In this document: positions 1 through 64,000 of the stretch, in pieces
Layout of the letters: each line of letters begins with the position of its first letter
Numbering within the stretch: the stretch's first letter is position 1
Origin: Roseivivax sp. GX 12232
GTDB lineage: Bacteria; Pseudomonadota; Alphaproteobacteria; Rhodobacterales; Rhodobacteraceae
DNA: 64,000 nt
Reading direction: 5' to 3'
Assembly (NCBI RefSeq): GCF_021272185.1
Contig: NZ_JAJSEC010000001.1
Location: forward strand, 310,001-374,000
Program-made: the position numbers and the translations under genes
Notes under the pieces: generated by a model
The model's input: the letters and a program-made list of their open reading frames with translations, nothing else
Told to the model about the DNA's origin: nothing
The model's database searches: none

Positions 1-897
1 CCCGGCTGCACCGGGCTTTACAACGACGCCCAGGTCGCGGCCTGGAAGCCGATCACCGCGCTCTACCGGCGCGAGGGCATCCCGGTCTTCGCCCAGATCA
101 ACCACGCCGGCGGCAAGTCCTCGACCATGCGGCCCTGGGACGGCGGCGGCCCGCTCGATCCCGAAAGCAGCGAGCCGCCCTGGCAGACCTACGCCCCCTC
201 GGCGGTGCCCGCGCGCGAGGGCTGGCATGTCCCGAAGGCGCTGGAGCTGCCGGAGATCGAGGCGATCGTCGCGGATTTCGCGGCGACCGCGCGGCGGGCG
301 CTGGCGGCGGGCTTCGACGGCGTGGAGATCCACGGCGCCCATGGCTACCTGCTGCACAGCTTCATGTCGCCCTATTCCAACCGCCGCAGTGACGCCTATG
401 GCGGCACGCTCGAAGGCCGGATGCGCCTGCCGGTCGAGGTCGCCCGCGCGATCCGCGACGCGGTGCCGGCGGAGACCCCGGTCCTTTACCGCGCCTCCTG
501 CGTCGATGGCGAGGGCGGCGGGCTGACGCTCGATGACAGCGTGGCGCTCTCGGCGGCGCTGAAGGAGGTTGGCGTCGACCTGCTCGACGCCTCGGGCGGC
601 GGCATCCCGGCGGGCATGCGGCTTGCCGAACAGAAGCCGGTGCCCGGCTTCCAGGTGCCCTTCGCCGAGCGCATCCGCGCCGAGACCGGCCTGCCGACCA
701 TGGCGGTGGGCATGATCACCGATCCGGTCATGGCCAATGCGATCGTGGCCGAGGGCAAGGCGGACCTGGTGTCTCTGGCGCGTGGGCTGCTGCGCGATCC
801 CGCCTGGCCCTATCACGCCGCCGAGGCGCTGGGGCATCCCGAGCCCGCCTCGATCCTGCCGAAGCTTTATGCCTTCTACCTGAAGCTGGCCTCCTGA
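1..897 (+). CDS. NADH:flavin oxidoreductase, old yellow enzyme family (5' truncated by window edge)
   Basis: The reading frame is open from base 1, so the N-terminus lies outside the window; about 298 codons are visible. The product is an FMN TIM-barrel ene-reductase or dienoyl-CoA-reductase-like enzyme that reduces activated C=C bonds with NAD(P)H. Visible family motifs are QINHAGGKSS, the substrate-binding HGAHGYLLHSFMSPYSN with its His pair, the RSDAYGG/RM segment, and a C-terminal flavin-phosphate region (GMIT, then DLVSLARGLLRDP). It is the only rightward gene before a convergent SDR gene and is followed by a strong hairpin. The natural substrate cannot be read from the sequence. It could belong to an upstream operon not seen here. 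Confidence 0.9.
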   Translation, partial: PGCTGLYNDAQVAAWKPITALYRREGIPVFAQINHAGGKSSTMRPWDGGGPLDPESSEPPWQTYAPSAVPAREGWHVPKALELPEIEAIVADFAATARRALAAGFDGVEIHGAHGYLLHSFMSPYSNRRSDAYGGTLEGRMRLPVEVARAIRDAVPAETPVLYRASCVDGEGGGLTLDDSVALSAALKEVGVDLLDASGGGIPAGMRLAEQKPVPGFQVPFAERIRAETGLPTMAVGMITDPVMANAIVAEGKADLVSLARGLLRDPAWPYHAAEALGHPEPASILPKLYAFYLKLAS

Positions 898-1013
898 GCC
901 CTTCGGGCAGCGCCGGGCCGCGCGGGAGCACCCGCCCGCGTGGCCCGGTGTGTGAAGGTGCGGCTTCTGCGCGGGGTGCGCGCGCGCGTGGTCCGCGCGC
1001 CTGCGGAACAGAG

Positions 1014-1050
1014 AGCGCCGGCCCGATGATCCGGGCCGGCGCTTTGTCAT
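1014..1050 (+). terminator. Rho-independent-like terminator after the OYE gene
   Basis: A perfect 12-bp stem (AGCGCCGGCCCG at 1014-1025 paired with 1032-1043) has a 6-nt loop and is followed by TTGTCATT. It lies in the convergent gap between the OYE gene and the leftward SDR gene. The T tract is short, so efficiency is uncertain. Confidence 0.6.
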
Positions 1051-1086
1051 TGGGCCTTTCGGGGGGCGCCTGCCCCCGCGCCCGCC

Positions 1087-1848
1087 TCACCGAATGTAGC
1101 TCGCCCCGTTCACGTCCAGCGTCGCCCCCGAGAGATGCCGGCACCGCCCCGAGAGGCAGAAGGCCGTCAGCGTCGCGATGTCCGAGGGCGGCACGAATTC
1201 CCCCATGACCAGCCGGTCCTCGACCACCGCGCGGCCGCCCTGGCTTTCGGCGAAATCGCGCGACATCTGCGTGTCGACCACGCCCGGCGCGATGATATAG
1301 GTGCCGATCCGGTCGCGCGCATGGCCCGTCGCCACGGTCTGCAGCGCCGCCTTGAAGGCCGCCTTGGAGGCCGCATAGGCGATGGTGCGCGGGTTGGTCA
1401 CGCCCTTCTGCGCGGCCCAGCTCGAGATGCCGACGATCTCGCCGCCGCCGGTCTCGCGGAAGTGCCGCACCGCCAGCCGCAGGAGCCGCGCGGCGGCGAA
1501 GACATTGACCTGGAAGGTCTCGGCCCAGATGCGCTCCCAGGCGTCGTCTTCGTCGTCGATGCCGCCGTCGAAGCGCATCACCGCGGCGTTGTTCACGAAG
1601 CCGTCGAGCCGCCCCACCGCCGCCAGCGTCTCGGCGAAGAGCCGGTCGGCCCCGCCGTCGGCGGCCAGGTCGGCGGAGAGCGCGATCCCCTGCCCCTCGG
1701 GCAGGCCCGCGATGGCCGCCTCGGCGCCGGCGCGGTCGCCACCGTAATGCGCCACCACCCGCGCGCCCTGGGCGCCCAGCTCGCGCGCGATGGCCTGGCC
1801 GATGCCCTTGGAGGCCCCGGTCACCAGTATTGTCTTTCCTGCCAGCAT
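1087..1848 (-). CDS. SDR family NAD(P)-dependent oxidoreductase
   Basis: A classical 253-aa short-chain dehydrogenase/reductase, cytosolic, probably oxidising or reducing a hydroxy/keto group. The Rossmann motif TGASKGIG is at residues 10-17, NNAA at 86-89, the catalytic Ser near 142-143 and YAASK (Tyr158, Lys162). Full length for the family. It is transcribed divergently from the 3-hydroxyacyl-CoA-dehydrogenase-like gene, and the 88-bp gap carries an operator-like site shared with other promoters of this block. It is therefore probably co-regulated by the nearby IclR protein. The substrate is unknown. Confidence 0.88.
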   Translation of the reverse strand: MLAGKTILVTGASKGIGQAIARELGAQGARVVAHYGGDRAGAEAAIAGLPEGQGIALSADLAADGGADRLFAETLAAVGRLDGFVNNAAVMRFDGGIDDEDDAWERIWAETFQVNVFAAARLLRLAVRHFRETGGGEIVGISSWAAQKGVTNPRTIAYAASKAAFKAALQTVATGHARDRIGTYIIAPGVVDTQMSRDFAESQGGRAVVEDRLVMGEFVPPSDIATLTAFCLSGRCRHLSGATLDVNGASYIR

Positions 1849-1892
1849 GACTCACCCTTTTCCCCTGCGCCTCGGTTGACGGCGACGCATAT

Positions 1893-1919
1893 TTCGCACA
1901 AATGTTCACATAACGAACA
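1893..1919. promoter_or_regulatory. Putative IclR operator, site A
   Basis: TTCGCACAAATGTTC followed six bases later by CGAACA. This is the layout of two inverted half sites plus a third half also seen at 6927-6953, 19543-19569, 24648-24674 and (weaker) 21812-21838. It lies in the divergent gap between the SDR gene and the HADH-like gene, 17 nt before the latter's ATG. Assignment to the IclR protein encoded at 5956-6807 is an inference from proximity and recurrence. Confidence 0.6.
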
Positions 1920-1936
1920 CCCGAAGGCCAGACAAA

Positions 1937-2872
1937 ATGCCAGACGCTCCCTCCGTCCTGATCCTCGGCGCAGGCCCCATCGGGCTCGGCTTCGCGGCGG
2001 CCTGTGCCGCGGCGGGCTGGGCGGTCACGATCTTCGATCCCGACGCCCGCGCCCGCGAGGCCGCACCCGCGGGGCTCACCCGCCAGGCTGAGGCCATGGC
2101 CCGCGCCGAGCTGCCCGTCGGCGGGCTCGAGGGCGTTGAGATCATCGCCGCCCTGCCCGCGCGCATCGAGGCCGCGCTGATCCTCGAGGCCGGGCCCGAG
2201 AAGACCGAGGTCAAATCCGCGATCTTCGCCGATCTCCTGTCGCGCAGCGGCGCCGACACGCTTCTGGCCACGACCTCCTCGGCGATCCCGATCTCGGCGA
2301 TCCTGCCCGCGCCCGAGGCGCAGCGCCGCGCGCTCGTGGCCCACCCCGCCAATCCGCCGAGCCTGATCCGCGTCCTTGAACTGGTCCCCGCCCCCGGCAC
2401 CGCGCCCGAGAGCCTGGCCCGCGCGGCGGAGCTTTTCACCGCGGCCGGCTTCGACCCGGTGGTGCTGGGCCAGGAGCTGCCCGCCTTCGTCTTCAACCGC
2501 CTGCAGTCCGCGCTCCTGCGCGAGGCCTACCGGCTGGTCGAGGAAGGCGTGGTGGATGTCGCCGGCCTCGACCGGCTGGTGCGCGACGGGCTCGGCCCCC
2601 GCTGGGCGCTCTCGGGGCCCTTCGAGACGGCGGATCTGAACACGCAAGGTGGCGTGCGCGGCCATGCCGAGCGGCTGGGCCCGGCCTATGCCGCCATCGG
2701 ACGGGCGCGCGGCGAGACCCATCCCGACTGGCCCCCGGCGCTGGTCGACCGGGTCGAGGCGGCGCGCCGGGCGCTCCTGCCCGAGGACCAGCTGCCCGCC
2801 CGCCGGGCCTGGCGCGAGCGCGCGCTGGCGGATCTTTTGCGCGCCCGCCGCGCCATCCTGAAGGAGGCCTGA
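1937..2872 (+). CDS. 3-hydroxyacyl-CoA dehydrogenase family protein (lambda-crystallin / carnitine-dehydrogenase-like)
   Basis: A 311-aa NAD-dependent dehydrogenase of the 3-hydroxyacyl-CoA dehydrogenase superfamily in its stand-alone form, as in L-gulonate 3-dehydrogenase and carnitine dehydrogenase. The Rossmann motif GAGPIG is at residues 11-16. The catalytic region has SS near 114-115 and His136 in AHPANPP, matching the HP-x-NP motif of the family. The helical C-terminal domain occupies roughly residues 185-311. It starts the operon with the Fe-S flavoprotein (3-nt gap) and the DAO-type subunit, so it probably handles a hydroxylated intermediate of the same substrate. True fatty-acid beta-oxidation is unlikely because no acyl-CoA genes are nearby. 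Confidence 0.8.
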   Translation: MPDAPSVLILGAGPIGLGFAAACAAAGWAVTIFDPDARAREAAPAGLTRQAEAMARAELPVGGLEGVEIIAALPARIEAALILEAGPEKTEVKSAIFADLLSRSGADTLLATTSSAIPISAILPAPEAQRRALVAHPANPPSLIRVLELVPAPGTAPESLARAAELFTAAGFDPVVLGQELPAFVFNRLQSALLREAYRLVEEGVVDVAGLDRLVRDGLGPRWALSGPFETADLNTQGGVRGHAERLGPAYAAIGRARGETHPDWPPALVDRVEAARRALLPEDQLPARRAWRERALADLLRARRAILKEA

Positions 2873-2875
2873 GCC

Positions 2876-4534
2876 GTGGACCGCATCAGCTTCACCTTCG
2901 ACGGGCAGGAAGTCTCCTGCGCGCCCGGCAGCTCGCTGGCCGCGGCGCTGACCGAGGCCGGCGTCCGGGGCTTCCGCGAGACCGAGAAGGGCAAGCCGCG
3001 CGGCATCTTCTGCGGCATGGGCGTCTGCCAGGACTGCCTGGTCAGCGTCGACGGACGCCCGAACCAGCGCGCCTGCATGACCGCCACGGCGCCCGGAATG
3101 ACGGTCGCGCCGCAGCCTGCGCGCCCGGCCCTGACCGCCCCGCCCGCGGTCAACCGCAGCGCCCATCGGCTCACCCCGCGGGTCCTGGTGGTGGGCGGCG
3201 GCGCGGGCGGGCTTTCCGCCGCCATCGCCGCCCGCGAGACCGGCGCCGAGGTGGTCCTGCTCGACGAGCGCAAGGTGCCCGGGGGTCAGTATTTCAAGCA
3301 ATCCGCCCGGCCCGAGGCCGCGCCGCTCGACGCCCAGCAGGCCGAGGGCCAGGCGCTGGTCGCCCGCGCCCGCGACGCCGGGGTCACCATCCTGCCCGAG
3401 GTCACCGTCTGGGGCGCCTTCGACGGGCCCGAGATCCTCGCCGCCGATCCGGGGGCCGTCTATGCCATCCGCCCCGGCGCGCTGATCGTGGCGACCGGGG
3501 CTTACGAGCGCCCGGCGATGATCCCCGGCTGGACCCTGCCCGGCGTGATGACCGTGGGCGCGGCCCAGACGCTCTGGCGCAGCTACGGCACGCTGCCGGG
3601 CGCGCGGGTCGCGCTTTTCGGCAATGGCCCCTTGGTGGCCCAGGTGGCCTTGGAGCTGGCCGAGGGCGGGGCCGAGATCCCGCTTCTCGGCGAAAGCGCC
3701 CCGGCGCCCTGGCGGCGGCCCCTGGCGAGCCTTGCCATGATGCGCCGCGACCCGGGGCTCGCGCGCAAGGGCCTCTCGATGCTGGCCGGGCTGAAACGAC
3801 AGGGCATCGCGCCCCGCCACGACCTGCGCCCCACCCGGATCGAGGCCGCGCCCGCGGGCGGGCTTTTGGTGCACTACGAGCAGGGCCGCCACAGCGGCCG
3901 GATCACCGCCGATGCGGTCTGCCTGAACTACGGCTTCCAGCCCCAGAACGAGATCCTGCGGCTGCTCGACTGCGCGATGACCTACGACGCGCGTTTCGAC
4001 CAGCTGCGTCCCGAGCGCGCGCCCGATTGCCGGACCTCGATCGCCGGGGTCTACGCGGTGGGCGATTGCTGCGGGCTGGGCGGCGCGCCGGCGGCCGCGC
4101 TCGAGGGCCGGATCGCGGGCCGCGCGGCGGCGGGCGGCCCGGGCCCCAGCGCCGGAGAGGCCGCGACGCTGGCCCGGCACCGCGCCTTCCAGGACGCGCT
4201 CTGGCGGGTCTACGACAGCCCCGCCCCGCCGCTCGAGGAGGCCGCGCCCGAGACCCTGGTCTGCCGCTGCGAGGAGGTGGAGAAAGCCGCGCTCGATGCC
4301 GCGCTCTCCGATGACCCGCATGACATCGGTGCCCTGAAGCGCGCCACCCGCATCGGCATGGGCCGCTGCCAGGGCCGCTACTGCGCGCCCGCCTTGGCCG
4401 GGCTCATGGCGCGGCGGCGCGGCACGCCCATGGGCGATCTGTCCTATTTCGCCCCGCGGGTGCCGATCAAACCCGTCGACATCGCCACAATCACCGCCGC
4501 CGAGGCCCTGCTTGCGGAGGAGACCAATGGCTAG
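2876..4534 (+). CDS. 2Fe-2S / FAD oxidoreductase, fused HcnA-HcnB-like dehydrogenase subunit
   Basis: A 552-aa fusion. Residues 1-75 form a ferredoxin-like 2Fe-2S domain (Cys46, 51, 54, 67). Residues from about 100 are a pyridine-nucleotide-disulfide-type FAD domain (VLVVGGGAGG and ATGAYERP). The C-terminus has a BFD-like 2Fe-2S domain (CRCEE, then GRCQGRYC). The architecture matches the alpha/gamma parts of heteromeric D-hydroxyproline, opine or glycine-cyanide dehydrogenases. The GTG start has AAGGAGG just upstream inside the end of the previous gene, supporting coupled translation. With the downstream DAO-like subunit it should form a membrane-peripheral amine/imino-acid dehydrogenase that passes electrons to the respiratory chain. 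The exact substrate is undetermined. Confidence 0.85.
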   Translation: MDRISFTFDGQEVSCAPGSSLAAALTEAGVRGFRETEKGKPRGIFCGMGVCQDCLVSVDGRPNQRACMTATAPGMTVAPQPARPALTAPPAVNRSAHRLTPRVLVVGGGAGGLSAAIAARETGAEVVLLDERKVPGGQYFKQSARPEAAPLDAQQAEGQALVARARDAGVTILPEVTVWGAFDGPEILAADPGAVYAIRPGALIVATGAYERPAMIPGWTLPGVMTVGAAQTLWRSYGTLPGARVALFGNGPLVAQVALELAEGGAEIPLLGESAPAPWRRPLASLAMMRRDPGLARKGLSMLAGLKRQGIAPRHDLRPTRIEAAPAGGLLVHYEQGRHSGRITADAVCLNYGFQPQNEILRLLDCAMTYDARFDQLRPERAPDCRTSIAGVYAVGDCCGLGGAPAAALEGRIAGRAAAGGPGPSAGEAATLARHRAFQDALWRVYDSPAPPLEEAAPETLVCRCEEVEKAALDAALSDDPHDIGALKRATRIGMGRCQGRYCAPALAGLMARRRGTPMGDLSYFAPRVPIKPVDIATITAAEALLAEETNG

Positions 4535-5648
4535 GCCCGACCTCCTGGTCGTCGGCGGCGGCATCACCGGGCAATGCGCCGCCCTTTCCGCCGCGCGCGC
4601 GGGCGCCCGGGTGGCGCTGGTCGACCTGGGCTTGAACGCGGGCTCCACCGCCAATGCCGGCAGCCTGCACGTGCAGATGCAGAGCCGCTTCCTGCGGCTG
4701 AACCCGCATCTGGCGGAGAACCTGGAAAGCTCGCTGCCGCTCTATCTGTCGGCGGTGAAGGCCTGGGAGGCGCTCGACGCCGAGCTGGGCGGGGTGGAGC
4801 TGACCCGCGAGGGCGGGCTGATGCTGGCCGAGAGCGAGGCGCAGCTGGCCTTTCTCGAGGAGAAGGCCGAGCGCGAGCGCGCCAAGGGTCTCGACGTGGA
4901 GATCCTGGGCCACAACGCGCTGCACCGCATGGCGCCCTGGCTCTCGGAGGAGGTCATCGGCGCCGAGCTCTGCCGCGACGAGGGCAAGCTCAACCCGCTG
5001 GTCGCCAACCGCAAGATGCGCGCCGCGCTGGAGCGCGCGGGCGTCGAGATCCGCCGCGACCGGATCACCGCGCTGGAAGACGGCGCCGCGCCAAGCGCGC
5101 TCGGCACCCGGCGGCATTCGGCGGGGCAGATCCTCCTGGCGACCGCCTGGGGCACCTCGGCGCTCTTGGCGGGCACCGCGGTTCACGTGCCGACCCCGCC
5201 CGAGCCCCTGCACATGAACATCACCGAGGCCGGTGCCTACGAGATCCACCATCTCGTGCAGCACGCCGAGCGGCCGATCACGCTCAAGCAGTTCCGCTCG
5301 GGCCAGGTGGTGATCGGCGGCGGCTGGGAGGCCCGGCTCTCCGAGGGCGCGGGCGCGCCCGGCATCCGCAAGGAGAGCCTTCTGGGCAATGTGGCCCTCG
5401 CCGCCCGGATCGCGCCGGGGATCGGCGGACTGAGGGTGCTGCGGACCTGGGCGGGCTACAACACGCCGGTGGACGGCAAGGCGACCATCGGGCCGCTCGA
5501 GGCGGCAAGCCGCATCCACCTCGCCCTGCCCGGCGACGCGGGCTACACGCTGGGGCCGGTGGTCGGTCAAAGCGCGGCGGCCTTGGCGTTGGGGGCCGAG
5601 GGGCCGATCGACGCGGCGCCTTACAGCCCGGCGCGCTGGCGGGGGTGA
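4527..5648 (+). CDS. FAD-dependent oxidoreductase, DAO / HcnC-like catalytic subunit
   Basis: A 373-aa D-amino-acid-oxidase-fold flavoprotein. The FAD-binding motif VVGGGITG lies at residues 8-15, and the C-terminal FAD segment contains GYTLGPVVG. Start ATG 4527 was chosen over an in-frame ATG at 4512 because GCGGAGG sits at the right distance from it; it overlaps the preceding gene by 8 nt. It should be the substrate-oxidising beta subunit that works with the 2Fe-2S/FAD protein encoded just upstream. Homologous systems oxidise D-hydroxyproline, octopine/nopaline or glycine; which applies here is open. Confidence 0.85.
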   Translation: MARPDLLVVGGGITGQCAALSAARAGARVALVDLGLNAGSTANAGSLHVQMQSRFLRLNPHLAENLESSLPLYLSAVKAWEALDAELGGVELTREGGLMLAESEAQLAFLEEKAERERAKGLDVEILGHNALHRMAPWLSEEVIGAELCRDEGKLNPLVANRKMRAALERAGVEIRRDRITALEDGAAPSALGTRRHSAGQILLATAWGTSALLAGTAVHVPTPPEPLHMNITEAGAYEIHHLVQHAERPITLKQFRSGQVVIGGGWEARLSEGAGAPGIRKESLLGNVALAARIAPGIGGLRVLRTWAGYNTPVDGKATIGPLEAASRIHLALPGDAGYTLGPVVGQSAAALALGAEGPIDAAPYSPARWRG

Positions 5649-5955
5649 GGGGTGGCTTGGGCAGTGGAATTGAGGGCGCGCGCCGGACCGAGGGCCGGCG
5701 CTGCTGACCTCTGAGCGAGGCGCTTTATCCACGCAAGGTCAGGACTAGGGGTGAGTTAGGCGCACCACTCACAGGAGCGCCGGCCCAAGGGGCCGGTCCG
5801 GCGCGCGCCCGGCACCTTCGGTGCTATTCGGGCGCAAGGGGGGCGCGGGGTGAAGTGGTGCCGCGCCGGGGGGAACATGGGGCGTGTAAGGAGCGATGAG
5901 GCTTGGGGTCAGGTCCGTGCCAAGCCCGCCTTCACTTCACAGCTCACCAGCCCCC
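5649..5955. other. Convergent intergenic region
   Basis: This 307-bp gap between the DAO-like gene and iclR is mostly filled by repeat copy R1 (5672-5838). No credible small gene, tRNA or further promoter signal was seen in the remainder. Confidence 0.6.
5672..5838 (-). repeat. Dispersed structured repeat, copy R1 (167 bp)
   Basis: One of five full copies in the window (others at 19860, 24859, 42801 and 57903). The two ends carry inverted arms of about 33 bp (GGGCGCGCGCCGGACCG at one end, CCGGTCCGGCGCGCGCCC at the other). One end also has a terminal hairpin with inner stem GCACC/GGTGC. The orientation is opposite to copies R2-R4. No coding sequence is apparent inside. Confidence 0.8.
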
Positions 5956-6807
5956 TCAATGCGCCAGCGACTCCTGGATCTGCTCCGCGGTCTCGCGCAG
6001 CTTCGGCAGGTAGGTCTCCAGCATGGTCTCCCGCGTCGCGCGGATCGAGGGGACGGCGATGTTGATCGAGCCCGCCAGCACGCCCGAGCGATACTTCAGC
6101 GGGATCGCGATCGACAGAAGCCCGTCCTCAAGCTCCTGGTCGACCAGCGAAAAGCCCTTCTCGCGGACCTCGGCGAGGATGTCGCGGAACTCGGCCTTGT
6201 TGGTCACGCTCTGCGCGGTCAGCGGCACGAAGCGGGCATTGGCGATGATGCCGTCCCAGTTCTCCTCGGGCTGGGCGGCCAGCAACACCCGGCCGTTCGC
6301 CGTATAGAAGGCCGGCTGGCGGCTGCCGATGGTGATGCCCACCGAGATGATGTTATGCGCCTGCACCCCGGCCACATAGACCACGTCGAGCCCGTCGAGG
6401 ATCGCCGCCGTGCAGCTTTCGCCGGTCTGGTCCGAGAGCCGCTCCATGAAGGGGCGCGCGCGGTCCCAGATGCCGATCTTGGAGAGCACCGAGAAGCCCA
6501 GGTCCAGGACCTTGGGCGTCAGATCAAAAAGCTTGCCGTCGGTGACGACATAACCTTCCTTCACCAGCGTCAGCAGGAAGCGGCGCGCGGTGGCGCGGCT
6601 CATCTCGGTCTCGGCGGCGACCTCGCTCAGGGTCATCTTGCGCGAGGTGCGGCTGAAGGAGGACAGGATCGACAGCCCCCGCGAGAGCGAACTGACGAAA
6701 TCCCGGCTCGAGAGCTTGTCCTGATCGTCGGAGGCTTCGGGATCGACGGTGCCGAGGCGCTTTTCGCTGTCGACGATGACGGAGCTCTTGCTGCCGGTTT
6801 TACCCAT
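5956..6807 (-). CDS. IclR family transcriptional regulator
   Basis: 283 aa if started at ATG 6807, which has an AGGAAGCGAG ribosome-binding site; an in-frame GTG at 6831 lacks one. An N-terminal winged helix-turn-helix (about residues 30-95, including TLSEVAAETEMSRATARRFL) precedes the IclR effector-binding domain (about 110-280). It is divergent from the ABC importer operon, with a near-perfect palindromic operator between them, so it probably regulates itself and that operon. The same operator recurs before three or four other promoters up to 24.7 kb. The effector is unknown, but IclR ligands are usually small organic acids or pathway intermediates. Confidence 0.92.
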   Translation of the reverse strand: MGKTGSKSSVIVDSEKRLGTVDPEASDDQDKLSSRDFVSSLSRGLSILSSFSRTSRKMTLSEVAAETEMSRATARRFLLTLVKEGYVVTDGKLFDLTPKVLDLGFSVLSKIGIWDRARPFMERLSDQTGESCTAAILDGLDVVYVAGVQAHNIISVGITIGSRQPAFYTANGRVLLAAQPEENWDGIIANARFVPLTAQSVTNKAEFRDILAEVREKGFSLVDQELEDGLLSIAIPLKYRSGVLAGSINIAVPSIRATRETMLETYLPKLRETAEQIQESLAH

Positions 6808-6926
6808 ACTCTCGCTTCCTGATTGTTGCACTGCGAACTAGCAGCTTCAAAACTTGAACGGAAGATACCGTCATATTGTCAAAAGAACAAAAAAAGCTTG
6901 CGGACTCGCGTTCGGGTGATCCATAT

Positions 6927-6953
6927 TTCGAACATATGTTCGATATACGAACA
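6927..6953. promoter_or_regulatory. Putative IclR operator, site B (best copy)
   Basis: CGAACATATGTTCG is a perfect 14-bp palindrome, followed by a direct third half site CGAACA with ATATA between. Two inverted plus one direct repeat is the arrangement known for the IclR proteins PobR and PcaU. It lies 20 nt before the ABC binding-protein gene and 120 nt upstream of iclR. Confidence 0.7.
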
Positions 6954-6973
6954 TTGCCAACGGGAGAATCTCA

Positions 6974-8311
6974 ATGACCCTTACCAAGAAGATGCAGACG
7001 GGCCTGCCGCGCCGGACGGTGCTGGCCGGCATGGCCGCGGCCGGCGCGACGGCGATGATGCCGCAGCGCATCCGCGCCCAGGAACAGGTGACGATCCGCT
7101 GGTGGTCGCCGCAGTCCTCGCCGGAACAGATGGCGGCCTATGAAACCCAGATCCGGAACTTCGAGGCGCTGCACGAGAACGTCAAAGTCGTGTTCGAGAA
7201 GACCTCGGACGAAGGCTACGCCCCGCAGCTCGCCGCGGCCTTCGCCTCGGGCGACGTGCCCAACGTGGTCACCCACCTGCCGAGCTTCGCGGTCTCCAAC
7301 TACTGGCGCAACGGCCTATTGGAGCCCTTCAACGACGTGATCGAGATGATCGGGCCGGACAAGTTCTACGACGGCGTGAACCGCATCTACGAGATCGACG
7401 AGGGTCAATACGCCGGCACCTCGATCGGCAACTCGGCGGCCAATGTCATCTGGCTGCGCAAGGACCTGATGGAACAGGCCGGGATCGACAAGAACCCGCG
7501 CACCTGGGACGAGCTTCTCTCGGCTGTGGGCAAGATGCAGGGCAACGGCATCTACGGCGCGCCCCTGCCCTACGGCCGCAACTCGATGACCTCGCTGATC
7601 TTCATCGGTGTGATCCACCAGGCCGGCGGCCAGGTCTTCACCCCCGACCTGCAGGTCGCCATCGACAGCCAGGAGACCCGCGACGCGCTCGAGTTCTACC
7701 GTGCGATGCGCGAGTTCTGTCCGCCGGGCGCCACCAACTACTCCTGGGGCGACAGCCTGACCGCCTTCGTCTCGGGCGCCTGCGCGACCGGGATCTACAC
7801 CGGCCGGGTGCTGATCAACGTCAACAACCAGAACCCCGGCATCGCCGACAGCGTCACCTGCGACCTCTACCCGACGAAATCGGCCGATATCGAACCCTGG
7901 ACCTTCAACGACTTCCCCTCGGTCTTTATCCCGAAGGCCGCGCCGAACATGGATGTCACCAAGCAGTTCGCGGCCTTCCTCTTCGACCCCGAGGGCTACA
8001 TCCAGCAGCTGCACGCGGCCCCGGGCCACGTCCTGCCGGTCCTGCGCACGATCGGCAGCGATCCCGCCTACCAGAACAACGAGATCATCCAGAAGTACTC
8101 GGACGAGGTCGAGAAGATGTCGAGCGCCGCGGCGAACGGCTTCAACCTGGGCTGGGAAAGCACCGCGCATCAGCCGAACACCCGCGCCGGCGAGGTGGTC
8201 AACTCCGGCGTCATCGCCGAGCTGGTGCAGCGCGTGGTCCTGAACGACGAGAACGTCGATCAGGTCCTGGGCGAGACCACCGCCCGCATCGAAGAGATCA
8301 TGGCCGGGTAA
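6974..8311 (+). CDS. ABC transporter substrate-binding protein, sugar family 1 (Tat-exported)
   Basis: A 445-aa periplasmic solute-binding protein of the extracellular binding family 1 (maltose/glycerol-phosphate type). The N-terminus has a twin-arginine signal (Arg13-Arg14 in PRRTVLAG, then an Ala-rich stretch ending near residue 36), so export in a folded state by Tat is likely. It starts a four-gene importer operon with two permeases and an ATPase. Its promoter carries operator site B. A hairpin directly after the gene probably keeps its transcript more abundant than the permease part. Ligand uncertain; neighbours point to an amino- or carboxylate-containing compound rather than a plain sugar. 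Confidence 0.9.
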   Translation: MTLTKKMQTGLPRRTVLAGMAAAGATAMMPQRIRAQEQVTIRWWSPQSSPEQMAAYETQIRNFEALHENVKVVFEKTSDEGYAPQLAAAFASGDVPNVVTHLPSFAVSNYWRNGLLEPFNDVIEMIGPDKFYDGVNRIYEIDEGQYAGTSIGNSAANVIWLRKDLMEQAGIDKNPRTWDELLSAVGKMQGNGIYGAPLPYGRNSMTSLIFIGVIHQAGGQVFTPDLQVAIDSQETRDALEFYRAMREFCPPGATNYSWGDSLTAFVSGACATGIYTGRVLINVNNQNPGIADSVTCDLYPTKSADIEPWTFNDFPSVFIPKAAPNMDVTKQFAAFLFDPEGYIQQLHAAPGHVLPVLRTIGSDPAYQNNEIIQKYSDEVEKMSSAAANGFNLGWESTAHQPNTRAGEVVNSGVIAELVQRVVLNDENVDQVLGETTARIEEIMAG

Positions 8312-8328
8312 CCCCTCCCCTGATCGGC

Positions 8329-8359
8329 GGGCGGTGCCGTCTTCTCCCCGGCACCGCCC
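8329..8359 (+). terminator. Intercistronic hairpin after the binding-protein gene
   Basis: A perfect 11-bp stem (GGGCGGTGCCG at 8329-8339 with 8349-8359) and a 9-nt loop lie between the binding-protein and permease genes. No long T run follows, so it is more likely an mRNA-stability or partial-attenuation element than a full terminator. Confidence 0.5.
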
Positions 8360-8386
8360 GTTCTGCCCTTTTCCTCAAGGACTGCC

Positions 8387-9286
8387 ATGACCGCCATCGC
8401 CACTGATCCGCCGATGCTCGAGAGGCGCTACGCCCGGCTGGGCGTCGTGCTCATCGCGCCGACGATCCTCGTCTTCTCGCTGGTGATCGTCTATCCGCTT
8501 CTCGCGGCGATCTATCTGAGCCTCTTCTCGATCTACACCCCGACGCTCCAGGGCGAGTTCGTGGGTCTGGACAATTACGCCAAGCTCCTGACGCAGAAGG
8601 CCTTCTGGTCCTCGCTCGGGACCACGCTGATCTGGACGGTGGGCACGCTGAGCCTGCAGATCCTGGCCGGCGTCGGCCTGGCGCTGCTTCTGCACCAGAA
8701 CATCTGGTTCCGCAGCCTGGCGCGGTCGCTGGTGCTGTTTCCCTATTTCCTGTCGACGGTGGTCGCGGTGCTGGTCTGGCGCTGGCTCTTCAACGACCTC
8801 TACGGCGCGCTGAACCACGGGCTTATGCAGCTCGGGGTGATCGACATGCCGCTCGACTGGCTGGGCTCGATGCCCAACGCGATGATCGGGGTGATCCTGG
8901 TCGGCGCCTGGAAATACTTCCCCTTCGTGGTGATCGCCGTCCTGGCGCGGCTGCAGACCATCCCCGAACACCTCTACGAGGCCGCCCGCATCGACGGCGC
9001 GGGCCCGGTGTCGCGCTTCTTCGACGTGACCCTGCCGCAGCTCCGATCGGTCTTGACGGTGATCATCCTTCTGCGCGCGATCTGGGACTTCAAGGAGTTC
9101 GACCTGCTGTATCTGCTGACCGGCGGCGGGCCCGTCACCTCGACGCAGACGCTCTCGCTCCTGGTCTACCAGGAAGCCTTCGGGCTCAACCGCATGGGCC
9201 AGGCGGCGGCCTATTCGGTCGGCATGATGCTGGTGATGCTGGTCTTCATGATCCTCTACATCCGCCGCACCGGACGGGAGAGCTGA
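8387..9286 (+). CDS. ABC transporter permease, sugar type (MalF/UgpA-like)
   Basis: A 299-aa inner-membrane permease with about six hydrophobic segments and the cytoplasmic EAA loop EAARIDGAGPVSRFF that contacts the ATPase. Starts at an ATG 75 nt after the binding-protein gene with AAGGAC upstream, and ends one base before the next permease. The short periplasmic N-terminus and length fit the UgpA/MalF subclass of carbohydrate importers. It forms the heterodimeric channel with the following gene. Confidence 0.9.
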   Translation: MTAIATDPPMLERRYARLGVVLIAPTILVFSLVIVYPLLAAIYLSLFSIYTPTLQGEFVGLDNYAKLLTQKAFWSSLGTTLIWTVGTLSLQILAGVGLALLLHQNIWFRSLARSLVLFPYFLSTVVAVLVWRWLFNDLYGALNHGLMQLGVIDMPLDWLGSMPNAMIGVILVGAWKYFPFVVIAVLARLQTIPEHLYEAARIDGAGPVSRFFDVTLPQLRSVLTVIILLRAIWDFKEFDLLYLLTGGGPVTSTQTLSLLVYQEAFGLNRMGQAAAYSVGMMLVMLVFMILYIRRTGRES

Positions 9287-9287
9287 C

Positions 9288-10115
9288 ATGCCCCGCGCAA
9301 GACATCTGATCCTGAACCTGGTCACCTGGTCGCTGGTGCTGCTGATCGCCTTCCCGCTGTTCTGGATGATCATCACCTCGGTGAAGCCGCAGTCCGAGCT
9401 CTTCCGCATCCCGCCGACCTGGCTGCCCGAAACCGTCACCTTCGAGCACTACTGGCGCCTTTTGAGCGAGACGCCCTTCCTGCGCTACTTCCGCAACTCG
9501 GTGGTGCTGGCGACCACGACGACGCTCTTCGTGGTCTCGCTGGGCACGCTCGGGGCCTATTCGCTGGTGCGCTTCAACTACCGCGGCCGCGAGACGCTGG
9601 CGATGCTGGTGCTCTTCACCTACCTCCTGCCCTCGGTGGTGCTGATCATCCCGCTTTACATGATGATGGTCGCCATCGGCCTGTCGAACACGCTGATGAG
9701 CCTGATCCTGGCGCATACCACCTTCGCGCTGCCCTACGCGCTGTGGCTGCTGCGCTCCTTCATGGAGGGCGTGCCGAAGGACCTCGAGTCCGCGGCGCTC
9801 GTCGACGGCGCGACCCGCATGGGCGCCTTTCGCGACGTGATCCTGCCGCAGCTCCTGCCCGGCATCATCTCGACCGCGCTCTTCACCTTCATCCTGTCGT
9901 GGAACGAATACCTCTACGCGCTGGTGCTGGTGAACTCCGACGCGGTCGCGCCGCTGACCACCGGCGTCATGTCGATGCTGATCTCCGCCTTCAACATCGA
10001 ATGGTCCCTACTCATGGCGGCGTCGGTGATGATGAGCCTGCCGCTCATCGTCGTCTTCGCCTTCCTGCAAAGCTATCTGACCTCCGGCTTCGGTGCCGGC
10101 GGGGTCAAAGGATAA
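9288..10115 (+). CDS. ABC transporter permease, sugar type (MalG/UgpE-like)
   Basis: The second permease, 275 aa with about six membrane segments. The EAA-loop equivalent is ESAALVDGATRMGAF, and the end is the usual short cytoplasmic tail. It begins one base after the previous stop, with GGGAG within the end of that gene serving as ribosome-binding site, so the two subunits are translationally coupled. Function: partner half-channel of the importer. Confidence 0.9.
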   Translation: MPRARHLILNLVTWSLVLLIAFPLFWMIITSVKPQSELFRIPPTWLPETVTFEHYWRLLSETPFLRYFRNSVVLATTTTLFVVSLGTLGAYSLVRFNYRGRETLAMLVLFTYLLPSVVLIIPLYMMMVAIGLSNTLMSLILAHTTFALPYALWLLRSFMEGVPKDLESAALVDGATRMGAFRDVILPQLLPGIISTALFTFILSWNEYLYALVLVNSDAVAPLTTGVMSMLISAFNIEWSLLMAASVMMSLPLIVVFAFLQSYLTSGFGAGGVKG

Positions 10116-10127
10116 AGGACGGAAACC

Positions 10128-11234
10128 TTGGCCAACGTCACCCTTAGCAAAGTTCGCAAGAGCTTCGGCGCCTTCACCGCGCTGGAGGAGCTGAACATGG
10201 AGATCGCCGCGGGCGAGTTCATCGCCCTGCTGGGCCCCTCGGGCTGCGGCAAGTCGACGACGCTGCGCATCCTCGCCGGGCTGGAGTTCCCGACCTCGGG
10301 CGAGATCTCGATCGACGACCGCCGCGTGAACGACCTGCCCCCGGGCAAGCGCGACATCGCCATGGTGTTCCAGAGCTATGCGCTCTACCCGCATATGACC
10401 GTCGCGGAGAACATCGCCTATCCCCTGAAGAAACACGGGGTGAAGCGTCCCGAGCGCGAGGCCGCGGTGCGCCAGGCCGCCGAGCTTCTGCAGCTCGAGC
10501 CGCTGCTCGACCGCAAGCCCAAGCAGCTTTCGGGCGGCCAGCAGCAGCGCGTGGCCCTGGGCCGGGCGCTGGTCCGCGACCCCAAGGTCTTCCTGCTCGA
10601 CGAGCCCCTGTCGAACCTCGACGCCAAGCTGCGCAGCTACATGCGCGCCGAGCTGATCGAGCTGCACCGCCGGCTCGGCAAGACCATGGTCTATGTCACC
10701 CACGACCAGCTCGAGGCGATGACCATGGCGACCCGCATCGCGGTCATGCACGGCGGCCGGCTGCAGCAGTTCGACACCCCCGAGATGGTCTACAACTGCC
10801 CCGCCAACCGCTTCGTGGCGAGCTTCATCGGCACGCCTTCGATGAACCAGCTCGAAGGCCGGGTCGAGGGCGGCGCGTTCATCCTCGGCCCCGACCGGAT
10901 CGCCATCGACCGCACGATGTTCCGCGACGACCTGGCCGACGGGCCGGCGGTGCTGGGCATCCGCCCGGAATACATCCAGATCGGCCGCGGGCCGCTCCAG
11001 GCCACGGTGCGGCTGGCCGAGAACACCGGACACGAGACCATCCTGACGCTGGAGCTCTCCGAAGGGAGCCGGATCACCGCCCGGGTCGAGGCCGGCAGCC
11101 GTCACAAGGTCGGCCAGGTCCTGAGCCTCGGGCTGCAGAACGACGCGGTGCATCTGTTCGAGCCCGGCGAGAACGGCGCGCGGCTCAACAAGGAACAGAC
11201 CGGCGCCGCCGTCATCCCGATGCGCGCGCAATGA
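10128..11234 (+). CDS. ABC transporter ATP-binding protein (UgpC/MalK type)
   Basis: A 368-aa ATPase with Walker A GPSGCGKST, signature LSGGQQQR, Walker B FLLDEPLSNLD and H-loop VTHDQ. A C-terminal OB/TOBE domain (about residues 240-360) is typical of CUT1 importers. The only start in register with the family N-terminus is TTG 10128, a weak start that may reduce its expression. The stop overlaps an ATG of the next frame, but the aminotransferase more likely starts 30 nt further on. It energises the importer encoded by the three preceding genes. Confidence 0.9.
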   Translation: MANVTLSKVRKSFGAFTALEELNMEIAAGEFIALLGPSGCGKSTTLRILAGLEFPTSGEISIDDRRVNDLPPGKRDIAMVFQSYALYPHMTVAENIAYPLKKHGVKRPEREAAVRQAAELLQLEPLLDRKPKQLSGGQQQRVALGRALVRDPKVFLLDEPLSNLDAKLRSYMRAELIELHRRLGKTMVYVTHDQLEAMTMATRIAVMHGGRLQQFDTPEMVYNCPANRFVASFIGTPSMNQLEGRVEGGAFILGPDRIAIDRTMFRDDLADGPAVLGIRPEYIQIGRGPLQATVRLAENTGHETILTLELSEGSRITARVEAGSRHKVGQVLSLGLQNDAVHLFEPGENGARLNKEQTGAAVIPMRAQ

Positions 11235-11263
11235 CCGGCCGAGACCTGCGAGGAGAGAGGCAG

Positions 11264-12667
11264 ATGAGCGACACCCGCGACCTTGACCGGTCCTATGTCT
11301 TCCACCCCTTCACCGCCGCCAATGCCCACGAGCAGAGCGGCAGCGTGATGATGGCCCGCGCCGCCGAGGGCTGCTGGATCACCGACGACACCGGCAAGCG
11401 CTACCTCGACGCGCTGGCCGGGCTCTGGTGCGTGAACGCGGGCTACGGCCGGGCGCGGATCGCCGATGCGCTGGCCGACCAGGCCCGCGGGCTGAGCTAT
11501 TTCCACGGCTTCAGCTCCATGGCGACCGAACCCGCGGCGCAGCTTGCCGAACGGGTCATGGCCAAGGCGCCCCAGGGCTTTTCGAAGATCTTCTTCGGCA
11601 GCTCGGGCTCGGACGCCAATGACACCCAGGCCAAGCTGGTCTGGTATTACAACAACGCCCGCGACCTGCCCGAGAAGAAGAAGATCATCTCGCGCGACCG
11701 GGGTTATCACGGCGTGACGGTGATGACCGGCGGGCTGACCGGGCTGCCCGGGCTGCACGCGGGCTTCGATCTGCCGCTGCCGATGATCCGCCACGTCTCG
11801 GCGCCGCACAACCTCTGGACGCGCCTGCCCGAAGAGGACGACGCCGCCTTCACCGCGCGGCTCGCGCAGGAGCTCGAGGACCTGATCCTGGCCGAGGGCC
11901 CCGAGACCGTCGGCGCCTTCATCGCCGAGCCGGTCATGGGCGCGGGCGGCGTCATCGTCCCGCCCGAGGGTTATTTCCCCGCCATCCGCGAGGTGCTCGA
12001 CCGCCACGACGTGCTGCTGATCGCCGACGAGGTGATCACCGGCTTCGGGCGGCTCGGCACCTGGTTCGGCTCCGAGGCCATGGCGGTCCAGCCCGACCTC
12101 ATGTCGGTCGCCAAGGGCATCACATCGGGTTACGCGCCGCTCTCGGGCGTGCTCGTGGGCGAGAAGGTCTGGCGGGTGATCTCCGGGGCGGCCGCGTCGA
12201 AATACGGCGTCTTCGGGCATGGCTACACCTATACCGCCCACCCGGTCATGGCCGCCGCGGCGCTCGCCAACCTCGACATCATCGAGGAAGAGGGGCTGGT
12301 GACCCGCGCGGGCGAGATGGGCGCCTATCTCAACGCCACCCTGAAGACCGCCTTCGCCGATCTGCCGATCGCCGCCGAAGTGCGCGGCAAGGGGCTGATG
12401 GCGGCGGTGGAGTTTGCCCGACCCACGCCCGAGGGCTGGCGCCGCTTCGATCCCGCGCTGGGGGTCGCCCAGCGGATCACCCGCCGCGCACTCGAGGACG
12501 GGGTGATCTCGCGGGCGCTGCCCAATGGCGACGCGGTCTCCTTCTCGCCGCCCTTCGTCATCACCCACGAGGAGATCGACCTGGTCGTCTCGACCCTGCG
12601 CAAGGCCGCCGAGGCCGTCCATGCAAGCCTGCGCGCCGAAGACGCGCTCGACACAACGTCAGATTGA
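11264..12667 (+). CDS. Class III pyridoxal-phosphate aminotransferase (omega-amino acid:pyruvate type)
   Basis: A 467-aa PLP fold-type I transaminase. The start 11264 is preferred over 11231 because GGAGAGAGG precedes it. The cofactor Asp/Val stretch LLIADEVITGFGR and the Schiff-base Lys284 in SVAKGITSGY are clear, as is the N-terminal FHPFTAAN typical of beta-alanine/omega-amino acid transaminases. It would transfer an amino group from an omega-amino acid or amine to pyruvate, giving a semialdehyde or ketone. It is placed between importer genes and a DapA-type lyase, suggesting the imported molecule carries a primary amine or yields one. Confidence 0.9.
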   Translation: MSDTRDLDRSYVFHPFTAANAHEQSGSVMMARAAEGCWITDDTGKRYLDALAGLWCVNAGYGRARIADALADQARGLSYFHGFSSMATEPAAQLAERVMAKAPQGFSKIFFGSSGSDANDTQAKLVWYYNNARDLPEKKKIISRDRGYHGVTVMTGGLTGLPGLHAGFDLPLPMIRHVSAPHNLWTRLPEEDDAAFTARLAQELEDLILAEGPETVGAFIAEPVMGAGGVIVPPEGYFPAIREVLDRHDVLLIADEVITGFGRLGTWFGSEAMAVQPDLMSVAKGITSGYAPLSGVLVGEKVWRVISGAAASKYGVFGHGYTYTAHPVMAAAALANLDIIEEEGLVTRAGEMGAYLNATLKTAFADLPIAAEVRGKGLMAAVEFARPTPEGWRRFDPALGVAQRITRRALEDGVISRALPNGDAVSFSPPFVITHEEIDLVVSTLRKAAEAVHASLRAEDALDTTSD

Positions 12668-12669
12668 GG

Positions 12670-13596
12670 ATGAGCCCCTTGGACAGACACAGCATCGACT
12701 GGACGGGCGCCATGCCCGCCATCACCACGCCCTTCACCGCCGAAGGCGCCGTGGATCACGAGGCGCTCGCAGCCAACATCCGCCGCCAGATGAAGGCCGG
12801 GGCGACCGGCGTCGTCGCCGCCGGCTGCACCGGCGAGTTCTGGAGCCTCACCCACGAGGAACGCGCCGCCATCGGCGCCACCGCGCGCAAGGCGGTGGGC
12901 GAGAAGGGCACCGTGATCCTCGGCGCCGCGGCGATCACCCCGGGCGACGTGCTCTCGGGGCTGGAGCTGGCGCATCAGGCCGGCTGCGACGGCGCGCTGG
13001 TCATGCCGCCCTTCTTCGCGCATCTCTCGCGCGCCGAGGTGCTGGCGCATTACCGCAGCGTGGCCGAGGCGACGCCGCTGCCGATCATGCTCTACAACAT
13101 CCCCGGCAACGCCGGGAACGCGCTGACGCCGGATCTTGTCGACGAGCTGGCCGACCTCGAGCCGGTGGTGGCGATCAAGGAAAGCTCGGGCGACTGGCTC
13201 AACTTCCACCGCACGCTCAGCGTCGCGGGCGACCGGCTGCGGGTCTTCTGCGGCCCCTCCTCGACCATCGGGGTGCCCGCGATCGAGGCCGGCTGCGACG
13301 GGCTGATCGACTGTTTCCCCAACGTCTGGCACCGGCTTCTCGACCTCTGGAGCCTGGTCAAGCGCGGTGAGAGCCGCACCGCCTGGGAGATCCAGGCCAG
13401 CGCCCAGGAGATGACCACCCTCTTCACCACCGGCGGGCGGATGCTCTATCCTGCCACCAAGGCCGCGATGGACTACCTGGGGCTGCCCGGCGGCGGCGCG
13501 CCGCGGCCACCGCTGCAACCCCTGACCGGCGCGCCCCTGAAGGAGCTCGAGCGCGAGCTGGACCGTATCCTCGAGCGGAAGGACACCGCGGCCTGA
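12670..13596 (+). CDS. Dihydrodipicolinate synthase / N-acetylneuraminate lyase family protein
   Basis: A 308-aa TIM-barrel class I aldolase/lyase. The Schiff-base Lys170 is in AIKESSGD and the proton-relay Tyr142 in LYNIPGN; CTGEFW replaces the usual GTTGE substrate-carboxylate loop. Start ATG 12670 follows the aminotransferase stop by two bases. As a catabolic DapA paralogue it could cleave or dehydrate a 2-keto acid, such as a keto-deoxy sugar acid or 4-hydroxy-2-keto acid. True DapA function is unlikely because it sits in a catabolic operon and the GTTGE Thr pair is altered (GCTGEF). Confidence 0.87.
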   Translation: MSPLDRHSIDWTGAMPAITTPFTAEGAVDHEALAANIRRQMKAGATGVVAAGCTGEFWSLTHEERAAIGATARKAVGEKGTVILGAAAITPGDVLSGLELAHQAGCDGALVMPPFFAHLSRAEVLAHYRSVAEATPLPIMLYNIPGNAGNALTPDLVDELADLEPVVAIKESSGDWLNFHRTLSVAGDRLRVFCGPSSTIGVPAIEAGCDGLIDCFPNVWHRLLDLWSLVKRGESRTAWEIQASAQEMTTLFTTGGRMLYPATKAAMDYLGLPGGGAPRPPLQPLTGAPLKELERELDRILERKDTAA

Positions 13597-13660
13597 GCGC
13601 CCGGCCCCGCCGCACCGACCAACCAAGAGACCGACAGAAAGACAGAAAGGGAGCTCCGGA

Positions 13661-14443
13661 ATGGATCTGGGCTTGAAAGGCCGCACCGCCATCGTGAGCG
13701 CGGCAAGCAAGGGGCTGGGCCGCGCCTGCGCCATGTCGCTGGCGCATGAGGGCGTGAACCTGGTGCTGAACGCGCGTTCGGCCGACGCGCTCGAGGCCAC
13801 CGCCGAGGAGATCCGCGCCGCCACCGGCGTCGAGGTCACCGCCGTGCCCGCCGATTTCAACACCGACGAGGGCCGCGCCGAGATCCTCGCCAAGGCCGGG
13901 GAGCCCGACATCCTGGTCTGCAACCCCGGCGTGCGGCAGATCCCCGGCGAGTTCGAGGACTGGACCCGCGCCGATTGGGACGAATGGTTCGAGGTGCACT
14001 TCTTCTCCTCGCTGCAGATGATGACCTCGGTGCTGCCGGGGATGCGGGCGCGCAAGTTCGGCCGGGTGGTCAACATCTCGGTGAGCTTCATCAAGTTCCC
14101 GCAGCCGCATTTCGCCCACAGCCATTCGGCGCGGCTGGCGCTTTCGGGGGCCATCGCCTCGATGGTCAAGGAGACGGTGCGCGACAACGTGACGATGAAC
14201 ACCGTCTGCCCGGGCTTCTTCGACACCGACGCGCTGCACACCAACCTGCACAACCACGCCCGGCGCGGCGACACCACCTACGAGGCCATCGTCGAGAACC
14301 GCCTGCAAAGCGTGCCCGCGGGCCGCTTCGCCGATCCCAAGGAATGCGGTGACCTGGTGGCCTTCCTCTGCTCGGACCAGGCGGGCTTCATCGTCGGGCA
14401 GAACATCATCAACGACGGCGGCGTCTACCAGGGGCTGTTCTGA
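13661..14443 (+). CDS. Atypical SDR family protein with SxxxR in place of YxxxK
   Basis: A 260-aa Rossmann protein (SAASKGLG at residues 13-20) resembling FabG-like short-chain dehydrogenases but with altered chemistry residues. NNAG is CNPG (87-90), and the Tyr/Lys pair aligns with Ser154 and Arg158 in SHSARLALSG. The upstream Ser (ISVS, 140-142) is kept. A similar S-N-V-A-R motif is known in the putative beta-ketoacyl-reductase-like subgroup of which Thermotoga TM0325 is an example, so this looks inherited rather than a sequencing error. AGGGAG precedes the ATG. It may use another mechanism or act as a binding partner of the SDR encoded next to it. Confidence 0.82.
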   Translation: MDLGLKGRTAIVSAASKGLGRACAMSLAHEGVNLVLNARSADALEATAEEIRAATGVEVTAVPADFNTDEGRAEILAKAGEPDILVCNPGVRQIPGEFEDWTRADWDEWFEVHFFSSLQMMTSVLPGMRARKFGRVVNISVSFIKFPQPHFAHSHSARLALSGAIASMVKETVRDNVTMNTVCPGFFDTDALHTNLHNHARRGDTTYEAIVENRLQSVPAGRFADPKECGDLVAFLCSDQAGFIVGQNIINDGGVYQGLF

Positions 14444-15159
14444 TGGAGGCGGACCGGCTTGTCCTGGTCTCGGGCGGCGCCCGGGGCCTGGGGGCGGCGC
14501 TGGTCCGGCGCTGCCTCGAGGACGGCCACCGCGTCTCGGTCGGCGCGCGCCGGCCCGAGGCGGTCGCGGAGGCCTTCGCCGATGTCCCGCCCGAGCGGCT
14601 CCGGGCCTTCCGCTTCGACGCCGAGGCGCCCGAGACCGCCGAGGCCTGGGTCGCCGAGACCGCGCGCGCGATGGGCGCGCCCGACGCGCTGATCAACAAC
14701 GCCGGCATCCTGCGCATGGTGGATTTCGAGCGCGGCTCGGAAGAGGACCTCGACGCGCTCTGGCGGGTCAACGTGAAGGGCCCCTTCCGGCTGATCCGCG
14801 CGGCGCTGCCGCATCTTCGCGCCTCGGGGCGCGGGCGGGTGGTGAACATCGCCTCGACCGACGCCAAGCGCTACCGCGACGCCTCGGTGTCGCTGGGTTA
14901 CGTGATGACCAAACAGGCGCTCCTGGCGATGACCCACGCGGTGCGCTTCGCCGGCTGGGACGAGGGGCTGCGCGGCACCGCGATCTGCCCCGGCGCCATC
15001 GACACCGAGATGATCGACGGCATCCCCGGGGTGACCCCCAAGGCCCAGCGGCTGAGCCCCGAGGACGTGGCCGAAATCGCCTCGCTGGTGCTGCGCCTGC
15101 CGAACCAGGCGAGCCTGCCCGAGATCGTCGCCAACACGCGGCTGGAAAGCACGATCTGA
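14443..15159 (+). CDS. SDR family oxidoreductase
   Basis: A 238-aa short-chain dehydrogenase with complete catalytic residues: SGGARGLG (10-17), NNAG (85-88), Ser138 and YVMTK (Tyr153, Lys157). Its ATG shares a base with the preceding TGA, so it is tightly coupled to the SxxxR SDR. It is the last gene of the rightward catabolic operon and is followed by a hairpin terminator. It probably oxidises a hydroxy acid or sugar-acid intermediate. The two adjacent SDRs, one intact and one atypical, may form a complex. Confidence 0.87.
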   Translation: MEADRLVLVSGGARGLGAALVRRCLEDGHRVSVGARRPEAVAEAFADVPPERLRAFRFDAEAPETAEAWVAETARAMGAPDALINNAGILRMVDFERGSEEDLDALWRVNVKGPFRLIRAALPHLRASGRGRVVNIASTDAKRYRDASVSLGYVMTKQALLAMTHAVRFAGWDEGLRGTAICPGAIDTEMIDGIPGVTPKAQRLSPEDVAEIASLVLRLPNQASLPEIVANTRLESTI

Positions 15160-15195
15160 GGGGATGCGCGGGGGCGGTAGGTCCTCGCCGTCTTT

Positions 15196-15234
15196 GCCAG
15201 CGGCGCGCCTGACCCAGGGCGCCGCTGGCTGTTT
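15196..15234 (+). terminator. Terminator of the rightward aminotransferase-SDR operon
   Basis: A perfect 11-bp stem GCCAGCGGCGC (15196-15206) pairs with 15219-15229 and is followed by TGTTTCC. It lies 37 nt after the last SDR gene. Confidence 0.6.
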
Positions 15235-15390
15235 CCGCGAGTGACCTTTTCCTCAGAAAGCGGGCTTGGGCGCATCCGACGGGAGGCTCCGACGCCCCCT
15301 CTCTCCGGCATGCAGCACTCCGCGCGGCGAGCCACCTAGGCGCTCAATGCCCCCTGCCCGCTTCGGCCCCTACAGCGCCTCACCACCCCC

Positions 15391-15430
15391 ACAAAACAAA
15401 ACGCCCGGGCAGGTCTCCCCCGCCCGGGCG
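15391..15430 (-). terminator. Rho-independent terminator of the P-protein operon
   Basis: Read on the minus strand, a GC-rich stem (15422-15430 with 15402-15410, CGCCCGGGC) is followed by a TTTTGTTTTG tract (15392-15401). It lies 28 nt downstream of the P-protein subunit 2 gene. This is one of the clearest intrinsic terminators in the window. Confidence 0.8.
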
Positions 15431-15457
15431 TCGCGCTGTCCCGATAACCGGACCGCC

Positions 15458-17005
15458 CTATTCCGCCGCCATCCGCTGGCCGTGCTTGCGCTCGTAGGCG
15501 CGCCAGGTCGTGGCCCATTGGTCGGGCTCGTCGAGCGCCGTGGTGAGTTGCCGGATCGGCGCGTTGTGCGGCGCGCCCTTGACCACGTCGGGGGTGGCAT
15601 AGGCCTCCTCGATCACATGCTCGAGCACGTCGATCCAGTAGTCGATGTCCTCCTTCGACCAAAGCTCCCCGGCCTCGGGCGTGAAGGGCTCCGGCACCAG
15701 GAGCGGCTCGTGACTAAGCCAGAGCGCGTCGATGCCGAAATCGGTCATCCGCATGGAGATCTCGAAGATCGAACAGCCGGTCTCGGCGGCGACCTGTTCC
15801 ACCGAATGCCGCGTCATCTCCATGCGCGGCGCGTCGATGCCGGGGTTCGAGCGCGAGACCCCGCGCACCTGCGCGAGCCGGTGGTCCATGTAGTTGTTGG
15901 CCAGGACCGAGAGGTCCGCCGCCTCGCGCAGCCCCTCGGCGCCCATGGCGCGCGCCCAGGCGTAAGCCTTGAGCACCTGCGGCGCGTTGCCCCAGAACTC
16001 GCGCACCCGCCCGATGCTCTCGGGCCGGTCGTCGTCGAGCCGGTAGCGTGCGCCCTCCTTGACGACCAGCGGCCCCGGCAGGAAGGGCACCAGGTGCTCG
16101 GCGCAGCCATAGGCGCCGACCGCGGGCCCGCCGCCGCCCTTGGGCGCGCCGAAGGTCTTGTGCAGCATGTACATGCAGGCGTCGAAGCCCAGCTCGCGGG
16201 CGCGCAGCCGGGTCATCACCCCGTTGAAATTGGCATGATCGTAGAAGCACAGGCCCCCGGCCGCATGCACGATGTCCACCCATTCCTTAATGTCGGGGTT
16301 GTAGATGCCCATGTCGTCGGGGTTGTTCACCATGAGCGCCGCGGTGCGCGGGCCGACCACGGACTTCAGCTGCTCGACGGACGGATAGCCGTTCTCCTCG
16401 AGGCTGAGGGTGATCACCTCGAAGCCCGCGGTATTGGCGGTGGCCGGCGAACAGGGGTGGGTCTGGATCGTGGTGATGATCTGGTCGCGCTGCTCCAGCT
16501 CGCCGCGGCTGGCGTGATAGGCGCGGGTGACGCAGGCATGGGTATAGGCGGCATCCGCCCCGCCGCCCGCTTGGAAGACGAACTGGTCCATGCCCGAGAC
16601 CTCGCAGAGGAAGTCGCTGAAGTTGTCGTAAAGCTCCAGCACCCCCTGGAGCGTGTCGGGATGCTGCAGCGGATGCAGGTCCGCCAGGTGCTTCAGCGCC
16701 GCGCGCTCGCCGATCCTGGGGTTGTATTTCATCGTGCAGGTCCCGAAGAGCGACACGCCCATCATGCCCAGCGTCATCTGCGACAGGTGCAGGTAATGGC
16801 GCAGCGCGTCGTGTTCGGTGATCTCGGGCAGCGCCGGCGCGGTCTTTCGCGCGGCGCCCTTGGGCAGCTCGGGCGTGGGCGCCTCCTCGAAGACGACGCC
16901 GCGGCGGCCGGGGCAGCCCATCTGGGTGACCACCGGCTCGGGCCAGCGGGCGGCGCGATAGCCTTCGAACTGCGCCTTGCTGCGCTTCGCGATCGGTGCG
17001 GTCAT
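15458..17005 (-). CDS. Divergent glycine dehydrogenase (decarboxylating) subunit 2-like PLP protein
   Basis: 515 aa, homologous along its length to GcvPB, the PLP-carrying half of the glycine cleavage P-protein. FGTCTMKYN (87-95) matches the GSCTMK motif, and LHKTF (281-285) holds the PLP Lys283. Several active-site signatures differ from true GcvPB. PHGGGGPG is APKGGGGPA, with Lys289 replacing a conserved His. The SAHGTNPASA segment is THPCSPATA (182-190), and NSGAQGEY is AGGGADAAY. The start overlaps the preceding subunit gene by 4 nt. No H-, T- or L-protein gene is nearby. It probably decarboxylates or otherwise activates an amino acid other than glycine; this is inference. Confidence 0.82.
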   Translation of the reverse strand: MTAPIAKRSKAQFEGYRAARWPEPVVTQMGCPGRRGVVFEEAPTPELPKGAARKTAPALPEITEHDALRHYLHLSQMTLGMMGVSLFGTCTMKYNPRIGERAALKHLADLHPLQHPDTLQGVLELYDNFSDFLCEVSGMDQFVFQAGGGADAAYTHACVTRAYHASRGELEQRDQIITTIQTHPCSPATANTAGFEVITLSLEENGYPSVEQLKSVVGPRTAALMVNNPDDMGIYNPDIKEWVDIVHAAGGLCFYDHANFNGVMTRLRARELGFDACMYMLHKTFGAPKGGGGPAVGAYGCAEHLVPFLPGPLVVKEGARYRLDDDRPESIGRVREFWGNAPQVLKAYAWARAMGAEGLREAADLSVLANNYMDHRLAQVRGVSRSNPGIDAPRMEMTRHSVEQVAAETGCSIFEISMRMTDFGIDALWLSHEPLLVPEPFTPEAGELWSKEDIDYWIDVLEHVIEEAYATPDVVKGAPHNAPIRQLTTALDEPDQWATTWRAYERKHGQRMAAE

Positions 17006-18390
17006 GCCGTGATCTCCTTCAGTGCTGCGACCAGACGGTCGATGTCGTCCTCGCTGTGGGTTTCGGTCACGCAGAGCAGCATCGCCTCGTCGGGGACGCC
17101 AGGCTCTCCGGTGATGTCCTTGCCGCCGAAGATGCCGCGCGCGCGCAGCGCGGTGTTGACCGCCGAGACCTGGGCGCTGTCGAAAGTGACGACGAACTCC
17201 TTGAAACAGGGGCGCGACAGGTCGACCGAGAGCCCCGGCAGGGCGTCGATCCTGCGGGCGGCCGCCTGCGCGCGGGCCATGATCAGCCGGCCGATCTCGG
17301 CAAAGCCCTCGGGGCCCATGGCGGCCATGTAGGTGGCATTGGCCAGCGCCCAGAGGTAGACCGAGTTGCCGGTCCAGTCCTTGCCCTCGTCGCGCATCCC
17401 GTAGCTGCTCTGGTGGAAGAGCGTCAGGCCGAAGCCGAACTCGTCCTCGCCCGAGGTCTCCGAGATCGAGACGTTCAGCGTGTTGTATTCCCGCGCGTAG
17501 CGCTCCTCGTCGGGGCTGGCGATGAAGCCGCCGACGCCGCCGCCGGCGTACATATGCACGCCCAGCGGCTGGGTCGGGCCGACGGCGATGGTCGCGCCAT
17601 AGGCGCCCGGCGCCTCGAGGAGGCCCAGCGACAGGGGATCGACGCCGACGATGGCCTCGGCGCCCGCCGCCCGCGCCAGGGCGCAGAGCCCGCCCGGGTC
17701 GGCCTCGATCACGCCGTGGTAGCTGGGCGTCTCGACATAAAGCGCGGCGATGCTGTCATCGAGCTTGGCCTTCAGGTCGGCCCTATCGAGGCGGCCGTCG
17801 GCGCCGGTGCGGACCGTCACGATCTCGATGTGGCGCGCCATCTCGCGCGGGGCGCAGTAGTTCCGCAGGACCGAGAGCCGCTCGGGGTCCATGACATCGG
17901 CGACCAAGACCCGGCGGCGGCCGGTCATCCGCGACGCCATGCGCACCGCGTGGCCGATCGCGCAGCCCCAGGAGTAGACCGGCAGGCCCACGAAATCCAT
18001 GTCCACCAGCGCGCCGATCTGGCTGGTGAACTCGAACCAGGCCTGGTTGCGCCCGTGGTCCGAGGTCGGCGAGCCGAAGACCGAGGTCTGCCATTCGTAG
18101 CGCCCGACCACCTCGTCGCAGATCGCCGGCACGTAATGCGGCCAGGCGCCCGCGCCGAGGAAGGACAGGTTCTCCGCGGTGCCGCTGTTCCTGGCCATCA
18201 TGTCGTCGAGATGCCGCGCCAGCGCCACCTCGGAGGCAAGCTGCTTCGGCAGGGTCATCTCGCCCTTGTAGAGATGATCCTCGGGGATCTGCGCGAAAAG
18301 CGCGTCGATGGAGTTCACCCCGAGCGCGGACAGCATCTGCTGCTTCACCTCGGGGACGGAATTCGCCATCCAGGGATGGGCTTGCGTCAT
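17002..18390 (-). CDS. Divergent glycine dehydrogenase (decarboxylating) subunit 1-like protein
   Basis: 462 aa, homologous to GcvPA, which forms a heterotetramer with GcvPB. FLGAG (77-81) and the general fold are retained. The family's TPYQPEVSQG loop is instead SVFGSPTSDHG (103-113), and the conserved REKATSNICT-type segment is replaced by GKDWTGNSVYLW. Both loops shape the active site in known P-proteins, so substrate use is likely changed in parallel with the partner subunit. It is the middle gene of a three-gene operon: AcoX-like, subunit 1, subunit 2. A good start ATG is preceded by GAGGAGAC. Confidence 0.82.
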   Translation of the reverse strand: MTQAHPWMANSVPEVKQQMLSALGVNSIDALFAQIPEDHLYKGEMTLPKQLASEVALARHLDDMMARNSGTAENLSFLGAGAWPHYVPAICDEVVGRYEWQTSVFGSPTSDHGRNQAWFEFTSQIGALVDMDFVGLPVYSWGCAIGHAVRMASRMTGRRRVLVADVMDPERLSVLRNYCAPREMARHIEIVTVRTGADGRLDRADLKAKLDDSIAALYVETPSYHGVIEADPGGLCALARAAGAEAIVGVDPLSLGLLEAPGAYGATIAVGPTQPLGVHMYAGGGVGGFIASPDEERYAREYNTLNVSISETSGEDEFGFGLTLFHQSSYGMRDEGKDWTGNSVYLWALANATYMAAMGPEGFAEIGRLIMARAQAAARRIDALPGLSVDLSRPCFKEFVVTFDSAQVSAVNTALRARGIFGGKDITGEPGVPDEAMLLCVTETHSEDDIDRLVAALKEITA

Positions 18391-18419
18391 GTCGGTCTCC
18401 TCACTTGCACGGGGATGGC

Positions 18420-19541
18420 TCAGGCGACGACCCGGACGACCTGCTTGCGCCCGGGTCCGGTGGTGATCGGCCAGTAGCCGGAAAGCTGGGCGTCGAGCGC
18501 CGGATCGCCGGTGTCGATGGTCAGTTCGGGCGGGGTCAGCCCGGCGAGTTTCTCGGCGGAGCAGACCACGTCGATGGGCGGGCGGCCGGCGCGTTCCAGC
18601 ACCCGGGCCGAGATCTGCTGGTTGCCGCGCCCGAGGACGAAGCCCTGCCCGCCGACCACGGTCAGCACCACGCGCACCGGGCGGCCCGGGGGGATGCGCT
18701 CCAGGAGGTCGTCCTCGGAGAGGTCGCGGGCGGTGATGCGCGGGCCTTCCGCCAGGTCCACGCCGAGAAGCGTGCCGCCGCCGATCCGCGCCTTCAGCGC
18801 CGCCATGGTGGTGCCGGGGCCGAGGATATAAAGCGTCTCCTCGACCATCCCCGCCACGTAGCCCGCCAGCGCCGCGTCGAGATCGGCCAGCATGTCGCCG
18901 CCGCCGGCCTTGGGGTTCTGCCGCTCGCCGCGGGTCGCGGGCGTGCGGGCGACGCTGTAGATCCTGGCCGAGAGCTGGCCCGCGCGGCGGGCCTCCTCGT
19001 CGATGTCGAGGATCTCCACGAGGTCGGTGCGCGGGGTCCGGGCGGCGAGGAACTCCGCCGCGATCCGGCCCGCGCGTTCGGGGCTGCGGGCGAAGACGCC
19101 GGAGTGCATCTTCACGCCCGCCGGGATGCCGATGACCGGCAGGCCCGCGCGGTTGGCCTCGGCCACGTCGCGCGCGGTGCCGTCGCCGCCGGCAAAGAGG
19201 ATCAGGTCGACGCGCTCGGCCATGGCGGCGACCGCGGCAAGGGTCTCGGCGCGGCCTTGTGCGGTGGGGCCGAGGTCGAGGGTTTCGACCTCCCCGTCCA
19301 GCGCCGCGCGGGTCTCGGGCGGCAGCGGCCCGGCGAGGATTGGCGCCTCCGAAGCGCGCCGGAAGGCCGCCAGCGCCCGGGCCGCGCGCGCACCGGCCTG
19401 GCCCGCGCGTCCCGCCGCCTCGGCGCGCGCGGCGATGTCGGGGGCATCGCTACCCTTCTCGCCCATCGGCCCGCCGAGCCCCGCCACCGGGTTCACCAGC
19501 AGCCCGAGGCGTCGGGGCCTTTTCAGATCGTCTTCCGGCAT
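18420..19541 (-). CDS. ATP-NAD kinase / AcoX family protein
   Basis: 373 aa. The N-terminus RLGLLVNPVAGLGG and GGDGT (118-122) are diagnostic of the NAD-kinase/diacylglycerol-kinase fold. The remainder matches the COG3199/AcoX group, known from acetoin clusters but without a firmly established reaction. It heads the operon with the two P-protein-like subunits, 29 nt upstream of subunit 1. The start was set at ATG 19541 because codons further upstream read into intergenic sequence. No ribosome-binding site is visible and operator site C almost touches the ATG, so the message may be leaderless. It may phosphorylate a nucleotide cofactor or a substrate. Confidence 0.78.
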   Translation of the reverse strand: MPEDDLKRPRRLGLLVNPVAGLGGPMGEKGSDAPDIAARAEAAGRAGQAGARAARALAAFRRASEAPILAGPLPPETRAALDGEVETLDLGPTAQGRAETLAAVAAMAERVDLILFAGGDGTARDVAEANRAGLPVIGIPAGVKMHSGVFARSPERAGRIAAEFLAARTPRTDLVEILDIDEEARRAGQLSARIYSVARTPATRGERQNPKAGGGDMLADLDAALAGYVAGMVEETLYILGPGTTMAALKARIGGGTLLGVDLAEGPRITARDLSEDDLLERIPPGRPVRVVLTVVGGQGFVLGRGNQQISARVLERAGRPPIDVVCSAEKLAGLTPPELTIDTGDPALDAQLSGYWPITTGPGRKQVVRVVA

Positions 19542-19542
19542 T

Positions 19543-19569
19543 TTCGCACATTTGTTCGCATGTTGGAAC
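19543..19569. promoter_or_regulatory. Putative IclR operator, site C
   Basis: TTCGCACATTTGTTCG followed by a degenerate third half (GGAAC). It abuts the start codon of the AcoX-like gene, so binding there would block transcription start directly. It matches sites A and B in the first two half sites. Confidence 0.55.
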
Positions 19570-19859
19570 GATGCACCTTTGGCGGACCTCTGGCAAGCCG
19601 AAGTTGTGCGGGGAGCGGTGGAAAGCTTGGGGTGTCGGGAGGTGCGCGGACGGGTTAGGCGGTGTGTGGGGCTGGGAAGAGCGGATTGAGTGGTTGGCTT
19701 GGCGGAGGTCAGGGCCGCACTGGGCTTGCATTTGCCCATTGGCTCTACGGGGAGCAGCGGGCCTGCCTCCTGTTAGCCTGCCACCGCGCCCCGCCCGTTT
19801 TGACCACACCGACATCACGGAAACGCTGGGCCAAAGCGACCCGTCCGAAGCCCGCACGT

Positions 19860-20027
19860 CTTGCGCCCGAATAGCACCGAAGGTGCCGGGCGCGCGCCGG
19901 ACCGGCCCCTTGGGCCGGCGCTCCTTGGGATGGCGTGACTAGCTCGGAGTGTGTCCTGACCTTGCCAGGATAAAGCGCATAGCTCGGAGGTCGGCAGCGC
20001 CGGCCCCCGGTCCGGTGCGCGCCCTCT
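19860..20027 (+). repeat. Dispersed structured repeat, copy R2 (168 bp)
   Basis: Full copy beginning with the hairpin GCGCCCG/CGGGCGC (inner stem GCACC, loop GAA, GGTGC). Then come the left arm, a middle with GTCCTGACCTTGCC and GGATAAAGCGC, and an inverted right arm ending GCGCGCCCTC. It lies between two leftward genes. Confidence 0.8.
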
Positions 20028-20152
20028 GGTGTGCGAGGTGAGAGGGAGGAGGTGCTGGATGGGATGGGTCGGCCTCTAGATACATGGCACAGCCTCCTCA
20101 ATGGCCCTCAATCCGCCCGCTCCCACTGCCCAACCGCAAACGCCCAAGCCCC

Positions 20153-20184
20153 CAAAACGCAAAACGGGGCGCCGAAGCGCCCCG
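20153..20184 (-). terminator. Rho-independent terminator of the family-5 binding-protein gene
   Basis: On the minus strand, stem CGGGGCGC (20177-20184 with 20165-20172) and a 4-nt loop are followed by GTTTTGCGTTTTG. It lies 24 nt past the stop of the gene at 20209. Confidence 0.75.
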
Positions 20185-20208
20185 CCCTGCTGCTCGAATG
20201 CCTGCGCC

Positions 20209-21774
20209 TTACTCGGCGGTGAAATACTTGAACTTCACCTGGTCGTCCGGGTCGACCGCGGCGCCGACGGAATTGGTCATCGCCCAGTTCAGCACCTGGT
20301 GGTGGATCGGCAGATAGGCCACGTCGGCCTTGGCCATCTCCCACATCGCGGCGATCATCTCGTCGCGCTTGCCCAGGTCGACCTCGGAGGCGATCGCCTT
20401 GGTCATCTCGTCAAGCTTGGGGTTGGAGTAGCGGGTGCCGTTCCAGGTCCCGTAGAGCTCTTCCTTGGTGTGGTAGAGGAAGTTGAAGATATACTCGGAA
20501 TCGTAGCTCGGCACGCCCCAGCCCAGCATGTAGAAATCCGACTCCAGCCCGTTGACCAGCGGGAAGTGCTGGGCCTTGGGCTTGGCGTCGAGGTTCACCG
20601 TCACGCCGATCCGCGCCAGCATGCCGACGGCGGCCTGGCAGATGCCCTCATCGTTGATGTAGCGGTCGTTCGGACAGTCGAGCTGCACGGTGAAGCCTTC
20701 GCCCCAGCCGGCCTCTTCCATCAGCGCCTGGGCCGCCTCGACATCGGTCGAGACCTCGTTCAGCGCCTCGTTCCAGCCGTTCACGAAGGGCGGCATGATG
20801 ACCCCCGCGGGGATCGACTGGCCGCGCATCACCACCTGTTTGATCGCGTCGCGGTCGAGCGCCATGTTCATCGCCTGGCGCACCCGGAGGTCGGCCAGCG
20901 GGTTCTCGCCCTCGCCATGCACCAGGGTGTCGCCGGTGTTGAGCCCGAAGAAGATCACCCGGTTCTGCGGCGAGCTGACGATCTTGAGGTTCTCGGCATC
21001 GGTGATCCGCTGGAGATCCTGCACCGGCACGTCCTGGATGAAGTCCACATCCCCCGACAGAAGCGCCGCGACGCGGGTCGACTGGTTCTGGATCGGGGTG
21101 AAATCCACGCGGTCGTAGGGCAGCGGAAACTCCTCGGCGCCCCAGTAGCCGTCGAATTTCTCCATCACCGTGCGGGCATCGCCCTCGCGGCTGACCAGGC
21201 GGTAGGGGCCGGTGCCGTTCACGTTGACCGAGGCGAAGGTGGTCTCGCCGCCCTCGACGTCCTGGACCTCGACCGAGCCGTTGGCCTCGGACCATTCCTT
21301 GTCCATTACCAGGATGTTCACGATGGCCGCGGGCAGGAGCGGATTCGGGCCCTTGGTCTTGATCGCCACCTCGTGCTCGCCCAGCGCCTCGACGCTCTCG
21401 ACCGAGGAGATGATGCCCTTCATGTCGCTGTTCTCGGAGAGCGCGCGGTTGAAGGAGAAGACCACGTCCTCGGCGGTGAAGGCGGCGCCGTCGTGGAAGC
21501 TCACGCCCTCGCGCAGCTTGAAGATCCAGGTCTCGGGCGAGTCGGGGCTGACGGCCCATGCGGTGGCCAGCGCCGGGACGATCTCGCCGTCGGGATGGCG
21601 CAGGATCAGCGGCTCCATCATCTGGTGCTGCACCGCGATGGTCACGCCTTCGTTCTGGGCATGCGGGTCGAGCGTCAGCGCGTCACCGGCGCGCGCCCAG
21701 CGGATGGTTTCGGCCGAGGCGGCCCCGGCAATCGCCAGCGTCAGCGCGCTGGCCGTGAGAAAGGCATGTTTCAA
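20209..21774 (-). CDS. ABC transporter substrate-binding protein, family 5 (peptide/opine/nickel type), orphan
   Basis: 521-aa periplasmic binding protein of the DppA/OppA family. A cleavable signal peptide covers residues 1-21 (ending ASA before ETIRW). The conserved opening ALTLDPHAQNEG and the TWIFKLREGVSFHDG motif are present. No permease or ATPase genes adjoin it, and a terminator follows directly, so it must share a transporter encoded elsewhere or act as a sensor. Its promoter has a weaker copy of the IclR operator (21812-21838), linking it to the same regulon. Likely ligands are short peptides or N-substituted amino acids, fitting the two peptidase/amidase genes upstream of it. Confidence 0.9.
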   Translation of the reverse strand: MKHAFLTASALTLAIAGAASAETIRWARAGDALTLDPHAQNEGVTIAVQHQMMEPLILRHPDGEIVPALATAWAVSPDSPETWIFKLREGVSFHDGAAFTAEDVVFSFNRALSENSDMKGIISSVESVEALGEHEVAIKTKGPNPLLPAAIVNILVMDKEWSEANGSVEVQDVEGGETTFASVNVNGTGPYRLVSREGDARTVMEKFDGYWGAEEFPLPYDRVDFTPIQNQSTRVAALLSGDVDFIQDVPVQDLQRITDAENLKIVSSPQNRVIFFGLNTGDTLVHGEGENPLADLRVRQAMNMALDRDAIKQVVMRGQSIPAGVIMPPFVNGWNEALNEVSTDVEAAQALMEEAGWGEGFTVQLDCPNDRYINDEGICQAAVGMLARIGVTVNLDAKPKAQHFPLVNGLESDFYMLGWGVPSYDSEYIFNFLYHTKEELYGTWNGTRYSNPKLDEMTKAIASEVDLGKRDEMIAAMWEMAKADVAYLPIHHQVLNWAMTNSVGAAVDPDDQVKFKYFTAE

Positions 21775-21811
21775 ATTTCCGGATCTCCCTGTTGCGTTCG
21801 GCCAGCCGGAA

Positions 21812-21838
21812 AAGTCACTGAGCGAACTTTTGTCCGAA
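21812..21838. promoter_or_regulatory. Putative IclR operator, site E (weak)
   Basis: On the minus strand TTCGGACAAAAGTTCG matches the first two half sites of the shared motif. The third half is not recognisable. It is 37 nt upstream of the binding-protein start. Confidence 0.4.
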
Positions 21839-21923
21839 TGACTAAACGCAACAAAGATGTGCTTGGCAAGATGCTTTTTGCCGGCCCGTCTGGCCGCCCC
21901 GCTGGGCCCGCCCCGCCCGGGGC

Positions 21924-23009
21924 TCAGACCACCGCCAGCGCGCGCGGCAGCTCCGACAGGATCTCGGGCCCCTCGGCGCGCAGGATCACGATCTCCTCGA
22001 GCCGGATGCCGAAGCGGCCGGGAATATAGATGCCCGGTTCGATCGAGAAGACCATGCCTTCCTCCAGCACCTCCTCTGAGGCCGAGGTCAGATAGGGCGG
22101 CTCATGCACCTCGAGCCCCAGCCCGTGGCCGGTGCGATGCACGAAATATTCCCCGTAGCCCGCCGCCTCGATGACGCCCCGGGCGGCATCGTCGACCTCA
22201 TGGGCGCGCGCGCCGGGGCGGGCCGCCTTCATGCCGGCCTCGAGCGCCGCCTCGACCACGGCATGCACCTCGTCGTAGCCCTCGGGGGCCGCGCCCACCG
22301 CGCCCATCCGGGTCATGTCGCTGGGCCAACCGGCCAGTTTCGCGCCGATGTCCAGCACCACGCTGTCGCCGGATTCCAGCTTGCGGCTGCCGGTGCTGTG
22401 GTGCGGATAAGCCCCGTTCGGCCCCGAGGCGCAGAGAGCGAAGGCCACCTGCGCGCCCTGGGCGGCGAAGGCATCCTGGATCGCCTGGGCGACCTCCTTT
22501 TCGGTCACGCCGGGGCGCAGCGCGGCGATCCCCGCTTGCATCGCCTTGTCGTTGGCCCGGGCCGAGGCCTTGAGCGCGGCGTATTCCTCGGCGTCCTTGA
22601 CCATGCGCAGCTTGCCGACCAGCGCGCCCGCGTAGACATGCCGCGCGCCCGGCAGCGCCGCCAGCACCGGCAGGGAGAAATCGGTGCGCATGGTCTCGTC
22701 CAGCGCCACGACCTCGGGCGCGCCCAGCCTGTCGAGCGCCCGGGCCAGCGCCGCCTCGGGCCCCTCCTCGTCGCGCCAGGTCTCAAGCGGCACCGAGGTG
22801 GCCGCGCCGAACTGCTCGGCATTGACCGAGGGCACCAGCGCCAGGGCCTCCTCTGCGCCGATCAGCAGCAACGTCGGACGTTCGTCGGGATGCGGGTGCC
22901 AATCGAGCACCCAGTGCATATGCGCGCCGGGCCCCAGGGCCACGAGCCCCACGCCCTGGGCCTTCATCTCGGCGCGGATGCGCGCCAGCTTCTCGGTCTC
23001 GCGGCTCAT
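21924..23009 (-). CDS. M24 family metallopeptidase (Xaa-Pro dipeptidase / creatinase fold)
   Basis: 361 aa, with start ATG 23009 chosen for its AAGGAGAG ribosome-binding site. The N-terminal creatinase-type domain (about 1-130) precedes the pita-bread catalytic domain. All five dinuclear metal ligands appear present: Asp in VLDIG, Asp in SDMTR, His in GHGLGLEVHEPP, Glu in SIEPGIYI and Glu in RLEEIV. It would cleave Xaa-Pro or a related N-substituted amide such as creatine-like compounds. It sits between the family-5 binding protein and the M20 amidohydrolase on the same strand, which suggests hydrolysis of the imported compound in the cytosol. Confidence 0.87.
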   Translation of the reverse strand: MSRETEKLARIRAEMKAQGVGLVALGPGAHMHWVLDWHPHPDERPTLLLIGAEEALALVPSVNAEQFGAATSVPLETWRDEEGPEAALARALDRLGAPEVVALDETMRTDFSLPVLAALPGARHVYAGALVGKLRMVKDAEEYAALKASARANDKAMQAGIAALRPGVTEKEVAQAIQDAFAAQGAQVAFALCASGPNGAYPHHSTGSRKLESGDSVVLDIGAKLAGWPSDMTRMGAVGAAPEGYDEVHAVVEAALEAGMKAARPGARAHEVDDAARGVIEAAGYGEYFVHRTGHGLGLEVHEPPYLTSASEEVLEEGMVFSIEPGIYIPGRFGIRLEEIVILRAEGPEILSELPRALAVV

Positions 23010-23143
23010 GTGATCGGCTCTCCTTGTCTCTGCTCGCCGGGGCGGGCGCATCCGGGCGCCGCGCCGCGGGGCTGTCGTTCTCTCGGGGACCACGCGGCTC
23101 CCATCTTGTCCTCATGCGCGCGCCGGGGCGCTGCGGCTGTGCC

Positions 23144-24550
23144 TCAGGGCACCCGCGGTTCGGCCTCGGGCGTCAGCGGGCTCTCGTAGGGCTCCCGCGC
23201 CAGCCGCGCGTCGAAATCCGCCCGCGCCTCGGCAAGGTGGCGCGGATCGCGCAGAAGGTCGAGCGCCGCGCCCGCCAGCGCCTTGGAGACCTGCACCATC
23301 TGCTTGTGCGCCGCCGGCGTCTTGCCCTGGGCGGTGATCTGCCAGGTGTGCCCCGGCGTGCCGATCGCATAAGTCGCGCCCCCAAGCTGCGCGAAGGGCA
23401 CCTTCCAGCTCACGTCGCCGAGGTCGGTCGAGCCCAGCATCGGCACGCCGCGGGTCTCGTAGGGCACCACGAAGTCGCACATGCTCTTGTCGGAAGGGGT
23501 GACGCCGAAGGCCAGGTAGGCCGCCTCGATGTCCTCCTCGGTCAGGGTCGCCTGGATGCGCTTGCCGTAGGCGTGATCCTCTTCCGTCAGCTCCGCCGGG
23601 CCCGCCGCCTCGAAGTGGCGCTGCAGGAGCTTGTAGAGCGGCGGGTTGTCCATGAGGTCCGACATGGCCGAGATGAAATGCATCTCGACCTTGGTTTCGG
23701 TCATCATCGCCGCGCCTTCGGCGACGCGGCGGACGCGCTCGAGCACCTTCTGCATGTCGCGCCGCTTCAGCGCCCGGACCGAGTAGCGCACCACCGCCTG
23801 GCTCTGCACCACGTTGGGCGCGATGCCGCCGGCGTCGAGCAGCGCGTAATGGATGCGGGCGTCCTGCGGGACGTGTTCGCGCAGGTAGTTGACGCCGACG
23901 TTCATCAGCTCCACCGCGTCGAGCGCGCTGCGCCCGAGATGCGGGGCGACGGCCGCATGGGCGGTGCGCCCGGTGAAGCGGAAGTCGACCATGGCGACCG
24001 CCAGCGAGAGCGGCGGGATGATCCCGTTGAAGGGCATCGGGTGCCAGGAGAGCGCCGCGTCGACATCGTCGAAGACGCCCTCGCGCACCATGAAGGTCTT
24101 GGCCGCGCCGCCCTCCTCGGCGGGGCAGCCGTAGTAGCGCACCCGCCCGGGCAGGTCATGCGCCTCGAGGAAGTCCTTGACCGCGGTGGCCGCCAGGAGC
24201 GCGCCCGCGCCGAGGAGGTTGTGCCCGCAGCCGTGGCCCGGCCCGCCCGCCTCCTCGGGTTCGGGGTGGTCGAGCCCGGCCTTCTGGCTGAGCCCCGGCA
24301 GGGCGTCGTATTCGCCGAGGATGGCGATCACCGGGCCCTCGCGGCCGGCCTCGCCCATGACCGCGGTGTCGATCCCGGCGAGGCCGGTGGTGACCGTGAA
24401 GCCCTCGGCCTCGAGCGCCGCGCGATGGGCCGCGGCCGAGCGGTGCTCCTGGTAGAGCGTCTCCGGCGTGGCCCAGACCTCGTCGCTGAGTTCGGTGAAC
24501 CGGGCCTTCTTGGCCTCCACATGATCCCAGATCGGCGCGTGGTTCTGCAT
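23144..24550 (-). CDS. M20 family amidohydrolase, AbgB-like
   Basis: 468 aa. Start ATG 24550 has AGGCAGG upstream; reading further upstream enters a repeat. GHGCGHNLLG (metal Cys/His), CPAEEGG (general-base Glu) and SWHPMP mark an M20D aminoacylase-type metal site. Length and sequence resemble AbgB, the p-aminobenzoyl-glutamate hydrolase subunit, but no AbgA or AbgT gene is present. It probably removes an acyl or aroyl group from an amino acid. Operator site D is about 100 nt upstream, linking it to the IclR regulon. Confidence 0.87.
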   Translation of the reverse strand: MQNHAPIWDHVEAKKARFTELSDEVWATPETLYQEHRSAAAHRAALEAEGFTVTTGLAGIDTAVMGEAGREGPVIAILGEYDALPGLSQKAGLDHPEPEEAGGPGHGCGHNLLGAGALLAATAVKDFLEAHDLPGRVRYYGCPAEEGGAAKTFMVREGVFDDVDAALSWHPMPFNGIIPPLSLAVAMVDFRFTGRTAHAAVAPHLGRSALDAVELMNVGVNYLREHVPQDARIHYALLDAGGIAPNVVQSQAVVRYSVRALKRRDMQKVLERVRRVAEGAAMMTETKVEMHFISAMSDLMDNPPLYKLLQRHFEAAGPAELTEEDHAYGKRIQATLTEEDIEAAYLAFGVTPSDKSMCDFVVPYETRGVPMLGSTDLGDVSWKVPFAQLGGATYAIGTPGHTWQITAQGKTPAAHKQMVQVSKALAGAALDLLRDPRHLAEARADFDARLAREPYESPLTPEAEPRVP

Positions 24551-24647
24551 GTCGGCCTGCCTTTTGGTTTTGTCTGCGTGGTTTAGGTGCGGGTGGGGCG
24601 CCCCGAGGGTCGGGACGCGAGGGGTGTTCGGCGGCACTATCGCCGGG

Positions 24648-24674
24648 CGCGAACGGATGTTCAATATACGAACA
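24648..24674. promoter_or_regulatory. Putative IclR operator, site D
   Basis: CGAACGGATGTTC followed by ATATACGAACA matches site B at 22 of 27 positions by eye, including the third half site. It lies upstream of the M20 amidohydrolase gene. Confidence 0.6.
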
Positions 24675-24740
24675 TACGGGGTCGCGTGGGGGAAGGTGGT
24701 GGGGGTGTCTGGGCTTTGCCCGAAGTGCGCCCCGCCCCCT

Positions 24741-24778
24741 CTTGCGCCCGAATAGCACCGAAGGTGCCGGGCGCGCGC
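24741..24778 (+). repeat. Hairpin-only (solo) unit of the dispersed repeat
   Basis: Only the terminal hairpin of the repeat is present: outer stem GCGCCCG/CGGGCGC, inner stem GCACC/GGTGC with loop GAA. It breaks off after GCGCGCG. A full copy follows 80 bp later. Confidence 0.65.
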
Positions 24779-24858
24779 GGGGAGGGCAAAAGGCGCGGCG
24801 TCACCACGCCTCGAACACTCCCGACGGTGCCGCAACCGCCTCCCGATGCATTCCCCTT

Positions 24859-25026
24859 CTTGCGCCCGAACAGCACCGCAGGTGCCGGGCGCGCGCCGGA
24901 CCGGCCCCTTGGGCCGGCGCTCTTGTGGGCGGTGTGCTTAGCTATCCCCTAGTCCTGACCTTGTTGGGATAAAGTGCAAAGCTCAAAGGGCAGCAGCGCC
25001 GGCCCCCGGTCCGGTGCGCGCCCTCT
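24859..25026 (+). repeat. Dispersed structured repeat, copy R3 (168 bp)
   Basis: Full copy in the same orientation as R2, with hairpin loop GCA in place of GAA. It lies in a divergent gap, where a terminator role makes no sense. Confidence 0.8.
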
Positions 25027-25204
25027 GTTGCACTGGTGGCGAAGGCAGAGGGTGTGGCTTCAAGGTGGCGGTGACAGACCAAAGAGTGACGCCAGCGCGC
25101 CCCGTGCGTCCGTCCCCGTTTGCGCGCGATCAGCACCAAAGCCGCCAACCCGCGCCCCGCACAACCAACCGCACTCCCCCCTCTCCCCCGCCCGCTTGAC
25201 ATAA

Positions 25205-25219
25205 CCGACAAAAACAGTC
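25205..25219. promoter_or_regulatory. Iron-box-like site upstream of exbB
   Basis: CCGACAAAAACAGTC matches the site before the hemP operon (CCGACTAAAACAGTC in gene orientation) at 14 of 15 positions. Both precede iron/haem uptake genes, which suggests a shared iron-responsive regulator. Which protein binds is not evident. Confidence 0.5.
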
Positions 25220-25351
25220 AGTCACCGCCTCACCCAGCCATCCCTCGCGGTCGCCAGGTCCTCCCCCTCCCCGTCCCGCCACGCGCGCCCTGCCTCAAAA
25301 CGCCGAGGCCAAGCGCGCCCCATTGGCGGGCCCACAGAAGGACCCGCGCCC

Positions 25352-26050
25352 GTGCCCGACCTTACCGCGCTTGCGACCAGCCTTTCCGCCCAGGGCGCCC
25401 TCGCCTCCGAGTTCCTGCGCCAGGGCGGGCCGGTGATCTGGCTGATCGCCGCGCTCTCGGTCCTGACGCTGGCGCTGATCCTCTGGAAGGCCTGGCGGCT
25501 GGCGCTGCTCGGCGCCTGGTCGGGCGGGCGGCGGGCCACCCGGGCGGTGACCCTCTGGAGCGCGGGCCAGCGCGCGGAGGCCGACCTCCTTCTCGAGGGC
25601 CGCAAGAGCTGCCGCGCCGTCCTCGTCCGCGCCGCCATGCAGGCGCTCTCCGATCCCGCACTGCCGCCCGAGGCCGCCGAGGCCGAGACGACCCGCGTCG
25701 CCAAGGCGCTCCTGACCCGCGCCCGCGCCGGGCTCAGGCCGCTCGAGCTGATCGCCACCATCGCGCCGCTCCTGGGGCTGCTCGGCACGGTGCTCGGCAT
25801 GATCGCCGCCTTCCAGGCCCTGCAGGAGGCCGGCAGCCGCGCCGATCCCGCCACCCTCGCCGGCGGCATCTGGGAGGCGCTCCTGACCACCGCCGCCGGC
25901 ATGGCGGTAGCGATCCCCGCCTCGGCGGCGCTGACCTGGTTCGAGGCGGTGGCCGACCGGCTGCGCCACGAGATGGAAGACCTCGCCACCCGCTTGCGCA
26001 CGCAAGGCCCCGACCGCACCGCCGCCCCGGTGCGCCACGCCGCGGAGTGA
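25352..26050 (+). CDS. exbB: ExbB-type MotA/TolQ/ExbB proton channel protein
   Basis: 232 aa, starting at GTG with AAGGA about 10 nt upstream. One membrane segment lies near residues 28-48, and two more lie in the C-terminal half. The latter contain the family motif IATIAPLLGLLGTVLGMIAAF, here read as two parts around residue 140, and a TTAAGMAVAIPA pore segment. With ExbD and TonB it converts the proton gradient into energy for outer-membrane receptors. It is the first gene of the iron-uptake operon with two ExbD genes and tonB following at short spacing. Confidence 0.88.
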   Translation: MPDLTALATSLSAQGALASEFLRQGGPVIWLIAALSVLTLALILWKAWRLALLGAWSGGRRATRAVTLWSAGQRAEADLLLEGRKSCRAVLVRAAMQALSDPALPPEAAEAETTRVAKALLTRARAGLRPLELIATIAPLLGLLGTVLGMIAAFQALQEAGSRADPATLAGGIWEALLTTAAGMAVAIPASAALTWFEAVADRLRHEMEDLATRLRTQGPDRTAAPVRHAAE

Positions 26051-26056
26051 GCCGCC

Positions 26057-26446
26057 ATGACCTTCGGTGATCCGCCGCCGCGCCGCCGCCCCTCGCTCAC
26101 GCCGATGATCGACGTGGTCTTCCTGCTCCTGGTGTTCTTCATGCTCGCCTCGCGCTTCGGCACCGAGTTGCAGCTGCCGCTGGCGACCGCCGGGGGCGGG
26201 CCGGAGGCGCGCTGGTCGGGCCCGCCCCGGCTGGTCGAGGTCGCGCCCGAGGCGCTGCGGCTGAACGGCACGGCGCTGGCTCTGGACGCGCTGCCCGGCG
26301 CGCTCGAGCCGCTGGTCGAGAGCCCCGCCGACACGGTGATCCTGCGCCCCGCCGCGGGCGCCGAGTTGCAACGGCTGGTCGCGGTGATGGAGCACCTGGG
26401 CGCCGCGGGCTTCGGCAACCTCGTGCTGGTCGGAGAGGCGCCATGA
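26057..26446 (+). CDS. exbD: ExbD/TolR family protein, first copy
   Basis: 129 aa. A single N-terminal membrane helix follows a short cytoplasmic Pro/Arg segment. The helix carries the family's PMIDVVFLLLVFFM motif with the proton-carrying Asp (residue about 20). The periplasmic domain occupies the rest. The gene begins six nt after exbB and overlaps the second exbD by 4 nt. Confidence 0.87.
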   Translation: MTFGDPPPRRRPSLTPMIDVVFLLLVFFMLASRFGTELQLPLATAGGGPEARWSGPPRLVEVAPEALRLNGTALALDALPGALEPLVESPADTVILRPAAGAELQRLVAVMEHLGAAGFGNLVLVGEAP

Positions 26447-26850
26447 GGTTGGAGCCACCCCTGCGCCGCCGCACCTCGGAGAACCTCGTGCCGATGATCA
26501 ACGTGGTCTTCCTGCTGCTGATCTTCTTCCTGATGACCGCGCGGATCGCCCCGCCGGAGCCCTTCGAGGTCACCCCGCCCGAGGTCGCCGAGGGCGCCGA
26601 GGCGGAAGGCGTGCTGACGCTCTACCTCTCGGGCGAGGGCGAGCTGGCCTTCCGCGAGGCGCGCGGCGAAGCGGCGCTCGCCGCGCTCGAAGAGGCCCGC
26701 GCCGAGGCCTGCCCCGCGCCTTGTGCCGAAGGCGGCCCCGAGGTGCTCCTGCGCGCCGACCGCGGCCTGCCCGCCACCCGGCTGGCCGAGGTCATGGGGG
26801 AGCTCGGCGCGATCGGGCTTGCGCGCGTCGAACTGGTGACGGCGCGGTGA
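26443..26850 (+). CDS. exbD: ExbD/TolR family protein, second copy
   Basis: 135 aa, paralogous to the preceding gene. The helix motif reads PMINVVFLLLIFFLM, so the position of the proton-carrying Asp is Asn here. This copy may be a structural rather than proton-conducting partner in a mixed ExbD dimer. Start and stop overlap both neighbours, so the two copies are made together. Confidence 0.85.
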   Translation: MRLEPPLRRRTSENLVPMINVVFLLLIFFLMTARIAPPEPFEVTPPEVAEGAEAEGVLTLYLSGEGELAFREARGEAALAALEEARAEACPAPCAEGGPEVLLRADRGLPATRLAEVMGELGAIGLARVELVTAR

Positions 26851-27944
26851 TGAGGCGGCTTCTGGAAACCACGGCCTTCCTGGCCCTCGCCCTCGGGCTG
26901 CACGCGGGTCTTTTCGCGCTGACCCGCGACCGCAGGGCGGGCACCGAGGCGGCGGGGGACAGCGGCGAGAGCCAGCTCTCGCTCGCCGCCGCCGACGCGC
27001 GGCTGGCGGAGCTCATCGCGGAATGGGACCGCCCGCCCGAGGTGGCCGAGGTGGCCGAGGCGCCCGCACCGCGCCCCGCGCCGTCCCCCGAGCCGCCCGC
27101 ACCGACCCGTGCGCCTGCCCTCGCGGCCCCCGAGGCGCCCAGCGCCCCGGCGCGCCCCGAGGCGACGGCGGGGCTCGCCCTGCCCGACCTGCCCCGGCCC
27201 GACGCTTTGCCCGCGCGCGACACAAGCCCGCCGCCGCCCCCCGAGCCGGAGGCGGAGCCCGAGCCTCAGGAGGTCACCCCGGAGGCCGCGCCCGAGGCCG
27301 AGCCGGTACCGGAAGAAGAGCCGACGCAGGTGTCCGAAGCGGAGCCGCAACCGGAGACGGAGCCGGAAGAAGAACCGGAGCGGGAGGAAGAGCCCGAGAC
27401 CGAACCCCAACCCGAACCGCAATCCGCCCCCGAGAGCGCCGCGCCGACCACCGTCGGCCAGCGCCCCGCGATGCGGCCCGAACGCCCTGCACCGGAGCCC
27501 GCGCCTGAGCCCACTCCGCGCCAGGCGACCCGCACGCCGGCGCCCGATCCCGGACCATCCGCCCGGGACAGCGCCGCGCAACGCGCCGCGGGCAGCGGCG
27601 GCGGCACCCGCGCCGGGGCGGCGACCGCCCGCGACGAGGCGACCCTCAGCGCCGGGGCGCGCCAGAGCCTCACCGCGCGCTGGGGCGGCCAGGTGCGCGC
27701 CAGCGTCGAGCGGCGCAAGCGCTACCCGGGCGGCGCCCGCGGCGTCACCGGCACCGCCACCGTGCGGCTGACCGTGACCCGCGCCGGGCGGCTGCAGGCG
27801 GTGGGGCTCGCGGGCTCCTCGGGCGACGCCGCGCTCGACCGCGCCGCGCTCGAGGCCGTGCGCCGCGCCAGCTTCCCCGCCGCGCCCGAGGGCCTGACCC
27901 AGGCGAGCTACACCTTCACCCTGCCGATCCGCTTCAACGGCTGA
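26850..27944 (+). CDS. tonB: TonB-like energy transducer
   Basis: 364 aa. Membrane anchor at residues 5-24, then a long Pro/Glu-rich spacer (about 60-250, many PE, EP and PQPEPQ runs) that spans the periplasm. The C-terminal TonB domain runs from about 275 to the end (RKRYPGGARG, GTATVRLTV, FTLPIRF). The ATG shares its A with the stop of the second exbD. An in-frame GTG lies one codon earlier. It couples the ExbBD motor to the receptor encoded at 29098. The acidic spacer is longer than in many TonB proteins. Confidence 0.88.
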   Translation: MRRLLETTAFLALALGLHAGLFALTRDRRAGTEAAGDSGESQLSLAAADARLAELIAEWDRPPEVAEVAEAPAPRPAPSPEPPAPTRAPALAAPEAPSAPARPEATAGLALPDLPRPDALPARDTSPPPPPEPEAEPEPQEVTPEAAPEAEPVPEEEPTQVSEAEPQPETEPEEEPEREEEPETEPQPEPQSAPESAAPTTVGQRPAMRPERPAPEPAPEPTPRQATRTPAPDPGPSARDSAAQRAAGSGGGTRAGAATARDEATLSAGARQSLTARWGGQVRASVERRKRYPGGARGVTGTATVRLTVTRAGRLQAVGLAGSSGDAALDRAALEAVRRASFPAAPEGLTQASYTFTLPIRFNG

Positions 27945-27970
27945 TCGCCCTGCCCCGACCGGAGAGCGCC

Positions 27971-29014
27971 ATGCCCCTCGACACCCTCGTGACCACCTGG
28001 GCCCAGCCCGACCCCGCCGCGCTGATCGACCGGGTGCACCGGGAGATGGCGGCGCAGGAGCTTGCCGTCGCCGCCCGGCCCGGCCCCGCGCTCGACTGCG
28101 ACACCGGCATCGGGATGCTGCGTTTCCGCTGCGCGCCCGAGGGGCTGCGGATCGAGATCGAGGCCGAGGGCGCGGGCAACCTGCACATGCTGCGCGAAAG
28201 CCTCTGCGCGCGGCTCGACGCGCTGGCGGGCCAGCCGGTGGCGCTGCAATGGGAAGGGGCCGCGACGCCGCAGGCGGGCCTGCCGCCGAACGTGCGGATC
28301 GCGCGGGTGCTGGCGCGGCGGCGCGTCACCCCGCGCTTCCTGCGGCTGCGGCTCGGGGCCGAGGGGCTGGCGCCCTTCGCGCGCTCGGGGCTGCACCTGA
28401 GGCTGATGATCCCGCCCGAGGGCCGCGCGCCGGTCTGGCCCCGGCTCGGCGAGAACGGCCGCACGATCTGGCCCGAGGGCGCCGATGCGCTGCATCTGCC
28501 CGCCTATACGATCCGGGCGATCGACGCGGAGGCCGGCTGGCTCGACGTCGACATCTTCCAGCACGGGCGCGGGCGCACCTGCCGCTGGGCCGAGGAGGTG
28601 CCGCTCGGCGCGCCCGTGGGTCTCAGCGGGCCCGGCGGCGGCTGGCTGCCCGGCGGCTCGGACTGGCTTCTGGCGGGCGACGAGACCGCCCTGCCGGCGC
28701 TGGCCCGCATCCTCGAAAGCGCACCCAAAGAAGCGCGCGGCACCTGCCTGATCGAGGTGCAGAGCCCCGAGGAAACCCAGCCCCTGACCCCACCCCCGGG
28801 CGTCACCCTGCGCTGGCTCTGCCGCGACCAAGGCGACCCGGACCTTCTGGCGGCGCTGGCCGAGGTGCCCCTGCCCTCGGGCCCCGAGGCCTTCCTCTGG
28901 TTTGCCGCCGAGAAGACCCGCACGGCCCAGGCCCGCCAGCTCCTGCGCGCCGCGCCGGGGGTCGAGAAACGCCAACGCTACATCGGTGCCTATTGGACCG
29001 AGACACATTCTTGA
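27971..29014 (+). CDS. Siderophore-interacting FAD-binding protein with N-terminal DUF2218-like domain
   Basis: 347 aa. The first about 95 residues resemble a DUF2218-type domain. From about 110 a ViuB/SIP-type ferredoxin-reductase fold follows, with the flavin motif PAYTIRAID and a C-terminal FLWFAAEKTRTAQARQLLR region. SIP proteins reduce Fe(III)-siderophores in the cytosol so that iron is released. Its position between tonB and the receptor gene fits that role. Its stop codon overlaps the iron-box-like palindrome that precedes the receptor gene. Confidence 0.88.
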   Translation: MPLDTLVTTWAQPDPAALIDRVHREMAAQELAVAARPGPALDCDTGIGMLRFRCAPEGLRIEIEAEGAGNLHMLRESLCARLDALAGQPVALQWEGAATPQAGLPPNVRIARVLARRRVTPRFLRLRLGAEGLAPFARSGLHLRLMIPPEGRAPVWPRLGENGRTIWPEGADALHLPAYTIRAIDAEAGWLDVDIFQHGRGRTCRWAEEVPLGAPVGLSGPGGGWLPGGSDWLLAGDETALPALARILESAPKEARGTCLIEVQSPEETQPLTPPPGVTLRWLCRDQGDPDLLAALAEVPLPSGPEAFLWFAAEKTRTAQARQLLRAAPGVEKRQRYIGAYWTETHS

Positions 29015-29027
29015 CAACTTTACTCAA
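29011..29027. promoter_or_regulatory. Iron-box-like palindrome (TTGA-N9-TCAA) before the receptor gene
   Basis: TTGACAACTTTACTCAA has the TGA-N9-TCA layout reported for RirA-type iron boxes of rhizobia. It also resembles the GAC-N7-GTC sites before exbB and the hemP operon. TTGACA may double as a -35 element. It lies 71 nt before the receptor ATG. Confidence 0.5.
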
Positions 29028-29097
29028 CAACCCTAGGCAAGCCTCGCCAAGCGACCCGCCAGGCACAATCAGAACATAGCTGCTTAAGGAGAGGGAC

Positions 29098-31185
29098 ATG
29101 CACCGCATGTACTCGAGCCTGTCGGTCTGCGCGCTTGTCGCGGCGGGTCCGGCTTTGGCTCAGGATATCGCGCTCGAGGCAATCACCGTCGAGGACGACA
29201 GCGGCGCCCGGGTCTATGGCGACCCCGTGGCGCTGGACACCCGCGGGGTCACCCGCTTCGACCGGCCCATCGCCGAGACCCCGCGCTCGGTCAATGTGGT
29301 CACCGCCCAGGAGATGCTGGACCGGGGCGCCACCGACGTCGAAGAGGCGCTGAGCTACGCCACCGGCGTCAACGCCGGGCAATGGGGCAACGACGCCCGT
29401 TCGGACTGGTACAACATCCGCGGCTTCGACCCGACCACCTTCCACGACGGGCTGATCTCGCGGCAGGGCTTCTACAACGACGTGAAGCCCGAGCCCTTCC
29501 TGCTCGAGAGCGTCGAGGTGCTGCGCGGACCGGCCTCGGGGCTCTACGGCAACGGCGAGGTCGGCGGCGTGGTCAACACCACCTCGAAGACCGCCGCGCA
29601 GGACAGCCCGGGCATCGCGCAGCTCTCCTTCGGCAACCACGCGCGCAAGCAGATCGGCCTCGATGTCGGCGGCGACCTGACCGAGGACGGGCGGCTCGCC
29701 TATCGTTTCGTTGGGCTCTACCGCGACGCCGAGACCCATGTGCAGCACTCCCAGGACGACGCGCTGGCGCTCATGCCCTCGCTGACCTGGCGGCCGAGCA
29801 CCGACACCGAGGTGACGCTGCTCGCACGCTACCAGAAGAACGAGGCAACCCCGGACATCCAGTTCGGCTCGATCTACGGCACGCTTTACGACGCGCCCAA
29901 CGGCAAGAAGCTCGAAAGCGGCTATTTCGTCGGCGAGCCGGGCTTCGACCGCTTCGACGCCGAACACGCCAGCGTCACGGGGCTGGTCTCGCACCGCTTC
30001 AGCGAGGTCTGGTCGCTCGACGCCCGCGCCCGCTACACCTGGGCCGAGGCCGACTACCGCCACGCCTGGTGGGCCTTCGACGACTACCCCACCCGCTACA
30101 ACGCCGACGGCACCATCGACCGCACGGTCTACAAGGCCGAGAACACGCTGGAGTCCTTCAACATCGACGTGACCGGCCGGGCCGACTACCGGCTCTTCGG
30201 CTGGGAGATGGAGACCCTGATCGGTGCCGCCTATACCCGCGCCACCTATGACAGCGACACCGCCTACGGGATGCAGAACGGGCCGATCGATCCCTTCGAT
30301 CCCGATTACACCGGCGTCACCATCGGCGATGTGACCGACAGCCCGGCCAACACGGTCGAGGAGACCGGCGTCTACCTGCAGACCAACGCGCGCTGGAACG
30401 ACCGGCTGCATCTCGATGCGGGCCTGCGCTACGGCATGATCGAGACCGGCGAGACCACCGGCACCTTCAACGACGGCGCGGTGGCGGCCAGCGATGACGC
30501 GGTGACCGGCAATCTCGCCCTGCTCTACCGCTTCGACAACGGGCTGGCGCCCTATGTCAGTTACGCCGAGAGCTTCCGCCAGGAGGTCGTCGGCGAGGAC
30601 GCCCAGGGCAATGCCTTCGAGCCGACCCGTGGGCGGCAATACGAGATCGGGCTGAAATACCAGCCCGCGGGCAGCGACACGCTGCTGACGCTCGCGGCCT
30701 TCGACATCGAGAAGTCGAACCTCGCGGTCACCGATCCCGACAACCCCGCCTTCCAGGTGCAGACCGGCGAGGCGACCTCGCGCGGGATCGAGATCGGGGC
30801 CAAGCACCACTTCGGCGATGTCTTCGTCGATGCGGGCTACACCTGGCTCGAGACCGAGAACGCCTCGGGCGACCGGATCTCGCAGGTGCCCTCGGACTTC
30901 GGCTCGCTCTGGGTCGACTGGCGTCCGCAGGGCGGCGCGCTCGACGGCTGGAGCTTCGGCGCCGGGGTCCGCCACACCGGCGAGAAATGGGACGGCACCG
31001 ACAGCCAGCGCACCCCGCCCTCGACGGTCTATGACGCGGCGCTCGGCTGGTCGCAGGGCGATTTCGACCTGCGGCTCAACGTCCGCAACCTGACCGACGA
31101 GCGGGTCGTCTCCTTCTGCGGCACCGGCGCCTGCTACATGGGCCAGGGCCGCAGCGTGACCCTGACCGGGACGATGACCTTCTGA
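29098..31185 (+). CDS. TonB-dependent siderophore receptor (ferrichrome-type)
   Basis: 695-aa outer-membrane beta-barrel receptor. Signal peptide 1-21 (PALA before QDIALE), TonB box EAITVED, plug domain about 50-165 with TPRSVNVVTAQEML and VLRGPASGLYGNG, then the 22-strand barrel ending in phenylalanine (LTGTMTF). The C-terminal Cys pair in CGTGACYMGQGR is typical of FhuA/FpvA-like siderophore receptors. AAGGAGAGG precedes the ATG. With the ATPase, binding proteins and fused permease that follow it forms a complete ferric-siderophore route, probably for a hydroxamate, though no siderophore biosynthesis genes are in the window. Confidence 0.92.
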   Translation: MHRMYSSLSVCALVAAGPALAQDIALEAITVEDDSGARVYGDPVALDTRGVTRFDRPIAETPRSVNVVTAQEMLDRGATDVEEALSYATGVNAGQWGNDARSDWYNIRGFDPTTFHDGLISRQGFYNDVKPEPFLLESVEVLRGPASGLYGNGEVGGVVNTTSKTAAQDSPGIAQLSFGNHARKQIGLDVGGDLTEDGRLAYRFVGLYRDAETHVQHSQDDALALMPSLTWRPSTDTEVTLLARYQKNEATPDIQFGSIYGTLYDAPNGKKLESGYFVGEPGFDRFDAEHASVTGLVSHRFSEVWSLDARARYTWAEADYRHAWWAFDDYPTRYNADGTIDRTVYKAENTLESFNIDVTGRADYRLFGWEMETLIGAAYTRATYDSDTAYGMQNGPIDPFDPDYTGVTIGDVTDSPANTVEETGVYLQTNARWNDRLHLDAGLRYGMIETGETTGTFNDGAVAASDDAVTGNLALLYRFDNGLAPYVSYAESFRQEVVGEDAQGNAFEPTRGRQYEIGLKYQPAGSDTLLTLAAFDIEKSNLAVTDPDNPAFQVQTGEATSRGIEIGAKHHFGDVFVDAGYTWLETENASGDRISQVPSDFGSLWVDWRPQGGALDGWSFGAGVRHTGEKWDGTDSQRTPPSTVYDAALGWSQGDFDLRLNVRNLTDERVVSFCGTGACYMGQGRSVTLTGTMTF

Positions 31186-31946
31186 TGTTCGAGCTGCGCG
31201 ACATCTCGCGGCGCCACGACGGGCGGGAGGTGCTGGGCATCGACCGCCTGTCGCTGGGCGGCGCGGGGCTGACGGCGATCCTCGGCCAGAACGGCTCGGG
31301 CAAGACCACGCTCCTGTCGCTCCTGGCGCGGCAGGCGCGGCCCGACGCCGGGTCCATCACGCTGGAGGGGGCGCCCATTGCGGCGCCCTCGCAGCGGGCC
31401 TTCGCGCGCCAGGTCGCCTATCTGCCTCAGGTGCTGCCGCCGGTGCCCGGGCTGACCGCCCGCGAGCTGGCGGGGCTTGGCCGTTTCGCCTGGCGCGGCG
31501 CTTTCGGACGCTGGGGCCCAGCCGACCGGGAGGCTGTCGAGACCGGCCTCGCGGAGACCGGCGTCACCCATCTGGCCGAGACGCTGGCCGACGATCTTTC
31601 GGGCGGCGAGCGGCAGCGTGCCTGGATCGCCATGCTGCTCGCGCAGGAGGCGCCGATCCTGCTGCTCGACGAGCCGACGGCGGCGCTGGACCTCGCCCAT
31701 GCCCACGAGGTCATGGGCCTTCTGCGCGCCATCGCCACCCGCGGCGGCTGCCGGGTGATCGTGGTCCTGCACGACGTGAACCTCGCGGCGCGTTTCGCCG
31801 ACCGCATCCTGGCGCTGCGCGGCGGGCGGCTGGCCTTCGACGGGCCGCCCCGCGACTTCCTCGAGCCCGGCACGCTCCGGGCGCTTTTCGACATCGACAT
31901 GGCGCTGCTCGACGGGCCTTCGGGCCCGGTCGCGGTGGTGGCCTGA
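31185..31946 (+). CDS. Ferric-siderophore ABC transporter ATP-binding protein (FhuC/FepC type)
   Basis: 253 aa with Walker A GQNGSGKTT, signature LSGGERQR, Walker B ILLLDEPTAALDL and VLHDVN. The ATG shares one base with the receptor stop. Powers the fused permease encoded at 33834. Typical length for the FepC family. Confidence 0.9.
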   Translation: MFELRDISRRHDGREVLGIDRLSLGGAGLTAILGQNGSGKTTLLSLLARQARPDAGSITLEGAPIAAPSQRAFARQVAYLPQVLPPVPGLTARELAGLGRFAWRGAFGRWGPADREAVETGLAETGVTHLAETLADDLSGGERQRAWIAMLLAQEAPILLLDEPTAALDLAHAHEVMGLLRAIATRGGCRVIVVLHDVNLAARFADRILALRGGRLAFDGPPRDFLEPGTLRALFDIDMALLDGPSGPVAVVA

Positions 31947-31999
31947 TCCTTTTCGCCCCCGGTCCCGTCCGCCCCGCCCCATCCGCAAGGAGACCCCAC

Positions 32000-32884
32000 A
32001 TGTTCCGCCTCGCCGCCTGCCTCCTGCTCTGCCTCACCGCGCCGGCCCGGCCCGCGCTGGCCCAGGACACCCCGCCCGAGCGCATCGTCGCGCTGAGCTG
32101 GGCCCAGGCCGAGACGCTGGTGGCCCTGGGCGTCGCGCCCGTCGGCGTCGCCGATGTGGCGGGCTACGCGCGCTGGGTCGGCACCCCGGCCCTGCCCGAG
32201 GGCGTGGCCGACATGGGTCTGCGCCCCGAGCCCAACCTCGAAGCCATCGCCGCCGCCGCGCCCGACCTGATCCTCGCCTCGGACCAGCAGCAGGACCTCC
32301 TGCCCGCGTTGCGCGAGATCGCCGAGGTCGCCTTTGTCGAGGGTTTCGACGCCGGCCAGGACAACGCCGCGGTGGCCCGCGCGGCGTTGCGCGACCTCGG
32401 GCAGAGGCTTGGCCGCGAGGCCGAGGCCGAGGCGCTCCTGACCGAGGTCGAGACCCGCGCCCGCGCCGCCGGCGACCGGGTGCGCGCGCATTTTAACGGC
32501 GCCCCGCCGGCCGTCCTGCCGATCCGGCTTCTGACCGCGACCACCGTGCGGAAGCACGGCGAGAACGGCATGGCGCTGGCGGCGCTCCGGGCCATGGGGC
32601 TCGAGCATCCCGCGCCGGGGGAGCCCACCGAATGGGGCTTCACCCAGCGCCCGGTCGAGGAACTGGCAGGCTTCGAGCGCGCCGCCGTGGTGAACTTCGT
32701 GCCCTTCCCCGAGCGCGCGGCGCTTTACGGCAGCGAGCTCTGGGGCTTCATGCCCTTCGTGCGCGCGGGCCGCTTCGCCGAGGCCGGGCCGGTCTGGACC
32801 TTCGGCGGGCCCTATTCCATCGCCGAGCTGGCCGAGGCCATGGCCGGGGCGCTGGTGACGCTCGACCCCGAGGCGGCGGAATGA
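32000..32884 (+). CDS. Iron-siderophore ABC transporter substrate-binding protein, first copy (FhuD-like)
   Basis: 294 aa. Signal peptide about 1-22 (ALA before QDTPPER); no lipobox. The ERIVALSWAQAETLVALGVAP opening (here two adjoining motifs) and NLEAIAAAAPDLILAS are hallmarks of class III binding proteins. It shuttles ferric siderophore across the periplasm. Its stop overlaps the start of a second, related binding protein. Confidence 0.88.
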   Translation: MFRLAACLLLCLTAPARPALAQDTPPERIVALSWAQAETLVALGVAPVGVADVAGYARWVGTPALPEGVADMGLRPEPNLEAIAAAAPDLILASDQQQDLLPALREIAEVAFVEGFDAGQDNAAVARAALRDLGQRLGREAEAEALLTEVETRARAAGDRVRAHFNGAPPAVLPIRLLTATTVRKHGENGMALAALRAMGLEHPAPGEPTEWGFTQRPVEELAGFERAAVVNFVPFPERAALYGSELWGFMPFVRAGRFAEAGPVWTFGGPYSIAELAEAMAGALVTLDPEAAE

Positions 32885-33837
32885 TCCGCGCGCGCACACC
32901 ACGCCGCAGCGCCGGGGCGGTCTTCCGCGCTCTGCTCCTGGCGCTCAGCACGGCGCTTTCCGCCGCAGCGCTGCCCGCCTTCGCCGATGGCCCGGTCAGT
33001 GTCACCGACCGGCGCGGGCCGCAGAGCTTCGAGGCGCCGCCAGAACGGATCGTGGTGCTCGACTGGGCGCTGGCCGAGGCGCTGCTCGACCTCGGGATCG
33101 CGCCCCTCGGCGCGCCGGAGCTGACACTCTACCGCGACTGGGTGGGCACGCCCGCCATGCCCGAAGGCGTGACCGACATCGGGCTGCGCAGCGCGCCCAA
33201 CCTCGAAACCATCGCCTCCCTCGAATCCCAGGCGATCGTGGCCGCCGATCTCTCCGCCCAGGAGGTCGCCCGGCTGGAGGCCATCGCGCCGGTCCTGGTC
33301 TTCGACGCCTGGTCGGCCGATCACGACAATCTCGCCGCCCAGCGCGAGATTTTCCTCGAACTGGCGCTCCTGACCGGGCGCACCGCCCGCGCCGAGCGGC
33401 TGCTCTCCGAGATGGAAACCGAGATCACCCGGCGCGCCGAGGCGCTGGCCCGGGCCTATGGCGGCACCCCGCCCGACACCGCGGTGATCCGGCTCAACGA
33501 TGCCGCGACGCTCTGGGTCTACGGCGAGAACGCCGTGCCCACGGCCGCGCTCGAGGCGCTCGGCGTCGCCAATGCCCTGCCGCAGCCGCCCTCGCGCTGG
33601 GGCGTGGCGCAGAAAAACCTCGACGCCCTCGCCGAGGTCGAAGAGGGCGCGATCATCGCCATCCGCCCCCACATGGCCGGGGCGCAGGTCTTCGAAAGCC
33701 CGCTCTGGCAAAAGCTGCCCGCCGTCGCCGCGGGGCGCTACGCCGAGGCCGGGCCGGTCTGGAGCTACGGCGGTTATCTCTCGCTCCTGCGCCACGCGCG
33801 AGCGCTCTCGGACGCGCTGCTGGCGCTGGCGGAATGA
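32881..33837 (+). CDS. Iron-siderophore ABC transporter substrate-binding protein, second copy (FhuD-like)
   Basis: 318 aa, from ATG 32881. Signal sequence about 1-35 (ALPAFA before DGPVSV). It shares the same framework as the preceding protein: ERIVVLDWALAEALLDLG, YRDWVGTPAMPEGVTDIGL and PNLETIASL. The tandem copies probably arose by duplication and may bind different siderophores, since their middle regions differ. It overlaps the permease gene by 4 nt. Confidence 0.88.
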   Translation: MIRARTPRRSAGAVFRALLLALSTALSAAALPAFADGPVSVTDRRGPQSFEAPPERIVVLDWALAEALLDLGIAPLGAPELTLYRDWVGTPAMPEGVTDIGLRSAPNLETIASLESQAIVAADLSAQEVARLEAIAPVLVFDAWSADHDNLAAQREIFLELALLTGRTARAERLLSEMETEITRRAEALARAYGGTPPDTAVIRLNDAATLWVYGENAVPTAALEALGVANALPQPPSRWGVAQKNLDALAEVEEGAIIAIRPHMAGAQVFESPLWQKLPAVAAGRYAEAGPVWSYGGYLSLLRHARALSDALLALAE

Positions 33838-35816
33838 TCGCCCGGCCCGCCCGCTTGCCCCTGCCGGGGCTTCTCGCGCTGACCCTCGCGCTGGTCGCGG
33901 GGCACCTGATCCTGCGGATCGAGATCGCGCCGGCGCGCTTCCTGGCGCTTCTGACCGGCACCGAGGCCCAGAGCTTCGCCGAGATCCGCGTCACCCACGC
34001 GGTCTTGCCGCGCATCGCCATGGGGCTTGCGGTGGGCGCGGCGCTGGGGCTCGCGGGCAGCCTTTTCCAGCAGATCACCGGCAACCGGCTGGCCTCGCCC
34101 CTGACACTCGGGGCGGCCTCGGGCGCCTGGCTCGCGGTGGTGGTCGCCACGCTCGCCGCCCCGGCGCTGGTCGCGGGCGCGCGGGAATGGGTGAGCCTCG
34201 CCGGGGCCTGCCTGGCCTTCGCGCTGGTCCTGGGCATCGCGGGGCTGCGGGGGCTTCTGGGCCTGCGCGCGGTGCTGGCGGGCATGGCGGTGAACCTTCT
34301 CTTCGAGGCGCTCGCGGGCGCGCTGGTGCTCCTTGAGAGCCCCTACTTCAGCCATCTCTTCGTCTGGGGCGCGGGCGACCTGGGCCAAAGCGGCTGGCAG
34401 AGCCTGACCTGGGTCCTGCCGCGCCTCGGGCTCGCCGCGCTCGGCGCGCTGGCGGGGCTCCGGGTGCTGGGGCTCCTGCGGGCGGGCGCGGGCGGCGCCG
34501 AGGCGCGCGGGCTGTCGCTGGCGCCCTGGCTGGGAGGGCTGGCGCTGATCGCGCTCTTCCTGACGGCCATCAGCGTGGCGGCGGTCGGCATGATCGGCTT
34601 CATCGGCCTTCTGGCGCCGAACCTCGCGCGGGCCTGCGGCGCGCGCCGTCCCGCGCAGGAGATCCTCGCCAGCGCGCTCATCGGCGCGGCGCTCCTGACC
34701 GGGGCGGACCTCGCGGCAGTCCTGATGAGCGGCGCCCTGCCCGACATGGTGCCGACCGGCGCGCTGACCGCGCTCGGCGGCGCCCCCGCGCTGGTCCTGC
34801 TGCTGCGCCGGAGGCTCGGGGCCGCCGACCACGCCGCGCTGGAGATGCCGCAGGGCCCCGCCCGGCTGCGCCCCGTCGCGCTGGCCGCGCTGGCGCTTTG
34901 CGCAGGCAGCGCGCTGGTCCTCGCGCTGGCGCTGGCGCAGGGGCCCGGCGGCTGGCAGTTCACCTGGCCCGAGCCGATGACGCTGTCGTTCCGCTGGCCG
35001 CGCATCCTTGGTGCCGCCGGGGCGGGCGCGGCCATGGCGCTCTCGGGGGTGATCCTGCAACGGGTGATCCGCAACCCGCTGGCCAGCCCCGAGGTCCTGG
35101 GCATGTCCTCGGGGGCGAGCTTCGCGCTGGTGCTGACGACCCTGCTGACCGGGGTGTCGATCCACAGCGTCGGCGCGGGCGTGGCGCTGGCGGGCAGCCT
35201 CGGGGTCATGGTGCTTCTCCTGGCGCTGGTGCGGCGGCACGGCAATGCGCCCATGGTGGTGGCGCTGGTCGGGATCTCGCTCGGCGCGGTGCTGGACGCG
35301 CTGGTGAAGATCGCGCTGGCGGCGGGCACGGCGGACAGTTTCGCGATCCTCGGCTGGCTCGGCGGTTCGACCTACCGGGTCTCGCCCGGGGGCGCGCTGA
35401 GCCTGGCGGGGGTCAGCCTCGCGGGCGTCGCGGCCGCCTGGGCCGGGCGGCGCTGGCTGACGCTGATCGCGGCGGGCGACGCGGTGGCCGAAGCGCGCGG
35501 GCTGGCCATCGCCAAGGCGCGGGCCGGCTGCCTGGCCGGAGCGGCGGCGCTGGCGGCGCTGGTCACGGCGGTCATGGGCCCGGTGAGCTTCGTCGGCCTT
35601 CTCGCGCCGCATCTCGCGACGCTGATCGGCGCGCGCCGGGCCGGGCCGCAGGTGCTGGCCGCCCCGGTGATCGGCGCGGTGCTCATGGTGGTGTCGGACT
35701 GGATGGGGCGGGTGCTGCTCTACCCGATGCAGCTGCCCGCGGGCACCATCGCGGCGCTGCTCGGCGGCGGGTTCTTCCTGGTGACGCTCCTGCGGCTGCG
35801 CGGCGGGCGGGGGTGA
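33834..35816 (+). CDS. fhuB: Fused Fe(III)-siderophore ABC permease (FhuB type)
   Basis: 660 aa made of two FecCD-type halves joined head to tail, the same length and layout as E. coli FhuB. The recurring signature appears twice: GNRLASPLTLGAASGA (about residue 83) and RNPLASPEVLGMSSGA (about 415). The two FVGLLAPH/FIGLLAPN cytoplasmic loops that dock the ATPase also appear once per half. About 20 membrane helices are expected. Both FhuD-like proteins presumably deliver to it. Start overlaps the second binding protein. Confidence 0.9.
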   Translation: MIARPARLPLPGLLALTLALVAGHLILRIEIAPARFLALLTGTEAQSFAEIRVTHAVLPRIAMGLAVGAALGLAGSLFQQITGNRLASPLTLGAASGAWLAVVVATLAAPALVAGAREWVSLAGACLAFALVLGIAGLRGLLGLRAVLAGMAVNLLFEALAGALVLLESPYFSHLFVWGAGDLGQSGWQSLTWVLPRLGLAALGALAGLRVLGLLRAGAGGAEARGLSLAPWLGGLALIALFLTAISVAAVGMIGFIGLLAPNLARACGARRPAQEILASALIGAALLTGADLAAVLMSGALPDMVPTGALTALGGAPALVLLLRRRLGAADHAALEMPQGPARLRPVALAALALCAGSALVLALALAQGPGGWQFTWPEPMTLSFRWPRILGAAGAGAAMALSGVILQRVIRNPLASPEVLGMSSGASFALVLTTLLTGVSIHSVGAGVALAGSLGVMVLLLALVRRHGNAPMVVALVGISLGAVLDALVKIALAAGTADSFAILGWLGGSTYRVSPGGALSLAGVSLAGVAAAWAGRRWLTLIAAGDAVAEARGLAIAKARAGCLAGAAALAALVTAVMGPVSFVGLLAPHLATLIGARRAGPQVLAAPVIGAVLMVVSDWMGRVLLYPMQLPAGTIAALLGGGFFLVTLLRLRGGRG

Positions 35817-35992
35817 CGGCGGGGGCGGGGCGGCGCCGGGCAACCGACCGTCCCCCTTGTCCGGGTCTTTGCACCGCCCCCGCGGCATCTCGGCGCGCGC
35901 CCTGCCCTTGCAGCCGCCATACCCTACAATTATTGTCAGCCATAGCGGCGCCCCACCTGCCGCCTGCCCCACAGCCTTCGAGGACCCCGCCC

Positions 35993-36421
35993 ATGGTGCC
36001 GCTCAAGCTCGAGCATCTGCCCTTCGACCCGGCCCCGCGCCCCGCCCCGATCGCCGAGACGATGCGGCCGCTTCTGAACCACCTCCGGGTCACCGCGTTG
36101 AGCTGTCGGACGGCGGCGCGCAGCGACCTCTTCCAGGCCTGCGCGGTGCTCTCCACTGACCGCACGGTGGCCCGCAGCGCCCACGCGGAGACGCTGATGC
36201 GCGGGCTCGCCCAGGCCTTGGGCCAGCGGCCCGTCCTTTACCGTCCCGACGCGCGGGAGGTCTCTTTCGACGAGGCCTGGCTGGCGCGGCTCGCCCATTC
36301 GGCGCAATCGGGCGACGAGGACAGCTTCCAGTTCCTGATCCGCGCCCGGGTGCCCCATGCGGCGCGGCGCAACCTGGCCTTCCTGGTGCGCGCGGTGGCG
36401 GCGGAATTCCAGCCAGTTTAG
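35993..36421 (+). CDS. Hypothetical protein, small soluble, between siderophore transport and Dps genes
   Basis: 142 aa from ATG 35993. I do not recognise the family. The protein lacks a signal peptide or membrane segment, has an Arg-rich basic middle (RTAARSDLF, RTVARSAHAE) and a C-terminal NLAFLVRAVAAEFQP helix. Its stop codon lies inside the ICE-like palindrome that precedes dps. A weak ribosome-binding site and normal codon use leave it likely but not certain as a gene. It could act in iron handling given its neighbours. Confidence 0.55.
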   Translation: MVPLKLEHLPFDPAPRPAPIAETMRPLLNHLRVTALSCRTAARSDLFQACAVLSTDRTVARSAHAETLMRGLAQALGQRPVLYRPDAREVSFDEAWLARLAHSAQSGDEDSFQFLIRARVPHAARRNLAFLVRAVAAEFQPV

Positions 36422-36432
36422 AATTATTCTAA
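36418..36432. promoter_or_regulatory. ICE-like palindrome (Irr-type) upstream of dps
   Basis: TTAGAATTATTCTAA is a perfect 7-1-7 palindrome and strongly resembles the iron control element bound by Irr in alphaproteobacteria. It overlaps the stop codon of the preceding small gene and lies about 100 nt before the dps ATG. Repression of iron storage in iron limitation would be expected. Confidence 0.65.
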
Positions 36433-36530
36433 TCTCTCCATTGTTCTTCCCGGGGAACGCCCCAAATAGTGCCGGGCGAGCCAGCGGACCTGCCAGCCAG
36501 CCCCGAGCCAGGACAGATCAAGGAGATGTC

Positions 36531-37001
36531 ATGACCCAGACCGCACATTCCCTGACCCCCGACGCGCAAAGCGCCATCGGAGCGGCGCTGCAGCAATCGG
36601 TCGCCGAGACCACGGTGACCACCATGCTGGCGCAGAACTTCCACTGGAACGTCACCGGCATGGCCTTCGCGCCGCTGCACGAGCTGTTCCAGAAGATCTA
36701 CGAGGATCACTTCGAGGCCCAGGACGACCTGGCCGAGCGGATGCGCGCGCTCGACGTGCATGTCGAGGCGACGCTGGCCGGCATGGTCGAGGCCTCCAAG
36801 GTGGCCGAACATTCCGGCACCGCCAGCGACAAGCAGATGATCGAGGCCATGCTGGTCGCCCAGGAGACGCTGGCCGCGACGCTCGCGGGCTGCGGCGAGC
36901 TGGCCGCCGAGCACGGCGACACGCTGACCGAGGATCTCTGCATCGCGCGCGGCCAGACGCACGAGAAATTCGCCTGGTTCCTGCGGGCGCATCTGCGCTG
37001 A
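36531..37001 (+). CDS. dps: Dps family ferritin-like DNA-binding/iron-storage protein
   Basis: 156 aa, the usual Dps length; ATG 36531 with AAGGAG upstream. The inter-subunit ferroxidase ligands appear as His38 (NFHWN), His50 (LHELF), Asp65 and Glu69 (DDLAER). It should form a dodecamer that oxidises Fe(II) with hydrogen peroxide and stores Fe(III). The N-terminal tail has no Lys/Arg cluster, so direct DNA binding is doubtful. An ICE-like site sits in the upstream region. Confidence 0.9.
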   Translation: MTQTAHSLTPDAQSAIGAALQQSVAETTVTTMLAQNFHWNVTGMAFAPLHELFQKIYEDHFEAQDDLAERMRALDVHVEATLAGMVEASKVAEHSGTASDKQMIEAMLVAQETLAATLAGCGELAAEHGDTLTEDLCIARGQTHEKFAWFLRAHLR

Positions 37002-37166
37002 AGGCGCGGCGGCCCCGGCCTGACGGGTCGGGGGGCGCCCCGGCGGCCCCGGCCCGAATGGTCGAGTGTCGTCTTGGCGGCGCGCTCGCAAATCGCCACG
37101 ACCTAGGCCGGGGTGTTTCCTTCGGACCACGGGCGGCGCCCCGACCGGGCGCCCCGCCCTCTCCTC

Positions 37167-37418
37167 TCAGGCGCTCAGCGCCAGCTTTGGGCGCGCGCCC
37201 TTCTTGGCGCAGCGCTTCTCATAAGCCGGCGCCCAGGCCCGGTATTTGCCCATGTTCTCCTGCTGGGCCACGAGCATCGTGAGGAAGGCCTCACGGTGCT
37301 TGTTGCTTTTCAGGGACTTGAAGAGCTTCTTCTGCCCCTTGGTCATGGAACAGCCGATGCAGTGGCCCTCACGGCGGAACTTGCAGACGTCGATGCAGGG
37401 GCTGGGGATCTTGCTCAT
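37167..37418 (-). CDS. DUF1289 family small cysteine-rich protein
   Basis: 83 aa from ATG 37418. The N-terminal motif CIDVCKFRREGHCIGC (Cys8, 12, 20, 23) is typical of DUF1289 proteins, probably a metal or Fe-S binding knuckle. A Lys-rich helical C-terminus follows. Function is not established for the family. It lies downstream of the hemP operon on the same strand, so it may be read through from that operon. Confidence 0.75.
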   Translation of the reverse strand: MSKIPSPCIDVCKFRREGHCIGCSMTKGQKKLFKSLKSNKHREAFLTMLVAQQENMGKYRAWAPAYEKRCAKKGARPKLALSA

Positions 37419-37578
37419 GGGAAACCTCGCTGGGGGCGCGGGCCGGGCCGGTCCCCGGGGGCGCCGCGCGGGGCGAGGGAACCCTGCGGGACGCCTCCGG
37501 TCCGCCACCCGACCTCGGGGCGCGCCGATGGCTGGGAAGATGCGGGGCCGCGCGCGGGAGGCGCGGCCCTCCGTAGGG

Positions 37579-37752
37579 TCATTTCGTCAGGATCAGCTTC
37601 TCCGCACGGGTGATGCGCAGGGTGTAGACCTGCCCGTCGAGGACGAGCCGCGCGCAGGCATCGCTGCCGACGAGGCGGCGGGCGTCGTAGACCGGCGTCG
37701 GCGCCGGATCGGTGTCGCTGGGGCACATGGGATCGCTGTCTTCCTTGGTCAT
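37579..37752 (-). CDS. hemP: Hemin uptake protein HemP
   Basis: 57 aa. The C-terminal half, LDGQVYTLRITRAEKLILTK in part, is the conserved HemP signature. HemP proteins are small regulators or accessories of haem/iron uptake. Start ATG 37752 overlaps the stop of the 64-aa gene upstream by 4 nt. An iron-box-like site lies before the operon. Confidence 0.85.
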   Translation of the reverse strand: MTKEDSDPMCPSDTDPAPTPVYDARRLVGSDACARLVLDGQVYTLRITRAEKLILTK

Positions 37753-37943
37753 GGCCGCGTTCCGAGCCGGTCGGCAAGCGCCTCGACCGGGGTGTCCGAG
37801 GGCCCGCCCGCCTCGAGCGCCGAGGTCAGCACCTCGCACCAGCAGGTCTCGGGCCGCTCCGGGCAGGCGTGACGCTCGGCCCGCGCGCGATTGCGGGGCG
37901 CGGAGGGTGGCGCGGCGCAAAAGGTGGCAAGCGGTCTGGTCAT
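37749..37943 (-). CDS. Small cysteine-containing protein translationally coupled to hemP
   Basis: 64 aa from ATG 37943, unrecognised. It has four Cys residues (FC, HAC, and CWC in PETCWCEVL), and a C-terminus rich in Ala/Leu. Overlap with hemP by ATGA suggests a real coupled gene. It could be a metal-binding partner of HemP, but this is a guess. Confidence 0.5.
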   Translation of the reverse strand: MTRPLATFCAAPPSAPRNRARAERHACPERPETCWCEVLTSALEAGGPSDTPVEALADRLGTRP

Positions 37944-38266
37944 GGATCTGTCCCCGGTTCGGACCGCCGGCGCGGCGCCCGGCGGTGTGGGGATAGTCGA
38001 CTGTTTTAGTCGGATCGTCAATCCCGACAAAAAGAATAAGTTAAGGCGCGGTGAGCTAGTTGGCTGCGCGTCGTGTCAGGAGGCTGGGCGCTGAGGACCA
38101 TGCGGCGTGAGGCTTGTCCGGCGCGGCGGGCTTCGAAGCGATCTGAGCGACTGCATTCTGGTGCCCGACTTTGCGTAAGCTACGCCACCGCCCGCCCGGC
38201 CCGGTGCGACTTAAGAAGACAGAAGCGCCTGCTTTCACAGTCAACAACTGGGGCGACGCCCCCCCC
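37944..38266. other. Intergenic region upstream of the hemP operon
   Basis: 323 bp with the iron-box-like site at 37999-38013. AT-richer sequence around 38020-38045 may include the promoter. Nothing else was recognised up to the ccoS stop. Confidence 0.5.
37999..38013. promoter_or_regulatory. Iron-box-like site before the hemP operon
   Basis: GACTGTTTTAGTCGG on the plus strand; in gene orientation CCGACTAAAACAGTC, nearly identical to the site before exbB. It lies 56 nt upstream of the first start codon of the leftward operon. Confidence 0.55.
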
Positions 38267-38425
38267 TCACCCCTTCGGCGCCTCGTCCCAGCGCGGATCG
38301 AGGATCCGGTGCCGGTCCCCCTCCGCGTCCTCGTATTGCGCCGCCCGAAGCGTCCAGAGAAACCCTCCGAGCCCCAGAAGCCCCAGGCCCACCGAGACCG
38401 GGATCAGCACCACCAGCACGTTCAT
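38267..38425 (-). CDS. ccoS: Cytochrome oxidase assembly protein CcoS
   Basis: 52 aa. An N-terminal membrane helix (VLVVLIPVSVGLGLLGLGGF, residues 3-22) is followed by QYEDAEGDRHRIL, the conserved CcoS motif. It is needed for cofactor insertion into cbb3 oxidase. Its ATG shares one base with the ccoI stop. It is the last gene of ccoGHIS. Confidence 0.9.
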   Translation of the reverse strand: MNVLVVLIPVSVGLGLLGLGGFLWTLRAAQYEDAEGDRHRILDPRWDEAPKG

Positions 38426-40569
38426 CACATCCTCCGAAGCGCGTTGAGCGAAACGCTGACCGAGGAGACCGACATGGCCAGCGCCGCGAGAAAGGGTGTG
38501 GCGAGCCCGGCCAGCGCCACCGGCACCGCCACGATGTTGTAGGCCGCCGAGAGCCAGACGTTCTGCCGCATCCGCCCGAGCCCCGCCCGGCTGATCGCCA
38601 GAAGCTCGGGGATCAGGTCGAGCCGCCCCGACAGAAGCACCACGTCGGCGGCGTTGCGCGCCGCGTCGAGCCCCGAGCCCGGCGCCACCGAGGCATGCGC
38701 CCGCGCCAGCGCCCCGGTGTCGTTGAGCCCGTCGCCGATCATCAGCACGCGGCGGCCCTCGGCGCCGCGCGCGGCGATCCAATCCGCCTTGCCCTCGGGC
38801 GTCATGCCGCTTTCGGCGCGGGCGATGCCCAGGGTATCAGCGAGGCGGCGGCAGGGCCCCTCGGTGTCGCCCGAGAGAAGCGCCGCCTCGAAGCCGCGCG
38901 CCTGCAGGGCGCGCACCGTGGCGCCTGCCTCGGGGCGGGGGTCCTCCTCGAAGGTGAAAAGCAGCGGCGCGCCCTCTCCGGGATCGAGCGCCACGCCCTC
39001 GCCCTCGGCACCGATCCAGGCGGGGCGGCCAAGCCGCACGAGCCGGCCGCCGTGTCGGGCCTCGATGCCGCGTCCGGGGATCTCGCAGGCCTCGGTGACG
39101 GGGTGCGGCGTCAGTCCGCGCGCCTCGGCCGCGGCGACCAGCGCGCGGGAATAGGGATGGTTGCTTGTCGCGGCGAGCCCCGCCGCCAGCGCCAGCTCCG
39201 CGTCCGAGGGGTTGCCGCGCAGCCGCGCCGCCCCGGTCGTGAGCGTGCCGGTCTTGTCGAAGACCACCATGTCCACCCCCGCCAGCCGTTCGAGCGCGGT
39301 CGCGGATTTCACCAGGAGACCCTTTCGGAAGAGCCGCCCCGTCGCCACCACCGAGACCGCCGGCACCGCGAGCCCCAGGGCGCAGGGACAGGTGATGACC
39401 AGGACCGCGATGGCCACGTCGACCGCCCGCCAACCGTCGCCGGTCAGCGCCCACCAGGCGATAAAGGCCGCGAGGCTCAGAAGATGCACCAGCGGCGCAT
39501 AGGCCCGCGCGGCGCGATCGGCGATCCCGGCGAAACGGGTGCGCTGGCTCTCGGCGGTCGCGACCAGCTCGGCCAGCCGCGCCAGCGCGGTGTCGCGCCC
39601 GGCGCGCACCACCCTGAGAGTCAGCGCGCCCGAAAGCGCCACCTCGCCTGCCGAGACGGCGGCGCCGGGGCCCACGGCGAAAGGCGCGCTCTCGCCGGTC
39701 AGGGCCGAGCGGTCGAGGTCGCTCTGCCCCTCGGTCACGATGCCGTCGGCGGGCAGCCGATCGCCGGGGCGCAGGGCGATGCGGTCGCCGGGGCGCAGGT
39801 CCTCGGCGCGGACGACCTCGGGGCCGGTCTCGGTCAACCGCACCGCCTGCGGCACGCTCAGCGCGGCCAGCTCCGCTGCCGCCGAGCGCGCCGCCGCCCG
39901 CCCGGCGTGATCGAGCGTCCGCCCGATCAGCAGGAAGAAGGTCAGCGCCAGCGCCGCGTCGAACCAGCTGTGCCGGTCCGCGCCCTGAAGCGCCCCGACC
40001 AGCGAGACCAGCGCGGCCAGCAGGATCGCCAGCGAGATCGGCACGTCCATGCCCAGCCGCCCGCCCCGCAGCGCGCTCAGCGCGGCGGCGAAGAAGGGCC
40101 GCCCGGCGAAGGCCACCGCCGGCAGGGCGATGGCGGCGGAGACCAGGTGGAAGAGCTGCGCGGTGACCTCGGCCGCGCCGGACCAGACCGCCACCGACAG
40201 CAGCATGACGTTCATCATGGCAAAGCCCGCGACGCCGGTGCGCATGATCAGGTCGCGCATCACCGGGTCCTGGCCCGCGAGCCGCGCGGGGTCGAGCATC
40301 TGCGCCCGGTGCCCCGCCGCCGCCAGCGCCGCGATCAGGGGCTCGGGCGCGAGATCGGCGCCTTCGATCGCCACCTGCCTGCGCGAGAGGTTCACCCGCG
40401 CGCCTGTGACCCCGGGCCAAGCGCCCAGCGCCGCCTCGACCGAGGCGATGCAGGCGGCGCAATGGATGTCCGGCAGATGCAGGGTCAGCGCCTCGGGCGC
40501 GGCCCCGCGCGCCGCGCTGTCGCGGGCGATCTCGGCGGCGCCGACGCAGGCGGGACAGGCCGCGTTCAC
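38425..40569 (-). CDS. ccoI: Copper-translocating P1B-type ATPase CcoI (FixI)
   Basis: 714 aa from GTG 40569, which overlaps the ccoH stop by 4 nt. It has an N-terminal Cys-rich segment (CPAC), a heavy-metal-associated domain with Cys37 and Cys40 (HCAAC), the transmembrane CPC ion site (about 394-396), the phosphorylated Asp438 in DKTGT and GDGLND near the C-terminus. It supplies copper for the CuB site of cbb3 oxidase, exporting Cu(I) slowly to periplasmic chaperones. Length and order match Rhodobacter ccoI/rdxI. Confidence 0.92.
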   Translation of the reverse strand: MNAACPACVGAAEIARDSAARGAAPEALTLHLPDIHCAACIASVEAALGAWPGVTGARVNLSRRQVAIEGADLAPEPLIAALAAAGHRAQMLDPARLAGQDPVMRDLIMRTGVAGFAMMNVMLLSVAVWSGAAEVTAQLFHLVSAAIALPAVAFAGRPFFAAALSALRGGRLGMDVPISLAILLAALVSLVGALQGADRHSWFDAALALTFFLLIGRTLDHAGRAAARSAAAELAALSVPQAVRLTETGPEVVRAEDLRPGDRIALRPGDRLPADGIVTEGQSDLDRSALTGESAPFAVGPGAAVSAGEVALSGALTLRVVRAGRDTALARLAELVATAESQRTRFAGIADRAARAYAPLVHLLSLAAFIAWWALTGDGWRAVDVAIAVLVITCPCALGLAVPAVSVVATGRLFRKGLLVKSATALERLAGVDMVVFDKTGTLTTGAARLRGNPSDAELALAAGLAATSNHPYSRALVAAAEARGLTPHPVTEACEIPGRGIEARHGGRLVRLGRPAWIGAEGEGVALDPGEGAPLLFTFEEDPRPEAGATVRALQARGFEAALLSGDTEGPCRRLADTLGIARAESGMTPEGKADWIAARGAEGRRVLMIGDGLNDTGALARAHASVAPGSGLDAARNAADVVLLSGRLDLIPELLAISRAGLGRMRQNVWLSAAYNIVAVPVALAGLATPFLAALAMSVSSVSVSLNALRRM

Positions 40570-41018
40570 GGCGCGACCCGGAGCGAGAGGCTCTGCACGA
40601 AGGGCGCCTTTTCGCTGCCACCCGCGAGGTCGAGCCGCCAGAGGCCGGGCTCCAGCGTCACCCGCGCCCGGCCCGCGGCGTCGAAGGCCAGCTGCCGGTC
40701 GGCGCCGCCATGGGTCGGCCGGCCGATCCTTGCGGTGAAGCCCTCGGGCGGGACCGGCTGGCCTTCGGCGGTGGTGACGCGCAGGGTCAGCGCGCCCGAG
40801 GCGTAGGTCGCGCGGGCCTCCCAGCCGAGCGCTTCCTGGGCGCTGCGGCGGGCCTCGAAGCTCTGGCTCGCCACGTAGGAATTGGCGACCTCGAGGCCCG
40901 GGAAGGTGCCGACGGCCTGAACCGCGAGGGTCACGTTCACCGCGATAATCAGGCCGAAGCCGCAGAGGAACATCATCAGCACGTGGCGGCCGGTGAGCGG
41001 GCGGGATGCGGATGTCAT
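40566..41018 (-). CDS. ccoH: FixH/CcoH family assembly protein
   Basis: 150 aa with one N-terminal membrane helix (about 13-33, HVLMMFLCGFGLIIAVNV) and a periplasmic FixH domain (NSYVASQSFEARRSAQEALGW in part). CcoH binds and stabilises the cbb3 oxidase during assembly. It overlaps ccoG by 4 nt. Confidence 0.92.
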   Translation of the reverse strand: MTSASRPLTGRHVLMMFLCGFGLIIAVNVTLAVQAVGTFPGLEVANSYVASQSFEARRSAQEALGWEARATYASGALTLRVTTAEGQPVPPEGFTARIGRPTHGGADRQLAFDAAGRARVTLEPGLWRLDLAGGSEKAPFVQSLSLRVAP

Positions 41019-42547
41019 GGAGCGTCTCCGTTGAAGGTGGTGGCGACCCGCGCGGTGGCGCCGGTTTCGACGTCGCGGGCCTCGATGCTGAGCGCGCTGC
41101 GGTCGGCGCTTGCGGCGGGCGCCCCGGGGGGCGCGGTGACATAGACCCGGATCAGCCGCTGGCTGTCGGCGCGGATCGCCACCGCACCGGGCTCGGCGCC
41201 CTCGACCTCGAGCGCCAGCGCGCCGGGATCGCTCAGCGACAGGGCGATGGCGCTCGGCACGCCCTCGCGGTTGCGCAAGCGCAGGTCGTAGGCGTTGCGG
41301 ATGCTGCCGTCAGACAGGGTGATGAAGCTGGGGTTGCGCACCGGGGCCACGGTCAGCTCCAGCGTCGGGCGCAGCATCAGCGCCGCGATGAGCGCCAGCC
41401 CGCAGGCCAGCCAGAGCGCGAAATAGACCAGGTTCCGGGCCCTCAGCACATGCTGCCAGGCCGGGCGCGGCGCGCCGCCCGCGGCCTCGCGCGGGGCGTC
41501 CTCGAGCGCGAGGTAGTCGATCAGCCCGCGCGGCCGGTCGATCCGGGCCATGACCTCGTCGCAGGCGTCGATGCAGAGCGCGCAGGTGATGCAGGCCATC
41601 TGCTGGCCGTCGCGGATGTCGATGCCCATGGGGCAGACATTCACGCAGGCGTTGCAGTCGATGCAGTCGCCGGCGGGGGCCTCGGGCGGGGTGTCGTGGG
41701 CGGCGGCGGCGCGGGTGGCGCCGTCACGGTTGGGCATCGGCAGGAGCGGCGAGCGCCCGCCGATCCGCGGCCCCGCGGCGCGGGTGGCGGGGGTCGCCTG
41801 GCGCTTCAGCCCGCGCCCGCGCGGCTCGCCCCGCCAGTCGCGGTAGGCCACCGTCAGCGTGCCGTCGTCCATCATGGCGCCCTGGATGCGCGGCCAGGGG
41901 CACATGTAGATGCAGACCTGTTCGCGCATGAAGCCGCCGAAGGTGAAGGTGGTGAAGGTCAGGACCCCGATCGAGGCCCAGGCGACCGGCGGCGCCTCCA
42001 GCGTCAGGAGGTCCCGCGCGAGGCCCGGCGCATCGGCGAAATAGAATACCCAGGCGCCCCCGGTCGCCAGCGCGATGGCGAGCCAGAGCGCCCATTTGCT
42101 GAGCCGCAGCCGCCATTTGCGCGCGCTCCAGGGCGCGCGGTGCAGGCGCAGGCGGGCGTTGCGGTCGCCCTCGACCCAGCGTTCGACCAGCAGGAAAAGA
42201 TCGGTCCAGACGGTCTGCGGGCAGGCATAGCCGCACCAGACCCGCCCGAGTGCGGCGGTGAAGAGGAAAAGCCCGACCCCGGCCATGATCAGCAGACCCG
42301 CGACGAAGTAGAACTCGTGCGGCCATATCTCGATCCAGAAGAAATAGAAGCGCCGATGCGCGAGATCGACCAGCACCGCCTGGTCGGGCAGCGCGGGCCC
42401 CCGGTCCCAGCGCAGCCAGGGGGTGACGTAGTAGATCGCCAGCGTCACCGCCATGATCTGCCATTTCAGCCGGCGGAAGGCGCCGGAGACCCGGCGCGGG
42501 AAGATCGGCTCGCGCGCGGCGTAGAGGGAGGTGTCTTCGGTGCTCAT
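41015..42547 (-). CDS. ccoG: Membrane ferredoxin CcoG (FixG/RdxB)
   Basis: 510 aa. About five membrane helices in the N-terminal half are followed by a dicluster ferredoxin region with two CxxCxxCxxxCP-type motifs (CIDCNACVNVCP and CITCALCIDAC) and a C-terminal Ig-like domain. In Rhodobacter, CcoG reduces Cu(II) for oxidase assembly. It opens the ccoGHIS operon, and an FNR box lies 54-67 nt upstream. Confidence 0.92.
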   Translation of the reverse strand: MSTEDTSLYAAREPIFPRRVSGAFRRLKWQIMAVTLAIYYVTPWLRWDRGPALPDQAVLVDLAHRRFYFFWIEIWPHEFYFVAGLLIMAGVGLFLFTAALGRVWCGYACPQTVWTDLFLLVERWVEGDRNARLRLHRAPWSARKWRLRLSKWALWLAIALATGGAWVFYFADAPGLARDLLTLEAPPVAWASIGVLTFTTFTFGGFMREQVCIYMCPWPRIQGAMMDDGTLTVAYRDWRGEPRGRGLKRQATPATRAAGPRIGGRSPLLPMPNRDGATRAAAAHDTPPEAPAGDCIDCNACVNVCPMGIDIRDGQQMACITCALCIDACDEVMARIDRPRGLIDYLALEDAPREAAGGAPRPAWQHVLRARNLVYFALWLACGLALIAALMLRPTLELTVAPVRNPSFITLSDGSIRNAYDLRLRNREGVPSAIALSLSDPGALALEVEGAEPGAVAIRADSQRLIRVYVTAPPGAPAASADRSALSIEARDVETGATARVATTFNGDAP

Positions 42548-42600
42548 GGTCTCACGTCCTGTTCGCCGGGCCGTTATGACGGGCGGGCGAAGGGCGCGCG

Positions 42601-42614
42601 TTGACCTGGATCAA
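42601..42614. promoter_or_regulatory. FNR box upstream of ccoG
   Basis: TTGACCTGGATCAA, a good match to TTGAT-N4-ATCAA, lies 54 nt upstream of ccoG. Predicted to be bound by the FnrL encoded at 48110-48847 under low oxygen. Confidence 0.8.
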
Positions 42615-42800
42615 GGGGGCGGGGGAATTGGGGGGTGGTTGGATGTGGGCGCAGGGTGGATTGGGTGTGGGCGCAGGAGCGAACTCGTCAGAGGCCGATC
42701 CGGTCCGTGGTCTAAGCGGTCAGTACCTCGCCCCCGCGCACCCACTCCCCCACACCAAACCGCCCCGCCCGCCCGAATGACGCGCTCTCCGTCCCACCAA

Positions 42801-42967
42801 TTGCGCCCGAACAGCATCGAAGATGCCGGGCGCGCGCCGGACCGGCCCCTTGGGCCGGCGCTCTTGTGGGCGGCGTGCTTCGCGTATCGTTCGTCCTGAC
42901 CTTGCTGCCATTAAGCGCACCGCTCAGAGGTCAGCAGCGCCGGCCCCCGGTCCGGCGCGCGCCCTCT
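42801..42967 (+). repeat. Dispersed structured repeat, copy R4 (167 bp)
   Basis: Full copy in R2 orientation. Inner hairpin stem is GCATC/GATGC, a compensated change against GCACC/GGTGC in R1-R3. It lies between the ccoP terminator and the ccoG promoter. Confidence 0.8.
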
Positions 42968-43251
42968 GGTGCGAGGGGTGATGGCGGTTTGGCGTGTTCG
43001 GACCGGTTGGGCCAAGGGCCATAGGGAGAGAGACTTGGCAGGTGTGGAATGACACGCGCTGAGGTGGCGCGCTCTAAGGTGCACGGTGCCCGCAGCTGAC
43101 GTTTCAATCTTGGAACGTCAGCCCTCTGTTGAGGTGACGGAGTCCGCGATGCTTGGGACCGGAAAACGATCGGCCAAACGGCGCGGCACACCCATGCAAG
43201 ACCGGCCTCCCCGTGGCGGCCGCCCCCGGCATTCCAAGCGCACACGCCCCC

Positions 43252-43284
43252 CGCAAACACAAGCGGCGGCCCGAAGACCGCCGC
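43252..43284 (-). terminator. Terminator of ccoNOQP
   Basis: On the minus strand a perfect 7-bp stem GCGGCGG (43278-43284 with 43263-43269) and 8-nt loop is followed by TTGTGTTTGC. It lies 54 nt after ccoP. Confidence 0.65.
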
Positions 43285-43337
43285 CCGCCACCGCCGCGCC
43301 TCGCGGCACGCGCGAACAGGACCGCGAGGCGGGGGTG

Positions 43338-44270
43338 TCAGCCGCCGTTCCCCTCCTCGGGAGCCGGGGCCTCGGAGCCGGCCGCACCCGCCGGTCCGAT
43401 CTCCTGCGCGGCCTCCTCCTCGCCGCCGCCGAGCTGGTGCACATAGGCCGCGAGCGCGCGCACCCCGTCTTCGCCGAGCCGGGCGCCCCAGGGCGGCATC
43501 ACGCCATAGGGCCCCTCGCTGATCAGCCGGGTCAGCGCCGCGTCGTCCGAGCCGTAAAGCCAGATCGCATCCGAAAGGTTCGGCGCGCCGATCTCGCGGT
43601 TGCCCTCGGCGGCCATGCCGTGACAGGCCGCGCAGTTCTCGGCGTAGAGCGCCCCGCCCGGCCCGGCGAGGGGATCCGCCCCGCCCGGCAGCGCCTGGAC
43701 GTGATCGACCAGCAGAGCGATCTCGGAGGCCTCCAGGATCCCGCCGAACCCGGGCATCTGGCTGAAGCGGCTTTGCGGGTCCTCCTCGCTGCGGATGCCG
43801 TGGCGGATCGAATAGGCGATCTCTTCGCGGCTGCCGCCCCAGAGCCAGTCGTCGTCGAGAAGGTTGGGGTAGCCCTCGGCCCCCGCCGCCCCGGCGCCAT
43901 GGCACTGCGAGCAGTTGTTGCGGAAGAGCGCGCCCCCGGCCTGCACCGCGAACCGGTGCAGCGCGGGATCCTCGGGCAGCGCGGCGAGCTCGGTCTCGAC
44001 CAGGGCCTGGCGCAGGTCCGCCTGGCTGTCGGCCACCGCGGCGATCTCGGCGGCGACCTCGGCGCGCTGGGACCAGCCCAGGAGCCCCGCGGTCGCGCGT
44101 TCGGCCAGCGGCCAGGCGGGGAAGAGGATCGTGTAGATCACCCCCCAGAGGATGGTGGCGTAGAAGGTCCAGAGCCACCAGCGCGGCAGCGGGTTGTTCA
44201 GCTCCTCGATGCCGTCCCAGCTGTGGCCGGTGGTCTCGACCTGGCGGGTCTTTGGTGTCTCTTGGGTCAT
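43338..44270 (-). CDS. ccoP: cbb3-type cytochrome c oxidase subunit III, dihaem CcoP
   Basis: 310 aa from ATG 44270. One membrane anchor near residues 32-52 (WWLWTFYATILWGVIY) precedes two c-type haem domains with CSQCH (about 122) and CAACH (about 212) motifs. Met ligands lie in QMPGF and VMPPWG. The Glu/Ala-rich C-terminal tail is unremarkable. It passes electrons from soluble cytochrome c to CcoO/CcoN. Overlaps ccoQ by 4 nt. Confidence 0.95.
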   Translation of the reverse strand: MTQETPKTRQVETTGHSWDGIEELNNPLPRWWLWTFYATILWGVIYTILFPAWPLAERATAGLLGWSQRAEVAAEIAAVADSQADLRQALVETELAALPEDPALHRFAVQAGGALFRNNCSQCHGAGAAGAEGYPNLLDDDWLWGGSREEIAYSIRHGIRSEEDPQSRFSQMPGFGGILEASEIALLVDHVQALPGGADPLAGPGGALYAENCAACHGMAAEGNREIGAPNLSDAIWLYGSDDAALTRLISEGPYGVMPPWGARLGEDGVRALAAYVHQLGGGEEEAAQEIGPAGAAGSEAPAPEEGNGG

Positions 44271-44506
44271 TGGCGGCTCTCCTCGGGGGCGCAGGTGCAG
44301 CCGGCGCAGGCCCGCCCGCAGCCCGCGCGGGGCCTCTCGGGCGCGGGCGGCGGGGCGTCGCGGAAGATCGAACGGGCGGCGTCGTCGTGCAGCGCCCGGC
44401 TGCCCGGGCGCCAGACCCAGAGGAAGGCGCCCAGGAAGAACAGGAAGAGCGCCAGAAGGGCCCAGCTGTCGGCGAAGGCGCGCAGGAGGGAATAGGTGTC
44501 TTGCAT
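44267..44506 (-). CDS. ccoQ: cbb3 oxidase subunit CcoQ with cysteine-rich tail
   Basis: 79 aa from ATG 44506. A single membrane helix at residues 14-32 (SWALLALFLFFLGAFLWVW) and the RPG/SIFRD segment are typical for CcoQ. Unusual is the C-terminus, where Cys63, 67, 70 and 72 form CGRACAGCTC. CcoQ protects the oxidase against oxygen damage in Rhodobacter. The tail could bind copper or a cluster, which is only an inference. Confidence 0.85.
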   Translation of the reverse strand: MQDTYSLLRAFADSWALLALFLFFLGAFLWVWRPGSRALHDDAARSIFRDAPPPAPERPRAGCGRACAGCTCAPEESRQ

Positions 44507-44517
44507 GGCCGGGCTCC

Positions 44518-45327
44518 TCAGCGGCTGGCCTCGGCCACGAAGGTCGAGAAATCGACCGTCGTGCCGAGCATCTGCAGGTAGGCAATCAGCGCATCCATCT
44601 CGGTCAGCGCGGGCTGTCCGTCGAAGTTGCGCACCTGGGCGCCGGGGTAGCGCTCCACGAGCCCGTCCCAGTCGCCGTAGGGATCGACCTGCACCCGGAA
44701 GTCGGCGGGCGCGGCCTGGATCATCTCCTCGGTGTAGGGCACGCCGACCAGCGCATGGGTCTGCAGAAGCTCGCGGATGTGCTCGGGGCCGATCTCGGCG
44801 CGGGCGAGGTAGTCGTATTTCGGCATGACGCTTTCGGGCACCACCGACTGGGGATCCTCGAAGTGGTCGACGTGCCATTCATCCGAATAGCGCCCGCCGA
44901 CCCGCGCCAGGTCCGGCCCGGTGCGCTTCGAGCCCCATTGGAACGGGTGGTCATACATGGATTCCGCCGCCAGGCTGTAGTGGCCGTAACGCTCCACCTC
45001 GTCGCGCATCGGGCGGATCATCTGGCTGTGGCAGGTGTAGCAGCCCTCGCGCAGGTAGATGTCGCGGCCCGCCAGTTCGAGCGGCGAATAGGGGCGCACG
45101 CCCTCGACCTCCTCGATGGTGTTCTCGAGCCAGAAAAGCGGCGCGATCTCGACGATGCCGCCGACGGTCACCACCAGGAAGGAGAAGACCAGGAGCAGCG
45201 TGGCGTTCTTCTCGAGAATGGCGTGCCGGTCGATCAGCCGGCGCTTGCGGGCGGGGCCCTCCGTGGCCTCGGGCTCGGGGCCGGGCGCGGCCTCAGCCGC
45301 CTGCGGGGTGTGGGTGTCTTGTGTCAT
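44518..45327 (-). CDS. ccoO: cbb3-type cytochrome c oxidase subunit II, monohaem CcoO
   Basis: 269 aa. A Glu/Pro-rich cytoplasmic extension of about 30 residues precedes the membrane anchor (about 42-62). The haem c motif CYTCH is near residue 97, and the Met ligand is in ESVMPKYD. It starts 6 nt after ccoN and is followed by ccoQ after 11 nt. Confidence 0.95.
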
Positions 45328-45333
45328 GGCAGG

Positions 45334-46926
45334 TTACTCCGCGGGAACGGGGGCGTTGACGGGACGGGCCTCGGGCGCGCGGATGGTCATCCACATGTTC
45401 CAGACCATGATCAGGGCGCCTGCGAGGTAGAGAACACCGCCCGTCGCGCGCACCACATACATCGGGAACTTGGCGGCCACAGTGTCGGCGAAGGAGTTCA
45501 CCAGGAAGCCCTGGTCGTCGACCTCGCGCCACATGAGCCCCTCCATGATCCCGGTGACCCACATCGAGGCGGCGTAGAGGACGATCCCCAGCGTCGCGAG
45601 CCAGAAGTGCCAGTTGATCGCGGCCATGGAATACATCCGCGCCCGGCCCCACAGCTTGGGCGTCAGGAAATAGAGGCAGGCGAAGGTGATCAGCCCGTTC
45701 CAGCCCAGCGCGCCCGAATGCACGTGGCCGATGGTCCAGTCGGTGTAATGCGACAGCGAGTTCACCGCCCGGATCGACATCATCGGGCCTTCGAAGGTCG
45801 ACATGCCGTAGAAGGCGAGGCTGGCCACGAACATCCGGATGATCGGGTCGGTGCGGATCTTGTCCCAGGCGCCCTCGAGGGTCATCAGCCCGTTGATCAT
45901 GCCGCCCCAGGAGGGCATCCAGAGGATCACCGAGAAGACCATGCCCAGCGTCGAGGCCCAATCGGGCAGCGCGGTGTAATGCAAGTGGTGCGGACCCGCC
46001 CAGATATAGAGGAAGATCAGCGCCCAGAAGTGGATGATCGACAGCTTGTAGCTGTAGATCGGCCGCCCGGCCTGCTTCGGGACGAAGTAATACATCATCC
46101 CCAGGAAGCCCGCGGTCAGGAAGAAGCCCACCGCGTTATGGCCGTACCACCACTGCGTCATGGCGTCCTGCACCCCGGCGAAGACCTGCACCGACTTGGA
46201 GCCGAAAAGCGAGACCGGCACCGAGAGGTTGTTGACCACATGCAGCATGGCCACGGTCACGATGAAGGACAGGAAGAACCAGTTGGCGACATAGATATGC
46301 GGCTCGCGGCGCTTGATCAGCGTGCCGAGGAAGACCGCCAGGTAAGCCAGCCAGACCAGCGTCAGCCAGATGTCCACGTACCATTCGGGCTCGGCGTATT
46401 CCTTCGACTGGGTCGCGCCCAGGAGGTAGCCGGTCGCCGCCATCACGATGAAGAGCTGGTAGCCCCAGAAGACGAACCACGCGAGGTTCCCGCCCCAGAG
46501 CCGCGCCGCCGAGGTGCGCTGCACCACGTAGAAGGAGGTGGCGATCAGCGCGTTGCCCCCGAAGGCGAAGATCACCGCCGAGGTGTGCAGGGGCCGCAGG
46601 CGGCCGAAGTTGGCATAGCCTTCGGACCAGTCGAAGTTGAGCCCGGGGAAGGCCAGCTGGAAGGCGATGAAGGTGCCCACGAGAAAGCCCGCGATGCCCC
46701 AGAAGGCGGTGGCGATCACGCCCGCGCGCACCACCCCGTCAAGGTAGCCCTGCGGTTCCGGCGCGCGGGGCTCGCCCAGGCGGCCGATCTCCCAGAGGCA
46801 GAGCCCGGCGGCGATCAGCATCACCAGGGCGGCGTGAAAGGTATAGGCGAGGTCGCGCCCGTAATCCGCCGCGATGGCGGCCAGGAGCGCGACGACGCCG
46901 AGGCAGAGTATTCTGATGATGGCCAT
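45334..46926 (-). CDS. ccoN: cbb3-type cytochrome c oxidase subunit I, CcoN
   Basis: 530 aa catalytic subunit with about 12-14 membrane helices, carrying haem b and the haem b3-CuB centre. Conserved segments include [16 protein letters not shown] with a haem His, [14 protein letters not shown] with the CuB-ligand His and active-site Tyr region, and [19 protein letters not shown] in the C-terminal half. Reduces oxygen with very high affinity. An FNR box lies 85-98 nt upstream. Confidence 0.96.
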
Positions 46927-47010
46927 GCAGCCCCCGTTCGTCCGGCGCGCGCCGGCCCCATGCCGGCACGCTTCGCGGTCGAGCTATGGCGGCTCGCGCC
47001 CCGCGGCGCC

Positions 47011-47024
47011 TTGACCTGGATCAA
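47011..47024. promoter_or_regulatory. FNR box of ccoNOQP
   Basis: TTGACCTGGATCAA, identical to the ccoG box, lies between ccoN and the divergent usp gene, nearer to ccoN. Confidence 0.8.
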
Positions 47025-47044
47025 GGGAAATTCCCGCGACGGGT

Positions 47045-47058
47045 TTGATCCAGGTCAT
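47045..47058. promoter_or_regulatory. FNR box of the universal stress protein gene
   Basis: TTGATCCAGGTCAT, an FNR-type dyad 57 nt before the usp start. Two boxes 20 bp apart let FnrL control both directions. Confidence 0.7.
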
Positions 47059-47114
47059 GGCGGGCTCGGGCGGCGGCGGGCTCAGATGGAGACAGACCTT
47101 ACAGGAGAACAGCC

Positions 47115-47912
47115 ATGTCCCAGGGCACCCTCGTCACCGTCATCCCCGATCCCGAAAGCCTCGCGGTGCTGGAGCCCGCGATCGAGACCGCGCGGCGGCT
47201 CTCGCTGCATCTCGAGGTGATCTGCCTCGCCCCGGCGATCTTTCATCTCGCGCCAACCACCATGGCCGATGCCTTCATCCCGCCCGCGATCAACGAGACC
47301 TGCCGCGAGGATCTCGCCCAGCAGATCCGCGCCGCCGAGGCCCGCCTCGCGCGCGAGGAGCTGGAGTGGTCCGTCTCGGGCATCCTCAGCGGCTACGACG
47401 CGCTGGCCTACCAGTTGGTGCGGCGGCTGCGCTTTGCCGACCTCGCGCTTCTGCCGCGCAGCGGGCCCGCTCCGGGCGACCTCGCGCGGCTCTTCGAGGC
47501 GGTGCTCTACAATTCGCGGGTGCCGATCCTGCTGACCGACAGCGGGCTCGGCGCGCTCGACCGGGTGCTCGTGGCCTGGGACGACAGCGACGTGGCACTG
47601 GCGGCGGTGCGCGCGGCGGCGCCGCTTCTGGCGCTGGCCGGAGAGGTCGAGGTGGTCACCGTCGATCTGCCCGAGGCCGGGCAGGACCTCGCGCGGATGC
47701 TCTCGCGGCAGGGGCTGCGCCCGGTGCTGACGCCGCTGCCCAAGGGCGCGCACGGCATCGCCCGGACGCTGCTGGACCATGCGCGCGAGACCGGGGCCGA
47801 GGTGATCGTCGCGGGCGCCTATGGCCACGCGCGGCTGCGCGAGATGCTTCTGGGCGGGGTGACGCGCGACCTGATGAAGGGCGCCGTTCGGCCGCTGCTC
47901 CTGGCGCGGTAG
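47115..47912 (+). CDS. Universal stress protein, tandem Usp fold
   Basis: 265 aa with two Usp-like halves (about 1-140 and 150-265). The C-terminal half holds the ATP-binding pattern GAYGHARLREMLLGGVT. Upstream AGGAGAAC and an FNR box suggest expression under oxygen limitation. It sits in the conserved cco-usp-fnrL-hemN neighbourhood of Rhodobacterales. Specific role unknown. Confidence 0.85.
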   Translation: MSQGTLVTVIPDPESLAVLEPAIETARRLSLHLEVICLAPAIFHLAPTTMADAFIPPAINETCREDLAQQIRAAEARLAREELEWSVSGILSGYDALAYQLVRRLRFADLALLPRSGPAPGDLARLFEAVLYNSRVPILLTDSGLGALDRVLVAWDDSDVALAAVRAAAPLLALAGEVEVVTVDLPEAGQDLARMLSRQGLRPVLTPLPKGAHGIARTLLDHARETGAEVIVAGAYGHARLREMLLGGVTRDLMKGAVRPLLLAR

Positions 47913-48109
47913 TGCCGGAAGTTGGGTGCTGGTCGGTGCTCGGTCCGCAGGCCGGGCACCGCTGCAACGGGTCGCATAGCTCGGATGGTTGGGGAATGGG
48001 GCCCAAGCCCCCCCCCGGCCCGCCCCGCCGGTCTCTCTCAGAGGGTGGCGCGCTCGGCAGGGTCACCCACCGGGCGCACGGCACCCAGGCCCCCTGCCCG
48101 GCCCCTAAC

Positions 48110-48847
48110 TCAGGCGATCGGGCCGCCGTCGTCGTCCAGCACCTCGAGCGTGAGCTGCGCCACATCGGGCACCACCACCTGCCGGGCCGAGGGTGTCTCG
48201 ATCAGCCCCTCGCGGCGCAGCGCCGAGAACTGCCGGCTGGTGGTCTCGATGGTCAGGCCGAGATAATCGGCGATGGCCTCGCGCGAGAGCGGCAGATGCA
48301 GGACCACCGGGCCGTCGGTGATCTCCTGGCCCTCGGCGCTGGCCTCGCGGCGCACCAGGCTCAGGAGGAACTTCGCCACCCGCTCGCGCGCGGTCATCCG
48401 GCCCAAGAGCACCGACCAGTCCCGCGCGATCTCCAGCTCGTCGAGCGTCATGGTCAGAAGCCGCTGCGCCACGTTGGGCGAAGACCGCACGATCTTCTCG
48501 AAGGCCGGCCGCTCGAAGCGGCAGAGCGTCACGTCGCTGACCGCCTCGATGTCGAAGGAGGACCGCGCCCGCCCGGGCCGCCCGATGAAATCCGAGGGCA
48601 GCAGAAGCCCTACCATCTGCCGCCGCCCGTCCTCGAGCGTGCGGGACATGGTCGCGCAGCCCGCCACCACCGAGGAGACGTGATCGAAGGCGTCGCCCGC
48701 GGCCACGATGCTGCCGCCCTTGGGCACGCTGACGTAGCTCTTGATGCTTTCCAGCACCGCGAGATCATCGGCATCGGCCTCGGCGCAGACCGCCCGGTGA
48801 CGGATCGGGCAATCGGCGCAGGCCACCTTGGCGAGACGCATGTTCAT
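48110..48847 (-). CDS. fnrL: FNR-type oxygen-sensing transcription factor FnrL
   Basis: 245 aa of the CRP/FNR family. Four cysteines suited to bind a 4Fe-4S cluster are Cys10, Cys13, Cys21 and Cys109; Cys64 is extra. The cNMP-binding-like domain is about 25-140, and the C-terminal helix-turn-helix contains REAIADYLGLTIETTSRQ. The ATG 48847 has AGGGAGGG upstream. In low oxygen it should activate the cco operons, usp and hemN, all of which have matching boxes here. Confidence 0.93.
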   Translation of the reverse strand: MNMRLAKVACADCPIRHRAVCAEADADDLAVLESIKSYVSVPKGGSIVAAGDAFDHVSSVVAGCATMSRTLEDGRRQMVGLLLPSDFIGRPGRARSSFDIEAVSDVTLCRFERPAFEKIVRSSPNVAQRLLTMTLDELEIARDWSVLLGRMTARERVAKFLLSLVRREASAEGQEITDGPVVLHLPLSREAIADYLGLTIETTSRQFSALRREGLIETPSARQVVVPDVAQLTLEVLDDDGGPIA

Positions 48848-48868
48848 GGCCCTCCCTTACGACCAGCC

Positions 48869-48882
48869 TTGACCTGCATCAA
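48869..48882. promoter_or_regulatory. FNR box between fnrL and hemN
   Basis: TTGACCTGCATCAA, 21 nt upstream of fnrL and 34 nt before hemN. Its closeness to the fnrL start could allow autoregulation. Confidence 0.75.
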
Positions 48883-48916
48883 GGACGGAGCCGACGCCCC
48901 GGGGCAGGGTCGCGAC

Positions 48917-50263
48917 ATGACACAGGATCCGCTTTCCGCCGCCCTGCTCGACGCGCGCGTGCCGCGCTACACGAGCTATCCGCCCGCCGACCGTTTCACC
49001 ACGGCAGTCGGCGCCCCAGAGATGGCCCGCTGGATCGGCGCGATCCCGCCCGGCGCGCCGCTCTCGCTGTATCTGCATGTGCCGTTCTGCCGCAGGCTCT
49101 GCTGGTTCTGCGCCTGCCGCACCCAGGGCAGCCGCAGCGACGCGCCGCTCGACCGGTTCCTCGCCCATCTGCGCGAGGAGATCGGACTGGTGAGCTGGGC
49201 CCTGCCCGAGGGCGTCGCGGTGCGGCGGCTGCACCTGGGCGGCGGCACGCCCAGCATCCTGTCGCCCGGGCGCATCGACCGGCTGGCGGGCTGGCTGCGC
49301 GCCGCCTTCCTCTTCGAGACCGAGGCCGAGGTCTCGGTCGAGATCGATCCCTGCGACTGCGACGCGGCGCGGCTCGACGCGCTGATGCGGCTTGGGATGC
49401 GGCGGGCCTCGATCGGAGTGCAGGATTTCGACGCGCAGGTGCAGGCCACCATCGGGCGCCACCAGAGCGTGGCCGCGACCGCCGGGCTGGTCGCGGGGCT
49501 GCGCGCGCGCGGCATCGCCAGCGTGAACTTCGACCTGGTCTACGGGCTGCCGCATCAGACCCGCGCGAGCCTCGAGGCGACGCTCGACCGGGTGCTGGAG
49601 CTCGCACCGGACCGGCTGGCGCTTTACGGCTACGCCCATGTGCCCTGGATGGCCAAGCGCCAGCGGGTGATCCCCGAGGCGGCCCTGCCCGGCCCGGCCG
49701 ACCGGCTGGCGCTGGCCGGCGCGGCGCGGGCGCGGCTCGAGGCGGCGGGCTATGTCGCCGTGGGCATCGACCATTTTGCCCTGCCCTCGGACAGCATGGC
49801 CCGCGCCGCGCGGATCGGCACGCTCCGGCGCAACTTCCAGGGCTATACCACCGACGACGCCGACACGCTGATCGGGCTTGGCCCCTCGGCGATCTCCTCC
49901 TTCGCCGAGGGCATCGCCCAGAACGCCCCGGCCACCGGCGACTGGCAGACCGAGGTCGCGACGGGGCGCTTCGCCACCCGGCGCGGCCATGCGCTGAGCG
50001 CCGAGGACCGGCTGACCGCGGCGGTCATCGCCGCGCTGATGTGCCAGGGGGAAGCCGATCTTGAGGGGCTCGCGGCGCGCCACGGGGCCCCCGCCGCGCC
50101 GCTTCTGGCGCGGGCCGTTGCGGCGCTGACGGCGCTGCCGGGCATCGGGTCGCTCGAGGAGGGGCGACTCACCGCGCGCGATGCCTCCATGGTGCGGCTT
50201 CTCGCGGCGCGGCTCGATCCGGGCTTCCAGCCCCGGGGCGCGGCCTACAGCCAGGCCAGCTAG
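48917..50263 (+). CDS. hemN: Oxygen-independent coproporphyrinogen III oxidase HemN
   Basis: 448 aa radical SAM enzyme. The cluster motif CX3CX2CXC is Cys58, 62, 65 and 67 (FCRRLCWFCAC), and GGGTPS is the SAM-binding glycine motif. It decarboxylates two propionates of coproporphyrinogen III for haem synthesis when oxygen is scarce. The start ATG 48917 was chosen because the family begins at this point; sequence upstream is the FNR-box region. Confidence 0.94.
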   Translation: MTQDPLSAALLDARVPRYTSYPPADRFTTAVGAPEMARWIGAIPPGAPLSLYLHVPFCRRLCWFCACRTQGSRSDAPLDRFLAHLREEIGLVSWALPEGVAVRRLHLGGGTPSILSPGRIDRLAGWLRAAFLFETEAEVSVEIDPCDCDAARLDALMRLGMRRASIGVQDFDAQVQATIGRHQSVAATAGLVAGLRARGIASVNFDLVYGLPHQTRASLEATLDRVLELAPDRLALYGYAHVPWMAKRQRVIPEAALPGPADRLALAGAARARLEAAGYVAVGIDHFALPSDSMARAARIGTLRRNFQGYTTDDADTLIGLGPSAISSFAEGIAQNAPATGDWQTEVATGRFATRRGHALSAEDRLTAAVIAALMCQGEADLEGLAARHGAPAAPLLARAVAALTALPGIGSLEEGRLTARDASMVRLLAARLDPGFQPRGAAYSQAS

Positions 50264-51033
50264 AGCGGCCGGCCCTCCAGCCGGGCGATGGTGACGCCCT
50301 CGCCTTCCAGGAGCCCGCGCAGGTGGCGCGCCAGCGCCACCGCCTCGGGGCTGTCGCCATGCAGGCAGACGGTGTCGATTCGGCAGGGCAGATGGCTGCC
50401 CTCGGCGGTGATGATGGCGCCGGCCTTCAGCATCTCGAGGACCCGCCGGGCGGCGGTCTCGGGGTCGTGGATCACCGCGCCGGGCAGGCTGCGGTCGACC
50501 AGGGTGGCATCCTCGTTATAGGCGCGGTCGGCGAAGATCTCGCAGGCCGCGCGGCAGCCGAGCGCCCGGACCGCCGCTTCCTGGGCGGTGCCCGCCAGCA
50601 CCATGATCGTGATCTCGGGGGCGACGGAGAGCGCCGCCTCGTAGCAAGCCCGCGCCATCTCGGCATCCTCGGAGGCCATGTTGGCCAGCGCGCCGTGCAG
50701 CTTCAGATGCGCGACCTCGGCGCCCGCGGCCCGCGCCATGGCCTGGGCCGCGCCGAGCTGGTAGCGCACCAGGTTCGCCAGGCTCGCCTGCGGCAGATGC
50801 ATCCGCCGCCGCCCGAAGCCCTGCAGGTCGGGAAAGCCCGGATGGGCGCCGATGCCGACGCCCCTGCGCGCCGCCGCCGCCATGGCCCCGGCCATGGTGT
50901 CCCAGTCGCCAGCATGCATCCCGCAGGCGATATTGGCCGAGCTCACCACCTCCAGGAGGCCCGCGTCATCGGTCATCCGCCAGGGGCCGAAGCCCTCGCC
51001 CATGTCGGCGTTCAGATCCACGCTCAGGCCCAT
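50260..51033 (-). CDS. pxpA: 5-oxoprolinase subunit PxpA (LamB/YcsF family)
   Basis: 257 aa. The opening SVDLNADMGEGFGPW and IACGMHAGD are signature motifs of PxpA, and AHPGFPDLQGFGRR follows. With PxpB/PxpC it hydrolyses 5-oxo-L-proline to glutamate with ATP. Start ATG 51033 overlaps pxpC by 10 nt. The 3' end overlaps the convergent hemN end by 4 nt. Confidence 0.93.
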   Translation of the reverse strand: MGLSVDLNADMGEGFGPWRMTDDAGLLEVVSSANIACGMHAGDWDTMAGAMAAAARRGVGIGAHPGFPDLQGFGRRRMHLPQASLANLVRYQLGAAQAMARAAGAEVAHLKLHGALANMASEDAEMARACYEAALSVAPEITIMVLAGTAQEAAVRALGCRAACEIFADRAYNEDATLVDRSLPGAVIHDPETAARRVLEMLKAGAIITAEGSHLPCRIDTVCLHGDSPEAVALARHLRGLLEGEGVTIARLEGRPL

Positions 51034-52058
51034 TCGGCGCTCCGTTCCAGGTCGTCTCCGGCGGTCACGCCGCCGACAAGGTTGTAGGCCAGAAGATCGC
51101 GGATGTCTTCGGGCCGGCGGATGAGCCGGGAAATCCGCGCGCCCAGCCGCTTGCGCTCGGCCCGGGCGCGGGTCTCGGCGGCAAGCCCCTCCTCGAGCGT
51201 CAGGAAGCGGAAGCGCAGCTGCCCGTTCGGAGCGCATTGCGCGACCTTGGGCAGATCGGCGGGCAGGACCGCGCCGATCCTCGGGTAGCCGCCGGTGGTC
51301 TGGCATTCGCACATCAGCACGAAGGGCGTGCCGTCGCCGGTGATCTGGATGTCGCCCGGCACGATCACCTCGGAGAGGACCGAGAGCCCGGCGCTGCTGG
51401 CAAAGCCCGGACCCTCGGGCAGGAAGCGCACGCCCATGCGGTTGCCGCGGGCGTCGCGGGTGAAGGTGCTTTCCTCGAAGCGGGCGCGTTCTTCGGGGGT
51501 GAAGAACTCGGTCTGGAGGCTCGGCACGACGCGCACCTCGCCGCCCTCGAAGCGCGGCTCGGCGGCGATCTTGAAGCCGGTCGCTCCGGGGCGCGGGTCG
51601 GGGTTCAGCGCGAGCCGCTGCCCCGGCTCGATGCGCCCACCGATCCCGGCGGAGAGATGCGCCGAGCCCGCGCCGAGCCGCGGCGCGGCTGTGACGCCGC
51701 CGCCCAGGTGCAGGTAGCCGTAAGCCCCGGCCTCCATCGCGCCCAGCACCAGCCGCGCGCCTGCGGGCAGCAGGTGGCTGGCGTGCCAGGCGACCCGCGC
51801 GCCGTCGATGCTGGCGCGCATCGGCGCGCCGGTCAGGGCGATGCGCAGATCCTCGGTGGCCTCGAATTCGCCGCCCATGCCGGCCATCTCGAGCGCCAGC
51901 GTGCCCGCCCCCTGCCCCAGAAGCGCCCGCCCCTCGGAGAGCGCCAGGCTGTCGGCCGCGCCCCCGCGCGACAGCCCCTGCCGCAGGTAGCCTGGCCGCC
52001 CCTCGTCCTGGAGCGTCAGCCCGGGGCCCGCGCGATGCACGATCAGCTGCCCGCTCAT
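51024..52058 (-). CDS. pxpC: 5-oxoprolinase subunit PxpC (biotin-dependent carboxyltransferase-like)
   Basis: 344 aa. N-terminal GPGLTLQDEGRPGYLRQGL and the late CQTTGGYPRIG motif mark this subunit. The gene order here is pxpB-pxpC-pxpA in the direction of transcription. The start overlaps pxpB by 4 nt. Confidence 0.93.
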   Translation of the reverse strand: MSGQLIVHRAGPGLTLQDEGRPGYLRQGLSRGGAADSLALSEGRALLGQGAGTLALEMAGMGGEFEATEDLRIALTGAPMRASIDGARVAWHASHLLPAGARLVLGAMEAGAYGYLHLGGGVTAAPRLGAGSAHLSAGIGGRIEPGQRLALNPDPRPGATGFKIAAEPRFEGGEVRVVPSLQTEFFTPEERARFEESTFTRDARGNRMGVRFLPEGPGFASSAGLSVLSEVIVPGDIQITGDGTPFVLMCECQTTGGYPRIGAVLPADLPKVAQCAPNGQLRFRFLTLEEGLAAETRARAERKRLGARISRLIRRPEDIRDLLAYNLVGGVTAGDDLERSAEWA

Positions 52059-52810
52059 GCCAGCACCTCGGACCGTGCGCCGCCCATCGGCGCCTCGTCC
52101 AACGCGGCGAGTTTCTCGGGCGTGACCGCCTCGAAGCAGAGCTCGTCGCCGGGGCGCAGGACAAAAGGCGTCTCGGCCTCGGGGCGGAACAGCGGGAAAC
52201 CGGTCTGGCCGACGTGGCGCCAGCCGGTGGGCGTCGGCACCGAGAACAGAACCATCTGCCGGATCGCGAGACCCAGCGCCCCGGCGGGCACCTTCTCGGT
52301 GAGCTGGGTCTGGCGCGGGATGTCCCAGTCGGCGGGCAACTCGCCCAGGTAGGGCTGGCCCGGGGCAAAGCCGATGGTCTGCACCCGCACGCGGGCGGTG
52401 GTCAGGCTTTCCAGCGCGGCCTCGGGCGAAAGCCCCGCCGCGGCGGCGGCCTCGTCGAACTGCGGCGCGAGGTCGGTGCCGAAGACCGTCGGCACGTGCC
52501 AGAGCCGCCGCCCGCCCGGCAGGGGCGCGGCATACCAGTCGCGGCTGGCCAGCAGCGCCGCGAGCGCCGCGCGCACCGCGTCATGGGCGACCGCTGTGGG
52601 ATCGAAGCGCAGGTAGGTCGAGACGAGCGAGGTCGAGGTCTCCTCGGTGCCCTCGGGCGCCTCGCGCTCCAGCGCGTCGAGAAAGGCCAGCGCGGCGCGG
52701 TTGGCGGGCTCGCTCAGGCTGTCGGCGAAACTCACCAGGAAGCCGTCGACGCCCACGGTGCGGACGCGCGGCCAGCCGGCCGCGCCCCTGTCGCCAGTCC
52801 CCCCGGTCAT
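52055..52810 (-). CDS. pxpB: 5-oxoprolinase subunit PxpB
   Basis: 251 aa of the allophanate-hydrolase subunit 1 family. GFAPGQPYLGELP is the conserved loop and the C-terminus has GWRHVGQTGFPLF. It forms a complex with PxpC. It overlaps the TRAP large subunit gene by 4 nt, so uptake and breakdown of the substrate are made from one transcript. Confidence 0.9.
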   Translation of the reverse strand: MTGGTGDRGAAGWPRVRTVGVDGFLVSFADSLSEPANRAALAFLDALEREAPEGTEETSTSLVSTYLRFDPTAVAHDAVRAALAALLASRDWYAAPLPGGRRLWHVPTVFGTDLAPQFDEAAAAAGLSPEAALESLTTARVRVQTIGFAPGQPYLGELPADWDIPRQTQLTEKVPAGALGLAIRQMVLFSVPTPTGWRHVGQTGFPLFRPEAETPFVLRPGDELCFEAVTPEKLAALDEAPMGGARSEVLA

Positions 52811-54090
52811 TGCAGGGCGTCCGGCAGCCAGAGCGCGATCTGCGGGAAGGCGATCAGCGCCGCCGCCATGGCCAGCATCGCGAGGATATAGGGAATCGTG
52901 CCCAGCATCACCTCGGTCATGCTGCCCGATTTCCGCGCCCCCTGCACCACGTAGAGATTGAGCCCCACCGGCGGGGTGATCAGCGCCATCTCGATGAGCA
53001 CGATCATCAGGATGCCGAACCAGATCGGGTCGAAGCCCATCTCGACCACCAAGGGCACGATGATCGGGATCGTCACCACCATGAGCGAGAGCGTCTCGAT
53101 GAAGAAGCCCAGCACGACGTAGATGCCGACGATCACGAAGATCGTGGAGAGCGGCGAGAGGCCCAGCCCCTCGAGGAAGGCCTGCAGCTCGCGGCCGATG
53201 CCCGCCGAGGCCAGGGTGAAGTTCAGGAAGGAGGCGCCGATCACCACCAGCATGATCATCGAGGTGATCTTGACGGTACCGAGCACGCTTTCGCGGAACA
53301 TCCCCAGCGAGACCCGCCCGAAGAAAAGCGCGATCACGATGGTCCCCGCGACGCCCACGGCGGCGGCTTCTGTGGGCGTGGCCCAGCCCTTGTAGATCGA
53401 GCCGATGATCACCAGGAACAGCAGGAAGATCGGCACCAGCTCGCCCAGCGCGCGCAGCATCTGCGCCAGCGGGAACACCCGGCGCTCGCCGCCGAGCGAG
53501 GGGCGGATCACGCAGAGGATCATGGTGATCACCACGAAGGCCAGGGCCAGCGCGATGCCCGGCACGAGCCCGGCGAGGAACAGCCGCGGGATCGAGGTCT
53601 GGGTCAGGAAGCCGTAGACGATCAGGTTGATCGAAGGCGGGATCATGATGCCCAGCGTGCCGCCCGCCGCGATGGCGCCGGAAAAGAGCTTGGGGTCATA
53701 GCCCAGCTTCTCGGCCTGGGGCATGGCGACCGTGGCCACCGTCGCCGCGGTGGCGACCGAGGAGCCCGAGGTGGCCGAGAACATCGTCGCGGTCGCGACA
53801 TTGGCATGGACCAGCCCGCCCGGCAGCCAGCTCACCCAGCGGTCGAGCGCGGCATAGGTCCGGGTCGCGATGCCCGAGCGCACCAGGATCTCGCCCAGGA
53901 GCACGAAGAAGGGAATGGCGATCAGCGTGGCGTTGTTCGAGGTCGACCAGACCAGGTTGCCGAGCCCGCGAATGAGCGGGAAGGGGCTGAAGAAGGCGTC
54001 GACGCCGAAGCCCAGCATGAAGAGCACGATGCCGACCGGGATCGACAGGCACAACAGGCCCAGGAGGCCCACGGAGATGTAACCGATCAT
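52807..54090 (-). CDS. dctM: TRAP transporter large permease (DctM)
   Basis: 427 aa from ATG 54090 with about 12 membrane helices. Conserved patches are FFVLLGEILVRSGI, SATSGSSVATAATVATVAMPQ and TLGIMIPPSINLIVYG. Sodium-driven importer core for an organic acid. It follows the small permease with a 4-nt overlap. Confidence 0.92.
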   Translation of the reverse strand: MIGYISVGLLGLLCLSIPVGIVLFMLGFGVDAFFSPFPLIRGLGNLVWSTSNNATLIAIPFFVLLGEILVRSGIATRTYAALDRWVSWLPGGLVHANVATATMFSATSGSSVATAATVATVAMPQAEKLGYDPKLFSGAIAAGGTLGIMIPPSINLIVYGFLTQTSIPRLFLAGLVPGIALALAFVVITMILCVIRPSLGGERRVFPLAQMLRALGELVPIFLLFLVIIGSIYKGWATPTEAAAVGVAGTIVIALFFGRVSLGMFRESVLGTVKITSMIMLVVIGASFLNFTLASAGIGRELQAFLEGLGLSPLSTIFVIVGIYVVLGFFIETLSLMVVTIPIIVPLVVEMGFDPIWFGILMIVLIEMALITPPVGLNLYVVQGARKSGSMTEVMLGTIPYILAMLAMAAALIAFPQIALWLPDALQ

Positions 54091-54635
54091 CGCGCCTGCT
54101 CCGCTTCGCCGAAAGTGCCGATGGCGGCGTCCGAGCCCGCGAAATCGCCGCGCATGACCAGCGCGCCGGCGGCCAGGAGCGTCGCCCAGGCCGAGACCGC
54201 GAACCAGATCCAGCCCGCGAACCAGGGCAGCTGCACCAGCGCCAGCGGGGTCTCGAGCGGGGTATTGGCGCGCGAGCCGTTGACCAGGGAGCGTTCGAGC
54301 ACCGGCCAGCATTTCACGGCGATCAGCGTGACGGTGCTGGCCAGGATCGCCAGCGAGACAAGGTCGAAACCCGCCCGTCCCCGGGCGCCGGCGCGGCTCC
54401 GCAGAAGGTCGATGCGCACATGGCCCATCTCGCTCAGCGTGTAGGCCATACCCCAGGAGGTGGCGACGGCCATGACGTAGCCGCTGATCTCGTCGGTGCC
54501 GCCCAGCGAGGCGCCGATCTGGCGCAGGAGGACGTCGGCGAGGACGAAGGCCACGCAGGCCAGGAGGACGACGCCGATCAGGATGGCGATCACGCCGTTG
54601 GCCTGTCTGAGGGTCGCCAGGATCTTGTCGGGCAT
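54087..54635 (-). CDS. dctQ: TRAP transporter small permease (DctQ)
   Basis: 182 aa with four predicted membrane helices and the ATSWGMAYTLSEMGHVRIDL motif of DctQ in the second. It pairs with DctM. A 161-bp gap containing a hairpin separates it from the binding-protein gene upstream. Confidence 0.88.
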   Translation of the reverse strand: MPDKILATLRQANGVIAILIGVVLLACVAFVLADVLLRQIGASLGGTDEISGYVMAVATSWGMAYTLSEMGHVRIDLLRSRAGARGRAGFDLVSLAILASTVTLIAVKCWPVLERSLVNGSRANTPLETPLALVQLPWFAGWIWFAVSAWATLLAAGALVMRGDFAGSDAAIGTFGEAEQAR

Positions 54636-54723
54636 CTGCGCCTCCGGGGCGGGGCCGCCCGGGATCGGGCGGCGGGTTTCGATCGGGCTCGCGTCGCGGT
54701 GGACCGGCGCGCGGGGGGCCAGG

Positions 54724-54748
54724 GCACCGCCCCGATGCGGGGCGGTGC
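54724..54748 (-). terminator. Intercistronic hairpin after the TRAP binding-protein gene
   Basis: A perfect 10-bp stem (GCACCGCCCC with GGGGCGGTGC) and a 5-nt loop sit 48 nt past the dctP stop. Like the hairpin at 8329, it follows a binding-protein gene inside an operon and may raise its share of mRNA. Confidence 0.5.
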
Positions 54749-54796
54749 GGGATCAGTATGGCACGGCGCGCGCGGGATGCGCGCGCGGCGCGGGGA

Positions 54797-55834
54797 TCAG
54801 TTGACCGGCACGCTCACGCCGACCGCCGCGCCGACCGAGGCGTTCCAGCGCTCGGCCCAGTCGGCCCCGGCGCGCTCGGCCCATTCGGGCAGCACCTGGT
54901 TGACCAGCACCTCGCGGGCGCGGTCGAAATCGGCCTCGGAGGCCTCGACCAGGGTCATGTCCCGCGCCTCGCCCGCCGGGCAGTCGCCATTGCCGGTCAG
55001 GCAGGCGATGTCGTTGACCAGCGCGTCCTGGGCGCTGGCCCAGGCCGGGGCCTCGAACTCGGCGGCGATCTGCTCTTCGATCAGGCCCTGGGTCTCGGCG
55101 TCGAGACTGTTCCACTTGTCGAGGTTCACCGCGGTCACCACGCTGTCCCAGCCGCCCAGCGGGATCGGCATGAGATGGGTGGAGACCTCCCACCAGCCGG
55201 CGCTGTAGCCCGAGCCCGCGCCGGTCACGGCGCAGTCGACCACGCCCTTCTGCAGCGCGCCAGGCACCTCGGAGAAGCTGACGTTGATGCCCTCGGCGCC
55301 CAGCGCCTCGAGGAACTTCGCGGTCATCCGGCCCGAGGCGCGGACCTTCTTGCCCTCGAGATCGGCGAGCCCGCCGATCTCGGCGTTGCAGAAGACGACC
55401 TGCGGCGGATAGGGCGCGATGGCCAGCACGTGGCTGTTGAAGCGGTCGTTGTAGATGTCCTCGACCATGGGCCGGGCCGCATCCACCATGGTGCGCGCCT
55501 CCGCGGCGGTCAGCGCCAGGAGCGGCACGTCCAGGCCCTCTAGCTCGGGCGCATCGGCGACGGCGTAATCGGCCACGGTCATGCCGACGTCGTAGACGCC
55601 GTCGCCGAGCAGCCGGTAGACGTCGCCGACGCCCAGGTTCATCTGGTCATGGGTGGTCAGCGCGACGCTGATCCCGCCATCCGAGGCCGCGGGCAGCGTC
55701 TCGGTCCAGAAGGGCGCCTCGTATTGCTGGTGCAAGGGCAGGCTCGACCAGCTGCCGACGACCGACAGTTCCTGGGCGGCCAGCGGGCCGGCCAGCGCGG
55801 TGCTGGCGGCGAGAAGAGTGAAGATGCGTGTCAT
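54797..55834 (-). CDS. TRAP transporter solute-binding protein (DctP family)
   Basis: 345 aa from ATG 55834, with signal peptide 1-20 (PLAA before QELSV). The conserved DctP loop is GLADLEGKKVRASGRMTAKFLEAL in part, with the carboxylate-binding Arg in VRASGR. Context suggests 5-oxoproline or D-glutamate as ligand. It starts in the ATGA overlap with the DUF1445 gene. Confidence 0.9.
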   Translation of the reverse strand: MTRIFTLLAASTALAGPLAAQELSVVGSWSSLPLHQQYEAPFWTETLPAASDGGISVALTTHDQMNLGVGDVYRLLGDGVYDVGMTVADYAVADAPELEGLDVPLLALTAAEARTMVDAARPMVEDIYNDRFNSHVLAIAPYPPQVVFCNAEIGGLADLEGKKVRASGRMTAKFLEALGAEGINVSFSEVPGALQKGVVDCAVTGAGSGYSAGWWEVSTHLMPIPLGGWDSVVTAVNLDKWNSLDAETQGLIEEQIAAEFEAPAWASAQDALVNDIACLTGNGDCPAGEARDMTLVEASEADFDRAREVLVNQVLPEWAERAGADWAERWNASVGAAVGVSVPVN

Positions 55835-56694
55835 GTGTAGCTCCCTGTTGTGGTTTGGGTCTCTTGTGTCCCCGGGGGTCCGCTCGGGTTGCGCACCGGC
55901 ACCTCGGCGTCCTCGGCGATATCGGTGAGCAGCATGTGCCCGGGTTTGTGGGTGATGCAGAGCGGCACCCCCGCGCGTTCGATCGCCACCTGGGGGGTGA
56001 CGCCGCAGGCCCAGAAGACCGGCACCTGCCCGGGCGCCAGCGGCGCCGGATCGCCCCAGTCGGGGCGGGTGATGTCGGGGATGCCGATGGCCCCGGGATC
56101 GCCCCAGTGCACCGGCGCGCCATGGGCCTGCGGGTAGCGGCGGCAGATCGCGGCCACTTCCTCGAGGCGGCTTTCCGCGATGCCGCGCATGCTGACCACC
56201 ATCCGGCCCGAGAAGGGCCCGGCGGGCACCGTCTCGATGCCCGAGCGGAACATCGGCACGGTGGTGTCGTTCTCGATGTGCCAGAGCGGCAGCCCGGCGT
56301 CCTGCAGCGCCTGTTCGAAGGTGAAGGAACAGCCGAGCGCGAAGGCCACGAGGTCCGGCCGCCAGAGGGCGGTGATGTCCGTCGTGGCCCCCGCCAGCCG
56401 CCCCTCGCGGTAGATGTTGTAGGCCGGCACGTCGCTGCGGATGTCGATGTCGCGGCCCAGCGTGAACATCATCGGATCGCCGGTGTCGCTGACGCCCACC
56501 AGCGGGCAGGGCTTGGGATTGCGTTGGCAGAAGCGCATGAAGTCGAGCGCATGGCTCTCGGGCAGGATCGCGAGATTGGTCTGCAGGTAGCCCGGCCCGA
56601 GCCCCGCGGTATGCGAGGCATAGCGCCCGGCCCGGATCTCGGCCCGGACCGTGGCCAGGTCGCTCTTGCGCAATGTGGAATAGCTGGGCGTCAC
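55831..56694 (-). CDS. DUF1445 family putative hydro-lyase, D-glutamate-cyclase-like
   Basis: 287 aa. The family is linked to mammalian D-glutamate cyclase, which makes 5-oxo-D-proline from D-glutamate. Visible motifs are SHTAGLGPGYLQTNLAIL, TDITALWRPDLVAFALGCSFTFE in part, and CITHKPGHMLLTD. Next to pxpABC and a TRAP importer, a role in feeding oxoproline or draining D-glutamate fits, though this is inferred from context. First gene of the operon after the LysR gene. Confidence 0.85.
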   Translation of the reverse strand: MTPSYSTLRKSDLATVRAEIRAGRYASHTAGLGPGYLQTNLAILPESHALDFMRFCQRNPKPCPLVGVSDTGDPMMFTLGRDIDIRSDVPAYNIYREGRLAGATTDITALWRPDLVAFALGCSFTFEQALQDAGLPLWHIENDTTVPMFRSGIETVPAGPFSGRMVVSMRGIAESRLEEVAAICRRYPQAHGAPVHWGDPGAIGIPDITRPDWGDPAPLAPGQVPVFWACGVTPQVAIERAGVPLCITHKPGHMLLTDIAEDAEVPVRNPSGPPGTQETQTTTGSYT

Positions 56695-56767
56695 GCCGAT
56701 CCTCCCTTTCGACGTTCAGGGTGACCAAGCCCGCATATAAGCGCAAATCGTATATTTTTGTCGAAAG

Positions 56768-56786
56768 TGATCAGTTTTTCTGATCA
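56768..56786. promoter_or_regulatory. Dyad TGATCAG-TTTTT-CTGATCA in the lysR / operon gap
   Basis: A perfect 7-bp inverted repeat with a TTTTT spacer lies just after the lysR stop and 74 nt upstream of the DUF1445 start. It is a candidate LysR-type binding site. A separate ATAT-N13-ATAT pattern lies nearby. Confidence 0.4.
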
Positions 56787-56791
56787 ACGCC

Positions 56792-57688
56792 TCAGGTTGT
56801 GCCGGCGTGGTAGTCCTCTGCCACCTCCCGGGCGAGCTGGGCGGCGGTCTCGATCACATGGCTGGTGGGGGCGCCCCGGTAGGAGGCCGAGAACTGCAGC
56901 GGATGCGGCAGCCAGCCCGGATCGAAGCTGCGGATCGTGCCGCGCTCGACGAAGCGCCGCCCCAGCGCGCGCGGCAAGGCCGCCACCCCGAGCCCCGCCT
57001 CGACCAGCCGGAAACAGGCCGAGAGCGAGGACGAGGGAAAGATCTGCACGTTCGGCCCGACGCGCTCGAAGAGCAGGTCCTTGATCTCGCGGTAGGGCCG
57101 GGTGTTGCGCGCATAGGTCAGGACCGGGCGCTGCAGGTGATCTGCGGGGTCCGCGGGCTCGGGCGCATCGGCGGCGACATACCAGCTCAGCGCGAAGCCC
57201 GGCAGGGCGACATTGTCGATGCTGTATTCCGAGATCGGCCCGAGCAGGATCGCCAGGTCCAGCTCGTGGCCCAGGAGCGCGGCGCGCAGGTTGGTGGAGA
57301 TGTCGACGTCGAACTCGATGTCGAGGTTGGGGTAGCGCTCGTGGCAGCGCGCGATCAGCTCGGGCAGCCAGCACTGGGCGATGGTCTCGGAGACGCCGAG
57401 CCTGAGCCGCCCTTCGACCCCCTCGGGCTGGATCACGTCTCGGGCGACCAGCTCGGAGAGATGTTCGAACTTCTCCGCATAGGACAGGAGCAGCTCGCCG
57501 CGCTTGGTGAGCTTCATGCCGCCGGCGGAGCGGTCGAAGAGCTCGGCCACCAGCGTCTCCTCCAGCGCCTTGATCCGCGCGGTGACCGCCGGCTGGGTGA
57601 GGTTGAGCCCCGCCGCCGCCCGCCGCACCCCGCCGAAACGGACGACGGCGAGGAAGGTGCGGAGCTGTTCGAGGTTGAGCCGGGTCAT
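56792..57688 (-). CDS. LysR family transcriptional regulator
   Basis: 298 aa from ATG 57688; an upstream ATG at 57724 would add 12 residues unlike the family. N-terminal helix-turn-helix (LEQLRTFLAVVRFGGVRRAAAGLNLTQPAVT, in parts) and a C-terminal periplasmic-binding-like effector domain. It lies directly upstream of, and in line with, the oxoproline operon, which it probably controls. Confidence 0.9.
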   Translation of the reverse strand: MTRLNLEQLRTFLAVVRFGGVRRAAAGLNLTQPAVTARIKALEETLVAELFDRSAGGMKLTKRGELLLSYAEKFEHLSELVARDVIQPEGVEGRLRLGVSETIAQCWLPELIARCHERYPNLDIEFDVDISTNLRAALLGHELDLAILLGPISEYSIDNVALPGFALSWYVAADAPEPADPADHLQRPVLTYARNTRPYREIKDLLFERVGPNVQIFPSSSLSACFRLVEAGLGVAALPRALGRRFVERGTIRSFDPGWLPHPLQFSASYRGAPTSHVIETAAQLAREVAEDYHAGTT

Positions 57689-57902
57689 GGGGAGATGAGT
57701 ACACGGTTTCGGCGCGGCGGGCACGGGGGATTGGGGGGGGCGCGGTCGGTTAGGGAGGACGGCGCGTCATTGGCCCGCTGCACGCGCCCGGTTGCTCGGG
57801 CGTATGGGGGGTCATGGTTGCAACAGAGGACACTCGTGCGCACGGCTGTCCAGCCGACCACGCGCAGAAGCACGCCCTCCGCCCTCGCAACACGCCCCTC
57901 CC

Positions 57903-58069
57903 GAGGGCGCGCGCCGGACCGGGGGGCGGCGCTGCTGACATTTGAGCGAAGCGCTTTATCCCAGCAAGGTCAGGGCTAGCGACGAACTAAACGCGTCATC
58001 CCAAGGAGCGCCGGCCCATCGGGCCGGTCCGGCGCGCGCCCGGCATCTGCGATGCTATTCGGGCGCAAG
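57903..58069 (-). repeat. Dispersed structured repeat, copy R5 (167 bp)
   Basis: Full copy in the R1 orientation, inner stem GCATC/GATGC with loop TGC. It lies in a divergent gap. Confidence 0.8.
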
Positions 58070-58210
58070 GGGGCAACGCTCTGGAAGGTCGGGAATCGAC
58101 CATGCCGGAGCTGAGCATCGCCTGGAGGCCAAGAGCGACCGCCTAGAAGCCGGCGGAACACCCGGGCAGACACCCGACCTGTCCAAGCATCCCCTGCCCC
58201 CTCCAAACCC

Positions 58211-58246
58211 GCGCGCCCGGCATCTGCGATGCTATTCGGGCGCAAA
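58211..58246 (-). repeat. Hairpin-only (solo) unit of the dispersed repeat
   Basis: GGCATCTGCGATGC inside the outer stem GCGCCCG/CGGGCGC, matching the end of R5 140 bp away. No arm sequence follows. Confidence 0.65.
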
Positions 58247-58322
58247 CCACCCCCCAGAATGACTCGCGTTTCCGCGCCGCCGTGGTATCCCTCGCGCCAC
58301 GCCCCTGCGCCCCGGAGGACCC

Positions 58323-59525
58323 ATGCGCGACGCCAGCCCCGAGACACCGCAAGCCACCGCCTCCCCCGCCATCGACGCGCACGGGCTGGTCAAGCGCTAC
58401 GGCGCGCTCGAGGCCGTGGCGGGCATCGACCTCGAGGTGCCGCGCGGGATGATCTACGCCATCCTCGGGCCGAACGGCGCGGGCAAGACCACGCTGATGC
58501 GGCTCCTCGCGACCCTCGCCCGGCCCGACGAAGGCACGGCCCAGGTCATGGGCCATGACCTCGCCACCGACCCCGACGGCGTGCGCGGCTCGATCGCCAT
58601 GACCGGGCAGTTCGCCTCGCTCGACGAGGATCTGACCGGGCGCGAGAACCTGATCTTCCTGGCCCGGCTCTGGGGCTTCGGGCGGCAGGCGGCACGGCAG
58701 CGGGCCGACGAGCTCTTCGCCGCCTTCGAGCTGACCGAGGCGCGCAACCGGCAGGTCAAGGACTACTCGGGCGGGATGCGGCGGCGGCTCGATATCGCCG
58801 CCTCGCTGATCGTGACGCCGGGGGTGCTGTTCCTCGACGAGCCGACCACGGGCCTCGACCCCACGGCGCGGCTCCGGGTCTGGAAAATGATCCGCCAGCT
58901 CGCGCAGTCCGGGGTGACGGTGCTCCTGACGACGCAATACCTCGAAGAGGCCGACCAACTCGCCGAACGCATCGCGGTGATCGACCGGGGCGCCAAGATC
59001 GCCGAGGGCACCAGCCGCGAGCTGAAGGCCGCGACGGGCTCGGGCTTCCTGCATGTGACGCTGAGCGACCCGAAGCGCATCGACGCGGCGGCGGAGCTTC
59101 TCGAGGCGCGGCTCGACAGCCCGGTGCAGCGCGCCCCGGAAGGCGCGCGGCTCTCGGTCATGGCCAAGACGCCCGAGGCCGCCAATGCCGCCATCGCGGC
59201 GCTGGTCGCCGAGGGCCTCGCGCTCGAGGATTTCGCCATGGGCTCGCCGAGCCTCGAGGAGGTCTTCTTCGCGCTGACCGGCGGTGCGCCTTCGGCGGAG
59301 CCGGAGGACGCAGAGAGCGACGCGGCGGCACACACTGGCACGGACGGCGATGCAGGTTCAGCGGGAGACGCGCGCTCCGACGCGGACAGCGACCTCCGCA
59401 CGGACACCCGCTCTGGCTCTGGGACTAGCTCTGGCTCTGCCCCCAGCTCCAACCTTACCTCTAGCGCCAACGTTGACGCCGACACCACCCCCTCCCCCGA
59501 CAGCCCGCAAAAGGCCCGGACATGA
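58323..59525 (+). CDS. ABC exporter ATP-binding protein (DrrA type) with low-complexity tail
   Basis: 400 aa. Walker A GPNGAGKTT, signature YSGGMRRR and Walker B LFLDEPTTGLDP place it in the daunorubicin-resistance ATPase group. The C-terminal about 78 residues (from about 323) are rich in Asp, Ser, Thr and Ala with no recognisable fold, which is absent from typical DrrA proteins of about 320 aa. The stop overlaps the permease start. It would energise export of a hydrophobic compound. Confidence 0.88.
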   Translation: MRDASPETPQATASPAIDAHGLVKRYGALEAVAGIDLEVPRGMIYAILGPNGAGKTTLMRLLATLARPDEGTAQVMGHDLATDPDGVRGSIAMTGQFASLDEDLTGRENLIFLARLWGFGRQAARQRADELFAAFELTEARNRQVKDYSGGMRRRLDIAASLIVTPGVLFLDEPTTGLDPTARLRVWKMIRQLAQSGVTVLLTTQYLEEADQLAERIAVIDRGAKIAEGTSRELKAATGSGFLHVTLSDPKRIDAAAELLEARLDSPVQRAPEGARLSVMAKTPEAANAAIAALVAEGLALEDFAMGSPSLEEVFFALTGGAPSAEPEDAESDAAAHTGTDGDAGSAGDARSDADSDLRTDTRSGSGTSSGSAPSSNLTSSANVDADTTPSPDSPQKART

Positions 59526-60325
59526 CCGAGATCACCCCCGCCACGCTGCGCAACACTCCGCGCCCGCCCCGGCCCTCGGCGCTCTCGAACGCGCTGACCT
59601 TCGGCTGGCGCGCGGTGCTGAAGTTCCGCCACGTGCCCGAGCAGCTCTTCGACCTGATCATGACGCCGCTCATGTTCACCCTGCTCTTCACCTTCGTCTT
59701 CGGCGGGGCGCTGGCGGGCTCGACCGGCGATTACCTGCAGTTCTTCCTGCCCGGCATCCTCGTGCAGACCGTGGCCTTCAACGCGGTCTATTCGGGCATG
59801 GGACTCTCGACCGACCTCGGCAAGGGGCTCTTCGACCGCTTCCGCAGCCTGCCGATCTGGCCGCTCTCGCCCTTCGCCGGGCTGATCGTGGGGGACATGA
59901 TGCGCCACCTGATCGCCGGCGCGATCATCCTCGGGATCGGGCTGATCCTGGGCTATCGCCCCGAGGCGGGTCTGCCGGGGGTGCTCGGGGCGTTCCTGCT
60001 GCTTCTCGCGGTGGGCTTCGGGATCGGCTGGGTCTTCATCGTACTGGGGCTGGTGATCCGCACGCCGACGACCGTGATGACCCTGGGCTTCACGGTGCTC
60101 TTCCCGGTGGTCTTCGCCTCCAACATCATGGTCGAGCCCGAGACCATGCCGGACTGGCTGCGCGCCTTCGTCGACGTGAACCCGATCTCGCTGATGACCA
60201 CCGCCATGCGCGGGCTGATGGCGGGCACGGCGAGCCTCGCCGAGATCGCGCTGGCGCTGCTCGCACCCGCGGTGCTGACCGCCGCGCTGGCGCCGCTGAC
60301 GCTCTGGCTCTACCGCCGGAAGTGA
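59522..60325 (+). CDS. ABC-2 type permease (DrrB type)
   Basis: 267 aa with about six membrane helices and the DrrB-like LFDRFRSLPIWPLSPFAGL motif after the second. It forms a homodimeric export channel with the ATPase encoded just upstream. No resistance substrate can be inferred. Confidence 0.88.
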   Translation: MTEITPATLRNTPRPPRPSALSNALTFGWRAVLKFRHVPEQLFDLIMTPLMFTLLFTFVFGGALAGSTGDYLQFFLPGILVQTVAFNAVYSGMGLSTDLGKGLFDRFRSLPIWPLSPFAGLIVGDMMRHLIAGAIILGIGLILGYRPEAGLPGVLGAFLLLLAVGFGIGWVFIVLGLVIRTPTTVMTLGFTVLFPVVFASNIMVEPETMPDWLRAFVDVNPISLMTTAMRGLMAGTASLAEIALALLAPAVLTAALAPLTLWLYRRK

Positions 60326-60334
60326 TGCCCGTGA

Positions 60335-60356
60335 GGGCGGCCCGATGCGGCCGCCC
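60335..60356 (+). terminator. Possible terminator of the exporter operon
   Basis: An 8-bp perfect stem (GGGCGGCC/GGCCGCCC) with a 6-nt loop, 9 nt after the stop. There is no T tract. Confidence 0.4.
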
Positions 60357-60479
60357 GCCCTGCCCCGGGCTCGCCCTTTGCGCGCAAGAATTCATTGCGC
60401 CAAGCACGCCGCAGCGCCCAAGATTCCCCCGAACCTCAGAGGCTTCGCCCCGGCCCGCGCGCCGGGGCGCGATCTGTCG

Positions 60480-60507
60480 TTGACAGCCCATAATTAGTCC
60501 GTACTTT
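60480..60507 (+). promoter_or_regulatory. Putative sigma70 promoter of hyuA, possibly leaderless
   Basis: TTGACA (60480-60485), a 16-bp spacer and TACTTT (60502-60507). The predicted start of transcription is about the A of the ATG at 60514. No ribosome-binding site precedes the gene. Confidence 0.45.
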
Positions 60508-60513
60508 AAAATT

Positions 60514-62583
60514 ATGGTTCGCATCTCAATAGATATCGGCGGCACCTTTACCGACCTCGTCGCCGAAACCGCCGAGCGGATGGCCTCGGCCAAGGTGCTG
60601 ACCAGTTCGGAGGCCCCGGAGGTCGCCGCGCTCGAGGGCATGGCGCGGCTGCTCGAAGAACTGTCGCTGACCCCCGCCGATGTCACCGGCATCGTGCATG
60701 GCACGACGCTGGCGACCAATGCACTGATCGAGCGGCGCGGCGCGCGCACCGCGCTGGTGACCACCAAGGGCTTCCGCGACGTGCTGGAGATGCGCCACGA
60801 GAAGCGCTTCGACCAATACGCCCTCGACATCCGCATGCCCGAACCGCTGGTGCCGCGGCCGCTGCGCTTCGGCGTGACCGAACGCGTCACCGCCGAGGGC
60901 GCGGTCCTGGCCGCCCCCGACCCCGCCGAGCTCGACGCGCTCTGCGACCAGCTTCAGGCCGAGGGCGTCGAGGCCGTGGCCATCGGCTTCCTGCATGCCT
61001 ACAAGCGCCCCGACCATGAACGGCAGGTGGCCGAACACCTGCGCGCCCGGCTCGGGCCGGAGGTCACGCTCTGCCTCAGCGCCGAGGTCGCCGGCGAGAT
61101 CCGCGAATACGAACGTTTCTCCACCGTCTGCGCCAATGCCTACGTGCGCCCGCTCATGGCGCGTTACCTGGGCCGGATGCTCGACGCGCTTTCGGTGCAG
61201 GGCTTCAACGGCTCCTTCCTGATGATGCTCTCCGACGGCTCGCTGACCTCGGTCGACCAGGCCATGCGCTTCCCGATCCGGCTGGTCGAGGGCGGCCCCG
61301 CGGGCGGGGTGGCCCTCGCCGCCCATGTCGCCCGACAGATCGGATCGCAAAAGACGCTGTCGCTCGACATCGGCGGGACCACCGCGAAGATCTGCTTCAT
61401 CGAGGGTGGCACCCCCAAGACCAGCCGCCGCTTCGAGATCGCCCGCGCCTGGCGCGACACCAAGGGCAGCGGCCTGCCGGTGCGGGTGCCGACGGTGGAA
61501 CTGGTCGAGATCGGCGCGGGCGGCGGCTCGATCGCCCGGATCGACACGCTGGGCCGGCTGAAGGCGGGCCCGCAGAGCGCGGGCTCCACCCCCGGGCCGG
61601 CCGCCTACGACCGGGGCGGCGATGCAGCGACGATCACCGACGCGCATATCGTCACCGGCAACATCGACCCCGAGGGCTTTGCCGGCGGGGTCATCACGCT
61701 TCGGCCCGAGCGCGCCAAGGCCGCGCTTACCCGCGACATCCAGGCGCCGCTGGAGCTGCCGGCGCCGGAACCCGCCGCGGCCGGCGTGATCGAGCTGGCC
61801 GACGAGACCATGGCCAATGCCGCCCGAGTGCATGGGGTCGAGCTGGGGCTCGACGTGGCGAGCTTCGATCTGCTGGTCTCGGGCGGCGGCGGCGGGCTGC
61901 ACGGCGCGCGCATCGCCGACAAGCTGGGCATCCGCCGGATCATCGTGCCGCAGGACGCGGGCGTCGGCTCGGCGGTGGGCTTCCTGCGCTCGCCCGTGGC
62001 CTTCGAACGCGCGCTGTCGGTGGTGACACTGCTGGAGGACGCCGACCTTTCGGCGCTGGCGGACCGGGTGACCGAGATCCTGACCGAGGTGCGCGGCATC
62101 GTCGGCGAGGTCGCGGGCCCCGAGGGGCTCGAGGCGCGGGTCACGGCAGAGCTGCGCTACCAGGGCCAGGGGCTGGAGGTGGCGCTCGACCTGCCGCTCG
62201 ACGGCGCCGAGCGCCCGGATTTCGACGGGCTCGAGGCGCGCTTCCTGCAGCGCTACGCCGAGGTCGCGGGCTTCACCCTGCGTGAGATCCCGGTCGAGCT
62301 GGTCTCGATCAGCGTCGCCGTGCGCGAACCCGACCGCGCGGCCCCCGCCCCGCTCGGACGGCCCGAACCCAAGCCCCGCCGCAACGCCCCGCGCGAGGTC
62401 TTCGACTTGGCCGCCAAGGGGCCGATTTCCTACGACGTCGTGGCGCGGCCTGCGCTCAACGGCTGCACGCTGAAGGGCCCGGTGGTCGTGGTCGAGCCGC
62501 AGACCACCACGCTGGTCCGCCCCGGCTGGACGGTGCGCCGCGCCGATCAGGGGCACCTCGTCATGGAACGGGGGGCGCCATGA
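60514..62583 (+). CDS. hyuA: Hydantoinase A / oxoprolinase family protein (HyuA)
   Basis: 689 aa. The N-terminal ISIDIGGTFTDLV and internal LSLDIGGTTAKICF are the two actin-fold ATP motifs of HyuA/acetone-carboxylase-beta proteins. The C-terminal half has VQGFNGSFLMM and GAGGGSIARID. With HyuB it forms an ATP-dependent hydrolase for a cyclic amide such as N-methylhydantoin or 5-oxoproline. The N-terminus fits ATG 60514 well. Confidence 0.9.
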   Translation: MVRISIDIGGTFTDLVAETAERMASAKVLTSSEAPEVAALEGMARLLEELSLTPADVTGIVHGTTLATNALIERRGARTALVTTKGFRDVLEMRHEKRFDQYALDIRMPEPLVPRPLRFGVTERVTAEGAVLAAPDPAELDALCDQLQAEGVEAVAIGFLHAYKRPDHERQVAEHLRARLGPEVTLCLSAEVAGEIREYERFSTVCANAYVRPLMARYLGRMLDALSVQGFNGSFLMMLSDGSLTSVDQAMRFPIRLVEGGPAGGVALAAHVARQIGSQKTLSLDIGGTTAKICFIEGGTPKTSRRFEIARAWRDTKGSGLPVRVPTVELVEIGAGGGSIARIDTLGRLKAGPQSAGSTPGPAAYDRGGDAATITDAHIVTGNIDPEGFAGGVITLRPERAKAALTRDIQAPLELPAPEPAAAGVIELADETMANAARVHGVELGLDVASFDLLVSGGGGGLHGARIADKLGIRRIIVPQDAGVGSAVGFLRSPVAFERALSVVTLLEDADLSALADRVTEILTEVRGIVGEVAGPEGLEARVTAELRYQGQGLEVALDLPLDGAERPDFDGLEARFLQRYAEVAGFTLREIPVELVSISVAVREPDRAAPAPLGRPEPKPRRNAPREVFDLAAKGPISYDVVARPALNGCTLKGPVVVVEPQTTTLVRPGWTVRRADQGHLVMERGAP

Positions 62584-64000
62584 CCGACGCCTTCGACATC
62601 GTGGCGCAGAACGTGCTCTGGAACCGGTTGGTCTCGGTCTGCGAGGAACAGGCCAACGCGCTGATGCGCGCGGCCTTCGGCGCCATCGTGCGCGAGGCCG
62701 GCGACCTTTCCGCCGGGGTCTTCAACGCCGAGGGGCAGATGCTGGCCCAGGCGGTGACCGGCACGCCGGGCCATGTGAACACCATGGCCGCCTCGGTCCG
62801 CGCCATGCTCGACCAGGTGCCGCCCGAGGGGCTGAAGCCCGGCGACGCGCTGGTGACCAACGACCCCTGGCTGGGTGCGGGACATGTCTTCGACTTCGTG
62901 GTGGTCACGCCGGCCTGGCGCGACGGGCGGATCGTCGGCTACCTCGCCTCCACCAGCCATATCGTCGACGTGGGCGGGCGCGGCTGGTCGGCCGAGGCGG
63001 GCTCGGTCTTCGAGGAAGGCGTGACCTTCCCGCCGATGCACCTGCGCCGGGGACGCGCGGTGAACGAGGAGTTCCTGGCGATCGTCACCGCCAACTCGCG
63101 GGTGCCGCACGAGGCCCGGGGCGACATCCTCTCGCTTCTGAGCTGCAACGACACCGGCGTGCGGCGGCTCCTGGCGCTGATGGAGGAATATGCGCTCGCC
63201 GATCTCGCCTCGGTCTCGGATTTCATCTTCGAGCGCTCCGCCGAGGGCACGCGGCAGGCGCTGCTCCGCGCGCCGGAAGGCACCTACGAGAACACCATCG
63301 AACTCGACGGCTACGACGCGCCGATCCGGCTCAGGGCGCGGATGACCGTGGCCGAGGGGCGGATCGAGGTGGACCTCGCCGGCTCCTCGCCCGCCGTGGG
63401 GCGCGGCATCAACTGTCCGCTGACCTATAGCGCGGCCTATGCCGCCTTCGGCATCCGCGCGCTCCTGACACCGGAGATCCCCAACAACGCCGCCTCGCTC
63501 GCGGCGATCCGGGTCAGCGCGCCCCCGGGACTGGTGGTCAGCGCAGAACGGCCGAGCCCGGTCACCGCGCGCCATGTCATCGGCCAGGCGCTGCCCGACC
63601 TGATGCTGGGCTGCCTCGAACAGGCGCTGCCGGGCGAGGTGCTGGCGGAAAGCTCGGGCGCGCTTTGGACCATGTCGCTCTCGGGCGCGGGCGAGACCGA
63701 GTTCACCTCGCTAAATGTCGCGCTTGGCGGCATGGGCGCGCGGCCGGGCACCGACGGGCTGTCGACCACGGCCTTCCCCTCGGGCGTCGGCGCCGTGCCG
63801 GTCGAGGCCGCCGAGGTGGCCGCGCCGCTTCTCTACCACTCCAAGGAGTTCGCCCCCGACACCGGCGGGGCGGGCCAATACCGCGGCGGGCTGGGCCAGG
63901 AAATCGTCATCGGCTCGCGCATCGACGAGCCGCTCTCGCTCTCCGCGGCCGCCTTCGAGCGGCTCTCCTCGGGGCCCGCGGGCCGCGCCGGCGGGGCGCC
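62580..64000 (+). CDS. hyuB: Hydantoinase B / oxoprolinase family protein (HyuB), 3' truncated by window edge
   Basis: 473 codons are visible, starting ATG 62580 with a 4-nt overlap with hyuA. Typical motifs are GDLSAGVFNAEGQMLAQA, GDALVTNDPWLGAGHVFDF and YRGGLGQE near the cut end. It is the catalytic partner of HyuA. The C-terminus is outside the window. Confidence 0.9.
   Translation, partial: MTDAFDIVAQNVLWNRLVSVCEEQANALMRAAFGAIVREAGDLSAGVFNAEGQMLAQAVTGTPGHVNTMAASVRAMLDQVPPEGLKPGDALVTNDPWLGAGHVFDFVVVTPAWRDGRIVGYLASTSHIVDVGGRGWSAEAGSVFEEGVTFPPMHLRRGRAVNEEFLAIVTANSRVPHEARGDILSLLSCNDTGVRRLLALMEEYALADLASVSDFIFERSAEGTRQALLRAPEGTYENTIELDGYDAPIRLRARMTVAEGRIEVDLAGSSPAVGRGINCPLTYSAAYAAFGIRALLTPEIPNNAASLAAIRVSAPPGLVVSAERPSPVTARHVIGQALPDLMLGCLEQALPGEVLAESSGALWTMSLSGAGETEFTSLNVALGGMGARPGTDGLSTTAFPSGVGAVPVEAAEVAAPLLYHSKEFAPDTGGAGQYRGGLGQEIVIGSRIDEPLSLSAAAFERLSSGPAGRAGGA

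What the first reader, a model, noticed from the sequence alone, without database searches (positions are those of the whole stretch)
15458..19541. Divergent P-protein pair with an AcoX-like gene: candidate undescribed amino acid decarboxylase system
Both subunits of a glycine-decarboxylase-like enzyme are present, but no H-, T- or L-protein gene accompanies them. Seen in the sequence: PLP Lys283 is retained, while PHGGGGPG is APKGGGGPA, SAHGTNPASA is THPCSPATA, TPYQPE is replaced in subunit 1, and the REKATSNICT segment is gone. The changes fall in both subunits and affect several active-site loops at once, which suggests a new substrate rather than decay. The operon starts with an AcoX/NAD-kinase-like protein, a family without a settled reaction, and shares an operator with importers and peptidase genes. 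I infer an enzyme acting on an amino acid other than glycine.
Basis: partly seen in the sequence, partly recalled or inferred. Interest (0 to 1): 0.8.

Follow-up and report, generated by a model that had tools for sequence, protein, structure and literature searches.

The report
Glycine-decarboxylase lookalike with kinase-like partner
A pair of bacterial proteins labelled as glycine-cleavage subunits belongs to a separate, scattered family that is nearly always encoded with a kinase-like protein and can persist in a genome where the lipoyl carrier protein was not found, so it probably acts on some other amino acid whose identity is still unknown.

Summary
NADK-like, GcvPA-like and GcvPB-like genes form one cluster (19541-15458, minus strand). 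The pair belongs to a separate clade: 60-88% identity among the 80 genome loci kept by the scan, about 35% to ordinary GcvPB. PLP residues Lys283, His183 and Asp256 are kept in 89 of 89 sequences; Lys289, Arg394, Glu396, Arg399 and His432 are invariant too. The NADK-like gene is in 77 of 80 loci; the other three are cut by contig ends. No GcvH was found in 89 loci. The host has a separate gcvP and gcvH. Three of 50 triad genomes tested (one isolate, two metagenome bins) show no GcvH and no ordinary GcvP. An exact palindrome precedes importer, peptidase and dehydrogenase genes in the window; only a degenerate copy precedes this operon. Best reading: an H-protein-independent PLP enzyme of amino-acid catabolism, not a glycine cleavage system. 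Substrate unknown; decarboxylation to an amine is inferred. The NADK-like partner lacks the NAD-kinase substrate motif and is only remotely related to AcoX. New variant of a known kind.

The parts
18420..19541 (-). NADK-like (GGDGT) kinase-family protein, first of the three genes
   Evidence: Pfam NAD_kinase 60.5 bits (cut-off 25.5), NAD_kinase_C 41.4; GGDGT in 44 of 44 and TP.GS in 0 of 44 aligned members; present in 77 of 80 loci
17002..18390 (-). GcvPA-like subunit
   Evidence: Pfam GDC-P 155 bits; NCBIfam GcvPA 397 vs 364; found in 78 of 80 loci
15458..17005 (-). GcvPB-like subunit carrying PLP Lys283
   Evidence: NCBIfam GcvPB 485 vs 441; Lys283/His183/Asp256 in 89 of 89; separate clade
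19553..19570 (.). degenerate operator-like site (TGTTC-N8-GAACG) just upstream of the NADK-like start codon
   Evidence: weak on its own
24658..24674 (.). exact palindrome TGTTC-N7-GAACA upstream of the M20/M24/peptide-binding-protein genes
6937..6953 (.). exact palindrome between the IclR gene and the sugar-type importer genes
   Evidence: an exact copy lies near the importer binding-protein or IclR gene in 7 of 47 IclR-bearing loci
1903..1919 (.). exact palindrome upstream of the 3HCDH/SoxA-like/DAO genes
5956..6831 (-). IclR-family regulator, presumed owner of the palindromes
   Evidence: clusters with IclR genes annotated in plasmid relatives; binding not shown
1937..2872 (+). 3-hydroxyacyl-CoA-dehydrogenase-family protein
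   Evidence: clusters with relatives so named
2876..4534 (+). SoxA-like FAD protein
   Evidence: NCBIfam soxA subfamily 136 bits, far below its cut-off; Fer2_4 and Pyr_redox_2 domains in its relative in L096
4512..5648 (+). DAO-family FAD oxidase
   Evidence: Pfam DAO in its relatives in L096
6974..11234 (+). sugar-type ABC importer (binding protein, two permeases, ATPase)
   Evidence: and annotated relatives
11231..12667 (+). class III aminotransferase
   Evidence: Pfam Aminotran_3 298 bits
12664..13596 (+). DHDPS-family aldolase/lyase
   Evidence: Pfam DHDPS 177 bits; below the dapA cut-off
13661..15159 (+). two SDR dehydrogenases
20209..24565 (-). peptide-type binding protein, M24 peptidase, M20 amidohydrolase-like peptidase

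Best explanation
The GcvPA/GcvPB-like pair is a two-subunit PLP enzyme of the P-protein family that no longer depends on the lipoyl H-protein and does not serve glycine cleavage. It works in amino-acid catabolism on a different amino acid, imported free or released from peptides or amides. Most likely it removes the carboxyl group (or breaks another bond at C-alpha) and hands the product to an amine-consuming enzyme: a class III transaminase, a DAO-type oxidase or, in one relative, a primary-amine oxidase. The NADK-like protein is a GGDGT kinase-family protein that the pair needs. Shown here: a separate clade, kept PLP residues, a new invariant set, a near-obligate kinase-like neighbour, no H-protein gene found nearby, presence in genomes where no H-protein was found, and the catabolic neighbourhood. 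Inferred: non-glycine substrate, decarboxylation, order of steps, common regulation, need for the kinase. Unknown: the substrate and the kinase's target.
For: Tree with a long, supported stem (0.965; 2.06 substitutions per site). Lys283, His183, Asp256 and Lys289, Arg394, Glu396, Arg399, His432 in 89 of 89. NADK-like gene in 77 of 80 loci, the other three cut by contig ends. GcvH in 0 of 89 loci against 14 of 27 control loci with short flanks, one of the 14 being the host's own gcvH locus. Of 50 triad genomes tested, 47 have GcvH; the 3 without it show only the triad's own GDC-P match; one is an isolate, and a congener with a 4.04 Mb contig also lacks GcvH. Amine-handling genes: class III transaminase in 31 and DAO in 48 of 89 loci, at least one in 64, neither in 25; primary-amine oxidase in Gemmobacter.
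Against: No substrate or activity is known. 47 of 50 hosts do have GcvH, so H-protein supplied from elsewhere is not excluded there; in the 3 others draft assembly and lipoyl domains of other complexes remain loopholes, and 30 further triad genomes were not tested. 25 of 89 loci show neither transaminase nor DAO. The new invariant Arg residues could hold the alpha-carboxylate, which would argue against decarboxylation; no usable model of GcvPB was obtained (pLDDT 70.6) and none of the dimer was made.
Confidence: 0.45

Rival explanations
1. Kinase-then-lyase: the NADK-like protein phosphorylates a hydroxyl of a (hydroxylated) amino acid, and the PLP pair then decarboxylates it or eliminates phosphate, as PduX and CobD do for threonine (recalled).
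For: Kinase-like gene in 77 of 80 loci, upstream in the same direction in 64; GGDGT in 44 of 44; new invariant basic residues Lys289, Arg394, Arg399; in Peptoclostridium a relative of the kinase overlaps a different, class I/II PLP-enzyme gene; SDR dehydrogenases in 65 of 89 loci fit a hydroxylated substrate.
Against: I found no kinase activity reported for any relative; [quoted passage not shown] Basic residues could equally bind a carboxylate.
Confidence: 0.25
2. Activator: as AcoX may do for acetoin dehydrogenase, the NADK-like protein is not a pathway step but activates, loads or repairs its two-subunit, cofactor-dependent partner.
For: acoX was needed for P. putida acetoin dehydrogenase to work in E. 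coli although the annotated pathway is complete without it (PMC10943186 section 8). acoX genes precede acoA in Cupriavidus and Solirubrobacter, the same layout as kinase-PA-PB. The kinase-like gene stays with PA/PB while other neighbours vary.
Against: Similarity to AcoX is remote: 57 columns, 92% probability. In 13 loci the kinase-like gene is on the other strand, in one of them (L079) about 3.6 kb beyond GcvPB. The same paper says AcoX is not found in some acetoin users.
Confidence: 0.2
3. A second P-protein isoform for glycine that borrows the chromosomal H-protein.
For: 47 of 50 hosts have GcvH; both proteins pass the NCBIfam GcvP cut-offs.
Against: Coordinated changes of conserved P-protein motifs; an isolate genome with the triad in which neither GcvH nor ordinary GcvP was found; catabolic neighbourhood with importers and peptidases.
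Confidence: 0.07
4. Not an enzyme: a degenerate or regulatory paralogue.
For: The changes fall in several active-site loops.
Against: PLP lysine and partners invariant in 89 of 89 sequences from several phyla; the same neighbours kept.
Confidence: 0.03

Closest known systems
Glycine cleavage P-protein, two-subunit form (GcvPA/GcvPB; Thermus 1wyt)
   Same: Sequence family, two overlapping subunit genes, PLP Lys with its His and Asp neighbours.
   Different: About 35% identity; TPYQPE, PHGGGGPG, AHGTNPA and REKATSN motifs replaced by other conserved motifs; no GcvH found nearby; kinase-like partner; found in an isolate genome without detectable GcvH.
AcoX of acetoin catabolism
   Same: GGDGT kinase-family protein encoded directly before a two-subunit, cofactor-dependent C-C cleaving enzyme.
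   Different: Only 57 columns align; its partner uses thiamine diphosphate (recalled), not PLP.
NAD kinase
   Same: Pfam NAD_kinase domain above cut-off, GGDGT.
   Different: TP.GS in 0 of 44 aligned and 0 of 76 called members, while the host's own NAD kinase has TPAGSTAY; structure matches are weak (TM 0.26 or less), the best to diacylglycerol and sphingosine kinases.
PduX/CobD (threonine kinase plus PLP decarboxylase; recalled)
   Same: Possible logic of kinase plus PLP decarboxylase.
   Different: Different protein families (recalled); no evidence of a phosphorylated substrate here.

Membership tests
Glycine cleavage P-protein (GcvPA/GcvPB) | Sequence family above curated cut-off | tested here: met
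   397 vs 364 and 485 vs 441 bits
Glycine cleavage P-protein (GcvPA/GcvPB) | PLP lysine in HKTF with His and Asp partners | tested here: met
   89 of 89
Glycine cleavage P-protein (GcvPA/GcvPB) | Conserved motifs of ordinary two-subunit enzymes (TPYQPE, PHGGGGPG, HGTNPA, REKATSN) | tested here: not met
   25/25, 17/18, 18/18 and 22/25 in ordinary sequences; TPYQ and REKATSN in 0 of 42 clade GcvPA; Lys instead of His at 289 in 89 of 89, and Pro (88) or Ala (1) instead of Gly at 184
Glycine cleavage P-protein (GcvPA/GcvPB) | H-protein partner encoded with it or in the genome | tested here: inconclusive
   Not with it: 0 of 89 loci. In the genome: present in 47 of 50, not found in 3 of 50
Glycine cleavage P-protein (GcvPA/GcvPB) | Decarboxylates glycine onto lipoyl-H | not testable with these tools
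   needs assay
AcoX | Close sequence similarity to acetoin-operon AcoX | tested here: not met
   profile-profile alignment of 57 columns only
AcoX | Next to acetoin dehydrogenase genes | tested here: not met
   next to GcvPA/GcvPB-like genes
NAD kinase | GGDGT motif | tested here: met
   44 of 44 aligned, 75 of 76 called members
NAD kinase | TPxGSTAY motif | tested here: not met
   TP.GS in 0 of 44 and 0 of 76; host's own NAD kinase has TPAGSTAY
PLP decarboxylase without lipoyl carrier | Releases CO2 and an amine | not testable with these tools
   inferred from amine-consuming neighbours only

The most novel reading that the evidence does not exclude
GGDGT kinase-family proteins (AcoX, and the NADK-like protein here) form a class of dedicated activators or cofactor kinases that switch on two-subunit, cofactor-dependent C-C cleaving enzymes (thiamine diphosphate in one case, PLP in the other); and the P-protein fold has given rise to a widely scattered lipoyl-free PLP enzyme with a reaction not yet described.
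Probability: 0.15. Interest if true: 0.85.

Novelty: new variant of a known kind. Interest (0 to 1): 0.62.

Why it matters
At least 80 species-level genomes carry this pair (the scan kept only its best 80 loci), and annotated relatives bear the name 'aminomethyl-transferring glycine dehydrogenase', so glycine-cleavage capacity is over-called and a catabolic step is overlooked. It offers a second, independent system in which to test what AcoX-type proteins do, and a P-protein relative that seems to persist where the lipoyl carrier has been lost.

Tried and rejected
Substrate guesses weighed and not adopted because no evidence singles one out: a hydroxyproline-type pathway (SoxA-like/DAO and DHDPS-like neighbours, and one proline-racemase-like gene after GcvPB in L107, recognised by motif from memory and found in 1 of the 94 loci searched), threonine/aminoacetone, homoserine, opines, mycosporines, carnitine-like acids. 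Neighbour annotation and PDB sequence searches of four neighbours (the last two found nothing) did not fix a substrate. Literature: ten library searches; none listed a paper on this triad by title or abstract start. I read section 8 of PMC10943186, passages of it and one passage of PMC3543383; the AcoX assay paper cited there was not seen. The two papers disagree on whether Pelobacter carbinolicus has acoX. The GcvPB model (pLDDT 70.6) was too poor to use. The NADK-like model is good (pLDDT 91.3) but Foldseek gave only weak matches. Global identities to AcoX used lenient end gaps and are not relied on. The neighbour map contains shadow ORFs and was replaced. The first motif test for NAD kinase did not cover the host's own TPAGST form; it was repeated as TP.GS with the same result.

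Dropped before counts: in the canonical comparison 8 of 26 GcvPB and 1 of 26 GcvPA were left out (length filter or no hit), leaving 18 and 25. Alignments A3, A4 and A5 hold 44, 43 and 42 rows, a choice from 56, 59 and 71 usable loci plus the window. The genome scan kept 80 of 369 relatives.
Full report
What is there. On the minus strand, 19541-15458, three genes follow one another: an NADK-like protein (373 aa), a GcvPA-like subunit (462 aa) and a GcvPB-like subunit (515 aa); the last two overlap by four bases. Pfam and NCBIfam place them in NAD_kinase, GDC-P/GcvPA and GcvPB. The window's own genome has an ordinary single-chain gcvP at about C1:661.5-664.1 kb and its only GcvH match beside it at C1:664276-664629, and an ordinary NAD kinase on contig C22. 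So the pair is not the host's only P-protein.

A separate family. In 147 genomes around the host, close relatives of the GcvPB-like protein occur in 4, the host included (G000, G010, G033, G048; 64% or more identity). The other listed long matches lie at 27-37% (ordinary P-proteins), apart from broken clade-like fragments in G022. The eight congeners (G001-G008) show one match each, of the ordinary kind. Eight plasmid records hold relatives at 54-85%, then identity drops to about 35%. A scan of one genome per species found 369 relatives and kept the best 80, at 60-88%, from alpha-, beta- and gammaproteobacteria, Actinomycetota including Solirubrobacterales, and Pedobacter (classes from my knowledge of the names). 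The haloarchaeon Natronosalvus has one at 54%. In a tree of 89 clade sequences (window, 8 plasmids, 80 genome loci) and six ordinary ones the clade is separate (support 0.965, stem 2.06 substitutions per site). It is sparse: 2 of 300 genomes of the order of Caballeronia and 17 of 232 of the order of Solirubrobacter at E up to 1e-120, the starting genome counted in both. Three of these hits lie at 46-48% and look like a sister group; two of them also have a NADK-like gene beside the pair; in the third none was called in the 11 kb held.

The active site. Lys283, His183, Asp256, Ala258 and Asn261 are kept in 89 of 89 clade GcvPB, Asn259 in 88. Lys289, Arg394, Glu396, Arg399 and His432, which differ from the ordinary enzymes (only six compared here), are in 89 of 89; Cys185 is in 86, Ser in 3. 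TPYQ[PA]E is in 25 of 25 ordinary GcvPA and TPYQ in 0 of 42 clade sequences; REKATSN is in 22 of 25 and 0 of 42, replaced by R..G.DW[TI]G in 42 of 42. This looks like a working enzyme with another pocket, not decay. It does not say what the substrate is.

The kinase-like partner. The NADK-like gene is in 77 of 80 genome loci; the other three (L065, L086, L090) are cut by the contig end. In 64 it lies upstream in the same direction (gap to GcvPA 0 to 1456 bases, median 66.5), in 13 on the other strand, one of these (L079) about 3.6 kb beyond GcvPB. GGDGT is in 44 of 44 aligned members and TP.GS in none, so it is unlikely to be a NAD kinase. In ten genomes searched with the family profile, three weak matches remained: two (1e-5, 9e-5) are acoX genes directly before acoA, and one (3e-4) looks like a lipid kinase (named by me from the translated sequence). 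Profile comparison with the two acoX proteins aligns only 57 columns around GGDGT. So 'AcoX-like' is a remote relationship. It is still instructive: acoX was required for P. putida acetoin dehydrogenase to work in E. [quoted passage not shown] In Natronosalvus a NADK-like gene lies elsewhere on the same plasmid among SDR, DHDPS-like, aspartate-aminotransferase-family and DUF885 genes. In Peptoclostridium a relative overlaps a class I/II PLP-enzyme gene.

Independence from H-protein. GcvH was found in 0 of 89 clade loci, against 14 of 27 control loci with only short flanks (the host's own gcvH locus is one of the 14). Of 50 triad genomes tested, 47 have GcvH. The three without it (L051 Histidinibacterium aquaticum, an isolate; L093 and L061, metagenome bins) show a single GDC-P match each, the triad's own. 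As a spot check of completeness, serine hydroxymethyltransferase is present in all three. Of five genomes in the genus of L051 two lack GcvH; the second, which has no triad, contains a 4.04 Mb contig. Draft assembly remains a caveat, lipoyl domains of other complexes were not excluded, and 30 further triad genomes were not tested.

The neighbourhood. In 89 loci (gene calls are heuristic and many loci are cut) frequent neighbours are SDR 65, DHDPS-like 50, DAO 48, IclR 48, class III aminotransferase 31, 3HCDH 30, OYE 30, SoxA-like 28, SSADH 14, AKR-RidA 12 and AMP-binding ligase 8. The window has the SDR, DHDPS-like, DAO, IclR, aminotransferase, 3HCDH and SoxA-like genes and, recognised by eye, an OYE-like gene at its left edge (127-897). 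Importers differ between relatives: sugar-type, polar-amino-acid, peptide, TTT and APC. TGTTC-N7-GAACA is exact at 1903, 6937 and 24658 in the window. Among 47 IclR-bearing loci, 11 hold one exact copy each (0.2 expected by mononucleotide shuffling) and 36 hold none; 41 loci without a called IclR hold 5 (0.4 expected), so the tie to IclR is suggestive only. In front of the NADK-like gene the site is degenerate. Together this fits amino-acid or peptide catabolism; binding and common control are not shown.

How it most likely works. The most economical reading is an H-protein-independent PLP enzyme that decarboxylates, or otherwise cleaves at C-alpha, a non-glycine amino acid and feeds an amine-consuming enzyme. 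Class III transaminase or DAO occurs in 64 of 89 loci and neither in 25; one relative has a primary-amine oxidase gene nearby. I hold this at 0.45. Whether the kinase phosphorylates the substrate or activates the enzyme cannot be decided from sequence.

Verdict. This is a new variant of a known kind: a P-protein-family enzyme with a kinase-like partner, annotated as glycine dehydrogenase.

Noticed in passing
window 19859-20052 and 24858-25051, with a partial copy at 24740-24825: Interspersed repeat of about 200 bases (88% identity over the first 86 bases, 80% over a further 100; partial copy 64%); its 29-base core is found 6 times in the window with up to 3 mismatches, 0 expected.
   Followed up: partly
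G022:C15:130913-131797: A relative carries broken fragments, two of the three with stops, resembling the clade's GcvPB at 39-54% identity: a decayed copy.
   Followed up: no
L096:5856-7316, and its cluster of 12 proteins in 12 of 89 loci: Aldo/keto reductase carrying a RidA (L-PSP) domain in L096, usually beside the triad; 11 of the 12 are long enough (486-642 aa as called) for the same fusion. RidA hints at an imine or enamine intermediate.
   Followed up: no
L107:11550-12593: A proline-racemase-like gene (recognised by motif, from memory) directly after GcvPB; not found in the other 93 loci searched.
   Followed up: partly
L069, L081, L093: MlrC-like and RidA-like genes (L069, L081) and a ureohydrolase-like gene (L069, L093) near the triad; names recalled from sequence.
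   Followed up: no
L078, L083, L088, L094, L098, L102: A conserved glyoxalase-family protein of about 310 aa near the triad in six loci.
   Followed up: no
L049: The record is titled Enemella evansiae (an actinobacterium, recalled) but its GcvPB is 85% identical to the window's and its neighbourhood matches roseobacters: contamination or recent transfer.
   Followed up: no
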